Below are positions 1 through 64,000 of a stretch of 64,000 bases of DNA, in pieces (the stretch's first letter is position 1; every line of letters starts with the position of its first letter). The notes beneath the pieces are model-generated. The model was not told the origin of the DNA. It saw only the letters and a program-made list of their open reading frames with translations, and ran no database searches. The position numbers were made by a program, and so were the translations under genes. The stretch is from Flavobacterium chryseum. Its GTDB lineage: Bacteria; Bacteroidota; Bacteroidia; Flavobacteriales; Flavobacteriaceae. The stretch spans positions 62,001-126,000 of the forward strand of contig NZ_SNWW01000006.1 of assembly GCF_004362015.1 (NCBI RefSeq). Reading direction: 5' to 3'.

Positions 1-1
1 T

Positions 2-376
2 ATCGTATTTTCTGAAGAGCATGGTTATAATGCAAGCCTGTTGCCGTATGCCACGAGTGTTGGTGCGCCGGTGATAAAAGCAGATGATTTAGCAGGCTGG
101 AAAAGCATAGGCATCAATAAGGTAAACAAAGAATTAGAAAGTAAATTCAATGAATTAAAAGTTCAGTATCAAAATTTAATCGAAGAATTTCAGTGGAATG
201 AACTGCTGTACAATGCCAGATTTTCTTTTGAACCAATTGTTGGCGAAATCTATCATTTATACAAAGATGTAGATGGATTTAATTTTCTCTCGCTAATTGC
301 ACCGGAAGAATGGAATAAAGAACATGTGGGAACTTTTAGATTAAACAGTGATAAAAAATGGATTTTGATTGATTAA
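2..376 (+). CDS. DUF2452-like protein, 5' end missing
   Basis: The reading frame is open from the first bases of the window, so the true start lies upstream; only the C-terminal ~124 residues are seen. The fragment has the pattern I associate with DUF2452 proteins of Bacteroidota: a PYAT..GAP segment, a KVN..L..KF.EL...Y..L.EEF.WN stretch, then FEP..GE.YHLY and FLSLI.PE.W. The function of that family is unknown. It ends 29 bp before the flavin reductase on the same strand and may share its transcript. Coding status is firm; the family name is recalled from pattern, not searched. Confidence 0.65.
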   Translation: MVFSEEHGYNASLLPYATSVGAPVIKADDLAGWKSIGINKVNKELESKFNELKVQYQNLIEEFQWNELLYNARFSFEPIVGEIYHLYKDVDGFNFLSLIAPEEWNKEHVGTFRLNSDKKWILID

Positions 377-405
377 AAAAGTGCTGCTTTTAATAAATTT
401 TAAAA

Positions 406-1056
406 ATGAAAAACAAAATAAATTTTAAAACCAGTGATCTGGAAAAAATGGAAAAACAAACCGTAGTGCATCTGATCAACAGTTTGGGCGGTTTTAAAAG
501 TGTGGCATTGGTTGGCACTTCTGATACAGAAGGAAACACCAACTTGTCTGTTTTTAGTTCTTTTTTTCATATTGGCGCCAATCCCCCTCTTATAGGAATG
601 ATTTTTCGTCCGAGTCCGCCGGAACGTGATTCTATGCGAAATATTCTGAGTACCGGTTTTTATACCCTAAATCATATCAACGAAAATATTTACAGACAAG
701 CGCATCAGACATCGGCGAGATACGACAAAGAAATTTCAGAATTTGATGCAACGGGACTAAGCAAAGAATATAAAAATGATTTTTTTGCTCCTTTTGTAAA
801 AGAAAGCAACATACAGCTAGGCATTGAGTTTAAGGAAAAAATAGATATTGCAATTAATAATACAACTTTGATTATTGGTGAAATAGTTCAAATTTTTATT
901 CCCGAAGACTGCCTGAGCGATGATGGTTTTGTGAATTTAGAAAAAGCCAATACCCTCACCTGCTCCGGTCTTGACAGCTATCACAGAACCGTACAGCTGG
1001 ACCGGTTGAGTTACGCAAAACCCAATAAGGAAATCACATCACTGCTTGACAATTGA
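406..1056 (+). CDS. Flavin reductase family protein
   Basis: A 216-residue protein of the flavin-reductase-like (FMN-binding split-barrel) fold. Typical features are the N-terminal SVALVGTSD.EGN.NLSVFSSFFHIGANPPL region (FMN phosphate/isoalloxazine contacts) and the GFRPSPPERDS-like turn around residue 65-75 (here IFRPSPPERDS). Such proteins bind FMN and reduce it with NAD(P)H or act as flavoprotein oxidoreductases in the cytosol. The gene directly precedes the flavin-dependent photolyase genes and its stop codon TGA (1054-1056) overlaps a TTG that could start the next gene, so translational coupling is plausible. A role in supplying reduced flavin to the photolyases is inference only. Confidence 0.85.
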   Translation: MKNKINFKTSDLEKMEKQTVVHLINSLGGFKSVALVGTSDTEGNTNLSVFSSFFHIGANPPLIGMIFRPSPPERDSMRNILSTGFYTLNHINENIYRQAHQTSARYDKEISEFDATGLSKEYKNDFFAPFVKESNIQLGIEFKEKIDIAINNTTLIIGEIVQIFIPEDCLSDDGFVNLEKANTLTCSGLDSYHRTVQLDRLSYAKPNKEITSLLDN

Positions 1057-2484
1057 ATAAAAAAAAAAGTAAATATTATATGGTTCAAACGTGATCTGCG
1101 TTTTACAGATCACGAGCCATTATATTTGGCGCAGCAGGAAAATATTCCTGTGCTTTTGATTTATTTTTTTGAGCCTTCAGTAATGGCTTACGATGATTCT
1201 GATGTGCGTCACTGGCGCTTTATTTATGAATCTTTGCAGGAAATGCAGTCCAAATTAACGACGAATGTAGCGCAGATTTATTATTTTCATAACGAAGTTC
1301 AAACTGTTTTTGAACAGTTATGCAATTTGTACGACATTAAAACAGTCTTTTCACATCAGGAGATTGGCAATAAAATTACTTTTGACCGTGATATTGCGAT
1401 GCAGTCTTTTTTTGATGCGCATCAAATTCTATGGAAAGAATCGCAGCTGCATGGTGTCATCAGAAAATTGAAATCAAGACAAGACTGGGAAAAACGCTGG
1501 GAAATAATAATGCGTGCACCGCCAAAAATGATCGATCTGAATGCTTTTAAAATTGAAAATTTAGAGGCTGATTTTTATCAAAAGTTAAAAGGAAAAGCAC
1601 TTTCAAAAGATATTACGGAGCGAAATAAAAACTTTCAGCAGGGCGGCGAATACTGGGCCTGGCGGTATTTAGACAGTTTTGCAAAACAGCGGCATGTAAA
1701 TTACAGCAAACATATTTCGAAACCTGGTTTAAGCCGTAAGGGATGCAGCCGCTTATCTCCTTATTTAGCGTACGGAAACATCAGTATGAGAATGGTGTAT
1801 CAATATACGAATCAGTTTTATGAAGCATCTCCCAATAAAAAAGCCATGCTTAATTTTGTCTCGCGTTTGCATTGGCACTGTCACTTTATGCAGAAATTTG
1901 AAAGTGACTGCCGCATTGAGTTTGAGAATATAGACCGAAGTTTTGATGTGCTGATAAAACCTAAAAATGAGACTTACATCAAAGCCTGGCAGGAAGGAAA
2001 AACAGGTGTGCCGATTGTAGATGCTTGTATGCGCTGTCTGGCTCAGACTGGATTTATTAATTTTAGAATGCGCGCTCTGGTGGTTTCTTTTTTTGTATTT
2101 AATCTCTGGCAGGACTGGCGCGAGCTTCATTTTTTGGCACGGCAGTTTCTCGATTATGAAACCGGTATTCACTATCCGCAATTGCAGATGCAGGCGGGCG
2201 TAACCGGAACAGGAACTATTAGAATTTACAATCCCGTCAAAAACTCAGAAGAACACGACACTGAAGGTATTTTCATCAAACAGTGGCTTCCTGAATTGGC
2301 TGCCATTCCCCCACATTTAATTCATGAACCCTGGAAATTAAGCCTAATAGAGCAGCAGTTGTACAATTGTGAAATAGGAATTGATTATCCTTTTCCGATT
2401 GTAAATATTGAAGAGACCAGAAAGCACGCCAGTGAAGCTATCTGGAATGCCCGAAAAAAAGAAGCGATCAATAAATCAGAATAA
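1057..2484 (+). CDS. Deoxyribodipyrimidine photolyase / cryptochrome family (start disturbed)
   Basis: Blue-light, FAD-dependent photolyase/cryptochrome, about 475 residues. The frame begins with [19 protein letters not shown], the typical N-terminal strand of the antenna-binding domain, which lies upstream of the first usual start codon in frame (TTG at 1126). The C-terminal FAD-binding domain shows [27 protein letters not shown], and [17 protein letters not shown] followed by the YNP and P.L segments. There is no ATG/GTG/TTG in frame before residue ~24. A TTG at 1053 would read into the gene if the A10 run at 1059-1068 were one base shorter. DUF2256 and a second photolyase follow. It could be a CPD photolyase or a cryptochrome; sequence reading cannot separate them. 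Confidence 0.85.
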
Positions 2485-2502
2485 AAACCTAAATCAGGTA
2501 TC

Positions 2503-2640
2503 ATGCGAACAGTAAAAAAACAAAATCTTCCCGTTAAAATATGTCCGGTCTGCAACCGACCTTTTTCATGGAGGAAGAAATGGGAAAAAGTTTGGGATGA
2601 AGTAAAATACTGTAGTGATAAATGCAGAATGAATAAATAA
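2503..2640 (+). CDS. DUF2256 zinc-ribbon protein
   Basis: A 45-residue protein that starts with ATG and stops one base before the next photolyase's ATG. It has two cysteine pairs, C14-x2-C17 and C37-x3-C41, and the [26 protein letters not shown] pattern of DUF2256. That family is commonly found fused to or next to photolyase/cryptochrome genes; its function is unknown, and the four cysteines suggest a zinc ribbon. The tight spacing (18 bp after the upstream photolyase, 1 bp before the downstream one) puts it in the same operon. Confidence 0.88.
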
Positions 2641-2641
2641 T

Positions 2642-4180
2642 ATGGCAGACAAAACGTTAAGGCTCATTATGGGTGATCAGTTAAATTGTAATCATTCCTG
2701 GTTTGAAACAACAGACCATTCGATAACGTATGTGATGATGGAAATCAGGACAGAAACCGATTATGCAACACATCACATTCAAAAAACAGCAGGCTTTTTT
2801 GCTGCAATGCGTCAGTTTTCTAATTTTCTGAAATCCAAAAAACATCAGTGTATCTATATAAAAATAAACGATAAAGACAATTTACAATCTCTTGAGGCTA
2901 ACCTCTCTAATATAATTGAAAAAGATCATTACACGAAATTTGAATACCAGTTGCCAGATGAATATCGGGTAGATTTGATATTGAAAAATTTCACTTCAAA
3001 GCTTGGTATTGCTTCTAAAGTTTACGATACTCAGCATTTTTTCAGCACCCGTGATGAACTCGGAAAATTCTTTGAAGGCAAAAAAAGTTTTTTGATGGAA
3101 AGTTTTTACCGTGCAATGCGAAAAAAACATCAGGTACTAATGTCTGGAGAAAACCCGATAACAGGCCAATGGAATTACGATGAAGAAAACAGAAAGAAAC
3201 TTCCAAAAAATCATAAACCGGCTGCCCCTTTAGTTTTCAATAATAATGTTTCAGATATTGTAGATGCTATTTTGCAGACCGATATTAACACTATGGGTGT
3301 TATTGATAAAACCAATTTCATCTGGCCGATAAACAGGGATCAGTCTCTTGAACTGCTTTCGCATTTTGTAACTGAATGCTTGCCTTTATTTGGTACTTAT
3401 CAGGATGCCATGATTCCTAATGAATGGTCTTTATACCATTCTAGATTATCCTTTTCATTAAATACAAAAATGATTTCTCCGGCTGAAGTAATAGAAGCCG
3501 CAATTGGCGCCTGGCAAAAACAGCCTGAGATTATTGCTTACAATCAGTTGGAAGGTTTTGTACGCCAGATTATTGGCTGGCGCGAATATATGAGGGGTAT
3601 TTACTGGCTCAAGATGCCGGAATACGCTACGTTAAATTTTTTCAACCATCAGGAAAAATTACCTCAATGGTTCTGGACAGGCAAAACTAAAATGAATTGT
3701 CTTAAGGACGCCATAACGCAATCGCTGACGTTTGCATACGCGCATCATATTCAGCGCTTAATGATTACAGGAAATTTTGCGCTTTTGGCCGGAACTGATC
3801 CTGAAGAAGTCGATCAATGGTATCTTGGCATTTATATTGATGCTCTCGATTGGGTTGAAATTACCAACACCCGCGGCATGAGTCAGTTTGCAGATGGAGG
3901 AATTGTCGGCACAAAACCTTATGTAAGTTCGGCTGCCTATATTGATAAAATGAGTCATTATTGTGGTACCTGTTTTTATAATAAAACGAAAAAAACAGGA
4001 GACAGATCCTGCCCTTTTAATAGCTTGTATTGGAATTTTTATGATAAACATGAAGCGAAACTAGCGCATAATCCCAGAATTGGAATGATGTATAAAGTAT
4101 GGCATAGAATGAAGCCTGAAGATAAAACAGCATTATTAGAACAGGCAGATTATTACTTAAAACACATTAACGAGCTGTAA
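2642..4180 (+). CDS. FeS-BCP type (6-4) photolyase / cryptochrome family protein
   Basis: A 512-residue protein of the iron-sulfur bacterial cryptochrome/photolyase class (PhrB-like, COG3046). It opens with TLRLIMGDQLN..HSWF, the family N-terminus. Four cysteines at residues 353, 441, 444 and 457 have the spacing of the [4Fe-4S] ligands known in Agrobacterium PhrB. The FAD-domain signatures GFVRQIIGWREYMRG and HHIQRLM.TGNFALL are present, as is the ALDWVEITNTRGMSQFADGG region. Members use FAD and light to repair (6-4) photoproducts. It is the last gene of the flavin reductase-photolyase-DUF2256 group. Confidence 0.93.
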   Translation: MADKTLRLIMGDQLNCNHSWFETTDHSITYVMMEIRTETDYATHHIQKTAGFFAAMRQFSNFLKSKKHQCIYIKINDKDNLQSLEANLSNIIEKDHYTKFEYQLPDEYRVDLILKNFTSKLGIASKVYDTQHFFSTRDELGKFFEGKKSFLMESFYRAMRKKHQVLMSGENPITGQWNYDEENRKKLPKNHKPAAPLVFNNNVSDIVDAILQTDINTMGVIDKTNFIWPINRDQSLELLSHFVTECLPLFGTYQDAMIPNEWSLYHSRLSFSLNTKMISPAEVIEAAIGAWQKQPEIIAYNQLEGFVRQIIGWREYMRGIYWLKMPEYATLNFFNHQEKLPQWFWTGKTKMNCLKDAITQSLTFAYAHHIQRLMITGNFALLAGTDPEEVDQWYLGIYIDALDWVEITNTRGMSQFADGGIVGTKPYVSSAAYIDKMSHYCGTCFYNKTKKTGDRSCPFNSLYWNFYDKHEAKLAHNPRIGMMYKVWHRMKPEDKTALLEQADYYLKHINEL

Positions 4181-4221
4181 AAAACTGAATTATTTAAGAT
4201 CACTCAGCAGTAAATTATCAT

Positions 4222-4680
4222 TTAAGAGCGTGGTTTAGACAAGTTTCTGTCGTACATAATAATAGTTCCTGCAACAGCCACATTCAAGCTTTTTTCTGAT
4301 TTAAATTTTACTAAATGATGGCATTTATCCATTACTTTTTTGGATAAGCCATGATCTTCTGCTCCTAATAAATAGACACAACGTCTTGGATGTTCAAAGG
4401 TCTCTAAATCAGTAGCTTTTTCATCTAATTCAACGCCAACCAATCGCGCTCCTTTTGGTAAGTTTTCAAAAAAAGCTTCAAAAGTGTCATAATGAAAATA
4501 AGGAATTGCTTTTACGGCATCATGTGTATCAGAAGCTTGTTTGGCATATCGATTACCTATTGTAAATATGAAAGTAGCGCCTAAGTTTTGGGCAGATCGC
4601 CATAAAACACCCAAATTTTCAGGCGTTTTGCCATTTTGTATTCCTATACCAAAATATTCATTTATAAAATTATCATTCAT
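4222..4680 (-). CDS. RNA methyltransferase, SpoU/TrmH (SPOUT) family
   Basis: A 152-residue single-domain SPOUT methyltransferase. The three class motifs are visible: N-x-G..R in TPENLGVLWRSAQ, the knot residues LLGAEDHGLS, and SLNVAVAGTI near the C-terminus. Such enzymes 2'-O-methylate a ribose in tRNA or rRNA using S-adenosylmethionine. I chose the ATG at 4678-4680 (MNDNF) because the frame can only be extended by five unconvincing residues upstream. It converges on the photolyase with 41 bp between the stops. The substrate RNA cannot be read from the sequence. Confidence 0.9.
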   Translation of the reverse strand: MNDNFINEYFGIGIQNGKTPENLGVLWRSAQNLGATFIFTIGNRYAKQASDTHDAVKAIPYFHYDTFEAFFENLPKGARLVGVELDEKATDLETFEHPRRCVYLLGAEDHGLSKKVMDKCHHLVKFKSEKSLNVAVAGTIIMYDRNLSKPRS

Positions 4681-4865
4681 GTGACAAAAGTACAAACTGT
4701 AAGTACATAAATCAATTTTTATTGAAATGAACGAAGAACTTATATTGATATGTATTAGCTATGTTTACGAAGTTACCATTCAATAATTATCAAAAAAAAA
4801 TGCTACAACTAAATATTGTAACATTTTTTTAAAGCTCGATCGTAATGATATCTCAATAAGTAGGT

Positions 4866-5378
4866 CTATTTGTTGTCAAACTCTCTACGGTTATAAAAAC
4901 TGTCATCATCACTTGCATTACCATGATTAGAATCATTTTCAGGATAATAGGAGTTCATCACATTTCTTTCGTAGTTTCTGTCAAAATTGTGCTGGTGACT
5001 GTATCTGCTTGTTTTTCTAAATGTATCATACCCAATACTGTTGGCCATGACAATTTTCGTGTCTTTATTTATGGATACAGACCCAATCGGAATGATAATA
5101 TGGCTGTTTCCGTCTTTATACATAAACTCTTTTCCATTATCATTTGCAAGAGCATCATGCACTTCATTATGGCTGTCATCTATTAATGCCTTATCTACAT
5201 TAACATCCAGATAAACAACACGCTGCATATCTTTATTAACCCAAAGGTTGTCAATTTTACCAATAGTTCTGTTTTCAGAGTCAACTATTTTCCATCCTCT
5301 GACGTCAGAATAATTTGAAGCGATTTTATAATCAGAAAGTTCGTCCAGTCTGTATAAATTTCTATCTTTATTTTCCAT
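4866..5378 (-). CDS. PRC-barrel domain protein
   Basis: A 170-residue soluble protein with one PRC-barrel domain. Residues ~18-110 contain SDVRGWKIVDSENRTIGKIDNLWVNKD...VYLDVNVD, then a strand reading HIIIPIGSVSINKDTK.V. The C-terminal 50 residues are rich in H, N, D, S and Y and look disordered. PRC-barrel proteins act as small binding modules, for example in photosynthetic reaction centre H subunits and RimM; in Bacteroidota such genes are common in stress-associated regions. No enzyme activity is implied. It is transcribed alone on the minus strand. Confidence 0.82.
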   Translation of the reverse strand: MENKDRNLYRLDELSDYKIASNYSDVRGWKIVDSENRTIGKIDNLWVNKDMQRVVYLDVNVDKALIDDSHNEVHDALANDNGKEFMYKDGNSHIIIPIGSVSINKDTKIVMANSIGYDTFRKTSRYSHQHNFDRNYERNVMNSYYPENDSNHGNASDDDSFYNRREFDNK

Positions 5379-5572
5379 AATTCATTTTTTAGTATTGTAA
5401 CATTGTAAATTCATTTTTTCGCTAAGTATAATTATAGAAGCATTAACTGGTATTACCCTTACTTCTATTTCAACTTATAAATTCACCAAGGTATGTCCTA
5501 AAATATTTTTAAGACATTAAAGGACAAGAGCTTAAATTTAAAGAAGCTGCTTTAATTCCTGCCTTTTCCTGG

Positions 5573-5740
5573 TTAATTTGATATAGTATCTGTACCTGTA
5601 GCGTTTTCGATTTGTGTGCTACTTTCACTACTAGCCTCATTATCTCTTAAAAACACGAAGTATACAAGCGCTGCAATTAAAAGCACTACTACAATCCATG
5701 GCCATAAAGGCTTCTTTTTCTCAATTTTGATTTCTGCCAT
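5573..5740 (-). CDS. Small single-pass membrane protein
   Basis: A 55-residue ORF starting at ATG with MAEIKIEKKKPLWPW, followed by one hydrophobic helix (residues ~15-31, WIVVVLLIAALVYFVF) and a polar Ser/Thr/Glu tail of ~22 residues. The basic N-terminus before the helix predicts a cytoplasmic N-terminus and an outside tail. No family is recognised. It lies between the PRC-barrel and cold-shock genes on the same strand, spaced by about 200 bp on both sides, so it probably has its own promoter. Confidence 0.65.
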   Translation of the reverse strand: MAEIKIEKKKPLWPWIVVVLLIAALVYFVFLRDNEASSESSTQIENATGTDTISN

Positions 5741-5898
5741 AACTTATTTTTTTGATTATAAAATATTTTAATATTGTACTAAAGGTACAATTGAGCTTAG
5801 GCTAAAAAAGTATTAAATTTCAGTAAGAAGTTATAAAATTCCCAGTAAACTAAAATTTATAAATGGTTTAATCTGTTGGTAGAAACTATATTAAATAG

Positions 5899-5927
5899 AA
5901 AAAGGCACCTGCTGAGCGGGTGCCTTT
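5899..5927 (-). terminator. Terminator of the cold-shock gene
   Basis: A hairpin with 9-bp arms (AAAGGCACC at 5901-5909 pairing with GGTGCCTTT at 5919-5927). Read on the minus strand it is followed by a T-run, and it lies 24 bp after the cold-shock stop codon. Confidence 0.85.
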
Positions 5928-5950
5928 GTAAGCTAACTGTTATAGTTTGA

Positions 5951-6142
5951 TTATGCTATGACTACGTTTACTGCATTTGGACCTTTACGGCCTTCTTCAA
6001 CGTCATAACGTACTTCATCGTTTTCACGGATGTTTTCTGATAGACCTGAAACATGAACAAAAACTTCAGCTCCTCCATTATTAGGAGTTATGAATCCGAA
6101 ACCTTTTTCTTCATTGAAAAATTTTACTGTACCTTCTTGCAT
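5951..6142 (-). CDS. CspA-family cold-shock protein
   Basis: A 63-residue single cold-shock domain protein with both RNA-binding motifs, RNP1 (KGFGFI, residues 13-18) and RNP2 (VFVHV, residues 27-31). Proteins of this type bind single-stranded RNA and DNA and act as RNA chaperones. The gene is monocistronic, with its own hairpin terminator and an AT-rich upstream region of ~300 bp that may contain the long leader typical for csp mRNAs, although I see no defined element in it. Confidence 0.95.
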   Translation of the reverse strand: MQEGTVKFFNEEKGFGFITPNNGGAEVFVHVSGLSENIRENDEVRYDVEEGRKGPNAVNVVIA

Positions 6143-6466
6143 TTTTAATGTATTTAATTGCTCAAAGATAAACTTTATTATAACATAACAAACTGAAATC
6201 TAAGTTTTTATTTATAAAAATATTTTTCAAAGGATGAATAATTGAAAATAGATCAAATTCTACGATAATTTTCATTACAGATTCATGGAGCTAAATCCCT
6301 CATTTTATAGAGTCTTATTTATTGATAAAGATCAACTAAGGTATTTATTAATGTGTATAGCTTTGCTACTGACTATGAGTAAAATTTTTCAATAGCACGT
6401 TCTGGAGAGATCCTGATACTTGCAAATAATATTAGAAAAAATAAAACCTCATTGATTGCTACAATT
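6143..6466. other. Divergent intergenic region
   Basis: About 320 bp between the divergently transcribed cold-shock gene and the unknown gene at 6467. It is AT-rich, has no ORF of note, and should contain both promoters. I see no clear hairpin or repeat. Confidence 0.5.
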
Positions 6467-6802
6467 ATGAATACAAAAACTAATATCGTTTATTTTCTGG
6501 ATAACACAGAGATGTCTATTATCGAAATTGAAAATGAAACCATTGGCTTGAAAGATAACCATTGGCTTATACACTACAAGAGTAACAAGACTGTCAATTT
6601 TTTTAAATTCCATCACTCTGGCTCTTTGCGAATACAGGAGCGTTACATCAAACGCGGTTTTTTGAAGGGAAGTAAAAATAATAGAAAATATTTCATAGAA
6701 ATAGACAATCTGGTTGTCTCATTTAAGGAAAAAAAACTTGATCAGATTTCTGAAACTGTTAGGAGCCAAATAAATTTGTACCTGAATAACTTTATTCTGT
6801 AA
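6467..6802 (+). CDS. Hypothetical protein
   Basis: A 111-residue protein that I do not recognise. ATG at 6467 is preferred over an upstream TTG. It contains short beta-rich segments (NIVYFLDNTEMSIIEIENETIGL, HWLIHYKSN) and a basic middle region, with no signal peptide, membrane helix or metal motif. It stands alone between the divergent cold-shock gene and the convergent TonB receptor gene. Codon usage looks like its neighbours, so it is probably a real gene, but no role can be suggested. Confidence 0.55.
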   Translation: MNTKTNIVYFLDNTEMSIIEIENETIGLKDNHWLIHYKSNKTVNFFKFHHSGSLRIQERYIKRGFLKGSKNNRKYFIEIDNLVVSFKEKKLDQISETVRSQINLYLNNFIL

Positions 6803-7004
6803 GTACGCTGCTTCCTAAAATTTGTAATAACGAAACTTTTAATTGCACTCCTATTTAAGAATTTTCATCAACGCTTTGGAGTTTAATAACTGTGATATAC
6901 TTTCTTGATTTCATATCTGTTTTAATATAAAAAAGTTTGCCTCATTAATAAATTAACGGACAAACTCTTTCAACTTAACCAATATGAAACTACTCTAAAT
7001 CAAC

Positions 7005-9389
7005 TTAAAACTGATACCTGTAACCAAAATCCGGCTGGAAGCCTATTTGGTCTATTTGATTTACCTGTTGCGTAACTCTGTTATAACTTTTAGTAAAAAC
7101 ATTGCTGTTATTAGTAACATTTTGAAAGTCCACATAAAAAGAATGGGAGCTTTTCTTTTTACTGCTATTAAGTTTTACAGCAAATTTAATATCCAGCCTG
7201 AAATAAGAATCATACTGTTCGCTATAAGCCTTTAGATCATCTCTAATTTCATAACCTTCAGCAATCGAAGCATTCAGGTCTACCGGAGTATAGTGGCGCC
7301 CGCCTGCTGTTGTAAATTTACCATTGATGGAAAATACGTTCTTTTTAGCTTTCCCAATTTTAAATTCTTTACCGCCTAAAGCATTGATTACATAACCATT
7401 ATTAAAGGGTGAGTCTCTCTCGATATTGTCGCTCCCTTTATATTTACTATCAAAGAGAGAGGACGTAAATAATACATTATAGCCTCTGCTAAAGAACTTT
7501 TCCAAAGTAAATTCGATACCCTGATTAAATCCTGTACCTTTACTGATCAATGAAGTTTTATCAATCGAAAATCCAAAATCAGCTCCTTCTGTAAGAGAAG
7601 AATAACTCGTTGGTGCCCTCTCTACTGCTGCCTTATCCACCGCCTGATAATATACCTCTACTTTAGCCCTCCATTTGTCTGCAAATCGGGTATCATAACC
7701 TAAAACATAATGCTGGCTTCTAACCAAATCAAGATTTTTATTGGTCTGCAATAAATTTCCATCTACATTTTCGTTTAAAAATAATAAAGGTGCAGCTACA
7801 TTCTGATGATGCAGTCCATATCCAAAACTTAGTGAATTTGCATTGTTTATTGCATATGTCAGTGCGGCTCTGGGCTCCAGTACTGCTTGTTCATTTAATG
7901 AAAAGTACTGTCCATGAAGTCCCGCATTTAAAGTTAATTTTTCACTAAGTCTGTATTGTGCCATTGCATAAGGCTGCAAAATTGAATAACTGCCGTCAGT
8001 ATCCAGCAAATTGACATAATCCGGATATCCGTCACCATCACGATCTGCCTGTCTGTCCCTATCCCATAAATTTGTGTTTAGAGAGAAAAACTCAAGAAGT
8101 ATCCCGGTTCTAAAAGTAAGTTTATTCGAAATTTTAGAATTTAATAAGGTAGAAAAGGTAAACCTGCTCTCTGTACTTTTACCTTTTGCAAAATGTATCT
8201 TGCTTTCCTGAGGCGTATCTAAGTTGTAGTAACGGTCTTCCTCACTGGTATTTGTTGAAGAAGAATACCCCACTACCGTTTTTAAAACGGAATTAGAACC
8301 CACATCTATAGTATGTTTTGCTCCAAAAGCACTAAATCCTGAAGTTACAAATTCATCTGTGTCTCTTGTTGCAAAAAGATCATCACCATCCAACTCTACA
8401 TCCTTCCCTATTAGGTCAATATTCGATGTTCCTAAAATTCCAAAAACAGATACATTCCCTAATTTTCCTTTTCCGAAATCTACATTAAATGAAAAATCAC
8501 TGTAGTTGGGCTGAGCCGTTGAACCTGCAAATCCTAATGGACCTATTATTCCGTAACGGCCTGCTGCAAGAAAAGAACCTCCTTTTTTGCCTAATGGTCC
8601 TTCCGCCATTGCCTCCAAACCCGGAAATGCAGCCACACCAACAGTATATTCATAATCACTTGAATTTCCTTTTCGAAGTCCAAGATCAAAAACACCGCCA
8701 ATAGCATTACCGTATTCAGCCGGAAAAGCAGAAGTTATAAAATCAGAATTAGCCAACAAATTAGGATTTAATGCAGAAACGGGACTGCCGGTTGTACCAA
8801 GTGTCGAAAAGTGATTTGGACTGGGAATAGGTATTCCTTCTAAACGCCACAATAATCCCGAAGGCGAATTCCCTCTTATAACGATATCATTTCTACTGTC
8901 ATCAGCTGTTGAAACTCCCGCAAAATTTGAGGCTAACCTCGCCACATCACTTCGTCCGCCAGCATATCTGTTTACTTCTTCTGTAGAAAATTGGCGTGCA
9001 GAAACGGCTGCCATCTTGTTAACCGTCTTTGCCTTATTATTTCCGCCACTAATTACAACTTCCTGAAGCGTATTAAAACTCTCTGTCAATGCAATTGCAA
9101 TAATAACATCCTTTCCGGAGGTAACATCAATATCAGGAACAGTAATACTTTCATAACCTAAAAAGCTAACCCTCACACTTTGTCTGCCTATTGGTACATT
9201 AGACAATAAGAATGTACCGTTTCCGGATGTAGTGTCTGTAATACTTGATTCGCCTATTAGCTCTATGGTTGCTGCAGCTAAAGGTTTTTCAGATTGCTTA
9301 TCCGTCAAGGTTCCCCTTATTATGCCCGTTTGAGCAAATGATAGTGCATTTATGAGAAACAGTGCAACTATTAAAATGTGTTTTTTCAT
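7005..9389 (-). CDS. TonB-dependent outer-membrane receptor with carboxypeptidase-regulatory-like N-domain
   Basis: A 794-residue outer-membrane protein. Residues 1-19 are a signal peptide (ending SFAQ). Residues ~22-108 form a CarboxypepD_reg-like beta-sandwich (GIIRGTLTDKQSEKPLAAATIEL). The plug domain follows (VNRYAGGRSDVARLASNFAGV, IVIRGNSPSGLLWRLEGIPIP), then a beta-barrel ending in an aromatic residue (YRYQF), as outer-membrane barrels do. It takes up an unknown ligand across the outer membrane with energy from TonB. No SusD-like partner lies next to it, so it is not a classic SusC. The gene is monocistronic, and an imperfect hairpin (6931-6966) downstream may terminate it. Confidence 0.93.
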   Translation of the reverse strand: MKKHILIVALFLINALSFAQTGIIRGTLTDKQSEKPLAAATIELIGESSITDTTSGNGTFLLSNVPIGRQSVRVSFLGYESITVPDIDVTSGKDVIIAIALTESFNTLQEVVISGGNNKAKTVNKMAAVSARQFSTEEVNRYAGGRSDVARLASNFAGVSTADDSRNDIVIRGNSPSGLLWRLEGIPIPSPNHFSTLGTTGSPVSALNPNLLANSDFITSAFPAEYGNAIGGVFDLGLRKGNSSDYEYTVGVAAFPGLEAMAEGPLGKKGGSFLAAGRYGIIGPLGFAGSTAQPNYSDFSFNVDFGKGKLGNVSVFGILGTSNIDLIGKDVELDGDDLFATRDTDEFVTSGFSAFGAKHTIDVGSNSVLKTVVGYSSSTNTSEEDRYYNLDTPQESKIHFAKGKSTESRFTFSTLLNSKISNKLTFRTGILLEFFSLNTNLWDRDRQADRDGDGYPDYVNLLDTDGSYSILQPYAMAQYRLSEKLTLNAGLHGQYFSLNEQAVLEPRAALTYAINNANSLSFGYGLHHQNVAAPLLFLNENVDGNLLQTNKNLDLVRSQHYVLGYDTRFADKWRAKVEVYYQAVDKAAVERAPTSYSSLTEGADFGFSIDKTSLISKGTGFNQGIEFTLEKFFSRGYNVLFTSSLFDSKYKGSDNIERDSPFNNGYVINALGGKEFKIGKAKKNVFSINGKFTTAGGRHYTPVDLNASIAEGYEIRDDLKAYSEQYDSYFRLDIKFAVKLNSSKKKSSHSFYVDFQNVTNNSNVFTKSYNRVTQQVNQIDQIGFQPDFGYRYQF

Positions 9390-9810
9390 TTTCTAATGTC
9401 TTAGTTATTATTAAAATTAAATTTGATTGGATCAGTGCAAAGATGTCATTGATGAATTAGTATCTCATTGATGTTTATCAATAAATACTCTGTACGTAGA
9501 TTTATGAGAATAAAACAGTCTTACTGCTATTAAAAAGATTGCAGACAGTAGTGTTTTTCAATATTGAAAATATCTTCAGTACTTTTCATTTTGACTATTT
9601 ACAATATTCCAACTTGAACAGGAAGCACGCATTATTGGCATTTCCTTGTATAATTCTATAAATTGATAAACATCAATGATTTTCTGCATTGCGCGGGATA
9701 GTTTTGTCTCATTCAAAGTATGAACCCTAATTTCAAACGAAGCGTTTAATGATTTTGCTTTCAAAACAGAATTGCTTCGGTTGAAAAAATCATCATTTAA
9801 ATTTATCATC
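9390..9810. other. Intergenic region with a TCATTGATG direct repeat
   Basis: About 420 bp between the divergent TonB receptor and FAH-family genes. TCATTGATG occurs twice (9447-9455 and 9470-9478), followed by TTTATCAATAAA, a partial inverted copy. This could be an operator for the receptor promoter. A minus-strand frame inside it is not convincing. Confidence 0.4.
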
Positions 9811-11040
9811 ATGAACAGAATATTCGTTGGATTAGGTCTTTGTGGCCTGCTCACTTTTTTAAACATTTACATCGTGGATTCACAGGCTTTACCTGAATCT
9901 GAGAATGCAAAGGGACAAATGCAACTGGCTAGCTTATTACTTATTGATACGGTCGCAGAGATTAGTATTTGTAAAAAAAAAGCGCTGGTTATCAAATCCC
10001 TGCAGGAAGCTTTTACACTAAGCCGATTTGAAAAAGATGGAAAAATACACACCATGGCAGTTCTTGAAGATGACGGCGAAAGTGTTAAAGGTGTAGATCT
10101 AAGTGTCACATTATCTCGATATGATAGTAATTCATTTGATGTTATAAAAGACATGGAATTTAACGAGATTGTAAAAATTATCCTCGAGTGTACTACAACC
10201 GTTACGGTAAAATATAAAAAATTATTACCCTGTGTAACTGGAGAAGAGCATTTAGCAATTGGAATAAACTACGCTGAACACGGAAAAGAAACCGGACAAG
10301 TGAGGCCATTTATGTTTCCAAAATTTGTTGCCACAGATCCTGCAGTGCATTACTTACATTATGAAAAGGGATGGCTTTTGGATTACGAGGTAGAACTTGG
10401 CATTGCATTCCCTTCGGCTGTCTGTTTATCCTCAGATGTAGAACACCTTAGGATTGGATTTTTGGTTGTAAATGATTTTACCGATAGAGCCACCTTAATG
10501 CGTAAAATGGACAGCCAAAATGTTACAGGAGGAAAAGGGTTTCCTGATGCCAAAAGTAAAATTGGCTTTCTGCCCACTGGCCCTTACATGGTCATTCCCA
10601 GAGACTGGCGGGCATTTGTAAAAGAATTGCAGTTGCAGCTTTGTGTTAATGGCGAGCTGCGACAAAGAGGAAATGCTAAAGACATGGTTTGGAAAATTGA
10701 TGAAATAATAGAGCGGTCACTAGCTGTTAAAGGAAAAAAATGCAGTTACTACCAAGACAAAACTGTTACGTTATTTACGGGCGACTGCATTCCCTCAAAC
10801 TCAATCATCATTACCGGAACACCTGCAGGAACTGCATTTAATGCTCCAAAAAGAAGTTTCATTTTTGGGACGCTCATAAAGTACATTTGCACCGGAAGAT
10901 TTTTAAGTGCTAAGATGCATCCTTACATTTTACAGCAATATTTAAAAAAGCAGATGAAAAATCCCTTCTATCTAAAACCGGGAGATCAGGTTGAAAGCTG
11001 TATTAATTATTTAGGAACAATAAAAACAAGAGTTCAATAA
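9811..11040 (+). CDS. Fumarylacetoacetate hydrolase (FAH) family protein with N-terminal membrane anchor
   Basis: A 409-residue protein. ATG at 9811 starts a hydrophobic N-terminus (IFVGLGLCGLLTFLNIYIV), a signal anchor or signal peptide, which is unusual for this normally cytosolic family. From residue ~145 on it shows the FAH fold: GINYAEHGKETG, the metal-binding DYEVELGIAF, VVNDFTDRATLMR, PTGPYMV, and the TGTPAGTAFNAP turn. The enzymes are Mg2+-dependent C-C bond hydrolases, decarboxylases or isomerases acting on oxo acids. The first ~140 residues look like a degraded family N-domain. The substrate is unknown. The Crp/Fnr gene follows 140 bp downstream on the same strand. Confidence 0.83.
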   Translation: MNRIFVGLGLCGLLTFLNIYIVDSQALPESENAKGQMQLASLLLIDTVAEISICKKKALVIKSLQEAFTLSRFEKDGKIHTMAVLEDDGESVKGVDLSVTLSRYDSNSFDVIKDMEFNEIVKIILECTTTVTVKYKKLLPCVTGEEHLAIGINYAEHGKETGQVRPFMFPKFVATDPAVHYLHYEKGWLLDYEVELGIAFPSAVCLSSDVEHLRIGFLVVNDFTDRATLMRKMDSQNVTGGKGFPDAKSKIGFLPTGPYMVIPRDWRAFVKELQLQLCVNGELRQRGNAKDMVWKIDEIIERSLAVKGKKCSYYQDKTVTLFTGDCIPSNSIIITGTPAGTAFNAPKRSFIFGTLIKYICTGRFLSAKMHPYILQQYLKKQMKNPFYLKPGDQVESCINYLGTIKTRVQ

Positions 11041-11180
11041 GCGGAATATAAATATCATAAATTCGTCAGTTCTACTATCTTTACATCACTATAACAATTG
11101 AAATACAATTAAATTTTTATTTTGTTTAATGGTAACTAATACATTAAGGAAGAAAACCTTATGTTGGCACAAAAAATTTT

Positions 11181-11768
11181 ATGCAAATGACAGACAACGA
11201 ATCACTGATAAAGATTGAATCATTTATTAAAACAATTGTTCAGCCTAATAAAGAAGAATGGGATGCCTTTACTGAAATTGTACAGTTTAAAACTTTGAAA
11301 AAAAAAGAGTTGTTACTGGAAGAAGGACGGGTTTGTAATTTTATTGCATTCGTAAATAAAGGTGTCTTAAGAGAATATTCGTTTCTTAATGGAAAGGAAA
11401 CAACCCTTGATTTTGTTGATGAAAATCATTTTACCAGCGATTATCAGAGTTTTATAATGGAAGTGCCTTCAAAACAATATTTAGAAGCGCTAACTGATGT
11501 AGATTTGCTGATACTTAAAAAAGATGCGATTAATTCTCTTTACGATAAATACAAGGTTTGGGAGCGATTCGGCAGGCTGATTATCGAGAGGATTTTTTGT
11601 CTTGTCGAGCAGAAGAGAAAAAATATCATATCAACTTCCAATGACGAGCAGTACCGTGATTTTGTAGCAGCCTATCCACAAATACTTCAAAAAGTACCTC
11701 AATATTATATTGCATCCTATTTAGGAATAAGTCCGGAGCATTTAAGCCGATTGAGAAAAAAAGCATAA
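11181..11768 (+). CDS. Crp/Fnr-family transcriptional regulator
   Basis: A 195-residue protein with an N-terminal cyclic-nucleotide-binding-like beta-roll (residues ~25-120; KKKELLLEEGRVCNFIAFVNKGVLREY) and a C-terminal winged helix whose recognition part reads YYIASYLGISPEHLSRLRKK. This is the short form common in Bacteroidota. The beta-roll lacks the phosphate-binding RxS signature of cAMP binders and has no Fnr-type cysteine cluster, so the ligand is unknown. Start at 11181 or, two codons later, 11187. A shared terminator lies downstream. Confidence 0.9.
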   Translation: MQMTDNESLIKIESFIKTIVQPNKEEWDAFTEIVQFKTLKKKELLLEEGRVCNFIAFVNKGVLREYSFLNGKETTLDFVDENHFTSDYQSFIMEVPSKQYLEALTDVDLLILKKDAINSLYDKYKVWERFGRLIIERIFCLVEQKRKNIISTSNDEQYRDFVAAYPQILQKVPQYYIASYLGISPEHLSRLRKKA

Positions 11769-11847
11769 TCATATTTCTATACTTCAAAACATATTAATGA
11801 GTTGTAAAAAAGGAATTATTTTCAATCACTCCTCATTAATTATTATA

Positions 11848-11880
11848 AAAAAAAGCTGCCTTTAGAGGGCAGCTTTTCAT
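11848..11880. terminator. Bidirectional terminator
   Basis: A perfect 10-bp hairpin (AAAAGCTGCC / GGCAGCTTTT, 11851-11877) between the convergent Crp/Fnr and Hsp20 genes, with A-run and T-run flanks, so it can serve both strands. Confidence 0.88.
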
Positions 11881-11898
11881 TATTAGCAAGGATGAATA

Positions 11899-12351
11899 TT
11901 AAGAAATCTCAATCATCCTTGGTGATTTTTGTCTGGCCTGTTCGAGTTTTGGAATAGAAAGCAGTAAAATTCCATTTTCGTAACGGGCACGAATTCTATC
12001 TTCGTCTACTACATTTTTAGGAAGTAAAAAACTTCTCTGAAACGACTGATAACTAAACTCTCTGCGGGTATAATTTTCTTCCTCTTTATTTACCTGCTCC
12101 TGTTTAGATGAAGAAATAAGCAGCTGTCCATTATCAAGGGTAACTTTAAAGTCATCCTTGTTCATACCTGGAGCCGCAACTTCCACTTCATAATCCTCGT
12201 CAGTTTCTTTAATGTTTACAGACGGCAGTGTGGTGCTTGTTGTTGAAAAATTGTTGTTTTCCCAATTGAAAAGATCGCGGCCAAAAACATCATCAAAAAA
12301 CAAGCGTTGGAAAGCCGGCACACGGCTTCCGTTTCTTTTAATAAGATTCAT
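11899..12351 (-). CDS. Hsp20/alpha-crystallin small heat-shock protein
   Basis: A 150-residue holdase chaperone. The alpha-crystallin domain spans residues ~38-140 (PSVNIKETDEDYEVEVAAPGMNKDDFKV, then YENGILLLSIPK). ATG at 12349-12351 (MNLIKRNG) is the normal start for Bacteroidota members; the frame continues upstream through a hydrophobic stretch that looks untranslated. A basic, aromatic N-terminal arm (FQRLFFDDVFGRDLFNW) precedes the domain. The protein binds unfolding proteins without ATP. Carbonic anhydrase and bestrophin genes lie upstream on the same strand, separated by ~200 bp. Confidence 0.94.
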   Translation of the reverse strand: MNLIKRNGSRVPAFQRLFFDDVFGRDLFNWENNNFSTTSTTLPSVNIKETDEDYEVEVAAPGMNKDDFKVTLDNGQLLISSSKQEQVNKEEENYTRREFSYQSFQRSFLLPKNVVDEDRIRARYENGILLLSIPKLEQARQKSPRMIEIS

Positions 12352-12558
12352 AACAGTAATTTTTAAAATTGTTATACAATAAATTTTAGAACTTGCACAA
12401 AAGATATGCACTACGAAAAAAACAAATAATATGCCAGCGGTTATTTCTGACATTTTTTCATAATATATAATGAAAAAATGTCATTTTTATCTCTCAAATA
12501 ATATGCTTTTTTGACACTGCTTCTTTCAAATATAGAAAAATTGTCACCGCTGTTTTTA

Positions 12559-13200
12559 CTATCCCAAATTAATAGTGTCAGGGAAAAATGTCACTTCACC
12601 AGTAGCAATGTCGTGCGATCCACCAACAATTCCAATTTCTCCTTTTTCAATCATTTCTTTTAATATCGGGCTGCGTTCCATTATTGATTTAACGGTACGT
12701 TTAACATTAATAGCCGACACGTTTTCAACAAAAGCAGCATTGCCTGAATTACGGTTTTCTTTTGTCTCGGTTTCATCATCAACTGCCGGTCTTATTTTAG
12801 TCAACAGGGCTGTCAGGTTACCCATTTCAACATGATCGCAGGCACCTTTTACAGCACCGCATTTTGTATGTCCTAAAACTACAATAATTTTTGAACCGGC
12901 CACTTTACAGCCAAATTCCATACTTCCTAAGATATCCTCATTGATAATATTTCCGGCGATACGCACACTGAAAACATCGCCAAGTCCCTGGTCAAAAATT
13001 AATTCTGCAGAAGTTCGGCTGTCTATACAACTTAAAATTACAGCAAAAGGATGCTGTCCGTCTGAAGTTTCATTGGCCTGCTGTAAAAGATTACGGTTTA
13101 TTTTCAGGTTGCTTACAAATCTCTGGTTTCCTTCCTTTAAAAGCTCTAAAGCCTTTGAAGGAGTTATTGCGGCCTGCATTTCTTTTGTTAACGTTTTCAT
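12559..13200 (-). CDS. Beta-class carbonic anhydrase
   Basis: A 213-residue enzyme converting CO2 and water to bicarbonate. All zinc-site residues are present: C58-x-D60-x-R62 (SCIDSRTSAEL) and H111-x2-C114 (LGHTKCGAVKGA). There is no signal peptide, so it should be cytoplasmic. It lies 20 bp downstream of the bestrophin gene on the same strand, which indicates an operon. This suggests joint handling of bicarbonate: the channel moves the anion and the enzyme sets the CO2/HCO3- balance. Confidence 0.95.
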   Translation of the reverse strand: MKTLTKEMQAAITPSKALELLKEGNQRFVSNLKINRNLLQQANETSDGQHPFAVILSCIDSRTSAELIFDQGLGDVFSVRIAGNIINEDILGSMEFGCKVAGSKIIVVLGHTKCGAVKGACDHVEMGNLTALLTKIRPAVDDETETKENRNSGNAAFVENVSAINVKRTVKSIMERSPILKEMIEKGEIGIVGGSHDIATGEVTFFPDTINLG

Positions 13201-13220
13201 TTGTGATTGGTTTTAAATGT

Positions 13221-14114
13221 TTATGATAAATAAAAATTTTCCGGTTGTAGCGGTTTAGGTATTTCTGATTCTTTTAATAACTCTTTAATATTGATTTCAA
13301 TTGTTCTTGCTATTGCTGTCATTGGAGTATCAGTAGGACGGTTTCTAAAAGGATCCTGCATGTGAGTAGCAGATCTTTCTAAAAGAAAAAACATTGTTGA
13401 AATAGTCAGAAGCAAAGGAATTTCAAAATAACTTTTGATATCACGCAACGCAATAGACAGTGTAACAATAAAAATATAGATAAAAAAGTGCAAAAATATG
13501 CGGTAAGTTACGGGAAAAACTGTGTTTTTAATACGCTCCGCCATTCCCATCGCATTTGAAAAATTTACTAAAGTATTATTTAATTGAATTTGTGAAAAGA
13601 TACTCATTGCTTTTTTTTCTTTCAATTCCAGTATTTGAAGCGTATTTAATTGCAATAATGCTAGGGGTTTATTACTCTGTTTTTCTATTTCCTCCAGGTC
13701 TTCTTTAGAAATAAAATTTGCTAAATTCTCTGTAGGATCAAGACCGCGAAGACTTTGCCCCAGACTGTAGCACCATGCAATATGCCTAAAAGAAATTTCT
13801 TTAACTTCATTTTGATTTTCTCTGGAAACAAAAGACTGCAGCTGCAATACAAAACTGCGGCTGTGATTTACTATGCTTCCCCATATTTTGCGGGCTTCCC
13901 ACCAGCGGTCGTAAGACTGACTAAGTTTGAATGAAAGAATAACAGAAATGGCTGTTCCTATAAATGCAGGAACTGTAATAGGCATTACCGGAATAATATT
14001 TTCAAATTGAGTAGTAAGATAATGTACTAATGTGCCAATAATTAATACATAGAAAATTTCATATTTTACTTTGTTAAAAAGATAAGAAACCGGGATTTTA
14101 GTATTGATCAGCAT
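13221..14114 (-). CDS. Bestrophin family (UPF0187) anion channel
   Basis: A 297-residue membrane protein with the bestrophin/RFP-TM signature RWWEARKIWGSIVNHSR and N-terminal and C-terminal hydrophobic segments (residues ~17-60 and ~205-240). The late IARTIEINIKELL segment also fits. Bacterial homologues form pentameric ion channels; plant and algal relatives conduct chloride or bicarbonate. It is the first gene of the two-gene unit with carbonic anhydrase and is divergent from a TetR gene, whose product may control it through the ~140 bp shared promoter region. Confidence 0.9.
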   Translation of the reverse strand: MLINTKIPVSYLFNKVKYEIFYVLIIGTLVHYLTTQFENIIPVMPITVPAFIGTAISVILSFKLSQSYDRWWEARKIWGSIVNHSRSFVLQLQSFVSRENQNEVKEISFRHIAWCYSLGQSLRGLDPTENLANFISKEDLEEIEKQSNKPLALLQLNTLQILELKEKKAMSIFSQIQLNNTLVNFSNAMGMAERIKNTVFPVTYRIFLHFFIYIFIVTLSIALRDIKSYFEIPLLLTISTMFFLLERSATHMQDPFRNRPTDTPMTAIARTIEINIKELLKESEIPKPLQPENFYLS

Positions 14115-14237
14115 ACGCTCTTGATTTGAATTATGAGGTAAAAATAGTAAAAACTATTTTTAATGATAGTAATACTATTATAAATAGTTGTTAAATATTT
14201 TTAAAGATACAGTTACTATTAAATCGCTAATGTTTAT

Positions 14238-14245
14238 TATATTTG
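14238..14245 (+). promoter_or_regulatory. Possible -7 promoter element for the TetR gene
   Basis: TATATTTG matches the Bacteroidota -7 consensus TAnnTTTG and lies 12-18 bp before the preferred ATG codons. A matching -33 TTG is not clear. It argues that translation begins near 14257 and not at the frame's first codon. Confidence 0.35.
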
Positions 14246-14256
14246 CTGAAACGCTA

Positions 14257-14934
14257 ATGAATATGGAATTTCAAGTAAAATTTGATATCAACGAAAAGAT
14301 ATTTCTGCGGAATCCTGAAAGCAGTGAATTAGGTAAATTAATGGTAAAAAAAGCCATAGACCTGATTTATGAAATTGGTTTTGAACAATTTACTTTTAAG
14401 AAACTGGCGATAGAAATAAACAGTACTGAAGCTACTATTTACAGGTATTTTGAAAACAAGCACCGTCTTTTGCTCTATATTTTAAACTGGTACTGGTCTT
14501 ACATGGAATTTTTAGTAACGTTTAAATTAGAAAACGTAGCTGATAAAAAAGAAAGACTAAAAATTATTGTTAGCTTACTTACCCACGAATTCGCAGAAAG
14601 CACCAGTCAATTTGACTATAATAAAAAACTGCTGAATCAAATTGTTATTGCAGAAAGCAGTAAAGTATATTTGGTAAAAGAAGTGGTAGAAATCAATAAA
14701 GACGAGGTATTTAAGCCCTATAAAGACTTATGCGGAAAGATTGCAGAAGTTATTTCAGAATATAATCCAAAGTATAAATATCCAAGATCATTGAGTACTA
14801 CTTTGATTGAGACTTCTCATCACCAGCAATACTTTAGTGTCAATTTACCAAAACTTACCGACGTTTCCTCCAAGGCACACTCGGAATTTACCAGTCAATT
14901 TATTGAAGATTTTTTATTTAAAATTTTGGATTAG
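14257..14934 (+). CDS. TetR/AcrR-family transcriptional regulator
   Basis: About 225 residues. The helix-turn-helix lies near the N-terminus: IDLIYEIGFEQFTFKKLAIEINSTEATIYRYFENKHRLLLYIL, with the typical T.YRYF.NK ending. The C-terminal helical domain would bind an unknown ligand. ATG at 14257 (or 14263) is chosen because the frame upstream encodes an unlikely hydrophobic extension and contains a promoter-like element. It is divergent from the bestrophin-carbonic anhydrase operon, the most likely target besides itself. No ligand can be inferred. Confidence 0.86.
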   Translation: MNMEFQVKFDINEKIFLRNPESSELGKLMVKKAIDLIYEIGFEQFTFKKLAIEINSTEATIYRYFENKHRLLLYILNWYWSYMEFLVTFKLENVADKKERLKIIVSLLTHEFAESTSQFDYNKKLLNQIVIAESSKVYLVKEVVEINKDEVFKPYKDLCGKIAEVISEYNPKYKYPRSLSTTLIETSHHQQYFSVNLPKLTDVSSKAHSEFTSQFIEDFLFKILD

Positions 14935-14998
14935 CTACTTCAAATGGAAAAATCACTACTGTTGACTAAAGAAATTAAAATTCATCGCTATTGGTTTA

Positions 14999-17125
14999 TT
15001 AAAAAATGAATCGCGAGATTTCAGATAAAGTTGAGACGCCAACCTTCTTTATCCTAGATCTAAAAGGTGGCCGAGTGGGTAAATCCCTTTTTAAGTTTTC
15101 TTGCTTAAAAGTTGGTATTGGATTAAAGAAATCGTTTACTCTATTCGGACTTAACATCTGCCACAAAGAAGCAACTACCCATCCCGGAGCAAAAATATCA
15201 TTATAGAATCCTTTGCCATTATTGCCGTAATCCCAGCTGGTATGCTGCACTACTTCGGGATAAAAACCAACTTTACCAATATCATTCATATTCTCGGGCA
15301 TTGGCATTAATTGCAATAACGTACTTTTTATAACCGATGAAAAAGCACTGAACCGGGGTTCTTCTCTTTCTACCGCTAACCAATCTAAAATTGTGGCAAA
15401 CTCAAATATAAAAGCATCAATATGATTGTTTTCTACAGATACATTTCCCCAGCCACGGGATTTAAATTTTACATCCCCAAGCAATTGTCCCGGCGCAAAA
15501 GGCACATCCCACAAATAATACCAGGACAAACAGAAATAAGCTGCCTTTACAGAATAATCAATATATTGCTGTTTTTCATCGCCTGTTGTAATCATTGCTA
15601 AATAATACATTGCGGTAGCAGCATATAAAGAGGCTTCTTTATCTTCACAATTTGCATCGAGGGTTGACGAAAAATAATCGGCTTTTGTTATCAGTTCTTT
15701 TTCTAAATACACACCGGTTGCTTTTGCTGCGTCAAGATATAATTTTGATTTGAAGTAAACAGACGCCATCGTTAAGGGCAAAGTTGCAGACGGTGTGCTG
15801 CCTCCGCTCGAATCTACAACTTCAAAATTATTATCAAACTTGCGGGGAAAACTTCCGTCATTTAGCTGCAACTTTAAAAAATTATTCAATAAAATTGTAA
15901 TACGATTTTCCCATTCTGTATGATATCGGCCTTTATTCTTTTCGTATTTTAAATAATTAAGAATGGCCAGTGCTCCTTCAGACTGTCTGCGAATACTATA
16001 TGTATCTTCTTCAAGATGATTGATATAATCTACATATTCTCTAAAAAAACCCTGAGATGTAAAGCCCTTTTTGAGGTAACTATCAAAAATAGAATTGGCT
16101 TTTTCGATTAAATCAGGTCGGTTTTCAGTTTCTCCATATTCTAAGGCATTAAACGCATTCAGCAGTACTCTGCCTACAAATCCTACCTCTGCAACGCCAG
16201 TATTTTTTGCATCATCTGTACGCAGGTGTACGCCTGAAAAATAATTTAAATCCGGAGTTTCCACATAACTTTCTACGAAAAAGTTGGTTAGGGTTTCTTT
16301 TGCTTTAACAGCTGATAAAGTATTTTTTAATGGTTTAGGCTTGAATACATCAAAAGTATATTTCCAGACATCGGCCACAAAATCTGAAAAGTTGTTGCTT
16401 TTTGATCGTCTAATTTCCCAGGTGAGAATTCTGGTTTCTCCCTTCTCCATTTTTTGAAAAGCTTTTACAGAGGGAGCTAAAGTTAATTTTCGAATATAAC
16501 TTGTTGGCGATTCAAAATAAGGAAATCCAAAAACGAGTGCAGCATTACCATCAACATTTTGAAATCCGGTATACCCAATATCTGTTTTTCCTGAAAGAAT
16601 AACATCACCATGCGTATGAACCGTAACAGCATCGTGCATTATTTTATCTTTACGCAAAACAGTATAATGTTCTCCGGTTGTATCATCGAAAATTCCAGTC
16701 AGCGGTGTACTCAAACGGTCTTCCCTCACTGTCCAGCTATCACTTGTATGAAAAGAAGGTGCTTCCTTTGGGGAACGTAAATTTTTACGATACCAAAAAC
16801 CCGGCATGTAAAATTGGGAATTGACATGCTTTACTGGTAAAACGCAAGTCTGCTGAAAATTAAAATACACCTCCTGCTTTGCCAATAAAGTAACTTTGAT
16901 AATTAAATGCGAATCGGTTTCAGTTTTTTCATTTTTAATTTGTATTGGAAAATCTGAAATATTCGTAAAAAGATTTCCTTTACCATTATCAGTCAATGGA
17001 TAGGAAACAGCATTATTTCCCGGTTTTTTTAATTGAACACAGCTTTCTAATTGAAATAATGAATTTTTTACGTGCTGAGCAGCGAGCGTATCCATCCACA
17101 AAAAAAGTGTTACAAATCTTTTCAT
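14999..17125 (-). CDS. Exported ~80 kDa protein, alpha/alpha-toroid (six-hairpin glycosidase-like), function unknown
   Basis: A 708-residue protein with a short signal-like N-terminus (MKRFVTLFLWMDTLAAQ). The first ~270 residues are beta-rich. The C-terminal ~400 residues consist of repeated helical pairs (EGALAILNYLKYEKN, EASLYAATAMYYLAMIT, YFCLSWYYLWDVPF, DAFIFEFATILDWLA), as in six-hairpin glycosidases and related carbohydrate-active proteins. No catalytic site can be assigned. It is transcribed alone, with no SusC/D genes nearby. A glycan-related periplasmic or surface role is inference from the fold only. Confidence 0.7.
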   Translation of the reverse strand: MKRFVTLFLWMDTLAAQHVKNSLFQLESCVQLKKPGNNAVSYPLTDNGKGNLFTNISDFPIQIKNEKTETDSHLIIKVTLLAKQEVYFNFQQTCVLPVKHVNSQFYMPGFWYRKNLRSPKEAPSFHTSDSWTVREDRLSTPLTGIFDDTTGEHYTVLRKDKIMHDAVTVHTHGDVILSGKTDIGYTGFQNVDGNAALVFGFPYFESPTSYIRKLTLAPSVKAFQKMEKGETRILTWEIRRSKSNNFSDFVADVWKYTFDVFKPKPLKNTLSAVKAKETLTNFFVESYVETPDLNYFSGVHLRTDDAKNTGVAEVGFVGRVLLNAFNALEYGETENRPDLIEKANSIFDSYLKKGFTSQGFFREYVDYINHLEEDTYSIRRQSEGALAILNYLKYEKNKGRYHTEWENRITILLNNFLKLQLNDGSFPRKFDNNFEVVDSSGGSTPSATLPLTMASVYFKSKLYLDAAKATGVYLEKELITKADYFSSTLDANCEDKEASLYAATAMYYLAMITTGDEKQQYIDYSVKAAYFCLSWYYLWDVPFAPGQLLGDVKFKSRGWGNVSVENNHIDAFIFEFATILDWLAVEREEPRFSAFSSVIKSTLLQLMPMPENMNDIGKVGFYPEVVQHTSWDYGNNGKGFYNDIFAPGWVVASLWQMLSPNRVNDFFNPIPTFKQENLKRDLPTRPPFRSRIKKVGVSTLSEISRFIF

Positions 17126-17453
17126 TTTTAGTATTATTTATTTTAAATCCTAAAAAATTATCTTTCAAAAATCCACAGGTCTTTTGAATTGTAAAATGAT
17201 TTTACGAATTTAAAATTTGATTAAGTTTTTGTAAATTTGGGTATTCACTAAAAGCATTCAAATATATTTTATTTTATTACAAGTTGATTTTAATTAACTA
17301 TAATTCAGCTAAATAATTAACTTTAACAGGAATAAGAATAGATATATGTCGTAAATTGTGAAAAACAAAACTAAAATTCAATCGATATAGTAGACGAAAA
17401 TTCTTTTTATTCAGCTTATAAGCAATCTTTTAAAATTATTTCTATATTTATAA
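17126..17453. other. Divergent promoter region
   Basis: About 330 bp between the divergent exported-protein gene and the PAP2 gene. It is very AT-rich. A TAAATTTG (17232-17239) resembles a -7 element on the plus strand, with a poorly spaced TTG upstream. Nothing else stands out. Confidence 0.35.
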
Positions 17454-18218
17454 ATGAGAAAAATTTACTTCCTTATCTATTTAGTATTATTTTTTTGCAC
17501 GACTATTTTTGGTCAGTCAGAAAAAGAAAAAGACAGTATTTATTTGGATACTGTTAAAAACATTCGCTTTAACTACAAACAGTTGATCATACCGGGAGTT
17601 TTGCTTGGATACGGGTTTTGGGGCATTGAAAGCGGACAAATCAAGAGTTTCAATTTTCAGATTCGGGATAAGGTTACAGAAAATATTGATCGCAAAATAA
17701 CCATAGATGACATCACCAGATATGTTCCTGCTGTATCGGTTTATGCACTGAATGCTTTTGGGGTTAAAGGGAAAAACAATATGAGAGATCGCTCTGTAAT
17801 TTTGGCAACGTCTACCATTATTACAGTTGTAACCGTTTTTGGGTTGAAATCTATCACTAATGTACAGCGACCAGACGGAACTACTAATGATTCTTTTCCG
17901 TCAGGACATACGGCAATTGCCTTTGCAGGAGCAGAATTTCTTTATCAGGAATACAAAGATAAATCAATCTGGTATGGTGTTGCCGGTTATGCTGTTGCGA
18001 CGGGAACAGGAGTTTTTAGAATGTACAATAACAGGCATTGGCTTACAGATGTCGCTGCCGGAGCCAGTATAGGAATATTGGGTACTAAAGCTGCGTATTG
18101 GCTTAATCCTTATCTTACCCAAAAATTGTTTGGTCAAAAAGCAGAAAAATCAACCTCTTTCCTGGCTCCGTCTTATAATGGAAGAGAATTTCTGATTTGT
18201 TATGTAAAGACATTCTAG
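17454..18218 (+). CDS. PAP2-family phosphatase
   Basis: A 254-residue type-2 phosphatidic acid phosphatase. A signal peptide covers residues 1-20 (ending TIFGQ). The three active-site motifs are complete: K132-x6-R139-P140, P149-S150-G151-H152, and R189-x5-H195-x3-D199. Such enzymes dephosphorylate lipid phosphates or undecaprenyl pyrophosphate at the envelope. The stop codon overlaps the convergent GNAT gene's stop by 4 bp. Confidence 0.93.
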   Translation: MRKIYFLIYLVLFFCTTIFGQSEKEKDSIYLDTVKNIRFNYKQLIIPGVLLGYGFWGIESGQIKSFNFQIRDKVTENIDRKITIDDITRYVPAVSVYALNAFGVKGKNNMRDRSVILATSTIITVVTVFGLKSITNVQRPDGTTNDSFPSGHTAIAFAGAEFLYQEYKDKSIWYGVAGYAVATGTGVFRMYNNRHWLTDVAAGASIGILGTKAAYWLNPYLTQKLFGQKAEKSTSFLAPSYNGREFLICYVKTF

Positions 18219-18712
18219 TGTGAATCATTATCCGTTGGAGTTATGTCACATCGCATTGTTGTCAATATTGATTTAAAGCCTGCTTTTTCATAAGCTTTTA
18301 CTGCTGGTTCGTTTTCATGGTAGACTTCTAACCTAACCTCTGTTATTCCCTGAGATAAAACCCATTTTTTAAGATCGTTGAGCAATAGGTTATTAAGACC
18401 GTTTCCTCTAAATTCGGGATTTACATACATGAAACCCAAATATCCGAATAAGGTATGTTTTTGATAATGTTTTGCTGATCTGATTTGAGCATATCCACAT
18501 CCAATAACCTGATTTTTATAGTCAATAACCAAAACTTCTGTTTTCTCATCTAAGATTAGTTCCTGTATGTCATAATAGAAAATTTTTCCCTCTTTTAATG
18601 TTGGGTCGAATGGCCGCTCTGCCTCTACCAGAAATTGAAGAAATTCTCCTAATTTAGGCAAATCGGCATTTGTAGCACGTCTAATAGCTATATCTTTTGT
18701 ATTTACATCCAT
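18215..18712 (-). CDS. GNAT-family N-acetyltransferase
   Basis: A 165-residue acetyltransferase. The acetyl-CoA pyrophosphate loop is clear in motif A (FMYVNPEFRGNGLNNLLLNDL), followed by motif B (YHENEPAVKAYEKAGFK). The preceding strand (VLVIDYKNQVIGCGYAQI) completes the fold. The substrate is unknown. It runs convergently against the PAP2 gene and shares 4 bp with it at the stop codons. Confidence 0.9.
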   Translation of the reverse strand: MDVNTKDIAIRRATNADLPKLGEFLQFLVEAERPFDPTLKEGKIFYYDIQELILDEKTEVLVIDYKNQVIGCGYAQIRSAKHYQKHTLFGYLGFMYVNPEFRGNGLNNLLLNDLKKWVLSQGITEVRLEVYHENEPAVKAYEKAGFKSILTTMRCDITPTDNDSH

Positions 18713-18924
18713 ATATCAAATATAAAGAAAATAAATTATTGTTTGCTCTTGCACTGATTATCTGAATGGTTGGAAAAGATTATTTTTTCTATTTATATTA
18801 TTGAATTTCAAATAAATACACTTTTCATAGATGTTAATTTCATAACAAAACCCGATTTTATTGTAAAGAAAACTACTTGTATATACTTAGTTTTAAATCA
18901 GTTAACAAACTAAACAATTAAATC

Positions 18925-19146
18925 ATGGAAAACTCAAACCTTCACAACAAGGGAAGTCTTTATAAATGCCCATATCAAAGTCAGGTATACGGCACGAATA
19001 AAAGCGAGTTATGCTACAGAAAACCTTATCAGGGAGACTGGGGAGACTGGGATGATGTTCCTGAAACTAATATTCAGGAAGAGAAGGATTTTGATTTGGC
19101 AGAAAAAGAAATTTTGAAGAAAGTTTTAAAACACAACAAAAAATAA
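18925..19146 (+). CDS. Small protein of a KCP...GDWGD paralogue pair (member 1)
   Basis: A 73-residue protein starting MENSN. It has KCPYQ at residues 14-18, a second cysteine ~17 residues later, the short motif GDWGDWDD around residues 38-45, and a charged, lysine-rich end. No signal peptide or membrane helix. The next gene encodes a relative sharing MENSN, KCP and GDWGD. Both ATGs lie in the same context (AATCATGG / CATCATGG) after AT-rich leaders. I do not recognise the family. The KCP motif recalls the N-terminus of catalase-peroxidases, but this is too short to be evidence of relation. Confidence 0.72.
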   Translation: MENSNLHNKGSLYKCPYQSQVYGTNKSELCYRKPYQGDWGDWDDVPETNIQEEKDFDLAEKEILKKVLKHNKK

Positions 19147-19283
19147 CTAATTCCTTTTATACTTTTTTTCTACAAGCAATCAAATACAATGTTAATCTGA
19201 TAACAATTAGAAATTATTTTATAAGACAAAATAGTGTTATCCCCTTAATTTTAAACTTAGTAATAATCTTAAAACAATACATC

Positions 19284-19514
19284 ATGGAAAATTCAAATCA
19301 ATACACTGCAGAAGAACTTCAAAAATGTCCATTTCATAATCCACAGAGCGCAGCGGCCAGCGATGATGATCCGCGAGAAAATGCCAATACTGGAGACTGG
19401 GGCGATCTGGATGAGGACGATGAAGCCGGAACAAATCCCGATCGTAACGAGCAAGGTGGAAATGACAATTCAGGAGGTGCAGGAAGTTCTGGAAGTGCAG
19501 CTACAAACAGCTAA
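19284..19514 (+). CDS. Small acidic protein of a KCP...GDWGD paralogue pair (member 2)
   Basis: A 76-residue protein starting MENSN with KCPFH at residues 14-18 and GDWGDLDEDDEA in the middle. The last 30 residues are Gly, Ser, Asn and Asp rich and probably disordered. It is clearly related to the preceding gene in its first half but the tails differ: basic in member 1, acidic and glycine-rich here. The two genes are 137 bp apart, each with its own AT-rich leader, and a good terminator follows this one. The function is unknown. Confidence 0.72.
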   Translation: MENSNQYTAEELQKCPFHNPQSAAASDDDPRENANTGDWGDLDEDDEAGTNPDRNEQGGNDNSGGAGSSGSAATNS

Positions 19515-19528
19515 AACTGATACAACTT

Positions 19529-19566
19529 AAAAGCAATAAAATCTTCTTAGGAAGATTTTTTGCTTT
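19529..19566 (+). terminator. Terminator after the small-protein pair
   Basis: A hairpin AAATCTTC-TTAG-GAAGATTT (19539-19560) followed by TTTTGCTTTT, inside a wider AAAAGCA/TGCTTTT pairing. It lies 15 bp past the stop of the second small gene. Confidence 0.85.
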
Positions 19567-19589
19567 TGAACTCTCTCAATACCGTTTTA

Positions 19590-19970
19590 TCAATCCAGAA
19601 TAGTTTTTAAAACCGCAGTTAATTCGGTAAAAGTATTAGGTTTTGTAATGTACGTTTCCGTATCATGAATTATGGATAATTGCTCAGCAGCGGTCTCCGA
19701 ATAACTGGAATATACTATCACACGAATTGGTTCCAGTTTTTTTACTGCTCTTATTTTCTCGATGAATTCATTGCCGTTTAAAACTGGCATATTATAATCC
19801 AGAAAGATAAGGTCCGGTAGGATTTCAGTACTTTCTAAAAACTCTAAAGCCTTAACCGGATTTGTTTCTGCAAGGCACGAAATGTTCTTCTCCAGAGAAT
19901 TGATGGCTTCGATAAATACATCTGCATCATCACTGTCATCATCAATCAACAATATATTTTTATATAACAT
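19590..19970 (-). CDS. Receiver-only response regulator (Rcp1-like)
   Basis: A 126-residue receiver domain with no output domain. The phosphorylation site is intact: acidic pocket D10-D11-D12, phosphoacceptor D58 (LIFLDYNMP), the YSS switch serine and a conserved K before P (ITKPNTF). It is of the type with a DDD..DDADVF N-terminus that pairs with PAS or phytochrome kinases of the SHDL[KR]EP class. No kinase gene is adjacent; similar regulators lie at 33076, 40280 and 41599. It probably passes phosphate within a phosphorelay or acts by protein contacts. Confidence 0.93.
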   Translation of the reverse strand: MLYKNILLIDDDSDDADVFIEAINSLEKNISCLAETNPVKALEFLESTEILPDLIFLDYNMPVLNGNEFIEKIRAVKKLEPIRVIVYSSYSETAAEQLSIIHDTETYITKPNTFTELTAVLKTILD

Positions 19971-20070
19971 GGCGTTTATTTTTTTATAGTTCTTATATAA
20001 ACCGACTGGTCGTTCCGCATTCGGAAAGAATCAGTCGCGGTATTTTTTATCATCCTCTGTGTTACAACCT

Positions 20071-20102
20071 AAAAAACCTGCACTTAAGAAAGTACAGGTT
20101 AG
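20071..20102 (-). terminator. Terminator of the DUF892 gene
   Basis: An imperfect hairpin (AACCTGCAC / GTACAGGTT) followed on the minus strand by TTTTTT. It lies 37 bp after the stop of the ferritin-like gene. Confidence 0.75.
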
Positions 20103-20138
20103 GTGTCTTAAGTCAGAATTAGAATAAACTTTTAAAAT

Positions 20139-20732
20139 TTATTCCTGATCCTGATCTTCATCATTAGCATTAAAATTGATTGTATTATAAGCAGCTTCTG
20201 TTAATAAGGTATCTGCTTCTTTTTCTTCAGCCAGCGTTTTTTCCAGTAATAATACTGCATCATCCTCGCCCAAAGTTGTAGCAAAGGCCGCTAGCGTACC
20301 GTAAGTTGCAATTTCGTAATGCTCAATTTTTTGTGATGCTGCAATAATTCCGGCATCACGCACAGCTCCAACTTCTGTTTCCTCCATTATGCCTTCACCT
20401 TCCTTGATAAGGCCTTCCATAGCATCGCATTTTTTGGCTGATGCTTTCTCACCAATTAATGAGAAAACCTGTTCTAACCTTTTTACCTGTTCTTCTGTTA
20501 CAGTAAGATGGTCATTGATCGCAGTGATAAGATTTTCTGAAGTAGCGTTTTTAGCCATTTTTGGCAGTGCTTTCGTCAATGCTTTTTCAGCCCAGTAAAT
20601 ATCTTTTAAAGAATCTACAAATAATTCTCTCAGACCTTCTGCTGCAGACGATTTTGCTTTTACAGTTCCATTAGCACTTTTTGATTTACTTTCGCTTTTC
20701 GCAGCTGTTGTTTTTTTTGCGGCAGTTTTCAT
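20139..20732 (-). CDS. DUF892 ferritin-like protein (YciE/YciF type) with Lys/Ala-rich N-terminal tail
   Basis: A 197-residue protein. Residues ~35-185 form the four-helix DUF892 domain (LRELFVDSLKDIYWAEKALTKALPKMA, then HLTVTEEQVKRLEQVFSLIGEKA and KIEHYEIATYGTLAAFA), with Glu/His residues where ferritin-like folds bind a di-metal site. YciE/F proteins are stress induced in enterics. Unusual is the N-terminal tail of ~33 residues, almost only K, A, T and S, resembling histone-H1-like tails. ATG at 20730-20732 is preferred. Its C-terminus is acidic (NDEDQDQE). Confidence 0.9.
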   Translation of the reverse strand: MKTAAKKTTAAKSESKSKSANGTVKAKSSAAEGLRELFVDSLKDIYWAEKALTKALPKMAKNATSENLITAINDHLTVTEEQVKRLEQVFSLIGEKASAKKCDAMEGLIKEGEGIMEETEVGAVRDAGIIAASQKIEHYEIATYGTLAAFATTLGEDDAVLLLEKTLAEEKEADTLLTEAAYNTINFNANDEDQDQE

Positions 20733-20857
20733 AATTTTTGATTTTTTGATTATACCCAAATTTACAACGCACTTTTAATCCTATTTTACACAATCCTATT
20801 TAGCTTTTACAGTATTCAAACATAAAGTAATTAAAATCAACACTTTATAATACCCAA

Positions 20858-20890
20858 TAAAAAATGCACCGGATTACAGTGCATTTTTTA
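20858..20890. terminator. Hairpin terminator, likely of the NAD(P)-binding protein gene
   Basis: A perfect 10-bp hairpin (AAAAATGCAC at 20860-20869 / GTGCATTTTT at 20879-20888) with a T-run on either strand. It lies 37 bp after the stop of the minus-strand gene at 20927. Confidence 0.82.
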
Positions 20891-20926
20891 TAATTGAATT
20901 ATGATCCGGAATATTTAATTTTTTTG

Positions 20927-21565
20927 CTAAAAACTCGCAATTTCCTGCAATTTCACAACCGAAGTTCCCTGAGGCAATTTCCATGGTGCTTTCGCAAGTT
21001 TCATAGCCAGAACCTCAGTTGGAAGCGGTTTATATTTTTTCAATAATCCAATTCCATTAAAAAAGTCAAGTGCTTTAGCCATTACTTTCTCCCCCGTTCT
21101 GTCTGTACCTTCTCGCAGCAGCAATCCTGGTTTAAAAATAATATACTGTCCGAAATCCATCTCCGCTATTGCAACTTCCAGTTCTCCTTTCATTCTCGAA
21201 TAGAAAATACTGCTCTTGGGAGAAGCATCTGAAGCCGAAACCAATACTAAAGAATTAACCCTGTTTTGTCTTGCAATGGAAGCAAATGCAGCAGGAATTT
21301 CAAAATCAATTTTCCATTGTTCTTCTTTTGAACCCGCTGCTTTTAAGGTAGTTCCCAAACATGAAAAAAGTACATCTCCTTGTATGTGCTCTTTATACTG
21401 ATCAATAGTAGAAAAGTCAATGACGTGTTCTGTCAGTTTGGGATGCGATCTTCCGGTAGGCCGTCTTACAAAGATCGATACCGAAGTGTAATCATCATCC
21501 TGTATCAGCTCGTTTAACAGAAATTTTCCAGTTGAGCCCGTGGCTCCTATCAAAAGTGCTTTCAT
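20927..21565 (-). CDS. NAD(P)H-binding (atypical SDR) protein
   Basis: A 212-residue Rossmann protein starting MKALLIGATGSTGKFLL, with the dinucleotide loop GATGSTG. It also shows the SCLGTTLKAAGSKEEQWKID segment found in the HTATIP2/TIP30-like and YbjT-like atypical SDR groups, and the LVLVSASDASP strand. No classical YxxxK site is evident (a lone FYSRMKGE segment fits the atypical S-x-Y-x3-K form). The role is unknown; relatives are often described as oxidoreductases. I start at the ATG of MKALL, because the frame upstream encodes 12 residues unlike the family. Confidence 0.83.
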   Translation of the reverse strand: MKALLIGATGSTGKFLLNELIQDDDYTSVSIFVRRPTGRSHPKLTEHVIDFSTIDQYKEHIQGDVLFSCLGTTLKAAGSKEEQWKIDFEIPAAFASIARQNRVNSLVLVSASDASPKSSIFYSRMKGELEVAIAEMDFGQYIIFKPGLLLREGTDRTGEKVMAKALDFFNGIGLLKKYKPLPTEVLAMKLAKAPWKLPQGTSVVKLQEIASF

Positions 21566-21786
21566 AGCTGTATGTTTAGTAGTGAATCGCCTATTGTCCA
21601 ATATATTATAGGAACAGTTTTATTTAACGATACTCTAAGATAACGAAAAAAAAATAATTTTTATTCCAAACATATCGCTGTTGCTTATTAAAAATAGTGA
21701 TTATCCTAATAGTCTGAAGATCATCAGAAATAATTCTTTAATTTTGGAGTTATATAGAATAAACAATACTGCTGCCATGCCCCACC

Positions 21787-22002
21787 ATGAAAAAATTTGA
21801 AATAAAAAAAATCCAGCCGGACAACTGGATTATTTCTCACAATGAGTTTCCGAAATTTACCTGCCAGTTTGAAAACAAAAAATTCAACATCAGCAGGACA
21901 CTAAATGGACTCGAAGATCCTATGGGAAATCCCGCTGAAGTAAAACTGCTTCAAAAAATGGAACAATGGCTACTTCAATACCATAAAGATAAAATGGTTT
22001 GA
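21787..22002 (+). CDS. Hypothetical small protein
   Basis: A 71-residue basic soluble protein of unknown function, starting MKKFEIKKIQPDNW. Tryptophans at 13 and 61 and a LQKMEQWLLQYH helix at the end. No known motif. It converges with the small gene at 22053, with 50 bp between the stops. Confidence 0.6.
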   Translation: MKKFEIKKIQPDNWIISHNEFPKFTCQFENKKFNISRTLNGLEDPMGNPAEVKLLQKMEQWLLQYHKDKMV

Positions 22003-22052
22003 TTTTTCTCCTTTAGTAGTATAAATGAATGAACTATAAAGTAATAGTTCAA

Positions 22053-22313
22053 TTAATGCTTAACATCATTTTCTGTACTTATGCTATCGGTCAGGTTTTC
22101 CTTTACGATAAAGTCATTGATAAATGCAAGCACTTCGCTCTTTGATTCTACAGGAGTGTCAAAATAATTGATATGATATTCCTCGTCCTGATCCATGATA
22201 TGAATTATCTCCGTATATCCTTTAGAAATCAGGCTTCCTTTTAATTTTATTATATTCAGCTGTTGGTGACTATCCAACTCCTTACGCACTTTTAGTTTTA
22301 TAGCTTTCTCCAT
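22053..22313 (-). CDS. Hypothetical small protein
   Basis: An 86-residue soluble protein starting MEKAIKLKVRKELDSHQQLNII. It has alternating charged strands (IHIMDQDEEYHINYFDTP) and a helix (SEVLAFINDFIVKENLT). I do not recognise it. It lies alone on the minus strand before the long gap that precedes the CheB/CheR genes. Confidence 0.6.
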   Translation of the reverse strand: MEKAIKLKVRKELDSHQQLNIIKLKGSLISKGYTEIIHIMDQDEEYHINYFDTPVESKSEVLAFINDFIVKENLTDSISTENDVKH

Positions 22314-23045
22314 AACATTATTTTGTATTCATTATACTATAACCATACCAAAGATAGATATTATTTAATTTTAGACTGTTAAAAAATAAGCTACAAATCA
22401 CAAAAATCATTTTCTTGTTTTCAAGGTGGTAATTATATAAAATTAGAAGAAAATGTTGTAAATCCAAGTTTAAATTTATCGGCAATTTCAAACAAAACTC
22501 CTACTGCAGAAAATTTGAAAATCAATTTTAACATTAATTTGAAAATATAATCTATAAACCATTAATTTTATTCAACTAAGAAAGATAAATAAATGTAATT
22601 TACTGTGAATCATAGTATTAATAAAAGCAATTATATAAGACCGTTTCTGGATATTGCATTACCTTTATCTTCCCATCAAACGTATTAATCAAATCATATA
22701 AAATTTATTAAGAATTATCTCAAACTGTTGTACAGCTTCAGTAGGATACGATTTTAACCTTCCGGAGAAAGTCGTGTTCTATTTTCATTGTACCTATTTT
22801 GGTTTTTTATCTCTGTTTTTCTCCGCAAAGTAGCTTTTACTGTAAAAAATAGTATCCTAAACTTTTTAGTTTTGGACTCTCGATAATGCATCAACGTCAA
22901 AACAACCAGTAAAATAGCATTTTTTAAACTTTATATTTTGATTTCGTAATTTGATTTGAGCGCCTGCATAATGCAGAAGCCCATCAGCTGGGAACTGCCT
23001 TACTAACAGCAGCAGAGAAATCTACTGCTAACTAAAACAATTGTT
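22314..23045. other. 730-bp gap with nested inverted repeats upstream of the CheB/CheR kinase
   Basis: No convincing ORF. The second half contains a nested pair of inverted repeats: TAGGATAC (22742-22749) with GTATCCTA (22852-22859), and inside it CGGAGAAA (22763-22770) with TTTCTCCG (22818-22825). Farther on, CTGCATAATGCAG (22964-22976) is a near-perfect palindrome 70 bp before the start codon. This may be a long structured leader or a small RNA gene. The first half is plain AT-rich DNA. Confidence 0.45.
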
Positions 23046-26000
23046 ATGGAAACCGCTGAACATCAAAAAAATCAAATTATAATCCCGTCTTTTCCCGTAG
23101 TAGGTATTGTCACGGAAGCATCTGAAATTGATGTCGTAAAACAAATTCTTTCCGGTATTCCTTCTGATTCCGGCATGGCCATAATTGTTATGGAAAATCT
23201 GGATGCAAATCAGCATGCCGATTTGACACAACAACTAGCGACACATGTTGGCATGCCCGTTCTTGAGATTGTAAATACTGTAGAACTACTGCCTGACCAT
23301 GTATATGTTATTCCCGAAAAAAACTTTTTGATTCTGGAAAACGGAATTCTAAAACTAAAACCCGTTATAAGAGGAAGCAGAATCAATAATTGTCTGGACA
23401 TTTTCTATAATGCTCTAGCTCAGAAATATGAAAGCTACACTATTGGACTGCTTGCGTGCTGGTCTCCAATAGATGGAGCTGCCGGATTGAAAAATATAAG
23501 GGAACACGGCGGCGCAGCTGTGTCTGCTGTTACCAAGATCGGTTTCGAATACAATAAAGCAAACGCAGAGTTTATCGATTTCTTTACTGATCCCAAGGAA
23601 ACTGCTATAAAACTACTGGAAATCAGAGAGAGCTATCTCGTTAACCGTGCTTATGAAGAAAAAGAAATTTCGGCAGAAGAGCATGCGTTCTTCGAGCAGA
23701 TTGTGGAACTTATTGTCTTAAAATCAGGTACAAATTTCCATCATTATAAAGAGCAAACCCTTCGAAGGAGAATTGCCAAAAGAATGGTGATTACCAAACA
23801 AGAAAGCATAGAACGTTATCTGAACCTGCTTAAAAACAAAAGTGCAGAGCAGGATTTGCTTTTTAACGACCTTCTTATTCCGGTAACATATTTTTTTAGA
23901 GATCAGCTTTTTTTTGACAGTCTGCCTAAAGTTGTTTTCCCTTCCCTTGTAGAGTCTATGACGGGAAAAGAATTAAGAATATGGTCAGCCGGATGTTCTA
24001 CCGGTGAGGAAGCCTATTCTCTGGCAATTTGCCTCGATGAATATCTGGAACAGACGAATAACAGCGACATTACGATCAAAATTTTTGCTTCGGACCTTTC
24101 TGAAAAATGTATTGATAAAGCCCGTCTTGGCGTATATACGCATCAGGACCTGAAAAATATTAGTGAAGAAAGACTGGCAAAGTACTTTAACAAAAAAGAA
24201 AGCGGTTATCATGTCAGCAAGCTCATTCGTGATTTATGCGTTTTTGCCGTGCATGATCTTACCAAAGATTTTCCATTTTCTAAAATTGATTTTGTAGCCT
24301 GTCGTAATGTTTTAATCTATTTTGATACTGATCTGCAAAATCACGTACTTTCCTCGTTTCATTATGCCCTTAAAGAGCATGGTTTTCTTTTCTTAGGAAA
24401 ATCCGAATCAGCTGTACGTGCAGAAGAGCTTTTTGCTACGGTAGAAAGACAGGGAAAAATATACAGACGCAAAAATTCTGATGTTAGATTTAGCAAAGAC
24501 ATGTCTGGCTTTACGGCCAACAAACCGATAAAACATATTGAGGAACTAGCAACTACTGTAACCAATTATAAAAAAATTGCTGCAGATACACTTCTTGAAC
24601 AATATTCTCCGGCTGCCGTTGTGGTTAATGAAGATTTTGAAATCGTGCATTTTCATGGTGATACGAGTGCTTTTTTACAGCCATCTGCGGGTAAACCGAG
24701 CTTTAATATTATAAATATGGTTCCGCATGAAATACGTTTTGCACTTCGAAATGCCATTTTAAAAGTGCGAAATGAAAAAAGAAATGTTGTTGGAGAACCT
24801 ATTGTGGTAAAAAATCAGGCATTCTTAACTTCATTTGAAGTGGTATATCTCGCAGCTAATCTGGATCTGTTGCTAATCATCTTTTGCAGAAAAACAATTT
24901 CGGGTGCAAAAACAGCGCACACAAGCAATATACAAAGCGGAAAAGAAACAGAAAGCCAATTATTTCAGCTTCAGCATGATTTTAAACACCTGACAGAAGA
25001 GCAGCAGATTTATTTTGAGGAACTTCGTTCTACCAACGAAGAACTTTTGCAAAGAACCGAAGAACTTCAGTACATCAATGAAGAATTGGAAACATCTATA
25101 GAAGAACTTCTTTCTAATAATGAAGAGCTGTCATGTACCAATGATGAGCTACAGAACCATAGAAGACAATTGGCATCGATGAGAAATTTCTACGAATCAA
25201 TTGTAAAAACAATTCATGAACCGCTTTTAATTATAGACCATAATTTTATTGTACACAGCGCAAATCCGGCATTTTACAACTATTTTAATACTCGTGAGGA
25301 GCTTACCGAAGGAATTTTGATTTTTGAAATTGGAAATTCAACCTGGAATACTTCTGAATTTAAAGAATCGGTATTAAAAAAAATAAGCAAAGAACAACCG
25401 GTTGAAAATGTGAAAATACAATTTAGCGCAGCATTGTCCGTAAAAAAAGTGATGCTAATCAACGCAGCACCTATTACAGATTCAATGCCGGAAGGCCTGA
25501 TTCTGATTGCACTGGAAGATATTACAGATTTAGAACAAAGTAATGAAGCTTTACAAATAAAAAACGAAGAGCTTATAAACCGAAGCAGACAGCTTGAATC
25601 TTTTACCGCAGTGGCGGGAGAGCATCTTCTGGATCCAGTTAGAAAAATGTATATGTTCGGTAAAAAAATTATCGATGACGAACCGGAATTATCAGCGCCT
25701 GCCAAACATAATGTAAAACGTTTGCTGCATTCAGCCGTGAACATGAGCCAGCTTATTGAAGATTTGGTTACGTATTCGAAAATTAACTTTGCGGAAAAAA
25801 AATTCAAGAAAACAGATCTAAACGTACTTGTCAAAAAAGCCTTAAATGATCTCAAAAAAGTGATTAGCGAGCATAATGCCGTAATTTCAGTAGATCCTTT
25901 ACCGCCAATGAAAATTATAGCATCGCAATTTCATATGCTGTTTACAAATTTAATTTCTAATGCGTTAAAGTTCGCACAACACGATACAGTCCCTCAAATA

Positions 26001-26321
26001 AAAATCAGTTTGCACCATCCGGATCAGGAAGAATTCAACAGCCTTGGCGCTGATCCTGAAACGGATTATATGATACTCTCGGTAAGCGATAATGGAATTG
26101 GATTTAAAAAAGATTTTGAAAACCTCATTTTTGATCCCTTCTTTCGCCTGCAGAGCAACGACCAGCATTACGGAAGTGGACTGGGACTGACTTTGGTACA
26201 GACTATTGTATCTAACCATAACGGTTTTGTAAAAGCTTCCAGTGAACCTGGAAAAGGAACAACACTCTACTTGTGTCTTCCATTAGATAAATCATTAGCC
26301 GAAACATATGGTCAGGATTAA
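23046..26321 (+). CDS. CheB-like/CheR/PAS/histidine-kinase fusion with degenerate catalytic sites
   Basis: A 1091-residue cytosolic fusion. Residues ~15-195 align with CheB methylesterase but lack the Ser of GASAGG (GIVTEASE instead) and the active-site His, while the Asp of SPIDGAAGL remains. Residues ~220-490 are CheR: FRDQLFF and the SAM motif IWSAGCSTGEEAYSLAI (~312). A long coiled coil (EELRSTNEELLQRTEEL..) follows, then a PAS domain (~715-830) and a kinase core. In the H-box, the expected SHDL reads GEHL, so the phosphoacceptor His is replaced by E859 with H860 next to it. The ATPase part keeps its N box, DNGIGF and GSGLGL. It may methylate a partner or act as a pseudokinase scaffold. 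A hairpin terminator follows. Confidence 0.9.
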   Translation: METAEHQKNQIIIPSFPVVGIVTEASEIDVVKQILSGIPSDSGMAIIVMENLDANQHADLTQQLATHVGMPVLEIVNTVELLPDHVYVIPEKNFLILENGILKLKPVIRGSRINNCLDIFYNALAQKYESYTIGLLACWSPIDGAAGLKNIREHGGAAVSAVTKIGFEYNKANAEFIDFFTDPKETAIKLLEIRESYLVNRAYEEKEISAEEHAFFEQIVELIVLKSGTNFHHYKEQTLRRRIAKRMVITKQESIERYLNLLKNKSAEQDLLFNDLLIPVTYFFRDQLFFDSLPKVVFPSLVESMTGKELRIWSAGCSTGEEAYSLAICLDEYLEQTNNSDITIKIFASDLSEKCIDKARLGVYTHQDLKNISEERLAKYFNKKESGYHVSKLIRDLCVFAVHDLTKDFPFSKIDFVACRNVLIYFDTDLQNHVLSSFHYALKEHGFLFLGKSESAVRAEELFATVERQGKIYRRKNSDVRFSKDMSGFTANKPIKHIEELATTVTNYKKIAADTLLEQYSPAAVVVNEDFEIVHFHGDTSAFLQPSAGKPSFNIINMVPHEIRFALRNAILKVRNEKRNVVGEPIVVKNQAFLTSFEVVYLAANLDLLLIIFCRKTISGAKTAHTSNIQSGKETESQLFQLQHDFKHLTEEQQIYFEELRSTNEELLQRTEELQYINEELETSIEELLSNNEELSCTNDELQNHRRQLASMRNFYESIVKTIHEPLLIIDHNFIVHSANPAFYNYFNTREELTEGILIFEIGNSTWNTSEFKESVLKKISKEQPVENVKIQFSAALSVKKVMLINAAPITDSMPEGLILIALEDITDLEQSNEALQIKNEELINRSRQLESFTAVAGEHLLDPVRKMYMFGKKIIDDEPELSAPAKHNVKRLLHSAVNMSQLIEDLVTYSKINFAEKKFKKTDLNVLVKKALNDLKKVISEHNAVISVDPLPPMKIIASQFHMLFTNLISNALKFAQHDTVPQIKISLHHPDQEEFNSLGADPETDYMILSVSDNGIGFKKDFENLIFDPFFRLQSNDQHYGSGLGLTLVQTIVSNHNGFVKASSEPGKGTTLYLCLPLDKSLAETYGQD

Positions 26322-26333
26322 TTATTAGATAAT

Positions 26334-26376
26334 AAAGATTTGCCACTGCAGAATAACACAGCAGTTTGCAATCTTT
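26334..26376 (+). terminator. Probable terminator after the CheB/CheR kinase
   Basis: A long imperfect hairpin (AAAGATTTGCCACTGC with GCAGTTTGCAATCTTT) 12 bp past the stop, ending in TTTT. Confidence 0.7.
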
Positions 26377-26623
26377 TAAACTTAATGAACATTATGTAAG
26401 AAGTTTTAAAAATTGTATAAAAAACAGTTTTTTCCTATCAATAATTTGCTGGTAAAATATTTCACATAGAAGATAAATGCTGTAAAATATAAGAATAAAG
26501 CTATAAAATTGAATCTCATTTACGACCCAAATATTCAAAGCCGATCTAAAAAATTCGGCCAAAATGAACTTTAATTTTTACTTCTATTAAGAATTTGCTT
26601 ATAAATATAACTATCTTTAAAAA
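26377..26623. other. AT-rich promoter region
   Basis: About 250 bp before the stand-alone CheB gene. It contains AATTGTATAA (26411 region) seen in several other gaps of this window, and TATCTTTA just before the ATG, which resembles a -7 element. No ORF. Confidence 0.35.
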
Positions 26624-27727
26624 ATGATTACAAATCACAACAGCTTTTCCGGAGATCATCCAGAAATAAATAGCAGCTACAATACTGAGGATTATCACAT
26701 TGTAGTGATCGGAGCGTCTGCAGGAGGATTTGAAGCTATTAAAAAGATAGTTGCTGATCTACCGCCCGACTTTCGCCCGCCTGTTTTTATTGTCTGGCAT
26801 ACCGGGGCAGATGTGCAGGGCGTCATGCCCGGAGTACTGAACAAACTAAATTCCATTCATGCCGCACATGCTACTCACAATGAATTGATTAAACCCAATC
26901 GCATTTATATAGCACCGCCAGACCATCATTTATTATTGGAAGACGGTTATATAAAACTGACACACGGGCCAAAAGAAAATTATTTTCGCCCTGCTGTAGA
27001 TCCGCTGTTTCGTTCGGCTGCTTATAGTTACGGAACAAGAGTTATAGGAATAGTACTTTCAGGAGGACTTGACGACGGTACTGCCGGATTGTGGAGGATA
27101 AAAAATAATGGCGGAAGTACAATCGTACAGGATCCTGAAGATGCGGAAGCGCGTTCTATGCCCGAGAGTGCCCTACGGGAAGTTGAAGTCGATTATTGTG
27201 CCCCCGTTTCAGAAATTGCCGGAATACTGACCAAAATAGAAACCGAAGGAATTGACATAAATGCTGTAATAAAAGATAAAAAAACGGAGTTGGAAAATCG
27301 CAGTACAACCGGAGACAAACAAGCCGCAAGAAAATCATTTGAAATGGGAGAACTCTCCCCTTTTACCTGTCCTGACTGCAGGGGTGTTCTTTCTAAAATA
27401 GTAGAAGGCGGCATTTCACGCTATCGTTGTCATACCGGACATGCCTTTTCTGCCGATACACTACTCGCTACACTAAGCCGCAGGGTAGAAAACGACCTTT
27501 ATACGGCACTGGCAGGAATGGATGAAAGTATATGGCTTCTCAATCATATGGGAGATCATTTGGCAGAAATCAATCAAACCCAAGAAGCCGCACTTTACTT
27601 TATTAAAGCAAAAGAAACCGAAGGACATTCTGATTTGGTACGCGGAACAATAAAAAATTATAAGCAGCTTACCAATCCTAAGGTACAGATCGAAGTGAAC
27701 AATTTGAAAAATGAAACAAAATACTAA
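26624..27727 (+). CDS. cheB: Stand-alone CheB-type protein-glutamate methylesterase
   Basis: A 367-residue protein without the N-terminal receiver of enteric CheB. The catalytic triad looks complete: S32 in GASAGG, H59 in VWHTG, and D151 in the SGGLDDGTAG turn. C-terminal residues ~240-290 contain C-x2-C (FTCPDCRGVLSK) and YRCHTGHAF, the zinc-ribbon-like end often seen in this subgroup. The enzyme hydrolyses methyl-glutamate esters or deamidates glutamines. It lies 23 bp before the next CheB/CheR fusion, forming an operon. With no receiver domain, it is not controlled by its own phosphorylation. Confidence 0.92.
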   Translation: MITNHNSFSGDHPEINSSYNTEDYHIVVIGASAGGFEAIKKIVADLPPDFRPPVFIVWHTGADVQGVMPGVLNKLNSIHAAHATHNELIKPNRIYIAPPDHHLLLEDGYIKLTHGPKENYFRPAVDPLFRSAAYSYGTRVIGIVLSGGLDDGTAGLWRIKNNGGSTIVQDPEDAEARSMPESALREVEVDYCAPVSEIAGILTKIETEGIDINAVIKDKKTELENRSTTGDKQAARKSFEMGELSPFTCPDCRGVLSKIVEGGISRYRCHTGHAFSADTLLATLSRRVENDLYTALAGMDESIWLLNHMGDHLAEINQTQEAALYFIKAKETEGHSDLVRGTIKNYKQLTNPKVQIEVNNLKNETKY

Positions 27728-27750
27728 CTTTGTTCCATTCTTAGTATATT

Positions 27751-30700
27751 ATGAAAAAAAACGACTCTGACAGCACTAAAAAAGTAGTAAGACAGTTACA
27801 GCAAAAACCGGATAAAAACGAATTTCTAATTGTTGGAATTGGAGCTTCTGCAGGAGGTGTTCAGGCATTGCAGGAGTTTTTCAGGCAGGTGCCTGTAAAT
27901 ACCGGAATTGCCTACGTAGTAATACTGCACCTTTCTCCTGACCATGACAGCCAGCTTACTGCGGTACTGCAGCGTGAAACCCAATTACCCATTAAACAGG
28001 TCATTGACAAAGAACATATTGAGCCTGATCACGTTTACGTTGTTTCGCCAAACAAACATCTTACAATGGAAGGCAATACTATAATTGCAACTACCAATGT
28101 ACTGATGGAAGAGCGCCGTGCTCCCGTTGACATCTTTTTTCGTACCATGGCCGATGAATATGGTCCGCGTGCAATAGCGGTAATTTTATCCGGCACCGGA
28201 GCCAACGGATCGATGGGGCTTAAAAGAGTAAAAGAACGCGGCGGTGCCTGTTTCGTACAGAATCCGCGTGAAGCTGAATTCAACGAAATGCCCCGCAGCG
28301 CCATTGCTACAAAAATGATAGATGAAGTGCTTCCGGTTTCAAAAATACCGGAGAAAATCATATCCTATAATAACAGCATTGGTGAAATTGAAATTACCGA
28401 TGAGCCGGAAAAACGACCGGACGACCAGCAAAAAGCATTGCGCGAAATTTTCACGCAGCTGCGCATTCGCACCGGACATGATTTTACAAATTACAAACGT
28501 CCTACCCTGCTTCGCAGAATCGAAAGACGCATCAATATAACCGGACATTCTGATCTTCCTTCCTATGCAGCATATATGCATGACAATCCGAATGAACCAG
28601 CCGCTTTGCTGAAAGATCTTCTTATTTCGGTAACTAATTTTTTCAGAGATAAAAAACCTTTCGAAACCATTGAACAGGAAATTCTGCCTTTGCTTTTTAA
28701 AGATAAAACGAGTGAAGATCAGGTAAGAATATGGGTAACGGGATGTGCTACCGGTGAAGAAGCCTATTCGCTTGCCATTCTGTGTGCAGAAATAACACTC
28801 GGTGCCATTGATGCGCCGAAAGTCCAGATTTTTGCCACTGACATTGATGAAGCCGCCGTAGCTCACGCACGAGAAGGTTTGTATACATTAAACGATACTG
28901 CCGATGTTTCTGCCGAAAGACTTAGACGTTTTTTCAATAAAGAAGGCGACATGTACAGGATTCGTAGAGAAATTCGGGAAACCATAATGTTTGCCGCACA
29001 CAATTTCCTTAAAGACCCGCCATTTTCGCATCTCGATATGGTCAGCTGTCGTAACGTAATGATTTATCTGAACCAGACCGCACAGGAAAGAGTAATTGAA
29101 ACGTTTCACTTTGCCTTAAAACCGGGTGCCTTTCTATTTCTTGGTACTTCGGAATCTGTTGACGGGGCAAGCGATCTGTATTCTGTACACAACCGTGAAA
29201 ACCATATATTTCAAAGAAGACAGGTTACGCCGCGCGCTTATCCAATACCGGAATCAACGCCAAGCCTGAATTTTGATAAATTTAAAAATGACGATACATC
29301 TCAGGAACAGGAGAAAAAAATGCTGGACCGTATTTCCTTTGGTGACCTGCATCAGCAGTTGCTTGAAGAATATGCCCCGCCTTCACTTGTTGTAAATGAG
29401 GATTTTGAGATTTTGCATCTTACCGAACGTGCGGGTCAGTTTTTGCAGATTTCAGGTGGCGAACCTTCTAAGAATCTGTTAAAACTTATTAAGCCCGAAT
29501 TGCGACTTGAACTAAGATCTGCGCTCTACCAGTCTGCTCAAAGGCAATCTGCTGTAGAAGCACGTGGATTAAAAGTCAATATTAACGATAAAACCGAAAC
29601 TATCAATGTAAAAGTAAGACCTGTGTTACGCTCAGGAGATACTGCAAAAGGGTTTATTCTGATTATTTTTGAACCCGGAAAAGATGAAACCGGACAGGAA
29701 ATAGTTTTATCTTCGGATGAGCCGCTCGCCAAACAGATGGAAGAAGAACTTATCAGGGTTAAAATCCAGCTGAGAACTGCTAATGAACAGCATGACTTTC
29801 AGGCGGAGGAAATGAAAGCTTCTAATGAAGAACTTCAGGCCATGAACGAGGAACTCCGTTCGGCAGCAGAAGAACTGGAAACCAGTAAAGAAGAACTACA
29901 ATCTATCAACGAGGAACTTCGTACCGTAAATCAGGAACTTAAAGTAAAAATTGAAGAAACCAGTATAGCAAGCAACAACCTTCAGAATATTATAAATTCG
30001 ACAGACATTGGAACTATATTTTTGGACCGAAGTTTCCGGGTAGCTTTATACACGCCGGCAGCAGGTGCAATTTTCAATCTGATTTCTGCCGATTATGGGC
30101 GTCCGCTTACGGATATCACCCATAAACTCGAATATCATGAACTACAGCGCGATGCTGAAACCGTACTTGAAAAATTAAATATTATCGAGAAGGAAGTCAA
30201 CACCGCAGACGGAAATATTTACCTGATGCGCCTGACGCCGTATCGAACAGATGAAGACCGCATTAACGGAATCATAATTTCGTTTATAAATGTAACCGAA
30301 CGCAAACAAACCGAGGAAGCACTTCGATCTGTGGAAGATAAATACAGACTTAAACTAGAACAGCAGGTAGAACAGCGTACTGCAGAGCTTAAACAAAGCC
30401 GCGATCAGTATCTGACACTCGTACAAAACACTCCGGATGTCATTACCCGTTGGGATAAGGATTTGAAACTAATTTTCGCCAATTCAGCTTTTGAAAATAA
30501 AACAGGCGTAAATATTGGGATGCAGCTTGGGAAAACTTATCCGGAAATGGGACAGCCTGCGCAAATCGCGGTACCGTATGCCGAAAGTCTTGAGAAAGCT
30601 TTTTCAACAGGAGAAACAATTGAGCATTTTAACTCCTTTCCTACCCCACAGGGAGAAATTCATTTTTACTCCCGAATAACACCGGAAAGAAATGCTGACG

Positions 30701-32031
30701 GTGAGATTGAAACCATTCTTGCCACAGCCAGGGATATTACAGATCTTAAAAATGCCGCAGAAGAAATTAAAGAGAAACAGGAATTATTTCAGGCTACCAT
30801 GGACAGTTCGCCGGATATGATACAGGTATTTGAGGCTGTTCGTGACACAACGGGCGAAATAACCGACTTCCGTTGGGTTCTAAATAATTACGCTGCAGAA
30901 AAGATATACGGAAATGTTATTGGAGAAAGCCTTCTTACCTTAAATCCGGGTGTTTTAGAAGAGGGAATTTTTGAAACCTTCAGACAGGTTGTAACAACAG
31001 GAATACCGAATCTTTCTGAATTGCATTACAAACATGAACAGTTTAATGACTGGTTCTATCAGTCGGCAGTAAAACTGAATGACGGTCTTGTAACCACAAC
31101 GATAAAAATCACGGCACTCAAAGAAGCCGAGCAGGAAATCAAATCCGGCAGGGAATTTCTTCGTTCCGTGATCGACAGTTCTCTTGATGTAATTCAGGTT
31201 TTTAAAGCTGTGCGTGATGATAATGGCAAAATTACAGATTTTGTCTGGCTGGTACAGAACAGCAAAGGAATGGAACAGAACGATGATGTTATAGGCGAAA
31301 ACCTTCTTGAGAAAAATCCGGGAATTGTTGAAGCAGGTATTTTTGACAGACTTGTACAGGTGGCCGAAACCGGAATACCTGTCGAAATTGAGCAATACTA
31401 TTCGTCTGAGCAGTTTAAAGACAGTTGGTTTTATCAGGCCATCGTTAAACAGGATGACGGCGTGGTAATGACAACCCGAAATATTACCAAACAAATTACG
31501 GCAGAAAAAGAACTGTTGGGCTTAAAAGATGAGCTTGCCAAAAAAGCCAATGACCGTTATCTGGAGCTTTTTAACTCTATAGATGAAGGTTTTTGTATTA
31601 TACAAGTAGAGTTCGATAAAGATGGGAATGCCTATGATTATCGCTTTATAGAGGCAAACAATGCATTTGCAACCCAGACAGGCCTGCATAATGCCGCCGG
31701 TAAAACCATAAAGCAACTTTCTCCTGATCAGGATCAACATTTACTGGAGATATACGGCAGAATTGCTAAAACTCGCGAACCGGAACGTTTTGAAAATCAA
31801 ATTAAAGAAACCGGTTATTATTACGAAGTTTATGCATTTTCAACAGGTAATCCTGAAGATTATCGTTTGGCAGTGCTCTTCAATGATATCACACAACGTA
31901 AAAAGGAAGAAAAGAAAAAGGAACTGGCACAAGAACAGCTTCGCGTATTTGAAGAACGTTCCCGTATAGCACTTGAATCTGCAGGAATGGCTTCATGGGA
32001 CTGGAATGTGAATGAAGATATGATCAGCTGA
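27751..32031 (+). CDS. CheB/CheR/multi-PAS sensor protein, truncated by an in-frame TGA
   Basis: 1426 residues before the stop. Order: CheB (S33 in GASAGG, H60, but N152 where the catalytic Asp of the GTGxDG turn is expected); CheR (~200-480, SAM motif WVTGCATGEEAYSLAI near 330); a long E/L-rich coiled coil (~660-740, SNEELQAMNEELRSAAEELE); then five full PAS domains. PAS 3 (30769-31140) and PAS 4 (31141-31515) are recent duplicates of each other. A sixth PAS begins with ASWDWNVNEDMIS and is cut by TGA at 32029-32031. The frame continues past it through the rest of that PAS and a histidine kinase, so TGG (Trp) to TGA is the likely change. The full product would be 1766 residues. Confidence 0.9.
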   Translation: MKKNDSDSTKKVVRQLQQKPDKNEFLIVGIGASAGGVQALQEFFRQVPVNTGIAYVVILHLSPDHDSQLTAVLQRETQLPIKQVIDKEHIEPDHVYVVSPNKHLTMEGNTIIATTNVLMEERRAPVDIFFRTMADEYGPRAIAVILSGTGANGSMGLKRVKERGGACFVQNPREAEFNEMPRSAIATKMIDEVLPVSKIPEKIISYNNSIGEIEITDEPEKRPDDQQKALREIFTQLRIRTGHDFTNYKRPTLLRRIERRINITGHSDLPSYAAYMHDNPNEPAALLKDLLISVTNFFRDKKPFETIEQEILPLLFKDKTSEDQVRIWVTGCATGEEAYSLAILCAEITLGAIDAPKVQIFATDIDEAAVAHAREGLYTLNDTADVSAERLRRFFNKEGDMYRIRREIRETIMFAAHNFLKDPPFSHLDMVSCRNVMIYLNQTAQERVIETFHFALKPGAFLFLGTSESVDGASDLYSVHNRENHIFQRRQVTPRAYPIPESTPSLNFDKFKNDDTSQEQEKKMLDRISFGDLHQQLLEEYAPPSLVVNEDFEILHLTERAGQFLQISGGEPSKNLLKLIKPELRLELRSALYQSAQRQSAVEARGLKVNINDKTETINVKVRPVLRSGDTAKGFILIIFEPGKDETGQEIVLSSDEPLAKQMEEELIRVKIQLRTANEQHDFQAEEMKASNEELQAMNEELRSAAEELETSKEELQSINEELRTVNQELKVKIEETSIASNNLQNIINSTDIGTIFLDRSFRVALYTPAAGAIFNLISADYGRPLTDITHKLEYHELQRDAETVLEKLNIIEKEVNTADGNIYLMRLTPYRTDEDRINGIIISFINVTERKQTEEALRSVEDKYRLKLEQQVEQRTAELKQSRDQYLTLVQNTPDVITRWDKDLKLIFANSAFENKTGVNIGMQLGKTYPEMGQPAQIAVPYAESLEKAFSTGETIEHFNSFPTPQGEIHFYSRITPERNADGEIETILATARDITDLKNAAEEIKEKQELFQATMDSSPDMIQVFEAVRDTTGEITDFRWVLNNYAAEKIYGNVIGESLLTLNPGVLEEGIFETFRQVVTTGIPNLSELHYKHEQFNDWFYQSAVKLNDGLVTTTIKITALKEAEQEIKSGREFLRSVIDSSLDVIQVFKAVRDDNGKITDFVWLVQNSKGMEQNDDVIGENLLEKNPGIVEAGIFDRLVQVAETGIPVEIEQYYSSEQFKDSWFYQAIVKQDDGVVMTTRNITKQITAEKELLGLKDELAKKANDRYLELFNSIDEGFCIIQVEFDKDGNAYDYRFIEANNAFATQTGLHNAAGKTIKQLSPDQDQHLLEIYGRIAKTREPERFENQIKETGYYYEVYAFSTGNPEDYRLAVLFNDITQRKKEEKKKELAQEQLRVFEERSRIALESAGMASWDWNVNEDMIS

Positions 32032-33051
32032 AATGAAAACCATTACAAACTTCTGGGACTTACACCCGGGAATGGAACCGTAAACGTTTCGTTTTTTGAG
32101 AAGTTCGTACATCCTCATGATAAAAAAACGGTAATAAGTTCGCTGCAACAAGCAGTTGACACAGCTGGGGAATTCATAGCAGAATTTCGCATCCTTCGCG
32201 CAGATAATGGAGCTGAATCATGGATGAAAGGATATGGCAGAACCGTAAGCGAGGATAAAGGAAAGGCATCACGCATCATTGGAGTAATGTTGGATATTAC
32301 AGAACAGAAGCAGTTTACAGAAGAGCTTAGCAGACAGGTTAGCGAAAGAACTGTTGAACTGCAGCGCTCTAATGATGACCTTCGTCAGTTTGCCCATGTT
32401 GCCAGCCATGATCTTAAAGAACCGGTTAGAAAGATAAGAACATTTCAAAATAGAATTTTAGAGGAATTTGGCGATCTGCTTCCGCCGGAAGTTAAATTAT
32501 ACCTGCAGCGCATTGAGTCAGCCGCAGTCCGTATGTATACAATGATTGACGGTGTGCTTCATTATTCAAAACTTGGAAATGAACAGGACCCGCTTGAAAC
32601 TGTAGACCTTAATGAAATCATTGCAGCTATAAAGACCGATCTTGAGATACTTATAGATACTAAAAAAGCATTAATTACAACGTCGAACCTGCCTTCTATA
32701 GAAGCTCATTTTACGTTGGTGTACCAGCTTTTTTACAATCTTATTCTTAACTCGCTGAAATTTGCAAAATCAACAGAACCGTCAAGAATTGAAATTACTT
32801 CTGACCAAATAAGTAATGAAAATGGCAATTATCTCATGATAACCATAACAGATAACGGCATAGGATTTAGACCAGAACAGTCTGAAAGTATTTTTGATAC
32901 GTTCACCAGACTGAACTCTGCCGATAAATATGAAGGGTCAGGCCTTGGACTGGCGCTTTGTAAAAAAATAATGGAACGTTATAAAGGAACAATCACAGCA
33001 ACCGCTGAACCAAATAATGGAGCCGTTTTTACGCTGTTGCTTCCTCTTTAA
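32032..33051 (+). pseudogene. Downstream part of the CheB/CheR kinase: PAS end plus histidine kinase
   Basis: In the same frame as the preceding gene and directly after its TGA. It begins with NENHYKLLGLTPG, the normal continuation of the PAS domain. The first internal ATG is at 32224 (MKGYGRTVSED), which could give a 275-residue kinase by reinitiation. The kinase core is intact: HVASHDLKEPVRKI with the phosphoacceptor His, N box NLILNSLKFA, DNGIGF and GSGLGLAL. A shorter, separately made kinase is possible; otherwise this part is lost, or the TGA is a sequencing error. Confidence 0.8.
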
Positions 33052-33075
33052 AATAAACCTTTTAATTGATAAATT

Positions 33076-33510
33076 ATGTCACACAAAATTTTACTGATAG
33101 ACGACGATGGCGACGACAGGGAATTTTTCCTTGACGCAATTTCTAAAGTTTCATCTCAAGTTTCCTGCACTGTATTAGAAAGCTGCATGAATTTGATTCC
33201 CGATCTTACCGCTGGAAAAATAGAGCGGCCGGATCTTATTTTCTTGGATATTAATATACCCGAAATGAGTGGGTGGACGTGCCTTGCGCTTCTTAAAAAA
33301 AATGCGCTTTTGGCTGACATACCTGTAATTATGTATTCTACTTCGAACCATATCGAAGAAGCCATGAGGGCAAAAAAAGAAGGAGCAGTCAGCTTTTTTA
33401 CAAAACCTTATGATTTAAAAGAGCTTCATGAAATCTTAAAAGAAGTAATCGAACATATGGATGAAAATACACTTACCGAGCTGCATCAAAATTCAGACAG
33501 ATTTTATTAA
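33076..33510 (+). CDS. Receiver-only response regulator (Rcp1-like)
   Basis: A 144-residue receiver with DDDGDD at residues 9-14, phosphoacceptor D58 (LIFLDINIP), the STS switch region and K in FTKPYD. It follows the kinase by 24 bp and is its obvious partner. There is no DNA-binding domain, so it signals by protein contact or in a phosphorelay. It ends the CheB-CheB/CheR operon; a strong terminator follows. Confidence 0.94.
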   Translation: MSHKILLIDDDGDDREFFLDAISKVSSQVSCTVLESCMNLIPDLTAGKIERPDLIFLDINIPEMSGWTCLALLKKNALLADIPVIMYSTSNHIEEAMRAKKEGAVSFFTKPYDLKELHEILKEVIEHMDENTLTELHQNSDRFY

Positions 33511-33591
33511 GACACGTGTTATTTATTTTCAATTAAGAAGTATTCATTTATAATTAAAATTATGTAGCAAGAAAAAATAAGCCTTGCCTAC

Positions 33592-33630
33592 CACAAAAGC
33601 CCGTAATGATTTTCATTACGGGCTTTTGTG
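33592..33630 (+). terminator. Strong terminator after the signalling operon
   Basis: A near-perfect hairpin with ~16-bp arms (CACAAAAGCCCGTAATGA / TCATTACGGGCTTTTGTG) 80 bp past the response-regulator stop. Confidence 0.9.
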
Positions 33631-34015
33631 CTTAATATATTACATCATAAAAAAGGAATTTCAACTAAAATTCAGGTTTCATTTTCCAGTATCGTTTTCT
33701 TCTTCTTTTAAAATAGTATTCGAAAAATTTTTAAACTACTGATAAACAGATTCTTCAAACTACTATTTAATCATTTACATAAATGAAATAAATATGACGT
33801 AGGAATCATGCAATATCTGTAAATCAAAGATTTAATTCTGTAAAAAACTTATAATCAGTTACTTGATATTTGTTTGAATCAGATGATTATGGAAACAAAT
33901 AACGGTTTAATCTATGCAAGATTAAGTCCGTAAACAGTTGATAAACAGCCATAACATCTGTATAAAATAGAGTATTAACAGAATGAACTGAAGTTTAATT
34001 TTAAAATTAGAAATT
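33631..34015. other. AT-rich promoter region of the alcohol dehydrogenase operon
   Basis: About 385 bp with no ORF. A hairpin-forming sequence lies at 33903-33930 (TTTAATCT-ATGCA-AGATTAA), 85 bp before the ATG, and may be part of the leader or an operator. Confidence 0.4.
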
Positions 34016-35170
34016 ATGTTAGCAATGAATTATCGCGGTCCACACAGAGTCCGTATAGATTATGATAAGCCCGAGCCCGAAATTCTGCATCCGGGCGATG
34101 CAATAGTACGAGTACTTCGTTCGTGTATCTGTGGTTCTGATCTTCACCTTTATCACGGTTTAGTGCCTGATACGCGTGTGGGATCTACTTTCGGACATGA
34201 ATTTATCGGTGAAATCGTAGAAATCGGTTCCTCCGTAGAAAAAGTCAAAATTGGCGACCGTGTTATGGTTCCTTTTAATATTGCTTGTGGCAAATGCGCT
34301 TTCTGCCGACAGGAATTGTATGGCAATTGCCACGAATCGAATCCTGAAGCTACGGCTGTGGGCGGTATTTTTGGCTATTCGCATACTGCCGGAGGTTATG
34401 ATGGCGGTCAGGCAGAATATGTGCGTGTGCCGTATGCCGATGTTGGCCCGGTGGTAATACCGCAATGGATGGATCCTGATGACGCTGTGCTGCTGACCGA
34501 TGTAGTGCCAACCGGATATCAGGCTGCGGAAATGGGCGGTATACAGCCAGGAGATACAGTTGTTGTTTTTGGTGCAGGACCAATCGGAATTATGGCTGCT
34601 AAATGTGCATGGCTTTTTGGAGCTGGACGCGTAATCATTATCGACCATATCGAATACCGACTTGAATTCGCTGAAAGATATGCGCAGTGTGAAGCTTTCA
34701 ATTTTAATTCAATTGGAGATCCTGTTGTTTTTCTTAAAACAATTACAGATTCTCTGGGAGCCGATGTTTGCATTGATGCCGTAGGTTGTGAAGCGGCAGG
34801 AAATGCCATTAATACACTTACCGGGCGTAGATTATTGTTGCAGGGCGGCTCTACTACGGCGCTTCATTGGGCTATTAATGGAGTTAAAAAAGGCGGCATT
34901 GTTTCTATTGTTGGAGTTTATGGACCAATTGACAGTTTAATTCCAATAGGAAACGTAGTAAACAAAGGTATTACCATTCGTGCTAATCAGGCTTCTGTAA
35001 AACGCCTTCTGCCAAGACTTATTGAGCATGTTCAGTCCGGAGTTCTTAATCCAAAAGGACTGATTACGCACCGTATTCCGCTGGAAGAAGTGTCAGAAGC
35101 TTATCATATCTTTTCTTCAAAACTGGATAATTGTATTAAAACGGTATTGGTTCCGCCAACGGCCAGTTAA
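34016..35170 (+). CDS. Zinc-dependent alcohol/formaldehyde dehydrogenase (MDR family)
   Basis: A 384-residue medium-chain dehydrogenase. Catalytic zinc ligands C39 (CGSDLHLY) and H61-E62 (FGHEF) and all four structural zinc cysteines (C91, C94, C97, C105) are present. The NAD-binding loop is VVFGAGPIGIMAAK. It resembles the glutathione-independent formaldehyde dehydrogenase-like group, common in stress regions of soil bacteria. Two small genes follow at 19 and 30 bp, forming an operon. The substrate cannot be fixed from sequence. Confidence 0.93.
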   Translation: MLAMNYRGPHRVRIDYDKPEPEILHPGDAIVRVLRSCICGSDLHLYHGLVPDTRVGSTFGHEFIGEIVEIGSSVEKVKIGDRVMVPFNIACGKCAFCRQELYGNCHESNPEATAVGGIFGYSHTAGGYDGGQAEYVRVPYADVGPVVIPQWMDPDDAVLLTDVVPTGYQAAEMGGIQPGDTVVVFGAGPIGIMAAKCAWLFGAGRVIIIDHIEYRLEFAERYAQCEAFNFNSIGDPVVFLKTITDSLGADVCIDAVGCEAAGNAINTLTGRRLLLQGGSTTALHWAINGVKKGGIVSIVGVYGPIDSLIPIGNVVNKGITIRANQASVKRLLPRLIEHVQSGVLNPKGLITHRIPLEEVSEAYHIFSSKLDNCIKTVLVPPTAS

Positions 35171-35189
35171 TTAATTTAAAAATAATATT

Positions 35190-35732
35190 ATGATAACAGA
35201 TGAAACAAGCCCTCAGGATTTTGTCAACGACAGACAGGGTGATTATAGCCATATTAAAGGATGGGGTATTGATGCGGATGTGAAAAACGATCCCACGTAT
35301 CCTATAAAAAAACGAAACAACGATGAGCATAAAGGGTATACCTGGGAGCGTCCGGATTTGCAGGATGAAACTGTAGAAGTACTACAATCAGTAGAGCGTC
35401 CTAATCTTACTGCAGTATACGGAACATCAAAACCTCCTAAAGGACTAAGCGGAGCCATACGAAGACTTGCCTACAAATACAGTGAATCGAGTTATGGCAG
35501 ATGGCTTCCGCTTATACTGGCTGACCGTGTCGATATGATAGAAGGAGTTTTGGAAGATTTTGCCAGTGGCCATGTTCCCAATATCCCAAAAGAAGTTGGA
35601 CTCAAATCAGAGTGGAAATACAACAAAAAAGGGTTCTTAGTAAAAGCTGCTGCGGGTATTGTAGTTACAGGCTTAGTGCTTACTTATTTAATGGCATCTT
35701 CTGATAAGAAACCAAAACACAGCGAATCGTAA
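35190..35732 (+). CDS. Hypothetical protein with C-terminal membrane helix
   Basis: A 180-residue protein: a charged N-terminal part (DFVNDRQGDYSHIKGWGIDAD.KNDPTYP), a middle segment (LAYKYSESSYGRWLPLILADRVDMIEGVLEDF), and one hydrophobic helix at ~150-168. The C-terminus is short and basic. I recognise no named family. Its place behind alcohol dehydrogenase and before the SPW protein suggests a membrane-tethered stress protein. Confidence 0.75.
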   Translation: MITDETSPQDFVNDRQGDYSHIKGWGIDADVKNDPTYPIKKRNNDEHKGYTWERPDLQDETVEVLQSVERPNLTAVYGTSKPPKGLSGAIRRLAYKYSESSYGRWLPLILADRVDMIEGVLEDFASGHVPNIPKEVGLKSEWKYNKKGFLVKAAAGIVVTGLVLTYLMASSDKKPKHSES

Positions 35733-35762
35733 ATTTTTTCCATACAAATTAAATAAAACATT

Positions 35763-36119
35763 ATGAAACCAATTGATACAAAAACGCATGGATATATAGA
35801 TTATATCATGGGCATTATTCTTATTGCAGTACCTTTTCTTTTGAAGTTAAATGTCGAAAGTACTCCAAGTATTGTATTATTTGTTCTTGGTGCGGGAGCA
35901 TTAGTATACAGCATATTGACCCAATACGAATTGGGACTTGTAAAGTTAATCCCAATGAACATTCACTTGATGCTGGATATTGCTTCGGGAATATTTCTTG
36001 CTGCATCACCCTGGCTGCTTGGATTTTCAGAGGTCGTTTATCTTCCGCATTTGATACTCGGTTTATTAGAAATTGGAGTGGCCGTAATGACAAATCCAAA
36101 ACCGCGAATTGAATTATAG
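35763..36119 (+). CDS. SPW-repeat-type membrane protein
   Basis: A 118-residue protein with four predicted membrane helices (residues ~12-28, 36-52, 65-82, 92-110). The second half carries ASPWLLGF, the SPW motif; the first half has the related but altered AVPFLLKL. Such small proteins are common in bacteria; their function is unknown. Last gene of the three-gene alcohol dehydrogenase operon, with a terminator 18 bp on. Confidence 0.82.
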   Translation: MKPIDTKTHGYIDYIMGIILIAVPFLLKLNVESTPSIVLFVLGAGALVYSILTQYELGLVKLIPMNIHLMLDIASGIFLAASPWLLGFSEVVYLPHLILGLLEIGVAVMTNPKPRIEL

Positions 36120-36136
36120 ATTTTTTGCAAAAAAAA

Positions 36137-36164
36137 ATAAGCTGCCTCAGGCAGCTTATTTTAA
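36137..36164 (+). terminator. Terminator of the alcohol dehydrogenase operon
   Basis: Perfect hairpin AATAAGCTGCC-TCA-GGCAGCTTATT (36137-36160) followed by TTAA, 18 bp after the SPW gene. Confidence 0.88.
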
Positions 36165-36232
36165 TTATAATCGAAAGTTAAATACTTTCTTCCTCCCATT
36201 CAGGAGTTAAACCCTATTTACGACAGTTGTTT

Positions 36233-36493
36233 TTACAGCGTACCTTCTTTACTGTCTTGAGCATCATGACCTTCCAGTTTAACCAGTTTGTTATAAATAC
36301 CAAATAATAAAAATGGTGATGCCCACTGCCCTACAAACAGCGCAGTTTGGCCTTTCCCTAAAACTTTTAGCGTAAGCGACGCACCCATTGCGGCCACTGA
36401 GGCATATAGGAATAAATCTGATGGTAATTTAGCTGTCTGCTCTTCTATTGCTTTGGCAGTAGCTCCTTCTCTGTGATCGTTTTCTAATGACAT
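36233..36493 (-). CDS. Small two-helix membrane protein (paralogue of 44172)
   Basis: An 86-residue protein with a charged N-terminus, two hydrophobic helices (LFLYASVAAMGASLTLKVL and ALFVGQWASPFLLFGIYNKL) joined by GKGQT, and an acidic C-terminus. It aligns with the protein at 44172 over the helices: LP/VP start, LK.LGKGQ versus SKIGKKQ, F.G...P...GI..K. No known family. It stands alone on the minus strand and runs towards the alcohol dehydrogenase operon. Confidence 0.72.
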   Translation of the reverse strand: MSLENDHREGATAKAIEEQTAKLPSDLFLYASVAAMGASLTLKVLGKGQTALFVGQWASPFLLFGIYNKLVKLEGHDAQDSKEGTL

Positions 36494-37152
36494 AATATTT
36501 TTGTTTAAAATTAATAGGTGAAAAGTAGTTGACTGACATACATGTTTCTTACAGTATTTACAGTCAATCTTACAATATTCCTTAGTTTATAACTTCATTA
36601 TCATTAATTTAAGAAACTGATTAACAGCATTTTGTTTAAGGTTTAATTTGTTTAAATACTTTATAAAAACCGTTCTAAGGATTGAGTTTAGCAACTCGTT
36701 TTTATGGTCAGCAACAAGCTGTTTATCTATCCTGAGAAAAAGCTTATTGGCTAATTATAATATCTGTTTAAATAATTTCCATCCCAATACTTAAACAAAT
36801 ATGGGAATTGTATAAGGTGTTACCGCAATTGTAATAAAGAATTGTAATCACTGTAGCTACATTTGAAAGATTAACCTCAACAGCGATTGTTTTATCTGGG
36901 TTCGCTATTCCTAAAAAATAATTTATAAATACGCGAAAGAAGCTGTTTTGCCCACTTGTACGCATTGAAGCCCACTTATTACTTTTCGCGAAATCCCGCC
37001 CTAACATAAGCAATGCATTAACAAATGTTTATGTAATTTCTATTTTAATAATGCGCTATACGATAGCATGGTAAGACTATAGAAATCAACACATTATATT
37101 AGACACTATCAATAAATTTATTGTTTAGATCAACCAACCGCCAAAAAAAGCC
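36494..37152. other. 660-bp gap: possible small RNA or decayed gene, plus a repeated 20-mer
   Basis: No secure ORF. A minus-strand frame (36768-37013) encodes beta-like sequence but has no good start and may be a gene remnant. A small hairpin (GAGTT-TAGC-AACTC, 36684-36697) followed by GTTTTT looks like an orphan plus-strand terminator. At 36796-36815 lies CAAATATGGGAATTGTATAA, which recurs with one mismatch at 41338-41357. Confidence 0.4.
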
Positions 37153-37914
37153 ATGACTCCTATAAATGCCATAATTATATCTGAAGAAAAGGAAACTTTG
37201 CTCATTTTAAAAAAATTTGAAGAAGAGAACGCTATGATTATGGAAATAATCGGTGATGCTGATAACATTAGCGACGGAACCAATATTATAAAGTCAAAAA
37301 AACCAGACCTTATTTTTCTGGATATTGTACTTGTAGATGATCTTTTCTTTGAAATGCTGGAACAATTAAAATTCAGCATTCCAAAACTGGTATTTGTATC
37401 AGCACAAAAAGACTACGCTATTAAAGCATTTAAGCACAATGCAATTGATTTTTTATTGAAGCCTATTGATTTTAATGCCATAATATTAGCTGTTTATAAA
37501 GTAATTAAAATAAGAGAAATGGAACGTTCTTACCAAAATCAAAAAATTAACAGCATTAATATTTTGAATTCTGCAAATCAATCTAATGATTATGTGGCTG
37601 TTGCATCTTTAGAAAAAATAGAACTAATTCCTATGGCAGAGATTACTTATTGTAAAGCAGATGGAAAATATACTGTTTTTGTTCTTTCAAATGGCAATAA
37701 AATAATGTCATGCCGAAATCTGGGAGAATACAGCAGCATTCTGGACAACGGTTATTTTTTCAGAATACATCATTCGTATATTGTTAATCTTCGTCATCTC
37801 ACTAAGATTTCGAAAAAAGACGGTTATTTCTGTGAACTCTCAAATGGGGCTATTTTACCGGTTGCTAAAAGGCGACAAGATGATTTTAACAAATTTATTA
37901 AGCTTAAAGAATAA
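37153..37914 (+). CDS. LytTR-family response regulator
   Basis: A 253-residue regulator. Receiver at 1-115 with phosphoacceptor Asp in DLIFLDIVLVDD and K in LLKPIDF. The LytTR DNA-binding domain is at ~150-250 (LEKIELIPMAEITYCKADGKYTVF, then FFRIHHSYIVNLRHL). Only one Glu/Glu pair (SEEKE) stands for the usual DD pocket, so phosphorylation may be weak. It lies 56 bp before a PAS kinase on the same strand, its likely partner. Confidence 0.9.
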   Translation: MTPINAIIISEEKETLLILKKFEEENAMIMEIIGDADNISDGTNIIKSKKPDLIFLDIVLVDDLFFEMLEQLKFSIPKLVFVSAQKDYAIKAFKHNAIDFLLKPIDFNAIILAVYKVIKIREMERSYQNQKINSINILNSANQSNDYVAVASLEKIELIPMAEITYCKADGKYTVFVLSNGNKIMSCRNLGEYSSILDNGYFFRIHHSYIVNLRHLTKISKKDGYFCELSNGAILPVAKRRQDDFNKFIKLKE

Positions 37915-37970
37915 AAAAAACCTTACCTTTTTAAAAGTTAATTTCAACCAATACGGACTGAATATTCTCT

Positions 37971-40283
37971 ATGAAAACAAAAATAGTAATTGCTGAGCAC
38001 AATCCTGCCGACATTGAGTCGATTCGACACGAGTTGAATAATGGCAATATCGATTGTATTTTAGAAATTGTTCAGTCAGAGAACCAGTTTGAAACGGCGC
38101 TACATAATTTTAAACCTGACCTGATTCTTTCTAATGCTACTTTCCCATCTTTTGACGGGATTGCACTATTTAGACTAAAGCAAAAACTGACACCGCAAAT
38201 TCCTTTTATTTTTGTTTTACAAACTATTGATCTTGAAAAAGCTATAAAGCTTATAAAAATCGGAGTTACGGATTTAGTGCTAAAAGAGAATCTTAGTACT
38301 TTAACAAATAAAATTAAAGACGCGCTTGAAGAAGCTTCTACAGTATTAAAAAACGGTAGTACCGATGATTTTTTGAACAGAGAAAATACCGAGAAAAAAA
38401 ACATAAAAAAGGCTTTTGAAATAGAAAGACGACGGTTTTATAATTTATTTTATCATGCTCCTTCCTGTATGGGGATTTTAAAAGGCCCTAATCATGTATA
38501 TGAATTGGCAAATGAATTTTATTTACAGTTAATCGATAAAAGAGATATTATTGGTAAAACCGTAAAAGAAGTATTACCGGAACTTGAAACGCAGGGAATT
38601 TTTGAAATATTAGATAATGTCTATAAAACGGGTGAACCTTTTTCAGCAAACGAAATGCTAATAAAGTTTAATCGCTATGGAAACGAAAATCCCGGAGGTG
38701 CTTATTTAAATTTCATTTATCAGGCGCATAGGGATTTGGATAACAATATCGACGGTATTCTTGTTTTCGCCAATGACGTAACAGAGCAGGTTTTGTCCCG
38801 GAAAAAAATTGAGGAACGAGAAAAAATGTATAAAGATCTTATACACAAATTACCTGTTGCCACATATTCCTGCGATCGTGAAGGACGCATACTAATCTAC
38901 AATAAAGCTGCTGCTGTTTTATGGGGAAGAGAACCGGAAATAGGCAAAGATTTATGGCACGAATCGTGGAATATTTACAATAATAAAAATAACCCCATAC
39001 CACTTACCTCCTATTCGATGGCTACGGCTTTGCATGAAGATAATTTAAGCCTTAGCAAGGAAATAATTATTGAACGCCCGAATGGAGATAAACGGAATGT
39101 TCTGCCCTATCCTGTTCCCTTTCGTGATGCTGAAGGCCAGATCACAGGAGCTGTTATTGTGCTTGCTGATATTACAGAAATGAAATTGGCACAAAAAAGA
39201 CTGAAAAAAAGCGAAAAAAAATACCGGTATCTTTTTGATAAAAATCCAATGCCAATGTGGATTATCGATTTAGTAACTTTTAAATTTCTCGACGTCAATA
39301 AAATGTCTATTCTGCAGTATGGATATAGCCGGGAGGAATTTCTTTCTATGACTGCTCTGGACATACGACCTGGCGATGACAAAAATAATTTCATAAAATC
39401 TACCGATACTTCAGCCATTAACAAATCCAATTACAATCGGGGAAAATGGAATCATTTAAAGAAAGACGGAACAATTGTTCCGGTTGAAATCATTGCACAT
39501 GACATTATTTATGAAGGATTTCCTGCAAGATTAATTCTTTCGAACGATGTAACTGATCGCACAAAAGCAGAAATAAATCTGGAAAAAAGAAATAGAGAAC
39601 TCATCAAAACTAATTCAGAACTGGATCGATTTGTTTACAGTGTTTCTCATGATTTACGTTCTCCCCTTACTTCTATTCTTGGTCTGCTTTCTTTTATTGA
39701 AGCAGAAAGTCTGGAAGCAGATACTCTTAAGCATGCCGAAATGATACGCAGCAGTGTGAATCGTCTGGATGATTTTATCAAAAATATTTTAAGCTATTCG
39801 CGAAACAAACGCTCAGGAGTTGAAGTAGAAAAGATTTCGGTTAATGAAACACTCTTTGATATTGTAGATTCGCTTCAATGCATTACAGAAGCAAAAGGAA
39901 TTCGTTATGAAATTAAAGTCGAAGAACAGCAACCGTTTTATACAGACAGGCTGCGTTTTAATACTATTTTAGAAAATCTGATTTCGAATGCAATAAAATA
40001 CCATAAAAAAGAAGAAACCGGAAGATATATAAAGATAACTGGACATTCAGACCATGAAAAACTCTATATTACCATTGCTGATAACGGAATTGGAATTGAT
40101 CCGGAATATCATCAAAAAATATATGAAATGTTTTTTCGGCTTTCAGGCAAAAAAGATGGCTCAGGAATTGGCTTATATATTGTAAAGGATGCCATAGAAA
40201 TATTAGATGGTTCTATAGAAATACAATCGGCAAAAGGCACTGGAACCACATTTATTATCAAACTAAAAAATTTGAAACCATGA
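37971..40283 (+). CDS. Pseudo-receiver / multi-PAS histidine kinase
   Basis: A 770-residue cytosolic kinase. Residues 1-125 are a receiver-like domain without its key residues: EH replaces the acidic pair and N55 replaces the phosphoacceptor Asp (LSNATFP), though the K of VLKEN is kept. Three PAS domains follow (~150-275, ~285-405, ~415-525), then HisKA with YSVSHDLRSPL and a complete ATPase core (ENLISNAIKYH, DNGIGIDP, GSGIGLYIV). The stop overlaps the next gene's start by 4 bp (ATGA), showing coupling to a receiver-only regulator. The pseudo-receiver may sense or bind a partner rather than accept phosphate. Confidence 0.92.
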   Translation: MKTKIVIAEHNPADIESIRHELNNGNIDCILEIVQSENQFETALHNFKPDLILSNATFPSFDGIALFRLKQKLTPQIPFIFVLQTIDLEKAIKLIKIGVTDLVLKENLSTLTNKIKDALEEASTVLKNGSTDDFLNRENTEKKNIKKAFEIERRRFYNLFYHAPSCMGILKGPNHVYELANEFYLQLIDKRDIIGKTVKEVLPELETQGIFEILDNVYKTGEPFSANEMLIKFNRYGNENPGGAYLNFIYQAHRDLDNNIDGILVFANDVTEQVLSRKKIEEREKMYKDLIHKLPVATYSCDREGRILIYNKAAAVLWGREPEIGKDLWHESWNIYNNKNNPIPLTSYSMATALHEDNLSLSKEIIIERPNGDKRNVLPYPVPFRDAEGQITGAVIVLADITEMKLAQKRLKKSEKKYRYLFDKNPMPMWIIDLVTFKFLDVNKMSILQYGYSREEFLSMTALDIRPGDDKNNFIKSTDTSAINKSNYNRGKWNHLKKDGTIVPVEIIAHDIIYEGFPARLILSNDVTDRTKAEINLEKRNRELIKTNSELDRFVYSVSHDLRSPLTSILGLLSFIEAESLEADTLKHAEMIRSSVNRLDDFIKNILSYSRNKRSGVEVEKISVNETLFDIVDSLQCITEAKGIRYEIKVEEQQPFYTDRLRFNTILENLISNAIKYHKKEETGRYIKITGHSDHEKLYITIADNGIGIDPEYHQKIYEMFFRLSGKKDGSGIGLYIVKDAIEILDGSIEIQSAKGTGTTFIIKLKNLKP

Positions 40284-40684
40284 GCACAGAATTACCTCCA
40301 AAATTTGAGACTGTAATGATTATTGATGATAACGTCATAGATCTTTACATTACATCACGAATGATTACTCAAAATAATTTTGCGAAAAATGTGTTGCTTT
40401 ATACAGCTGCAGAAGAGGCCATGCAATACCTGCAGGACAATGAGGATAATATTCCTTTATTGCCTCAGGTAATATTTGTAGATATATACATGCCTTTAAT
40501 GTCCGGATTTGAATTTTTGGATGCTTATGATAAACTATCTCCTTCCTTAAAAAAATATGCTAAGGCTTATATTATATCTTCAACCATTGACAATGAAGAC
40601 ATTGCCCGATCTATCAACAATAAAAATGTGGTTTCTTTTCACGTTAAACCCATTACTAAAGAATTTCTTGACCGCATTATCTAG
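40280..40684 (+). CDS. Receiver-only response regulator
   Basis: A 134-residue receiver with DD at 16-17, phosphoacceptor D68 (VIFVDIYMP), the SS switch and K in HVKPIT. Start overlaps the kinase stop (ATGA), so the two are translated together and form a cognate pair. No output domain. Confidence 0.93.
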   Translation: MSTELPPKFETVMIIDDNVIDLYITSRMITQNNFAKNVLLYTAAEEAMQYLQDNEDNIPLLPQVIFVDIYMPLMSGFEFLDAYDKLSPSLKKYAKAYIISSTIDNEDIARSINNKNVVSFHVKPITKEFLDRII

Positions 40685-40977
40685 AAGATCAAATTTGAAT
40701 TTTTCATGATCCTTTTTTAAAATTTTTGTTTCTTCGAAATTAATCCGATTGTATTCATAGTTTAAGCTATGACTCTGGCTTTTATAATAACCTTATTTTT
40801 ACTAAACACTTATACCTTGTAAAAGTCAGTTATTACTTCGCATTATTTATTTAAAACGCATTCCTTTTAATTTGTATTAACATGTGCTTATTAGCCACTG
40901 CAATTTAAGCAGCAGGTTACTAAACATAATGTAGCAAACAAGCAATGAACAAATTAAACTAACATTTATCTAAATTA
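40685..40977. other. AT-rich spacer
   Basis: About 290 bp without a gene. GATCAAATTTGAATTTTTCATGATC at its start can fold weakly and is followed by a T-run, so it may terminate the regulator gene. Otherwise nothing is seen. Confidence 0.3.
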
Positions 40978-41157
40978 ATGAAAAAGCTAGCTTCCTATTT
41001 AATTTTACTAATTCCCACCATAGTTTTTTCCTCAAATCCACCTCCGCCCGGGTTACCTGATTTACCCGTGGCGGTACCTATTGACTCAATGATCTCTATA
41101 TTATTTACAGCAGGTATTCTATTTGGAGGCTATGTTATTTTCAAGAAAAATAGATAG
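40978..41157 (+). CDS. Small PID-CTERM-like exported protein
   Basis: A 59-residue protein: signal peptide 1-18 (MKKLASYLILLIPTIVFSS), a proline-rich centre (NPPPPGLPDLP), then VPID at 33-36, a hydrophobic helix (37-54) and KKNR. This tripartite C-terminal end (PID motif, helix, basic residues) matches the PID-CTERM sorting signal described in Bacteroidota. It is almost all signal with little mature protein. A terminator follows. Confidence 0.75.
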   Translation: MKKLASYLILLIPTIVFSSNPPPPGLPDLPVAVPIDSMISILFTAGILFGGYVIFKKNR

Positions 41158-41222
41158 AGGTTTAAGAATGAAAAACAAGATATCTGGCATAGATAAATTG
41201 TTAGATTAAAGTTTAAACTCAG

Positions 41223-41255
41223 AGCTCATTTTCTTCGGAAATGGGCTTTTTTTTA
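41223..41255 (+). terminator. Terminator
   Basis: Hairpin AGCTCATTTTC-TTCG-GAAATGGGCT with a stable tetraloop and eight T's, 65 bp after the PID-CTERM-like gene. Confidence 0.88.
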
Positions 41256-41337
41256 TGCCCATTAGATAAAAATGAAGCGCTCAAAATCCCTTATATATTT
41301 ATTACACTAAAATTATTGACTAATCGTATTTACACTC

Positions 41338-41357
41338 CAAACATGGGAATTGTATAA
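41338..41357 (+). repeat. Second copy of a 20-bp element (first copy 36796-36815)
   Basis: CAAACATGGGAATTGTATAA differs from the copy at 36796 by one base. Both lie upstream of response-regulator genes (at 37153 and 41599). It could be a promoter or binding site; a chance repeat of this length in 64 kb is unlikely. Confidence 0.5.
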
Positions 41358-41598
41358 AAAACGTGAAAAATTATGAAAGTTGACAGCTACACGTCCTTCT
41401 ACATTTGGTATTATATAAAAATTAAAAAGCTAAGTGCCAATATATTAACACATTACAAAATTAAATCATCAAATAATTTAAATTATATTATTCTAAAAAA
41501 TGAAAAACTTTCACTAATTAATAATGAAAAACTGACCATTAGAGGCTTAATCTATTCCCAAGAACTTATTTATACACCAATATTTAACAGCCGTAAAA

Positions 41599-41973
41599 AT
41601 GAAGTATAAAAATATTTTACAAATAGATGATGATTTTGATGACTGCGAATTTTTCGAAGACGCTTTAAAAACTGTTTCTGATGCAGCTTATACTGCTGTA
41701 CATAATCCAATAGACGCATTGAATAAATTAATTAACCAGGAGGTTATTCCCGACCTTATTATAGTAGACGTTAATATGCCCTTTATGACCGGACCAGAAT
41801 TAATAAATGAAATTAAAAAAAGACAAACAATTAAAGATATTCCTGTTATCATATTATCTACTTCCTCACTATGTTCTCCTGCCGGAAGTTCATTCTCAGG
41901 AGCAGAGGATTATCTAATTAAGCCCTGCACGTTTACGGAACTCCAAAATCTTATTATAAAAAACATCTGTTAA
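41599..41973 (+). CDS. Receiver-only response regulator (Rcp1-like)
   Basis: A 124-residue receiver. DDDFDD at 10-15, phosphoacceptor D57 (LIIVDVNMP), STS switch and K in LIKPCTF. Closely similar in layout to those at 19590 and 33076. No kinase adjoins; a DUF2243 gene follows 87 bp on. Confidence 0.93.
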   Translation: MKYKNILQIDDDFDDCEFFEDALKTVSDAAYTAVHNPIDALNKLINQEVIPDLIIVDVNMPFMTGPELINEIKKRQTIKDIPVIILSTSSLCSPAGSSFSGAEDYLIKPCTFTELQNLIIKNIC

Positions 41974-42060
41974 TCCTTGATATAAAATCACAAGTCCCCC
42001 ATTGTGAAAATCAGCCTTAGGCAGCACAGAATATTCGTGCTGTACTTTAAAATAAAATTT

Positions 42061-42873
42061 ATGAAAAAAAAGCAATCGATAACCACTATTTTCCGCTTAT
42101 TCACTCAGGGAATTGAATTTCTTAAGTCGCTTAGGGACACTGCTATTTGGCTAAATAGCAAAAAAAGTCGTTCGCATCGATTTAATGATGTATTGCTATT
42201 GGTTATAACAATGTATTCTACAAACGCCTATCCTTGTGTAAGCTGTAATGACGAAGTACAGGAAGGCATTAGCCATAGTCTTGATCTTACTCAATATTTA
42301 TTGTTTGCCGCCTTTATTGGGCTTAGCATTGTTATTTACCTATTATCATACCTGTGCCTCAGTTCTTATCAAACAAAAATGGGACAATTCTATTTAGAAA
42401 AAATGCCTGACATGCGGTTATGCTTCGCCGCAATGGTACTAGGTATAAGTTTGGGAGGATTTATTGATGGCATCGTAATGCACCAGATTTTACAATGGCA
42501 CGAAATGTTGTCTAATATCATTCCTACCGATACTATGCTAAATAAAAGTATAAATATGTTTTGGGATGGTATTTTTCACCTTTTCACCTTATTTTCAACC
42601 TTCTTTGGAATTTATTTAATGTGGAGAATAATGGCACGCAGAGAAAGTAATAAATCCGGATATCTAATGACAGGAGGAATGGTGTTTGGATGGGGAACTT
42701 TCAATTTGATTGAAGGAATAATTAACCATCATATTTTGCATTTGCACAATGTGAGAGAACTTAGCCCAGATAAAAATCTATGGAATTATGGGTTCCTTCT
42801 TTTTGGACTTTTACTATTATTTCTGGGATCGTTGGTAATAAAAAAAGGTATTACTAAACCTGCAACACTATAA
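42061..42873 (+). CDS. DUF2243 integral membrane protein
   Basis: A 270-residue protein with an N-terminal basic region, and from residue ~60 on five or so membrane helices. The DUF2243 signatures are GISLGGFIDGIVMHQILQWHEM and GWGTFNLIEGIINHHILHLHNV, each with clusters of histidines that could bind metal or haem. Function unknown. ATG at 42061 is preferred over an upstream GTG at 42004. An N-terminal stretch (YPCVSCND) with two cysteines follows a hydrophobic segment and may lie outside. Confidence 0.85.
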   Translation: MKKKQSITTIFRLFTQGIEFLKSLRDTAIWLNSKKSRSHRFNDVLLLVITMYSTNAYPCVSCNDEVQEGISHSLDLTQYLLFAAFIGLSIVIYLLSYLCLSSYQTKMGQFYLEKMPDMRLCFAAMVLGISLGGFIDGIVMHQILQWHEMLSNIIPTDTMLNKSINMFWDGIFHLFTLFSTFFGIYLMWRIMARRESNKSGYLMTGGMVFGWGTFNLIEGIINHHILHLHNVRELSPDKNLWNYGFLLFGLLLLFLGSLVIKKGITKPATL

Positions 42874-42968
42874 TACTGGTAATTATATAATTAACAATCA
42901 GCATCTTGAAAAAAAGAAACCTGTATATCAAGGATATTTACTAAATAAACATTTAAAAAATATACATT

Positions 42969-43112
42969 ATGAGTACTTCAAAACAAAACACAGGTAACGC
43001 AAAGTCATCAGATAAAAATACTGATACTAAAAAAGCTGATAAAAAAGAAACTGCTGCAAAAAGCACCTCTAAAGACACAGATTCGAAAAAAGCATCAAAC
43101 AAGAAAAAATAA
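42969..43112 (+). CDS. Tiny lysine-rich protein
   Basis: A 47-residue protein composed almost only of K, S, T, D, N and A, starting MSTSKQNTGN and ending KKK. It resembles disordered, histone-tail-like or stress-related peptides. ATG follows an AT-rich leader with AATTATATAA about 80 bp before. It lies 16 bp before the acidic gene at 43129, so a basic and an acidic small protein are encoded together. Confidence 0.6.
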   Translation: MSTSKQNTGNAKSSDKNTDTKKADKKETAAKSTSKDTDSKKASNKKK

Positions 43113-43128
43113 TCTAAAAGACACTATT

Positions 43129-43443
43129 ATGAATTTAGAAGATAAACAAAATTACGGTCAATATGATCCTAATTTTCAAGTTGAGAAGCAAAGTCAGGAA
43201 GAAGATATAGACGCTCCACCATTCGATAATTCATTTTCCGGAGAAGGTGAAAGCCGAAATCAGGAATTCGATGAGCTACAAGATACGCTTTCAAATGAAG
43301 AAGATTTTGACACGGATGATGATGGTTTAGACGACAGCAATCTTAAAGAAGAAGGTGATCTGGATGATGAAGATTCAACCGAAGAAGAACAAAATGAGCG
43401 ATATAGAGATAGTGAATTTTCTAGTGAAAGCAATCAATCCTAA
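43129..43443 (+). CDS. Small highly acidic protein
   Basis: A 104-residue protein with ~40% Asp and Glu and no hydrophobic core, likely disordered. Starts MNLEDKQNYGQYDPNF. I do not recognise a family. It follows the lysine-rich gene by 16 bp and is closed by a terminator. Confidence 0.68.
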   Translation: MNLEDKQNYGQYDPNFQVEKQSQEEDIDAPPFDNSFSGEGESRNQEFDELQDTLSNEEDFDTDDDGLDDSNLKEEGDLDDEDSTEEEQNERYRDSEFSSESNQS

Positions 43444-43480
43444 ACACTTTCAGAATTGAATCGAATAAATCAAATACATT

Positions 43481-43515
43481 AAAGCCACTTGTAAAATCAA
43501 GTGGCTTTTTGTTTT
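43481..43515 (+). terminator. Terminator of the lysine-rich/acidic gene pair
   Basis: Perfect hairpin AAAGCCACTTG / CAAGTGGCTTT (43481-43508) and T-run, 38 bp after the stop. Confidence 0.88.
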
Positions 43516-43545
43516 TAAAAGCAATACTGAAATTACTATAAAAAT

Positions 43546-43576
43546 AAAAAGCCTATAAAAATTTATAGGCTTTTTT
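43546..43576. terminator. Second hairpin, serving the minus-strand gene
   Basis: AAAAAGCCTATAAA with ATAGGCTTTTTT (43546-43576), 20 bp downstream of the minus-strand stop at 43597 and usable in both directions. Confidence 0.83.
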
Positions 43577-43596
43577 ACAATCTGTAAACACCAAAC

Positions 43597-43866
43597 TTAT
43601 GGTGTAGTTGTACCAACGCTATCTTTACGTGTTGCAGGATCCATAGATCTTGTTTTAGTAGTAGACGTCTTTGTAGTACTTTGTTTCTCCGTTCCGGTTT
43701 TGTGAGGAGATGAAGTTGTAGTACCTTTTGTACTTTTCTTCTTTGTTACGGTGTCACTAGAAGTTTTCGTAGTGGTTTGAGTTGATTTCTTTGGAGTATC
43801 CTGAGCAACTGCAGTTGCAGTTCCAAATACCAACAGCATTGCACCTGTTAAAATTAAATTTTTCAT
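43597..43866 (-). CDS. Small exported Thr/Lys/Ser-rich protein
   Basis: An 89-residue protein with a signal peptide (residues 1-21, ending TAVAQ) and a mature part of almost only T, K and S plus a final SMDPATRKDSVGTTTP. A periplasmic or surface disordered protein of unknown function. Monocistronic. The upstream region (43930-43960) has a TTATATAA on the coding strand. Confidence 0.68.
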   Translation of the reverse strand: MKNLILTGAMLLVFGTATAVAQDTPKKSTQTTTKTSSDTVTKKKSTKGTTTSSPHKTGTEKQSTTKTSTTKTRSMDPATRKDSVGTTTP

Positions 43867-44171
43867 AATGTATATTTTAATTAATAATTTGATTATTAGA
43901 GATATAGAAATCTCTTATTACAAATTTGGTGAACTAATCGACTGTTATTTTATATAACGTCTGACTGACCTTATATGATTTCCATTTAAATCAATTTAAT
44001 GAAATAAAAGGCTGATTATTAATTTATTACTCACTTCAAAATAAATTATCATTTTTTATTAATTACCGCCAATTATATAAACTAGCCACATAATTCTATA
44101 ATTTCATTTGGCGATAAACTTTTAATTTTAATATTATTAAAAAAATATATCTATCATTAAAATATTAAATC

Positions 44172-44441
44172 ATGGAAAACTTAATTAATCAGGAAAATCT
44201 TGAAGACATCAGAGAATTTATAGAAAATAAAATAGCTGATGTTCCGGCTAGTTATATCCTTTGCGGAGCAATTGGCTCTATACTTTTGTCCTCTTACCTT
44301 AGTAAAATAGGCAAAAAACAAGCGAGTTCAATTATTGGAAAGCTATCCATTCCTATAGCAGCAATTGGAATCGCAAAATATAAGGATCTTATAAAATCAG
44401 AATTAGAATTTTTTGAAGAACCAAATGTTCAAAATGCTTAG
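44172..44441 (+). CDS. Small two-helix membrane protein (paralogue of 36233)
   Basis: An 89-residue protein with an acidic N-terminal helix (MENLINQENLEDIREFIENK), two hydrophobic segments (YILCGAIGSILLSSYL and IIGKLSIPIAAIGIAKY) joined by SKIGKKQ, and an acidic end. Related to the protein encoded at 36233 over the two helices and loop. AATTATATAA lies ~100 bp upstream. Unknown function. Confidence 0.72.
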   Translation: MENLINQENLEDIREFIENKIADVPASYILCGAIGSILLSSYLSKIGKKQASSIIGKLSIPIAAIGIAKYKDLIKSELEFFEEPNVQNA

Positions 44442-44597
44442 TATAATGCACATTCCTGGTTTATTTGTTTTGTTTCTCTCTTGCCGATAGTATTAAATTT
44501 TAAACCAGGAAGTGTATTATTTTTATCATTATTAAAAAGTATTTGGGTTTTAAATGGAAGAATTCATTTCCCGAAAACAATATAAAATTAAGAATAT

Positions 44598-44640
44598 AAA
44601 AAAGGCCTGTGGTTATTACACCACAGGCCTTTTTCTTTTA
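44598..44640. terminator. Bidirectional terminator
   Basis: Perfect hairpin AAAGGCCTGTGG / CCACAGGCCTTT (44601-44632) with A and T flanks, between convergent genes at 44441 and 44678. Confidence 0.9.
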
Positions 44641-44677
44641 ATCGGTTTAATTTAATTTACTCGTAACTAATAGCAAG

Positions 44678-45070
44678 TTAATTTTTACCTGTTCCATCAG
44701 TTCCGCCAGTACCACCTGTCCCGTCAGTTCCGGTGCCATTCGTTCCTGTACCGTTTGTTCCTGTACCGTTTGTTCCTGTTCCATTCGTTCCTGTACCGTT
44801 TGTTCTAGTTCCATTTGTTCCAGTGCCATTCGTTCCTGTACCGTTTGTTCCTGTACCGTTTGTTCCAGTTCCATTTGTTCCAGTTCCATTTGTACCGTTA
44901 ACATTTGTAGAATCCATGGATCTTCCTACTGTATCCATAGTTGTCTGAGTCGAATCAGTACCTTCACCGTCCATACCGCCCTGACTTGAACTGGCAGTAG
45001 TATTTTTACAAGAAGATAATAATCCGAGTGCAACAACAACTATTGCGATTTTTGATTTTAATGTTTTCAT
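44678..45070 (-). CDS. Lipoprotein with NGTGT tandem repeats
   Basis: A 130-residue lipoprotein: signal peptide with lipobox LLSSC (C21), a Ser/Thr/Gly linker, then about 12 copies of the pentapeptide TNGTG (one TNGTR), ending in TGGTDGTGKN. The repeats derive from a 15-bp DNA repeat. Mature protein is uncharged and flexible. Possibly a surface or periplasmic spacer. The opposite strand's open frame over the repeats is a by-product. Confidence 0.8.
   Translation of the reverse strand: MKTLKSKIAIVVVALGLLSSCKNTTASSSQGGMDGEGTDSTQTTMDTVGRSMDSTNVNGTNGTGTNGTGTNGTGTNGTGTNGTGTNGTRTNGTGTNGTGTNGTGTNGTGTNGTGTDGTGGTGGTDGTGKN
44733..44905. repeat. 15-bp tandem repeat array within the lipoprotein gene
   Basis: About 11-12 units of a 15-bp sequence of the type TTCCTGTACCGTTTG, with synonymous variants (GTTCCATTCG, GTACCGTTTG). 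Units mostly differ at third positions, so the array is old enough to diverge but still in frame. Copy number is likely to vary between strains. Confidence 0.88.
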
Positions 45071-45703
45071 AATATTAAGTTTTTAATTTGTAATATTTCA
45101 AATGTATCAGCTTCAATAGCCTGATTATTAAATGATTATTCTTATAGTTTATACAATTTCTGATTTAATAAATTTTGAATTAGAATTAAACTAAACCAAT
45201 TATCGATTATGGATTTATTGCTAAGGTTCTTGCGAATTCAGCTTTACACTTTGGGAAAAATTTGTAATCAACACAGATAAAAAAAAATAAACCTGTAGCA
45301 TTTTTATTGCTACAGGTTTACAACTTTAAATAATCAACCAGGGCAGTTATTTTCTGCCTTTCTTATTAGAATTAGAATCTGTATATAGATTCATATCTCT
45401 TATATTCTATTCTTTAAATCTTATCTGTAACAGATTAATAATCATCTATTTAATTAAAGACCAAGATAGCTGCAAGACTATATGCCATTTTATATAATTA
45501 TAAGAAATTCTTACATTTTTAATACTACCATAATGCGTAACATCAAAATAATTAGATACTTAGGTTTTTTTGAAATTCAATCACATATTATATTCTGTAA
45601 TAAAATACTTAAATTCTATAAGACTCTGAGCACCTTGTTTTTTACATTTATTTGATTGTCAACAACACAGACATACAAGTTTAAAAATTAAATATTAATT
45701 ATT
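45071..45703. other. 630-bp gap with an orphan terminator
   Basis: No gene is seen. A perfect hairpin (AAACCTGTAGCA / TGCTACAGGTTT, 45289-45319) lies between divergent genes, with an eight-A run before it, so it best terminates minus-strand transcription. A second small hairpin (GGCAG-TTATTTT-CTGCC, ~45342-45359) follows. A small RNA from the minus strand of 45320-45700 is possible. AATTGTATAA on the minus strand lies ~75 bp upstream of the lipoprotein gene. Confidence 0.45.
45289..45319 (-). terminator. Orphan terminator hairpin
   Basis: 12-bp perfect stem; on the minus strand it is followed by ATTTTTTTT. No gene on that strand ends nearby. Confidence 0.7.
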
Positions 45704-46708
45704 ATGGATGTTAAAAATATAATATCACGTCGCTCCGCACTTACAAGTATGGGAGCAGTAATTGCAACGGCAGCCGTTAATCCTGTCTTAGCGAATGGTT
45801 TTGGAACAGGCGAAATTAAAATTTCAAATGGTGCAGAAGATCCAAAAACAAAATATCCGAGACCGCCATTTAAAGAGCAAAAGCAGCCATGGCCGGGACT
45901 TGTTAGTAAAATGGATCCACGACCTGATCATGGAGAGAAAAGCTATAAAGGCTCCGGACGATTAAAGGGCCGTAAGGCATTGATAACCGGAGGAGATTCC
46001 GGAATGGGAAGAGCCGCTGCTATAGCTTATGCACGAGAAGGTGCTGATGTAGCTATAAATTATTTTCCTACCGAAGAAGAAGATGCCAAAGAAGTAATTC
46101 AGCTCATCAAAGCCGAAGGACGTAAGGCAATTGCAATTCCTGGCGATTTACGCAATGAAGATTTCTGCAAATCACTTGTCGATCAGGCGGCAAAAGCACT
46201 TGGCGGATTAGATATTGTTGTTAATAATGCTGCACGCCAGCAGACTCATGAATCAATATTGGATATTTCGACAGAAGAATTCGACTGGACAATGAAAACG
46301 AATATTTATGCTCCTTTCTGGATTATCAAGGCTGCTCTAGCTTATTTGCAACCCGGTGCTTCAATAATTGGAACCAGTTCTGTACAAGCGTATGCACCAA
46401 CAGAAGATTTATATGATTATGCTCAAACAAAAGCTGCTACAACCAATTATATAAAATCTCTTGCCAAACAGCTTGCTCCCAAAGGCATCAGAGTTAATGG
46501 TGTAGCGCCGGGACCAATCTGGACTCCACTTCAGGTAAGCGGAGGAGCGACGATGGAAAAACTAAAAGAGTTTGGTTCACAAACACCAATGGGAAGACCC
46601 GGACAACCTGCTGAGCTTGCCTCTATTTATGTACAGCTTGCCGCTAATGATGCTAGTTATGCAACTGGACAAATTTATGGTGCCAGCGGCGGTGAAGGTA
46701 ATCCTTAA
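45704..46708 (+). CDS. SDR-family oxidoreductase with Tat-like signal
   Basis: A 334-residue protein. Residues 1-31 contain S-R-R followed by a hydrophobic stretch ending VLANG, a twin-arginine-like signal. The core is a classical SDR: cofactor loop TGGDSGMGRA, NNAA strand, active-site Ser (GTSSVQAY) and Y-x3-K (YAQTKAATT). The linker (YPRPPFKEQKQPWPGL.SKMDP.PDHGE.SYKGSGRL) marks the YghA-type group, often stress induced. An exported NAD(P)-dependent enzyme would need cofactor outside, so the signal may be vestigial. Terminator follows. Confidence 0.92.
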   Translation: MDVKNIISRRSALTSMGAVIATAAVNPVLANGFGTGEIKISNGAEDPKTKYPRPPFKEQKQPWPGLVSKMDPRPDHGEKSYKGSGRLKGRKALITGGDSGMGRAAAIAYAREGADVAINYFPTEEEDAKEVIQLIKAEGRKAIAIPGDLRNEDFCKSLVDQAAKALGGLDIVVNNAARQQTHESILDISTEEFDWTMKTNIYAPFWIIKAALAYLQPGASIIGTSSVQAYAPTEDLYDYAQTKAATTNYIKSLAKQLAPKGIRVNGVAPGPIWTPLQVSGGATMEKLKEFGSQTPMGRPGQPAELASIYVQLAANDASYATGQIYGASGGEGNP

Positions 46709-46748
46709 TTTATTCAATATTTTATTTGGATCAAAGTGAGCAAAAACT

Positions 46749-46783
46749 AAAAAATCCCATTTCAATTTGAAATGGGATTTTTA
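46749..46783 (+). terminator. Terminator of the SDR gene
   Basis: Hairpin AAAATCCCATTTC / GAAATGGGATTTTT, 40 bp after the stop, T-run at the end. Confidence 0.88.
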
Positions 46784-46820
46784 ATTGCATAAATAAAAAC
46801 ACTAAAATAAAAACTTTAAA

Positions 46821-48236
46821 TCATCGTATCAATTTATTAATCATTCCATTAAAGATAAAACCATGAAATGGTAAAACCGAATACCAGTAGAGTTTTCCAG
46901 AAATTCCATTTGGTTTAAATGTAGCGGCCTGATACAATGTGTTGTTTATAATTTTAAATTCCAGCCATGCTTCTCCCGGCAATTTCATCTCGGCATATAA
47001 AATCAGTTTTCCTTCTTTTTTATCGGCATATATTACGCGCCAAAAATCGAGTGCATCTCCTGCATGAATATAATATTTATGAGTTCTTCCGCGTCTGGCT
47101 CCCACTCCTCCAAAAATTTTATCAATAAATCCTCTTAAATCCCAAAGCCAGTCTGCGTAATACCAGCCTGTTTCGCCGCCAATAGACCAAATTTTTTCAA
47201 TAGTAAAATCACTGTCTATAATTTGTCGTTTTCTTCGATCAATAAAACAGTCTTTTTTGGGTACTTTGATATAGTTAGCCAAATTTCCTTTAAACTGACC
47301 GCTTACCAGAGAATCTTTCCAACTTGAAATTACAGCATCATCATTAATCTTTATTAAAGCTCTGTCTAAAGCCTGCTGATAACCAATTGGTGTTATTTCT
47401 AGTATATTGTTAATTCTCGTATCACGGCATATCACTTCTACCTTCATACTGCTAACCAGAGCAGAAGCCAGTTTAAAAGAAGTCGACGTAACAAAATACA
47501 GCCAGTAAGAAGATAATTTAGGAGTCATTACCGGTATCGTATAAATATATCTTTTAAGTCTTTTTGCCTTCGCAAATTCTAACAGCATCTCTTTATAGCT
47601 CAATATATCAGGTCCTCCAATGTCAAAACTTTGATTATACGTTAATGGATTCAGCAGTGATTTAATTAAAAATTCTAAAACATCACTAATGGCAATAGGC
47701 TGGCATTTCGTATTAAGCCATTTCGGGGTAATCATAACGGGCAGTTTATCGACTAAATCACGGATTATTTCAAAAGAGGCACTTCCAGATCCCACAATAA
47801 TTCCTGCTCGTAGCGTGGTGGATGCAACTGCTCCGGTTTTTAAGATTTCTTCGACAGCTTTTCTGGATGATAAATGCTTGGATAGTGATTTGTCATTTAC
47901 AATTCCGCTCAGATAGATAACCTGTTTTGCATTTGTTTTGTTTATTTTTTCTATGAAATAATTTGCCGAAATACTTTCTAATTCATCATAATTGGAAGCA
48001 CCTGACATTGAATGAATCAGATAATATGCAGCATCTATGTCATTGGGAATATTTTCAAGACTTTGCGGATCCAGAAAATCAACTTCGATAATTGTTATAT
48101 TATTTTTAAACTCATCAGAGAAATAAAATCTGCTTTTATCCCTGACACAGCAAATTACCTCATGTCCATGATCTAATAACAAAGGTAAAAGTCTCTTGCC
48201 GATGTAACCTGTTGCACCTGTTAATAGAATTTTCAT
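46821..48236 (-). CDS. NAD(P)H-binding protein with C-terminal DUF2867 domain
   Basis: A 471-residue fusion. Residues 1-~300 form an atypical SDR (start MKILLTGATGYIGKRLLPLL, loop GATGYIG; AYYLIHSMSG; VIYLSGIV). Residues ~320-471 are DUF2867 (SIGGETGWYYADWLWDLRGFIDKIFGGVG.RRGR), then a DALDFWRVI segment. This two-domain form is frequent in bacteria; activity unknown. It follows the SDR gene by 13 bp on the same strand, forming an operon. Confidence 0.88.
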   Translation of the reverse strand: MKILLTGATGYIGKRLLPLLLDHGHEVICCVRDKSRFYFSDEFKNNITIIEVDFLDPQSLENIPNDIDAAYYLIHSMSGASNYDELESISANYFIEKINKTNAKQVIYLSGIVNDKSLSKHLSSRKAVEEILKTGAVASTTLRAGIIVGSGSASFEIIRDLVDKLPVMITPKWLNTKCQPIAISDVLEFLIKSLLNPLTYNQSFDIGGPDILSYKEMLLEFAKAKRLKRYIYTIPVMTPKLSSYWLYFVTSTSFKLASALVSSMKVEVICRDTRINNILEITPIGYQQALDRALIKINDDAVISSWKDSLVSGQFKGNLANYIKVPKKDCFIDRRKRQIIDSDFTIEKIWSIGGETGWYYADWLWDLRGFIDKIFGGVGARRGRTHKYYIHAGDALDFWRVIYADKKEGKLILYAEMKLPGEAWLEFKIINNTLYQAATFKPNGISGKLYWYSVLPFHGFIFNGMINKLIR

Positions 48237-48249
48237 GTTTTATTTCGTT

Positions 48250-48933
48250 TTATAATTTGAAACTTACCAAGCCATAATCCATTTGGAAAATCTGACCCGA
48301 AATTGATGCTGCATCTTCAGAAATCAGATAATTTGCCATGCGGGCCACTTCCTGAGGTTTCAAATAATTTTTCATTGGGTGTCGTTCCATCATATTTTCT
48401 TTCATACGATCGTTTCGTAAAATCGAAGCTGATAACGAAGTTTCTGTTATAGTTGGTGCAATGGCGTTAATCCGTATGCCGGGCGCCAGCTCTGCTCCGA
48501 GTGATTTTACAAGTCCTTCAAGTCCAGCTTTTGCTGTGGCAATACTCGCATGAAAAGGCATTCCCAATTTTGCAGCAACAGTGCTAAATAAAACAATTGA
48601 CGGATGCATCGAAGTTTTTAATGCTGGCAAATAATGCTGAATAACTTTTACAGCGCCAATAACATTGATTTCAAAATCATTCCTGAAATCATCAAGGCTT
48701 AAACTCAAAATAGGTTTCAAATTTATGGATCCCGGACAATAAATCAAAGCATCAATATTTTCTATCTCAGGCAAAGGCTCGGTAAGAACATCAATTGAAA
48801 AATGAACTAAGTTAGGATGTGAAATATCAGGAGGCGTTCTGCTGATATTATAAACTAAGCTGTGTTCTAACTGCTGAAGCAAAATAGCACTTCCGATACC
48901 TTTACTTCCTCCGATAATAACAATTTTATCCAT
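48250..48933 (-). CDS. SDR-family protein lacking the catalytic tyrosine
   Basis: A 227-residue protein with the SDR fold: cofactor loop GGSKGIGSAI, IYCPGSI in place of NNAG, and LFSTVAAKLGMP. The region equivalent to Y-x3-K reads SIATAKAGLEGL: the Lys is there but the Tyr position is Ile. Hence a classical reduction mechanism is doubtful. First gene of the operon with the DUF2867 protein. Confidence 0.87.
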   Translation of the reverse strand: MDKIVIIGGSKGIGSAILLQQLEHSLVYNISRTPPDISHPNLVHFSIDVLTEPLPEIENIDALIYCPGSINLKPILSLSLDDFRNDFEINVIGAVKVIQHYLPALKTSMHPSIVLFSTVAAKLGMPFHASIATAKAGLEGLVKSLGAELAPGIRINAIAPTITETSLSASILRNDRMKENMMERHPMKNYLKPQEVARMANYLISEDAASISGQIFQMDYGLVSFKL

Positions 48934-49214
48934 TTTTATACAATTGAGTTGATATTATTTAAAGCTTTTTGTGGATGATATATACTTGTTAGGCCAAATG
49001 AATACAGATATTCACTACTAATTTTACAACAATCTGCTGTAATTTTAATTGATCAGATCCTTAAATGTTAAAGATAAGGATTGTTTAATAATTTTAAGTA
49101 AAAGTTAAACAAAATAAATTCTTTTTTATTTAAATTAGCGTATAAATCAATTTAAAATAAGGCTAAAAAACGTAAAATATTCAGCCTTAAAACTTTAGCA
49201 AGACTTAAAGAAAA

Positions 49215-49511
49215 ATGGACTTAAAAAAACAAGAAAATAATTTTTCGCTAATTGAGTTAGACCGAATCATTGAGATGGCATGGGAAGACAGAACTCCTTT
49301 TGATGCTATACAATATCAATTTGGTTTATCTGAATCAGATGTGAAAGCATTAATGAAAAAAGAGCTTAAATTTAGCAGTTATAAATTATGGCGGACAAGA
49401 GTTGAAAACTGCAAAACAAAACATTTGCATAAACGAAATCAGGGAATTGATCGTTTTAAATGTAACTTGCAAAGAGCAATTTCCAATAATAAAATATCAA
49501 AAAGGATATAA
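49215..49511 (+). CDS. TIGR03643-family protein
   Basis: A 98-residue basic protein matching the TIGR03643 pattern: LDRIIEMAWEDRTPFDAI, FGLSESDVKALMKKELK.SSYKLWR.RV and TKH..KR. It resembles a helix-turn-helix (GLSESDV..LM) and is typically found near photolyase and DUF2256 genes. Function unknown. Here it stands 45 kb from those genes and 110 bp before a PAS kinase. Confidence 0.83.
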   Translation: MDLKKQENNFSLIELDRIIEMAWEDRTPFDAIQYQFGLSESDVKALMKKELKFSSYKLWRTRVENCKTKHLHKRNQGIDRFKCNLQRAISNNKISKRI

Positions 49512-49620
49512 TATATAATTTAATTACTACATTGGTTGAAATTGTGAAACAATTCGTGAAAGTAATGTAAACATTTACTCAAAAAAAATAATTAGTTTCG
49601 TTCCTAAAAATAAAATCACT

Positions 49621-51132
49621 ATGTACCAAAATCCGAGGCTTTTGAATGATATAGTTGACTCCCTTCCCTTACCTGTTGCAGTGTATGTGGGAAAAAATTT
49701 AAAAGTTGAAATTGCCAATCCTGCCATGATTAAAACATGGGGAAAAGGAGATCAGGTAATTGGAAAAAATTATCTTGACATTGTTCCGGAAATTAAGGAC
49801 CAGCAAATTTTAGATCAGGCTTTGACTGTACTTAATACTGGAATTCCTTTTCATGCCAAAGATCAAAAAGTTGATCTTGTCATTGATGGAATTATGACCG
49901 AACATTACTTTAACTATAGTTTTATTCCTCTTTTTGATGAAGAAGGAAAGGTATACGGCGTACTTAATACAGGAATCGATATTACAGATCTTCATCAGGC
50001 TAAAGATGAGGTAAAAAGCTCGAATGAAAAACTTACTATAGCAATTGATGCTTCTGGTATGGGAACCTATGAAATAGACCTGGCTACCAAAAAAGTTAAA
50101 ACTGCAGGAAATTTTAATGAGATCTTATCTATTGATAAGGAATTGAACAATGATGAACTGATTGCAAAACTGCATCCGGATGATTTGGCTGTACGTGAAA
50201 AAGCACATGAAGATGCTTTAATTACCGGAAATTTAAGCTATAAGACCAGAATTTTAAATGATGAACAATCTGTAAAATGGGTTCAAATTAATGGTAAAAT
50301 CATTAATGACGAAAATGATACTCCAAAAACTATTATTGGTGTTATTCAGGATATTCACGAACAGAGCGCCTTTGAAGAAGAGTTAAGAAAACAGGTTGCC
50401 AATCAAACCGAAGAATTAAAGCGTTCTAATAACGATCTTTTGCAATTTGCCGGTATTGTTAGCCATGATCTTAGAGAACCTGTTCGAAAAATTAAAATTT
50501 TCAATACTCTTTTGAATAATGAAAAAAGAGAAGACTTTTACGATAATTCAAGAAAATACATTTCTAAAATCGATAAGTCTGCCCAAAGGATGGACAGTAT
50601 TATAGAAGGTATTCTTGCTTATTCTACTTTAGACAAAACTATACAGCCTTTTGAGAAAATAGATCTTAATGAAATTGTAGAAAATATTAAAACAGACCTG
50701 GAACTTATTATAAAAGAAAAAGGTGCAATTTTAGTTACTTGCGATCTTCCTGAAATGGAAGGTGCACCAATTTTAATCAACCAGCTTTTTTATAACCTGA
50801 TTCAAAATGCACTGAAATTCTCAAAAGCAGACCAGCCGCCGAGAGTAATTATATCGTGTTCTACCATTGAAGTTAACGGTATCGAAGCAGTACAAATAAT
50901 AATTAAGGATAATGGTATTGGGCTTGATCCTGAGTTTAACGAAAGAATATTTAATGCTTTTGAAAGGCTGCATTCTAAAGATCAATATGAAGGCAACGGT
51001 CTTGGTCTTGCTCTTTGCAAAAAAATCGTAAAAAGACACAACGGTACAATAACTGCTAAAGGCATAAAAGACGATGGAGCTGAATTTACTGTAACATTAC
51101 CTTTAAAACATTCAAACGAAAACATTCTTTAA
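49621..51132 (+). CDS. PAS-domain sensor histidine kinase
   Basis: A 503-residue soluble kinase. Two PAS domains (~10-130 and ~135-255), HisKA with GIVSHDLREPVRKIK, and ATPase with YNLIQNALKFS, DNGIGLDP and GNGLGLAL. The H-box is like that of the kinase at 32032 and of phytochrome-type enzymes that use receiver-only regulators. It has no receiver gene beside it; the unlinked ones at 19590 and 41599 are candidate partners. Confidence 0.93.
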   Translation: MYQNPRLLNDIVDSLPLPVAVYVGKNLKVEIANPAMIKTWGKGDQVIGKNYLDIVPEIKDQQILDQALTVLNTGIPFHAKDQKVDLVIDGIMTEHYFNYSFIPLFDEEGKVYGVLNTGIDITDLHQAKDEVKSSNEKLTIAIDASGMGTYEIDLATKKVKTAGNFNEILSIDKELNNDELIAKLHPDDLAVREKAHEDALITGNLSYKTRILNDEQSVKWVQINGKIINDENDTPKTIIGVIQDIHEQSAFEEELRKQVANQTEELKRSNNDLLQFAGIVSHDLREPVRKIKIFNTLLNNEKREDFYDNSRKYISKIDKSAQRMDSIIEGILAYSTLDKTIQPFEKIDLNEIVENIKTDLELIIKEKGAILVTCDLPEMEGAPILINQLFYNLIQNALKFSKADQPPRVIISCSTIEVNGIEAVQIIIKDNGIGLDPEFNERIFNAFERLHSKDQYEGNGLGLALCKKIVKRHNGTITAKGIKDDGAEFTVTLPLKHSNENIL

Positions 51133-51410
51133 ATTTTAGCATTTGCAGTAATTATACTTTTTACCTTTTTTTTCATACCATAAATTTAAAGCAAGAGATC
51201 TTACGCTCTGAAAGCCCTTTTATGAATTCCATTTGGGGTATTTTTCTATAGTTCGTTATGGCCATTACACCAGAACTACCACTATGAGTTCTGATAGTAT
51301 CACCATCAAACCAAATATAAACAAATGATTAACAAGTACTTAAAAAAAATAAAAAATTAAGGCACGTTTTTTGTTTTAACACTCATAACTAATTAAAAAA
51401 AAGTAAACCC

Positions 51411-51851
51411 ATGAAAAATTTAAAATATGTATTGATCGGAATATTATTCCTTTCTTTTTCTTACTCTCAGGCTCAGGTATCTGTTAATGTAAATGTTGGA
51501 ACTCCTCCTGCATGGGGACCTGCCGGTTACTCAGATGTTCGTTATTATTATCTGCCGGATCTTGAAACCTATTATGACGTAAGCACATCAAATTATGTTT
51601 ATTTGAATAACGGAAGATGGGTAAGAACCAGATCACTACCTGCTGCTTACAGAAACTATGATCTTTACACCGAATATAAAGTGGTACTGAATGATTATAG
51701 AGGAGACAGACCTTATGACAATTTTAAATCACACAAAGTAAAATACGGAAAAGGTTATAAAGGAAAACCTCAAAAAACAATTGGACAAAAACCCGGAAAA
51801 GGAAATAACGGAAACCATAAAGGTCATGGAAATGGCAAAGGAAAACACTAA
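51411..51851 (+). CDS. Exported protein with Gly/Lys/His-rich tail
   Basis: A 146-residue protein with a signal peptide (1-21, ending YSQAQ). The mature part has a Tyr-rich segment (YYYLPDLETYYDVST.NYVYLNNGRW), common in secreted proteins of flavobacteria, and a basic tail of G, K, N and H (~110-146). No catalytic motif. Role unknown; the tail may bind polyanions. Confidence 0.82.
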   Translation: MKNLKYVLIGILFLSFSYSQAQVSVNVNVGTPPAWGPAGYSDVRYYYLPDLETYYDVSTSNYVYLNNGRWVRTRSLPAAYRNYDLYTEYKVVLNDYRGDRPYDNFKSHKVKYGKGYKGKPQKTIGQKPGKGNNGNHKGHGNGKGKH

Positions 51852-51897
51852 ATAAAAGGCTTAAAAACCTTACTAGTTAATAAAGAGCTTAATTGAT

Positions 51898-51941
51898 AAA
51901 AGATAGTAACCGGAAATAATTTTGGTTACTATCTTTTCTTT
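51898..51941. terminator. Bidirectional terminator
   Basis: Hairpin AAAGATAGTAACC / GGTTACTATCTTT (51899-51936) with T-run, between the convergent exported-protein and aldehyde dehydrogenase genes. Confidence 0.88.
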
Positions 51942-51957
51942 TTAAAATAAATAATAC

Positions 51958-53352
51958 TTATAAATATTTACTTTTAAAAACCATTAGCTTTTCTCTTGTC
52001 ATATCATTTATAGTATATGAAATTCCGCCCATTCCCAAGCCTGAAGCATCTCTTCCGCCAAACGGCATCCAGTCTACTCTAAAAGCTGTATTGTCGTTTA
52101 CCATAACAGCAGTCGCGTTTAGATGTTTTACAGCATCCAAAGCAATATCTATATTTTTAGTAAAAACAGCGGCCTGAAAATGTACTTCTAAAGCATTTGC
52201 TTTTTTTATAGCTTCTTGTCTGTCTGTAAAAGGATAAATACAAACCACAGGACCAAAAATCTCATGAGTCGAAACTTTAGAATTTTCTGAAGGATTGAAC
52301 AAAACTGTTGGCTCAAAACAGGTGTCAGAAATTCTTTTTCCACCTGTAATTAATTTAGCGCCTTGTTCAATAGCTTCGTTAACCCATTCCTCTACCCGAT
52401 CAACTTCTTTTGGTGAAATAAGTGCGCCAACATCTGTATTTTCATCAAACGGATTTCCGACAATTAATTTTTGGGTTGCTTCAGAAAACTGTTCGACAAA
52501 ACGGTCTACAATTTCCTGATTCACAAATACTCTCTGAACCGAAACACAAACCTGACCCGCGTGATAAAAACCACCTTTTACCAAATCTGGAATCATTTCG
52601 CTAAAATCGGCATCACTTTCTACAATTACCGGTGCAGCACCGCCATGTTCTAATGCAGCGCGTGTTCCGGGAGCTAATTTACTTTTTAAAGACCAGCCTA
52701 CTTTTGCTGAACCAATAAAAGAAAAAAAATGAATTCTGGAATCTGTAATTAACAATTCAGCCGTTTCATTATCACACAAAACCACTTGCAGCCATCCATC
52801 GGTCAATCCGGCTTCTTTTAAAATAGCTGCCAATGCAAGTCCTGATAATGGAGTACTGCTTGCGGGTTTAAATATAACCGGACAACCAGCGGCAACAGCA
52901 GTAGCGATTTGATGAACGGCTAAATTTAACGGATGATTAAACGCACTTACAGCCGCAACAACGCCAATAGGTTCTTTTGTAGTAAAAGCTATTCTGTTTA
53001 CAGAAGCTTCCGTAAGTCCCATCGGGATTTGTTCTCCTTTTATTTGAGATATATGTTCAGCTGCCAGTTTTACTCCTTTGATGGCTCTAAGTATTTCTGC
53101 TTTCGAATCTTTATAGGGTTTTCCGCCTTCACTAATAGCAATATGAATTAATTCTTCGCTCCTGTCATGCATTATTGAAGCTGCTTTTTCTAATATTTCA
53201 ATTCTTTTAAAAGCAGGAATCCAATTAGATTGATCATTAAATAATTGCTGGGCTGTACTCAATATTTGTTCAATATCATTTTTATTAATCAACGGTAATT
53301 CCTTTACAAGGCTTTGATCGTATGGGAATACTATTTTTGTCGTCTTTTCCAT
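51958..53352 (-). CDS. Aldehyde dehydrogenase family protein
   Basis: A 464-residue NAD(P)-dependent dehydrogenase. The active-site Cys lies in FYHAGQVCVSVQR; the general-base Glu is in ALEHGGAAPV. The cofactor part has GVVAAVSAFNHPLNL and FIGSAKVGW. The C-terminus contains MPFGGRDASGLG. It oxidises aldehydes to acids. Leads a minus-strand set with the ABM monooxygenase upstream. Confidence 0.94.
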   Translation of the reverse strand: MEKTTKIVFPYDQSLVKELPLINKNDIEQILSTAQQLFNDQSNWIPAFKRIEILEKAASIMHDRSEELIHIAISEGGKPYKDSKAEILRAIKGVKLAAEHISQIKGEQIPMGLTEASVNRIAFTTKEPIGVVAAVSAFNHPLNLAVHQIATAVAAGCPVIFKPASSTPLSGLALAAILKEAGLTDGWLQVVLCDNETAELLITDSRIHFFSFIGSAKVGWSLKSKLAPGTRAALEHGGAAPVIVESDADFSEMIPDLVKGGFYHAGQVCVSVQRVFVNQEIVDRFVEQFSEATQKLIVGNPFDENTDVGALISPKEVDRVEEWVNEAIEQGAKLITGGKRISDTCFEPTVLFNPSENSKVSTHEIFGPVVCIYPFTDRQEAIKKANALEVHFQAAVFTKNIDIALDAVKHLNATAVMVNDNTAFRVDWMPFGGRDASGLGMGGISYTINDMTREKLMVFKSKYL

Positions 53353-53480
53353 AAAAGTTTTTTTAATGTGTGAGCTTAAAAAACCAAGCTGATTCTATTA
53401 GATATAAATTCGGATGGTTTGATACTTAAATTTAGTTCAAAATATTGATGATTACAACCTCTTATTCTATAATAGGAAAA

Positions 53481-53786
53481 TTAATAACTTACGGGTGTTG
53501 TTAAAACAATTTCTCTGTTATCTAACAACGGAACAATTTTTCCTAAAACTAAATTTTGAAAATGTAGTGAATTTCGGTGTTCTGCAACTGCAGCTTCGCT
53601 ACTATATCCTTCAAATAATACAATTGTATTTGCATCTGAATTACTTTGGTGAATTTTATAAAACAAATTACCTTTTTCTTTGATGCTTTCTTCTTGTACC
53701 GTTTTCAGCAATTGTAAAACGTTTTCAATCTGACCTTCTTTTACTTTCCATGTTGCAAAAACATGAACTGAATTTTGATTTTCCAT
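53481..53786 (-). CDS. Antibiotic biosynthesis monooxygenase (ABM) domain protein
   Basis: A 101-residue dimeric alpha+beta-barrel protein: VFATWKVKEGQIENVLQLLKTV, GNLFYKIHQS, and FEGYSSEAAVAEHRNSLHFQNL. ABM proteins act as small monooxygenases, quinone or haem-related enzymes, or binders. It lies ~130 bp before the aldehyde dehydrogenase on the same strand. Substrate unknown. Confidence 0.9.
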   Translation of the reverse strand: MENQNSVHVFATWKVKEGQIENVLQLLKTVQEESIKEKGNLFYKIHQSNSDANTIVLFEGYSSEAAVAEHRNSLHFQNLVLGKIVPLLDNREIVLTTPVSY

Positions 53787-53847
53787 TTTGATTTTTTTTA
53801 TGATTTAATATATTTCTTTCATTCTAATAAACCAGTAGCCACAATCT

Positions 53848-53949
53848 TGTCATCCCGAGGAACGAGGGATCTTCGCAAGTAGCTCTATAAAGATTGGCGA
53901 TTTTGCTTGCGGAGTTTCTCGTGGAGATCCCTCGTTCCTCGGGATGACA
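53848..53949. repeat. Large palindromic intergenic element
   Basis: A 102-bp inverted repeat whose 27-bp arms read TGTCATCCCGAGGAACGAGG... and end in GATC; inner parts CTTCGCAAGTAG / CTTGCGGAG also pair. It lies between the ABM and DJ-1 genes. Elements with GTCATCCCGA.GAACGAGGGATCT arms are recalled as dispersed repeats in flavobacterial genomes. It has no ORF and may be a REP/MITE-like element. Confidence 0.85.
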
Positions 53950-53978
53950 AAAATGTGCTGACTAGTTGAATGTTATAA

Positions 53979-54773
53979 TTACTTTTTCGCAGCTTCTAAA
54001 ATCACAATCATTTTTTCAGCTACACCTTTTGCAGAAGCTGGATTTTGTCCTGTAACCAAATTACCATCTGCAATACTGTGAGCTGACCATACTGCAGCAG
54101 CATGAAATTTTGCTCCTTGTTTAGTTAATGCAGTTTCTAATAAAAAAGGTACATCTGCTATAGCGTAACCTCTTTCTTCTTCATCTGTAAAAGAAGTGAT
54201 ATTTTTACCACTTACCAGATAAGTTCCGTTGCTTAATTTCACGTTTAGTAATGAAACCGGACCGTGACAGACTGCTCCAACAACGGCATTGCGCTCGTAA
54301 GTTTCCTTAATAACTTTTTTTAGCAATTCATTTTCCGGCATATCAACCATTGGTGCTAATCCTCCGGGTACAAAAACGGCATCGTATTTACTTACATCAA
54401 CAGTGGATAGTTTAACGGCTTTCTGCATTGCTTCCCATCCTTTTCCGGTTAAAAAAGCAAGGTTTTCAGGATCGTTTGCCAAATTAAGCGCGTCTAAATA
54501 AGGAGTATCTCCGGTTAAACTGGCAAAATCTATTTGGTAATTTGCTCTGTCGAATTCGGCATAAGGATGCGCTACTTCAGGAAGAAAAGTTCCTGTTCTT
54601 CTGTTATTTGGTCCAATTGCATTGGCATTCGATACGATAATTAAAATTTTCTTGTTCATTTTTGTTTCGTTTTTAAGGGTTGTTTTTTGTTTTATTGCTG
54701 TGTCTTCTTTTTTAGTTTGTCCATAAGAAGAAAAAAAGGCAAGTGCTACGGATAAAATCATAATCTTTTTCAT
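53979..54773 (-). CDS. DJ-1/PfpI family protein with signal peptide
   Basis: A 264-residue protein. The class-I glutamine-amidotransferase-like domain has its nucleophile in GAVCHGP and the acid residue in HPYAEFDRA (type with preceding Glu); VFVPGGLAPM. Relatives include Hsp31-like glyoxalases and deglycases. The first ~19 residues are a signal peptide (SSYGQ), followed by a polar linker; an internal ATG at 54657-54659 (MNKKILIIVSNAN) is where cytosolic relatives start. It may give two forms. Confidence 0.9.
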   Translation of the reverse strand: MKKIMILSVALAFFSSYGQTKKEDTAIKQKTTLKNETKMNKKILIIVSNANAIGPNNRRTGTFLPEVAHPYAEFDRANYQIDFASLTGDTPYLDALNLANDPENLAFLTGKGWEAMQKAVKLSTVDVSKYDAVFVPGGLAPMVDMPENELLKKVIKETYERNAVVGAVCHGPVSLLNVKLSNGTYLVSGKNITSFTDEEERGYAIADVPFLLETALTKQGAKFHAAAVWSAHSIADGNLVTGQNPASAKGVAEKMIVILEAAKK

Positions 54774-54861
54774 TTCTATAAATTTTTAAGTTGTTAATGA
54801 ATTATTTATAGGACAAATTTATGCCAGCACTACTCCTCAATACGAGGAGCAAAGTCACAAA

Positions 54862-54890
54862 AAAAGTGTGACGAGAATCACACTTTGAAA
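54862..54890 (-). terminator. Terminator of the Crp/Fnr gene
   Basis: Hairpin AAAGTGTGA-CGAGA-TCACACTTT followed on the minus strand by a T-run, 18 bp after the stop at 54904. Confidence 0.86.
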
Positions 54891-54903
54891 ATTATTGGTT
54901 ATG

Positions 54904-55473
54904 TTATTTGCTACTGGAGTAAAGCCTGCTAAGGGTTTCACGGCTAACTCCTAGATATTCTGCAATATATTTCTTGGGAATTTTTTGCATTAGATTGGGA
55001 TAAAGCGCTGCAAATTCTTTATAGCGCTGTTGCGGATTATTAGAAAGCAGTGAAATAACTCTTTGCTGAAGTGCGATAAAACCTTTGGTCAGTTTTATTC
55101 TAAAAAAGTGTTCCATTTTATGAAGCGTATCAGAAAGTTTTTCCCTGCCGTCAAGTGTCAGGCATAATACTTCTCCCGGTTCCATACAAACTACATAAAG
55201 GTTTGCGGGCTTTTGATTGAAGTAAGCAATATAATCAGACATCCACCAGTTTTCTGTGGCAAATTGTACGATGTGTTCTTTTCCTTCTTCATCCAGATAA
55301 AAAACCCTGAAAATCCCGCTCATAATAATGTATTCGTATCTGGCATCATCACCTTGCTGAATTAAATATTGATTTTTTAATACTCTTCTTATCGTGAAAA
55401 AGGGTTTGATCGATTCAAACTCTTCATCCGTAATCGGAATAATTTCTTCAATATGTTTTCTCAGTTTTTCCAT
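54904..55473 (-). CDS. Crp/Fnr-family transcriptional regulator
   Basis: A 189-residue regulator with a beta-roll sensor (RRVLKNQYLIQQGDDARYEYIIMSG) and a C-terminal winged helix (YIAEYLGVSRETLSRLYS). It lacks an Fnr cysteine cluster. Divergent from the NmrA/SDR/AraC group by ~180 bp, it may control that group and the DJ-1 gene. Confidence 0.92.
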   Translation of the reverse strand: MEKLRKHIEEIIPITDEEFESIKPFFTIRRVLKNQYLIQQGDDARYEYIIMSGIFRVFYLDEEGKEHIVQFATENWWMSDYIAYFNQKPANLYVVCMEPGEVLCLTLDGREKLSDTLHKMEHFFRIKLTKGFIALQQRVISLLSNNPQQRYKEFAALYPNLMQKIPKKYIAEYLGVSRETLSRLYSSSK

Positions 55474-55657
55474 GATTTATTTTTTGCCTTTTCAAAGATA
55501 TAAGATTACTTTTTGATTTTAGATTTTAAATTATTTGGAATAAGTAATTGCTGTCAAAAAGCACTTCAATTATTTTAGGTTACAAAATTCCTTAATTCGG
55601 TTAAATGTTTGTTTGGCTTGATGATGACCTTTGTCTCAACAAAAAAATAGTAAAATT

Positions 55658-56566
55658 ATGAATATTGTACTTACGGGTTCTTTAGGGAACATTGGAAAGC
55701 CATTAGCAATTGAGCTGGTGCAAAAAGGACATTCGGTAACCGTTATTTCAAGCAAAGCCGAAAAACAAAAAGATATTGAGGCACTTGGTGCAAAAGCGGC
55801 CATTGGCACGATGCAGGACGTTGATTTTTTAACCAAAACTTTTAAAGGTGCCGATATCGTTTATCTTATGGAAGCCTGGGAAGGCATAGGAAGCATCTTT
55901 GATAAAGATGTAGATTTTGTTGCTGCATTTAATAAAATCGGCAACAACTACAAACAAGCCATTGCGCAATCCGGAGTTTTACAAGTGGTACACTTAAGCA
56001 GTATTGGCGCGCATACAAACACAGGAACCGGAAGTCTTTTTGTTCATCATACTGTCGAAAATATTCTTAAGGAACTACCTGAAAATGTCTCTATTAAATT
56101 TATGCGACCTGTTGGATTTTTCAATAATATATTCAGGTATATGCAAACCATTAAAACAAAAGGAAAAATAATACAGAGTTATGGCGGAGACAAAAAAGAA
56201 CCTTGGGTATCTCCTCTTGATATTGCAGCTGCAATCACTGAAGAAATGGAAAATCCGTTTAACGGAAGAAGTGTTCGCTATGTCGCCAGCGATGAAGTTT
56301 CACCAAATGAAATTGCTAAAATTATTGGTGCCGCAATTGGTAAACCAGACTTAGAATGGTCTGTAATTTCAGATGATGAAACGCTTCAAGGTATGTTATC
56401 TGCCGATGTAAATGAGTGGATTGCAAATGGATTTGTAAAAATGCAGGCCGCACAAAGAGATGGAAGCTTGTATGCCGATTATTACATGAACAAACCAACT
56501 TTAGGAAAAGTAAAACTGGTAGATTTTGCAAAAGAATTTGCCAAGATTTATAACCAATCAAATTAA
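55658..56566 (+). CDS. NmrA-like NAD(P)-binding protein
   Basis: A 302-residue atypical SDR with MNIVLTGSLGNIGKPLAIEL (cofactor loop GSLGNIG). The NmrA pattern continues with DIVYLMEAWEG, VVHLSSIGAH and FMRPVGFFNN. No catalytic Tyr/Lys pair is evident. Possibly a redox-sensing protein or a quinone/NADPH oxidoreductase. ATG at 55658 chosen by family; the frame is open upstream by nine residues. First gene of a plus-strand operon. Confidence 0.86.
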   Translation: MNIVLTGSLGNIGKPLAIELVQKGHSVTVISSKAEKQKDIEALGAKAAIGTMQDVDFLTKTFKGADIVYLMEAWEGIGSIFDKDVDFVAAFNKIGNNYKQAIAQSGVLQVVHLSSIGAHTNTGTGSLFVHHTVENILKELPENVSIKFMRPVGFFNNIFRYMQTIKTKGKIIQSYGGDKKEPWVSPLDIAAAITEEMENPFNGRSVRYVASDEVSPNEIAKIIGAAIGKPDLEWSVISDDETLQGMLSADVNEWIANGFVKMQAAQRDGSLYADYYMNKPTLGKVKLVDFAKEFAKIYNQSN

Positions 56567-56572
56567 CTTAAG

Positions 56573-57310
56573 ATGAAAAAAGCATTAATAACAGGAGCTA
56601 ACAAAAGTATTGGTTTTGAAACCGCACGCGTGCTTTTAAAAGAAGGATATTACGTTTACATTGGCAGCCGTAGTCTCGAAAAGGGACTTGAAGCTGTAAA
56701 TAAACTTAAAGCAGAAGGATTTATTACTACGGAAGCCATTCAGTTAGATGTTACTGATTCTAAATCTGTAGAGGCAGCGAGAATTCAAATAGGCCAAAAA
56801 ACAGATGTACTCGATGTACTGATTAATAATGCGGGAATAAACGGTGGGTGGCCACAATCATCACTTGACGCAAGTATTGATCAGTTTAAAGATGTATTTG
56901 AAACTAATGTATATGGTGTGGTTAGAGTTACGCAAGCCTTTATCGATTTACTGCAAAACGCGCCTCAGCCCCGCATTGTAAACGTTTCTTCGAGCGGTTG
57001 TTCTCTTACGTTGCATAGCGATCCTAACTGGAAATATTACACCCATAAAGCAGCCGTTTATCCGGCATCAAAAGCAGCGCTTAATATGTATACAATAGAT
57101 CTGGCGTATGATTTAAGAGATACTCCATTTAAAGTAAATGCTGTTTGCCCCGGTTTTGTAGCTACTGATTTTAATAATCACAGAGGAACCGGAACCGTTC
57201 AGGAAGGTGGCGCCCGCATTGCTAAATATGCAATGATTGGAAATGATGGCCCAACCGGGAAATTTATCAGTGAGGAACATAATCCTGAAACAGGAGAAAC
57301 GCCATGGTAA
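56573..57310 (+). CDS. SDR-family oxidoreductase
   Basis: A 245-residue classical SDR: cofactor loop TGANKSIGFE, NNAGINGG, active-site Ser (NVSSSGCSL), and Y-x3-K (VYPASKAAL). Dehydrogenase or carbonyl reductase of unknown substrate. Six bp after the NmrA-like gene and 33 bp before an AraC gene, all in one operon. Confidence 0.93.
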   Translation: MKKALITGANKSIGFETARVLLKEGYYVYIGSRSLEKGLEAVNKLKAEGFITTEAIQLDVTDSKSVEAARIQIGQKTDVLDVLINNAGINGGWPQSSLDASIDQFKDVFETNVYGVVRVTQAFIDLLQNAPQPRIVNVSSSGCSLTLHSDPNWKYYTHKAAVYPASKAALNMYTIDLAYDLRDTPFKVNAVCPGFVATDFNNHRGTGTVQEGGARIAKYAMIGNDGPTGKFISEEHNPETGETPW

Positions 57311-57343
57311 AGAACATTGCGTCAAAAAGTGTAAATTTGTAAA

Positions 57344-58258
57344 ATGAAGAAGGAAGAAAATAATCTATATAAATTTGAATCTTTATCGAACTTTCATGAG
57401 GTGTTTGGGCTCAAAAAGCCCTTACATCCTATGATTAGCTTTATAGACATAAAGGATATGAAAATTGAAGCACATGGATTACCCAATTCTATTGTTTTAA
57501 ATTTTTATAAAATTGCCTATAAAACGCTGCTTTGCGGTAAGGCAAAATATGGACAAAACTATTATGACTTTGGTGAAGGAGGTTTAGTTTTTACGGCACC
57601 GGGACAAATTTTTGAATCTCCAACTGAACAGGCAAACTCAGGTCATTTACTGCTTATTCATCCTGATTTTTTTCTGTCTTATCCACTGGCAAAAAAAATT
57701 AAGGAGTACGGTTTCTTCTCTTATGCTGCCAATGAAGCATTGCATTTATCCGAAAAGGAAAAGGAAACTATCATGACAATTTTTGGAATAATTGATGATG
57801 AATTAAATAGCAGAATTGATGATTTTAGCCAGGATGTAATTGTTGCTCAAATTGAGTTATTGTTAAACTACAGCAATCGTTTTTATAAACGTCAGTTCAT
57901 AACACGCAAGTCAGCCAACAATAGTCTGCTCGAAAAACTGGAAGAAATTTTAGACGATTATTTTAATACAAAACAATCATCGTTAGAAGGAATTCCAACG
58001 GTACATTATCTCGCTGAAAAGCTAAATGTTTCGTCTAATTATTTAAGTGATATGCTTCGCTCTTTTACCGGAGAAAGCGCACAGCAGCACATTCACAACA
58101 AACTGGTTGAAAAAGCAAAGGAAAAATTATCGACTTCTAATTTGTCGGTATCTGAAATAGCATATGAATTAGGCTTTGAACATCCGCAATCTTTTAGTCG
58201 TCTTTTTAAAATAAAAACAAATTTTTCTCCGCTGGAATTCAGGCAATCTTTTAACTAA
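57344..58258 (+). CDS. AraC-family transcriptional regulator
   Basis: A 304-residue protein with an N-terminal cupin-like sensor (residues ~1-180; FYKIAYKTLLCGKAKYGQ and FTAPGQIFES) and two C-terminal helix-turn-helix units (HYLAEKLNVSSNYLSDMLRS and SVSEIAYELGFEHPQSFSRLFK). It follows the SDR gene by 33 bp and probably controls this operon. The ligand is unknown. Confidence 0.93.
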   Translation: MKKEENNLYKFESLSNFHEVFGLKKPLHPMISFIDIKDMKIEAHGLPNSIVLNFYKIAYKTLLCGKAKYGQNYYDFGEGGLVFTAPGQIFESPTEQANSGHLLLIHPDFFLSYPLAKKIKEYGFFSYAANEALHLSEKEKETIMTIFGIIDDELNSRIDDFSQDVIVAQIELLLNYSNRFYKRQFITRKSANNSLLEKLEEILDDYFNTKQSSLEGIPTVHYLAEKLNVSSNYLSDMLRSFTGESAQQHIHNKLVEKAKEKLSTSNLSVSEIAYELGFEHPQSFSRLFKIKTNFSPLEFRQSFN

Positions 58259-58259
58259 A

Positions 58260-58294
58260 AAAAACCTCCAAAATCAAAAAGACTTTGGAGGTTT
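58260..58294 (+). terminator. Terminator of the NmrA/SDR/AraC operon
   Basis: Hairpin AAACCTCCAAA / TTTGGAGGTTT, 4 bp after the AraC stop. On the minus strand it also lies just after the small gene at 58317. Confidence 0.86.
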
Positions 58295-58316
58295 AATATT
58301 TAAATAACAAACTGAC

Positions 58317-58601
58317 TTAATATTTTACTTTCTTTTGTAACTCAGAACTTAATTTTCGGTTGCTTCTGTTGATACTACTACGCACCGTTTTTTTCTTGGT
58401 CTCATAATCTTTAATGCATTTTTCAAGTTCATTATATAATAACTGAAATCTCTCATACAGTCTGTCAAGTTCTGCCATGCCTTTTCGGGTCACGGCATCT
58501 TCCGATTCTTCCAATACATCCTGAGCGATCAAGGACATAGATTCAAATTTATCAAAAGCTTCTACCAGAATCCTGTGCTCTCTGGAATTTATTCCCTGCA
58601 T
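58317..58601 (-). CDS. Hypothetical helical protein
   Basis: A 94-residue protein with long helices (ILVEAFDKFESMSLIAQDVLEE and ELDRLYERFQLLYNELEKCI) and a basic C-terminus (SSINRSNRKLSSELQKKV). Charged coiled-coil character, no membrane or signal segment. Unknown. Confidence 0.65.
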   Translation of the reverse strand: MQGINSREHRILVEAFDKFESMSLIAQDVLEESEDAVTRKGMAELDRLYERFQLLYNELEKCIKDYETKKKTVRSSINRSNRKLSSELQKKVKY

Positions 58602-58680
58602 AATAAGATATTCTATAATTAATTAAAAAATGATTTTACCAAAAACTTCATGAGTTGTGTTCTAATAATTCCTGTTCCGC

Positions 58681-59584
58681 TTATTTTACTATTTTTTGCA
58701 ATACTTTCTCCGGATAATCCGTGATAATGCCATCAACATGTAAATTCAGCATATTGTCTATATCTTGATTCTCATTAACCGTCCAGGGGATAATTCTAAT
58801 TTTTAGAGATCTTAAAGAATCTACCTCTGTCTTGTTAAGCAATTTAAAATGTGGACTGTAAATTTCAGGCACAAAATCAAGCAACGAAAGATTTTTAACT
58901 ACAGTACCTTCTCCAACCAAAAAAGCGATTCTGGTTTTAGGATACATCTTATGAAGCACATTTAAAACAAAAGGATCAAATGACTGAATGTTTATCTTTT
59001 GTTCTACATTTTTATCTTTAACAATTTTCATTACCATTTCGCAAAACTGCTCAGGTTGTGGTTGTCTTTTACCATAATCCTGTTTTTCTGATTTGATTTC
59101 GATATTGTATTTAACAGGTTTTAGTTTGTTTTTGGCAATATAATTTTCAACACTGTCGATCATTTCAGATAATAATGGTTTGTAGGTTTTCATTTTTTGC
59201 TGTGCCCGAAAACCTACCTCTTGAACCGCTGTCAAATTTTTTAATACTGTCATACGTCATTTCATAAAGATTGTAGCTCTTTTCTTTTTCCTTTGTAATG
59301 GGTTTTCCTTCCAGATCCAGCATATATTGCGAAGACATAAAAGTTTCGTGCGAAACCACAACTTTTTGGTCTTTTGAAATCACTACATCTAATTCTATTA
59401 CATCTGCGCCTTTTTTTACAGCGCTGAGGAAAGCCGGAATTGTGTTCTCCGGAAAATTTCCGCGATCACCGCGATGTCCCTGTACTTCTGGCGTATGTGT
59501 CTGCTGCATATTATGCTTGCTTGCACAGTTATACGAAGTTAAAAGTAGCAATAGTAGGCAGATTATCTGTATTGTCCTGATCAT
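58681..59584 (-). pseudogene. Glycerophosphodiester phosphodiesterase, frameshifted
   Basis: Two overlapping minus-strand frames make up one GDPD. N-part (59165-59584): lipoprotein signal (LLLLLTSYNCAS), GHRGDRGNFPENT with the catalytic His-Arg and Glu, ELDVVISKD, and VVSHE. C-part (58681-59253): QQKMKTYKPLLSE, YNIEIKS, IQSFDPF, GIITDYPE. Reading is continuous if one base is removed from the A4 run at 59209-59212 (T4 in the gene): GRF then joins RAQQKMK. So a single-base insertion breaks an otherwise intact gene of ~300 codons. It hydrolyses glycerophosphodiesters. Last gene of the SusC/D operon. Confidence 0.85.
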
Positions 59585-59594
59585 TGTATTCGAA

Positions 59595-61169
59595 TTATTT
59601 TACTTTATCTATTCTGTAACTGCAAGTTGCTGTATGGGTTTTACCAAACATATCTGTGGCTTTAACTTCAATTGTATGATTTCCAAGGGCAAGGTTCGAC
59701 GGAATATCTCCTCTCCAGACATGCGTACTTTTTTCAGGATCTGAAGAACGTCTTCCGGGCATAAGTACTTCTGAAAGTTCCCACTCATATACCAGCTCTA
59801 CATACGAAGGATCCTGTACTTCTGCATAATCCATTTCTTTCCATTCTCCTTCGTCTACACGATACACTACTTTGTCTTTTTTACTTCCCATAAAGAAATT
59901 TACAAATACGCCTGATTTGGTACGCTTGCCTTTTGCAACTACTTTTGGTGCAAAAAGTTTCATTTGGTAATTCTCTGGTTTACCGGCTGTTTTATAATCT
60001 ACCGTATATTGGTTTCCTGCAAAATGAATGAATGCATATCCTTTTGGTGTACCGTCTCTCATAACCGATATTGGAATTCCTTTTTCATCTAATTTTCCTG
60101 AATACCAGTCTCCAGAAGTTGTTCCGATATTATAATGGTGATGTGGTTTTTCCTGTAACCATCCATCTTTTTTGTCGAAAAAATCCTGACGCTGCATGTG
60201 TGTATGTGCCGAAAGTGAAAGTGTGTTTGGGAAATCCTTCAACAATTCAAAAAGCTTATTACGATCTGCATCTCTAAAAGAATCATCTTTGCTGTCCGGT
60301 TCGCTTATAGGAATATGAAAAGCCATCACAATTAGATTGTCTTTCGGTACTACTTTCAGATCATTTTCTATAAATTTCATCTGCTCTTCTGTAAAACCTC
60401 CCCAATATCCTTCATTGTCTCTTGGATCCGGATACAAAACATCATCAAGAATAATAAAATGTACTTTTCCGTAATTGAAGGCATAATTGGCCGGGCCAAA
60501 ATGAGCTTCGTAGGTTTCATCTGCCAGATTATCAACTTTAGCATCGAAATTAAGATCGTGATTTCCCAAAAGATTGTACCACGGAATTCCCACTTTTTTG
60601 ACTGCCTGAATGTACGGATTAAATAAACTCAGGTCATTCCCAACTAAATCTCCCATACTTAAACCAAGCGGAATGTTCTTTATGCCCTGAACTTCGGCAA
60701 CAATTCCTCTTGTAAAAAAATCTACTTCTTCAAGATTATAAGGTTGTGGATCTCCAAAAATAAGTGCCGTAAAATCAGGCGTTTCTTGTTGCGGAACAAG
60801 TCCAAAATCAACCGATTCAGGAAGTTTTCCTGTTGGAGCAACTCCTTCAAATTTTGATTTAGGTGAACCTTCAGGTTTGTAATTATAAAAAAACTGCGGC
60901 ACATTATCTGCATTAGCCTGAATTTTATAACCCGATGGTTTAATCACGGCAATAATGGCATCACTTTGCAATGGAAGTTCGTAATTTCCTTTTTTATCTG
61001 TCAAAACTACGTCACGGCCATTGGTAAGCGCAACATTTGAGATACCTTTTTCCTTTTTATCTTTTTTTCCGTTTTGATTTACATCTTCAAATACGTTTCC
61101 TTTTACTGTCGTTTGTGCTGTTAAAACACTGCAGAACAATAATGTGCTGAATATAAATGTCTTTTTCAT
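59595..61169 (-). CDS. Calcineurin-like metallophosphoesterase, exported
   Basis: A 524-residue protein with a signal peptide (ending LTAQ). An N-terminal beta domain (VKGNVFEDVNQNGKKDK.EKGISNVAL) precedes the metallophosphoesterase core, with FGDPQ, GDLVGND, GNHDLNFD, AFHIPIS and SAHTHMQ supplying the metal ligands. A C-terminal beta domain follows. It hydrolyses phosphodiesters or phosphomonoesters outside the cytoplasm. ATG at 61167-61169 (MKKTF) is preferred. Gap to SusD 8 bp, to GDPD 10 bp: one operon. Confidence 0.93.
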   Translation of the reverse strand: MKKTFIFSTLLFCSVLTAQTTVKGNVFEDVNQNGKKDKKEKGISNVALTNGRDVVLTDKKGNYELPLQSDAIIAVIKPSGYKIQANADNVPQFFYNYKPEGSPKSKFEGVAPTGKLPESVDFGLVPQQETPDFTALIFGDPQPYNLEEVDFFTRGIVAEVQGIKNIPLGLSMGDLVGNDLSLFNPYIQAVKKVGIPWYNLLGNHDLNFDAKVDNLADETYEAHFGPANYAFNYGKVHFIILDDVLYPDPRDNEGYWGGFTEEQMKFIENDLKVVPKDNLIVMAFHIPISEPDSKDDSFRDADRNKLFELLKDFPNTLSLSAHTHMQRQDFFDKKDGWLQEKPHHHYNIGTTSGDWYSGKLDEKGIPISVMRDGTPKGYAFIHFAGNQYTVDYKTAGKPENYQMKLFAPKVVAKGKRTKSGVFVNFFMGSKKDKVVYRVDEGEWKEMDYAEVQDPSYVELVYEWELSEVLMPGRRSSDPEKSTHVWRGDIPSNLALGNHTIEVKATDMFGKTHTATCSYRIDKVK

Positions 61170-61177
61170 TTTAAATT

Positions 61178-62611
61178 TTATTTGTCCCACCAGACTTTAG
61201 AGTTAATATTATCTCCCCCAATCATTTGAATCGCTTCCTGATAGTTCTCTGTATTTTTAATCTGCTGATTGTCCGGATACGTAAATCTCGAAGGCATAAT
61301 TCCTCCGTTAAGCATTGCCGTTGTGGTTGGTAATACCGGTAATCCCGTTCTTCTGTATTCAAACCATTGTTGATAATCTGTAAAATACAAAGCATAATAT
61401 TTCTGCAGCATAATTCTATCCAGTGTACCGTCGTACTGTGCCTGTACATTATCAAAATAATTGGCCGGAGCTGTGGCTTTTACTTGTTCTATTGCTGCTT
61501 TTACACCTTTTACATAATGACCTGCAGCATCAGTAATATAACCTCTTTGAGCCAATTCTGCTTTGATAAATTCTACTTCAGCATAAGTAAGAATATAGAT
61601 TTGCATTGGGTTTGTTGCCTGAACATTCAATAGCGTAGACGCATTATATTTAAACTGTGAATCTGCACCGGCATATCCGCTCGTAATTCCTTTAAAACCA
61701 ATTGGCGCATTAGTAACCAAAGCTGTAGCTCCTGTTGCAATTATTGCTCTTCTTGGATCTTCGAGCGTGTTTAGGTTATCAATAAAAAAGGAAGCCATTT
61801 TTATATTCAGATTGAAATCCTGAGGTCTTCCCCATGGGGAAACATTTGGAGAAACACCGGTAACTTTCAAGATAGCACTTTCAGCTGTAGTGGTAAAAAC
61901 CGGATAAATTTCAGGATGATCGCTCATATTGGCAAGCTTTTCAAAAGCACGCATCTCTGTTCTGTTTGAAACTCTTAACAGCAATCTCATTTTTAACGAA
62001 TTGGTGAATTTCTTCCATTTAAGAATGTTATTCTGAAAAAGAATATCTTCCGCATAGATCATCGGTTTACTTACATCATAAAGCGTGTTGGCTCTTTCTA
62101 AATCTGCCAGAATCGTTTCGTAAATAAACTCTTGTGTGTCATATTTTGGATATAAAATACCGTCTTCGCCACGAACGGCCTCAGTCATAGGAACTGGTCC
62201 AAAAAGATCTGTAAGGTTCGCATAAACAAGCGCGTTAAGCGTTAAGGCAACGGCTTCATAGTTAACGTCACCGGCTTTAACTGCGGCCATTCGCATTTCT
62301 CTGATATTAGACAGCCATTTATAATAATTGTTCCATGCCGAGTTCCCAATATTGTTGCTCACATCATAACGGTGCAGTCCTCCTGTGATACTTGGAAACG
62401 GAAGTGAAACCTGCATCAGATTGAAGGTAACATCAACACTCTGCAGTGCATTCTGAGAAGCAACCCCATAAATAATTGGATTTAGTAAGGTCCCCGGACT
62501 TATTTCTGAAATAAGATTTGGGTTATCGTTAAGTTCTTCAAAACCTTCTGAACAAGAAATTGTCAGTCCTGTAAGCAGAAGAATTATCGCTGTAATTTTT
62601 ATTTTTTTCAT
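61178..62611 (-). CDS. SusD/RagB-family outer-membrane lipoprotein
   Basis: A 477-residue lipoprotein with signal and lipobox (LTISCSEGFEELNDNP), the classic SusD N-terminus. Helical TPR-like body and C-terminal segments (YALYFTDYQQWFEYRRTGLPVL, RFTYPDNQQ) fit the SusD-like group with large alpha-helical cores. It binds substrate at the surface and caps the SusC channel. It lies 7 bp after the SusC gene. Confidence 0.94.
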   Translation of the reverse strand: MKKIKITAIILLLTGLTISCSEGFEELNDNPNLISEISPGTLLNPIIYGVASQNALQSVDVTFNLMQVSLPFPSITGGLHRYDVSNNIGNSAWNNYYKWLSNIREMRMAAVKAGDVNYEAVALTLNALVYANLTDLFGPVPMTEAVRGEDGILYPKYDTQEFIYETILADLERANTLYDVSKPMIYAEDILFQNNILKWKKFTNSLKMRLLLRVSNRTEMRAFEKLANMSDHPEIYPVFTTTAESAILKVTGVSPNVSPWGRPQDFNLNIKMASFFIDNLNTLEDPRRAIIATGATALVTNAPIGFKGITSGYAGADSQFKYNASTLLNVQATNPMQIYILTYAEVEFIKAELAQRGYITDAAGHYVKGVKAAIEQVKATAPANYFDNVQAQYDGTLDRIMLQKYYALYFTDYQQWFEYRRTGLPVLPTTTAMLNGGIMPSRFTYPDNQQIKNTENYQEAIQMIGGDNINSKVWWDK

Positions 62612-62618
62612 TGTTTTA

Positions 62619-64000
62619 TTATAAAGTCAAACTTAAATTAAAACCATAAGTAGCCGGAGAAGGCATTTGTCCTGTTTCTACACCAGGCAGAATGGTATCG
62701 CCATTTAGGGCTGCGGTTTCCGGGTCATATATTGGAAAATCTGAAATAACAGCCAGATCTCTTCCAAAAATTGAAAACTGAACAGACTGAAGTCCGGTAT
62801 CTTTAAGCCATCTTTTTGGCATATTATACTGGAGACTTACTTCTCGCAGTTTGGCATAAGAAGCATCAAACGAATTTGATTCGATATTGGCTCTTCGGTA
62901 ATAACGAACATAATAATCTGCTGTTGCTACCTTTTTTGTATTTGGAGAATAAGATCCGTCAGCATTCTGAATCACACCGTCTCCTATAATATAACCTTCT
63001 GCCCTGCCCATTTCATTAGAATTTAATTTTCCCTGTTCAGAAAGTTTGTGGTGTGTCATAGAATAAATCATACCTCCATACTGACCGTCGATTGTTACAT
63101 TCATGGTAAAGTTTCCAACAGAGAAACTGTTAGTCAGACCCGCTTTCCAGTCCGGACTTGCGTCTCCTATATATTGTATCTGATCCGGGTAAGCTGGTAA
63201 TCCTGCATTGTCGTAAACAATCTTTCCGTCTGGCGATCTTACAAATCCAAAACCGTAAATGGCACTTGTAGTTCCTCCCACTTTAGCAATGATAGAAGCC
63301 GTTCCACCTGTTCCGATGATCTGCTGTCCGTCGATTCCTTCAGGAAGTTCCATAACTTTATTCCAGTTGCGTGACCAGTTTACATTGGTGCTCCATTTGA
63401 AATTGGCATTGTCTATAAATTTTCCGCCAAGTGATAATTCAACACCACGATTTTTTACTTTTCCACCGTTTAATACCGCTCCGCTATATCCTGTTGAAAA
63501 GTCCATTGGTATATCAATGATTTGATTTTTGGTAACACTCTCATAAAATGTTGCATCTGCCGTTAAGCGGTTATGCAGCATTCTGATTTCAAAACCGGTT
63601 TCAAAACTTGTTGTGATTTCGGGTTTAAAATGATCATTGTATAAAACCGTTAGTGTTTGTGCCGAACTCGGAAAAGCACTTTGTCCGTAATATTTTTGCG
63701 TTTTATAAGGTTCTGTATCATTTCCAACCTGTGCAAAAGAAAGTCTGTATTTTAAATAATCTATTGTTTTAGGTAACGAAACCATTTCAGAAACAATTAA
63801 ACTCGCATTAACCGACGGATAAAAGAATGAATTATTGGCTACTGGAAGTGTGCTCGTCCAGTCATTTCTTCCGGTAATATCAACAAAAAGCATTTCGCCA
63901 ACTGACATGGAAACTACTCCGTACAAGCTGTTCATTTTTTTGTAGGCATCTCCTAAAGTCAAAATCGGAGCGCTTGAACCGTTTGAAAGTTTGTATACTC
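62619..64000 (-). CDS. SusC/RagA-family TonB-linked outer-membrane protein, C-terminal part
   Basis: The frame is open to the end of the window, so only the last ~460 residues are seen. Barrel strands typical for SusC (MLFVDITGRNDWTSTLP, YLKYRLSFAQVGNDTEPY, LTADATFYESVTKNQI, GAVLNGGKVKNRGVELSLGG) and the C-terminal YGFNLSLTL. Imports an oligomeric ligand with SusD. The phosphoesterase and GDPD genes downstream point to phosphodiesters as the ligand. Confidence 0.94.
   Translation of the reverse strand, partial: VYKLSNGSSAPILTLGDAYKKMNSLYGVVSMSVGEMLFVDITGRNDWTSTLPVANNSFFYPSVNASLIVSEMVSLPKTIDYLKYRLSFAQVGNDTEPYKTQKYYGQSAFPSSAQTLTVLYNDHFKPEITTSFETGFEIRMLHNRLTADATFYESVTKNQIIDIPMDFSTGYSGAVLNGGKVKNRGVELSLGGKFIDNANFKWSTNVNWSRNWNKVMELPEGIDGQQIIGTGGTASIIAKVGGTTSAIYGFGFVRSPDGKIVYDNAGLPAYPDQIQYIGDASPDWKAGLTNSFSVGNFTMNVTIDGQYGGMIYSMTHHKLSEQGKLNSNEMGRAEGYIIGDGVIQNADGSYSPNTKKVATADYYVRYYRRANIESNSFDASYAKLREVSLQYNMPKRWLKDTGLQSVQFSIFGRDLAVISDFPIYDPETAALNGDTILPGVETGQMPSPATYGFNLSLTL

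Follow-up and report, generated by a model that had tools for sequence, protein, structure and literature searches.

A conserved Glu-Glu coil as a putative methylation target in CheB-CheR-PAS-kinase proteins of Flavobacterium chryseum

What do CheB and CheR domains act upon when they are joined to PAS sensors and a kinase? The question is raised by positions 23046-33510 of a 64,000-nucleotide stretch of the Flavobacterium chryseum genome (the window), in which a Pfam profile search found three CheB and two CheR domains, the number given in a preliminary description of this DNA. The features of the locus are as follows.

23046..26321, + strand: protein A (Pfam: CheB 7e-18, CheR_N, CheR 6e-58, weak PAS, HATPase_c)
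23103-23522, + strand: degenerate CheB of A (Ser to Glu, His to Asn)
23691-24449, + strand: CheR of A, five scored columns retained
24996-25151, + strand: Glu-Glu coil of A
25926-26288, + strand: HATPase_c of A
26624..27727, + strand: protein B, a free CheB (Pfam: CheB 2e-53 alone)
26702-27223, + strand: CheB domain of B, Ser, His and Asp columns retained
27368-27442, + strand: C-terminal CxxC...CxxGH zinc-ribbon-like motif of B
27751..32031, + strand: protein C, first part (Pfam: CheB 1.5e-54, CheR_N, CheR 1.4e-55, PAS domains)
27832-28359, + strand: CheB of C (Asp to Asn)
28438-29193, + strand: CheR of C
29725-30000, + strand: predicted 92-residue helix enclosing the coil of C (structure prediction)
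29803..29940, + strand: Glu-Glu heptad coil of C, residues 685-730, putative methylation target
29890-29895, + strand: Glu714-Glu715 of C, the best-conserved pair
29980..30297, + strand: PAS_10 of C, immediately after the coil (Pfam)
32029..32031, + strand: in-frame TGA between C and its kinase domains, a sense codon in relatives
32224..33051, + strand: kinase part of C in the same frame (Pfam: HisKA, HATPase_c), with the ATG at 32224 a possible restart
33076..33510, + strand: protein D, a receiver-only response regulator (Pfam)

The whole genome contained 7 CheB and 5 CheR matches; those beyond the window, 4 CheB and 3 CheR, were spread over four places. Among the NCBIfam matches listed, limited to the best 25 for four of the eight proteins, only PAS sensory_box passed the cut-off and no model naming the fusion was seen. 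For a role in stress, the only hint came from neighbouring genes.

The genome (G000; 99.96% complete) was searched for chemotaxis machinery at a match threshold of E 0.001. No match to MCPsignal, CheW or H-kinase_dim, the CheA dimerisation domain, was obtained at this threshold, while each of these searches was positive in 7/14 control genomes. FHIPEP/FlhA also gave no match in G000 at E 0.001 (4/14 control genomes positive); the flagellum was tested by this family alone. The usual elements of a chemosensory pathway (MCP receptors, CheW and CheA, with a flagellum as output, the last judged by FHIPEP) were not found in G000. CheR without CheW is frequent, occurring in 108/296 genomes of the phylum. 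Since the genome gave no match for MCP, CheA or CheW, the proposal that glutamate methylation operates here outside chemotaxis is plausible.

We then considered whether the enzymes retain their catalytic residues. The Ser-His-Asp triad of CheB is complete in B, which has no receiver domain. C has Ser and His with Asn in the third column, a substitution common to F. foetidum, MAG E01 and Spirosoma. A carries Glu in the Ser column and Asn in the His column, and by these residues its CheB is dead. For CheR we scored R299, E337, D364, R434 and N435 (C numbering), which we take to be conserved columns of the SAM pocket, and all five are retained in both A and C. The CheR of A is therefore intact-looking, and the earlier term "degenerate CheB/CheR protein" fits only the CheB half of A.

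The kinase part of C is affected differently. A TGA at 32029-32031 precedes HisKA/HATPase_c in a frame otherwise open to 33051; at the place of this TGA, the codon is a sense codon in both F. foetidum and MAG E01. The CheB and CheR domains of the "partly active CheB/CheR kinase" described earlier are present, but its kinase part is split off. With C cut by this stop, the locus has just one full fusion kinase in this strain, namely A. The stop, the dead CheB of A and the higher share of non-synonymous changes among differing codons of C after the TGA (111/243, compared with 304/911 before it) could suggest that the locus is decaying and that its CheB and CheR domains are relics with no catalytic role. 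However, C is 78.7% identical to its F. foetidum relative upstream of the stop. Enzyme columns were scored in 155 distinct ORFs, of which five without a coil region were excluded (RhizT1470, L225, L237, L100 and L173, with the CRN motif altered in L237 and L100). In the remaining 150 fusions, 7 unscorable for CheB and 4 not fully scorable for CheR, the five CheR columns were all kept in 132, including A and C. We regard decay into relics as very improbable.

A candidate substrate lies beside the CheR domains. The predicted helix between CheR and PAS carries Glu-Glu every seven residues. When 8 alphaproteobacterial proteins were compared with 93 from Flavobacterium, coil columns 686-730 showed 65% identity, in a set from which 3/106 enzymatically intact rows had been dropped for having fewer than four pairs. 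The same comparison gave 41% for CheR, 39% for CheB, 36% for CheR_N and 15-25% for the flanks (linker 15%, PAS_10 23%); the kinase ends were hardly alignable across phyla, with 5/175 pairs over 100 positions. By these alignments, the coil is conserved across phyla better than the other segments compared. Within it, the Glu phases reached 77% and 91% and the Leu phase 66%.

The motif was examined in rows prefiltered for at least four pairs and related to one another, so that the raw counts overstate the case: Glu714-Glu715 was present in 119/119 filtered rows and in 10/10 rows outside the genus, and 569/571 successive pairs were spaced by seven. A relaxed motif, EExx[AST][AST], occurred in all 119 rows, 400 times in total, whereas two shuffling schemes gave 72 and 155. 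The strict MCP consensus, EExxA[ST], was rejected as a description of the coil, as it was not enriched over the family (21 observed, compared with 10 or 21 in shuffles); the coil of C holds one strict match (EEMKAS) among its three relaxed matches. Judged from its motif, the coil comes near the consensus of MCP methylation sites. A structure predicted from five sequences was weak (pTM 0.38) and did not reveal how CheR would meet the coil.

The presence of the coil largely followed that of CheR. At least four pairs were found in 132/142 kinase ORFs with CheR, the other 10 having at most three, and at most one in-phase pair in 36/38 kinases without CheR. Of the remaining two, one was the second half of a split fusion, the other a kinase of the F. 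chryseum genome itself located beside cheR-cheB. L100 and L075, beyond the kinase set, have 6 and 7 pairs, and each represents the latter part of a split fusion. Twenty further fusions from the phylum, picked as long fusions, all had at least four pairs (20/20), and 19 of them came from CheW-negative genomes. At free cheR-cheB loci, an adjacent kinase with 3-5 pairs was found in 21/21 examined, 20 free-pair loci being part of the free-CheR rows and picked before their neighbours were seen; the other kinases at free-pair loci had 0-2 pairs in 23/23 cases. EExx[AST][AST] fitted 0/21 of these trans kinases, and the idea that they share the relaxed consensus was rejected. On these patterns, we lean slightly towards the view that CheB-CheR-coil-PAS-kinase proteins are sensor kinases with their own adaptation enzymes, in which the coil is methylated.

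The coil might instead be a signalling helix of purely structural function, coupling N-terminal or PAS domains to the kinase, with Glu serving dimer register or binding and the target of CheR lying elsewhere. Acidic outer surfaces tend to mark signalling helices, as described in PMC1592074, and the lack of enrichment for the strict MCP consensus would fit such a role. Several fusions also speak for it. An altered scored CheR column was found in 16, of which only three had lost the coil and 13 kept their pairs. The eleven CRN-to-CCN fusions all keep 6 pairs (11/11), and F. foetidum A-like and L211, in which the R299 column is lost or unaligned, keep 4 and 5. Conversely, L149, L153 and L154 have all scored catalytic residues present yet only 0-1 pairs. 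In favour of a methylated coil, three fusions with at least two damaged enzyme columns, including the CheR CRN motif, had 0-1 pairs; on the tree, clear CheR damage arose twice, and joint loss ran in the same direction in 2/2 pairs, too few to test, six informative independent pairs being the minimum for a level of 0.05. Dead CheB appeared to go with fewer Glu-Glu pairs in the raw data (11/21 with 3 or 4, compared with 6-7 in most intact fusions), but independent pairs showed no association and this candidate was rejected. Against a purely structural helix, the pattern is absent from ordinary kinases nearby (the 36/38 and 23/23 above), and conservation is higher in the Glu phases than in the Leu phase. 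We consider this explanation rather unlikely.

The preliminary description had proposed a closed circuit of mutual methylation and demethylation among A, B, C and D. The four are adjacent on the same strand, and the Asp-to-Asn change in the CheB of C means that B could help in trans. A search of genome contigs found two relatives. Free CheB, fusion and response regulator are likewise near one another in Spirosoma, R. acidisoli and Ensifer, and in Ensifer and S. meliloti the fusion is followed by an annotated response regulator. F. foetidum, however, has the receiver as well as relatives of both A and C, with a 144-aa ORF after the C relative, but free CheB was not found in the 21.7-kb stretch around them. 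In S. meliloti the only candidate for a free CheB is an ORF of 195 aa that matches more weakly, and four Flavobacterium genomes (G138, G181, G265 and G266) had one fusion match each, all candidates scored. Because each intact fusion contains a candidate CheR substrate of its own, no cross-protein loop is needed, and the four-protein circuit now seems improbable. The arrangement is also carried by plasmids: in 248 records a single place covered 80% or more of residues 1-870 of C, with the CheB-CheR-coil-PAS order of C, and the annotated rows examined were labelled chemotaxis protein CheB or CheR family methyltransferase.

In the self-contained scheme that we prefer, CheR would methylate coil glutamates, in cis or across dimer subunits, and CheB, whether fused in the same protein or separate as in B, would strip the methyl groups. 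The methylation state of the coil may then set how PAS signals reach the kinase, comparable to RsbM/RsbK in Bacillus cereus, with phosphate presumably passing to D. A trans form of this scheme would be represented, within the same genus, by the free cheR-cheB pairs that neighbour kinases with a Glu-Glu coil.

The preliminary description knew of no account of such a circuit, but a close experimental precedent exists: in B. cereus, RsbM methylates the signalling helix of the sensor kinase RsbK (PMC4574943). PMC12848376 credits de Been et al. with the genomic link between RsbK and CheR. As proposed here, a methyltransferase encoded with a kinase modifies its helix and sets an output outside chemotaxis, in that case sigma-B control (PMC4574943). 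However, RsbM is separate and, in the authors' account, has no paired methylesterase (PMC4574943), whereas here CheR and CheB are fused, the sensors are PAS domains and methylation is putative. By Pfam, the CHASE3-HAMP-GAF and C-terminal receiver of RsbK are not in A or C, which have PAS instead, the receiver being the separate D. A CheR-type methyltransferase accompanies the kinase in fused form in A and in the F. foetidum relative of C, whose frame is unbroken, and in free form in L038; a helix before the kinase is predicted and conserved. The coil model is better read as a possible cis version of RsbM/RsbK. Adaptation of MCPs such as E. coli Tsr also involves Glu-Glu pairs, sites seven apart in a long helix and both enzyme families (PMC1079850), but no MCP, CheA or CheW was found in G000 and the helix lies within an enzyme-kinase polypeptide.

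Related gene arrangements have been described. Fusions of cheBR in other bacteria are tabulated in PMC8396549, the accessible part of which gives no mechanism. Multi-receiver kinases followed by CheR/CheB form the neighbourhood in nearly all non-Beggiatoaceae examined, with CheR only in two Pedobacter (PMC5108060). This is the trans arrangement of our 21 free-pair loci, although methylation of the kinase or a coil is not proposed in the accessible part of PMC5108060. In the accessible portions of the open-licence literature, we found no description of self-methylation by a CheB-CheR kinase; absence from print is not claimed.

CheB/CheR genes in non-chemotactic bacteria carry chemotaxis labels. 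If the coil is the target, they would be adaptation modules of sensor kinases, and receptor-style adaptation would extend to two-component kinases in general; the coil's Glu-Glu pairs are the candidate sites, foremost among them Glu714-Glu715 of C. It is possible, although we hold this more tentatively, that a large class of bacterial sensor kinases is self-adapting in organisms that have no chemoreceptors, a single polypeptide combining the methylase and methylesterase with a methylatable helix, the sensor and the kinase. If so, chemotaxis-type adaptation would be a general kinase add-on, in cis in the fusions and in trans in cheR-cheB-kinase operons, and MCP adaptation would be just its best-known case.

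Pfam bore out the CheB and CheR modules that the preliminary description had seen in the block, three of the former and two of the latter, as it had counted. These modules and their associated domains are arranged as follows:

Within 23046-33510, + strand: A, 1091 aa, CheB-CheR-HATPase_c fusion (Pfam)
Within 23046-33510, + strand: B, 367 aa, free CheB (Pfam)
Within 23046-33510, + strand: C, 1426 aa to an in-frame TGA, with the same frame running on to 33051; CheB-CheR-PAS fusion (Pfam)
32029-32031, + strand: in-frame TGA parting fusion C from its kinase domains (seen against unbroken copies in relatives)
Up to 33051, + strand: post-stop stretch of the C frame, HisKA-HATPase_c (Pfam)
Within 23046-33510, + strand: D, 144 aa, receiver only (Pfam)

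Several neighbours at 11899-20759 and 34016-42873 appear to be stress-related; they encode HSP20, carbonic anhydrase, bestrophin, DUF892, an SPW protein, zinc dehydrogenase and DUF2243. A 708-residue ORF on the minus strand (14999-17125) had no Pfam match at 1e-4.

A genome search for MCP and CheA genes had been suggested earlier. Profile search of the assembly (5.01 Mb, 99.96% complete) returned no match to MCPsignal, H-kinase_dim, CheW or FHIPEP, with seven CheB and five CheR matches. Among 120 genomes of the family, CheW was found in none and MCPsignal matched at E 0.001 in four, one of them above the cut-off. In a phylum sample of 296 genomes, CheR occurred in 187 and CheW in 88; CheR was present without CheW in 108 (91 once weak CheR matches were dropped), so that the F. 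chryseum strain is one of many in this state.

Domains were aligned to chains of known CheB and CheR structures and scored at the CheB catalytic and CheR SAM-pocket columns known from such structures. The CheB of C carries Ser33, His60 and Asn152 (C numbering), the last shared with Flavobacterium foetidum (the closest named relative found), MAG E01 and Spirosoma; the corresponding columns of A hold Glu, Asn and Asp. Both CheR domains retain R299, E337, D364, R434 and N435 (C numbering). B retains its triad and ends in a zinc-ribbon-like tail. Free CheB proteins from Spirosoma, R. acidisoli and Ensifer, and one encoded at another locus of the same genome, carry such a tail too.

Between CheR and PAS_10, the fusions carry a coil in which Glu-Glu pairs recur every seven residues. 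Residues 659-750 of C were predicted as one helix (AlphaFold with five sequences only; mean pLDDT 66.5, pTM 0.38). When eight alphaproteobacterial proteins were compared with 93 from Flavobacterium, the coil was 65% identical, against 41% for CheR, 39% for CheB, 36% for CheR_N and 15-25% for the four segments flanking the coil; very little of the kinase ends was alignable. Within the coil, the Glu phases were 77% and 91% identical and the Leu phase 66%, the opposite of what would be expected if selection maintained just the core of a coiled coil. The relaxed motif EExx[AST][AST] occurred at least once in all 119 fusions, rows pre-filtered for four or more pairs, and the strict MCP-type form EExxA[ST] was not enriched among them. 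Twenty of 20 further fusions across the phylum, 19 from CheW-negative genomes, had at least four pairs and a relaxed match.

Kinase ORFs with CheR had at least four in-phase pairs in 132 of 142 cases. In the stretches retrieved, 36 of 38 kinases lacking CheR had at most one. Of the two exceptions, one was the latter part of a split fusion; the other, an own-genome kinase beside a free cheR-cheB pair, led us to test such loci (our own and 20 others of Flavobacterium). A hybrid kinase with in-phase pairs adjoined the free pair in 21/21 loci (three pairs in two, four in two, five in 17), and the 23 other kinases of these stretches had at most two each; the p value of 5e-13 overstates the case because the loci are related and show three gene orders. 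None of the 21 coils matched EExx[AST][AST]. The operon-like locus L038 (contig C2 of the same genome, 3917-7948; kinase, receiver, CheR, CheB, without MCP) is the trans counterpart of the fusions, and its gene order recurs at other Flavobacterium loci.

All five CheR columns were retained in 132 of 150 scored fusions. With both enzymes intact (n=106), 103 had at least four pairs and three (L149, L153 and L154) had 0-1, as did three fusions damaged in both (one on our contig C22, L081 and L125). Eleven fusions with CRN changed to CCN kept six pairs each, and an A-like F. foetidum protein and L211, with the R299 column lost or unaligned, kept four and five. On a FastTree tree built with scored columns removed, coil loss required three changes and clear CheR damage two; both independent pairs ran in the expected direction, too few to test, and dead CheB was not associated with fewer pairs in independent comparisons. 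Joint loss of coil and enzyme is therefore weak evidence. The C22 fusion (L036, 3809-6592) has both enzymes degenerate and no coil, and its nearest relative, L081, is alike in state. L149, L153 and L154 form a single clade. These fusions, about 930 residues long, are intact at the scored columns, but their coil is shorter by about 28 residues and holds at most one Glu-Glu pair.

The TGA site of C is a sense codon in F. foetidum and MAG E01. Among the matches listed for 150 Flavobacterium genomes, a sample that does not include F. foetidum by name, the only near full-length match to C was its own row. C and F. foetidum are 78.7% identical upstream of the stop and 67.1% downstream, where non-synonymous differences also make up a larger share (304 against 607 others upstream, 111 against 132 downstream; Fisher p 0.0005). 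This pattern fits either a recent loss or division into two proteins; kinase regions may also just be more variable, and the stop could be a sequencing error.

Residues 1-870 of C are 58% identical to plasmid proteins of Spirosoma, 43-44% to those of Ensifer or Sinorhizobium and, among the matches listed, at most 40% to other Flavobacterium fusions. In the tree, C groups with its counterparts from F. foetidum, MAG E01 and Spirosoma, and lateral spread of the C subclass is likely. Genes for a free CheB, a fusion and a response regulator are also close together in Spirosoma, Ensifer and R. acidisoli. In the Spirosoma locus the CheB of the fusion is a separate ORF. L004, on a contig titled Williamsia sp. 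MAG, encodes a C relative at 54% identity, for which that title looks odd.

The closed circuit of A, B, C and D proposed earlier was not supported. With slightly more confidence than doubt, we consider a self-methylating kinase the best reading of the fusions, based on anatomy, conservation and gene neighbourhood. Their domain order is already known; neither the coil as a proposed target nor the parallel between cis and trans forms turned up in those titles, abstracts and passages that the literature search covered. A precedent is B. cereus, where, in the passages of PMC4574943 consulted, RsbM methylates the signalling helix of the kinase RsbK, holding down the sigma-B stress response, and is termed unpaired to a methylesterase by its authors. 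The fusions would be the cis form, a kinase joined to its methylase with the eraser built in: the coil would be methylated and demethylated, its methylation would act on the kinase, B may serve as an extra esterase, and D would accept phosphate by phosphotransfer.
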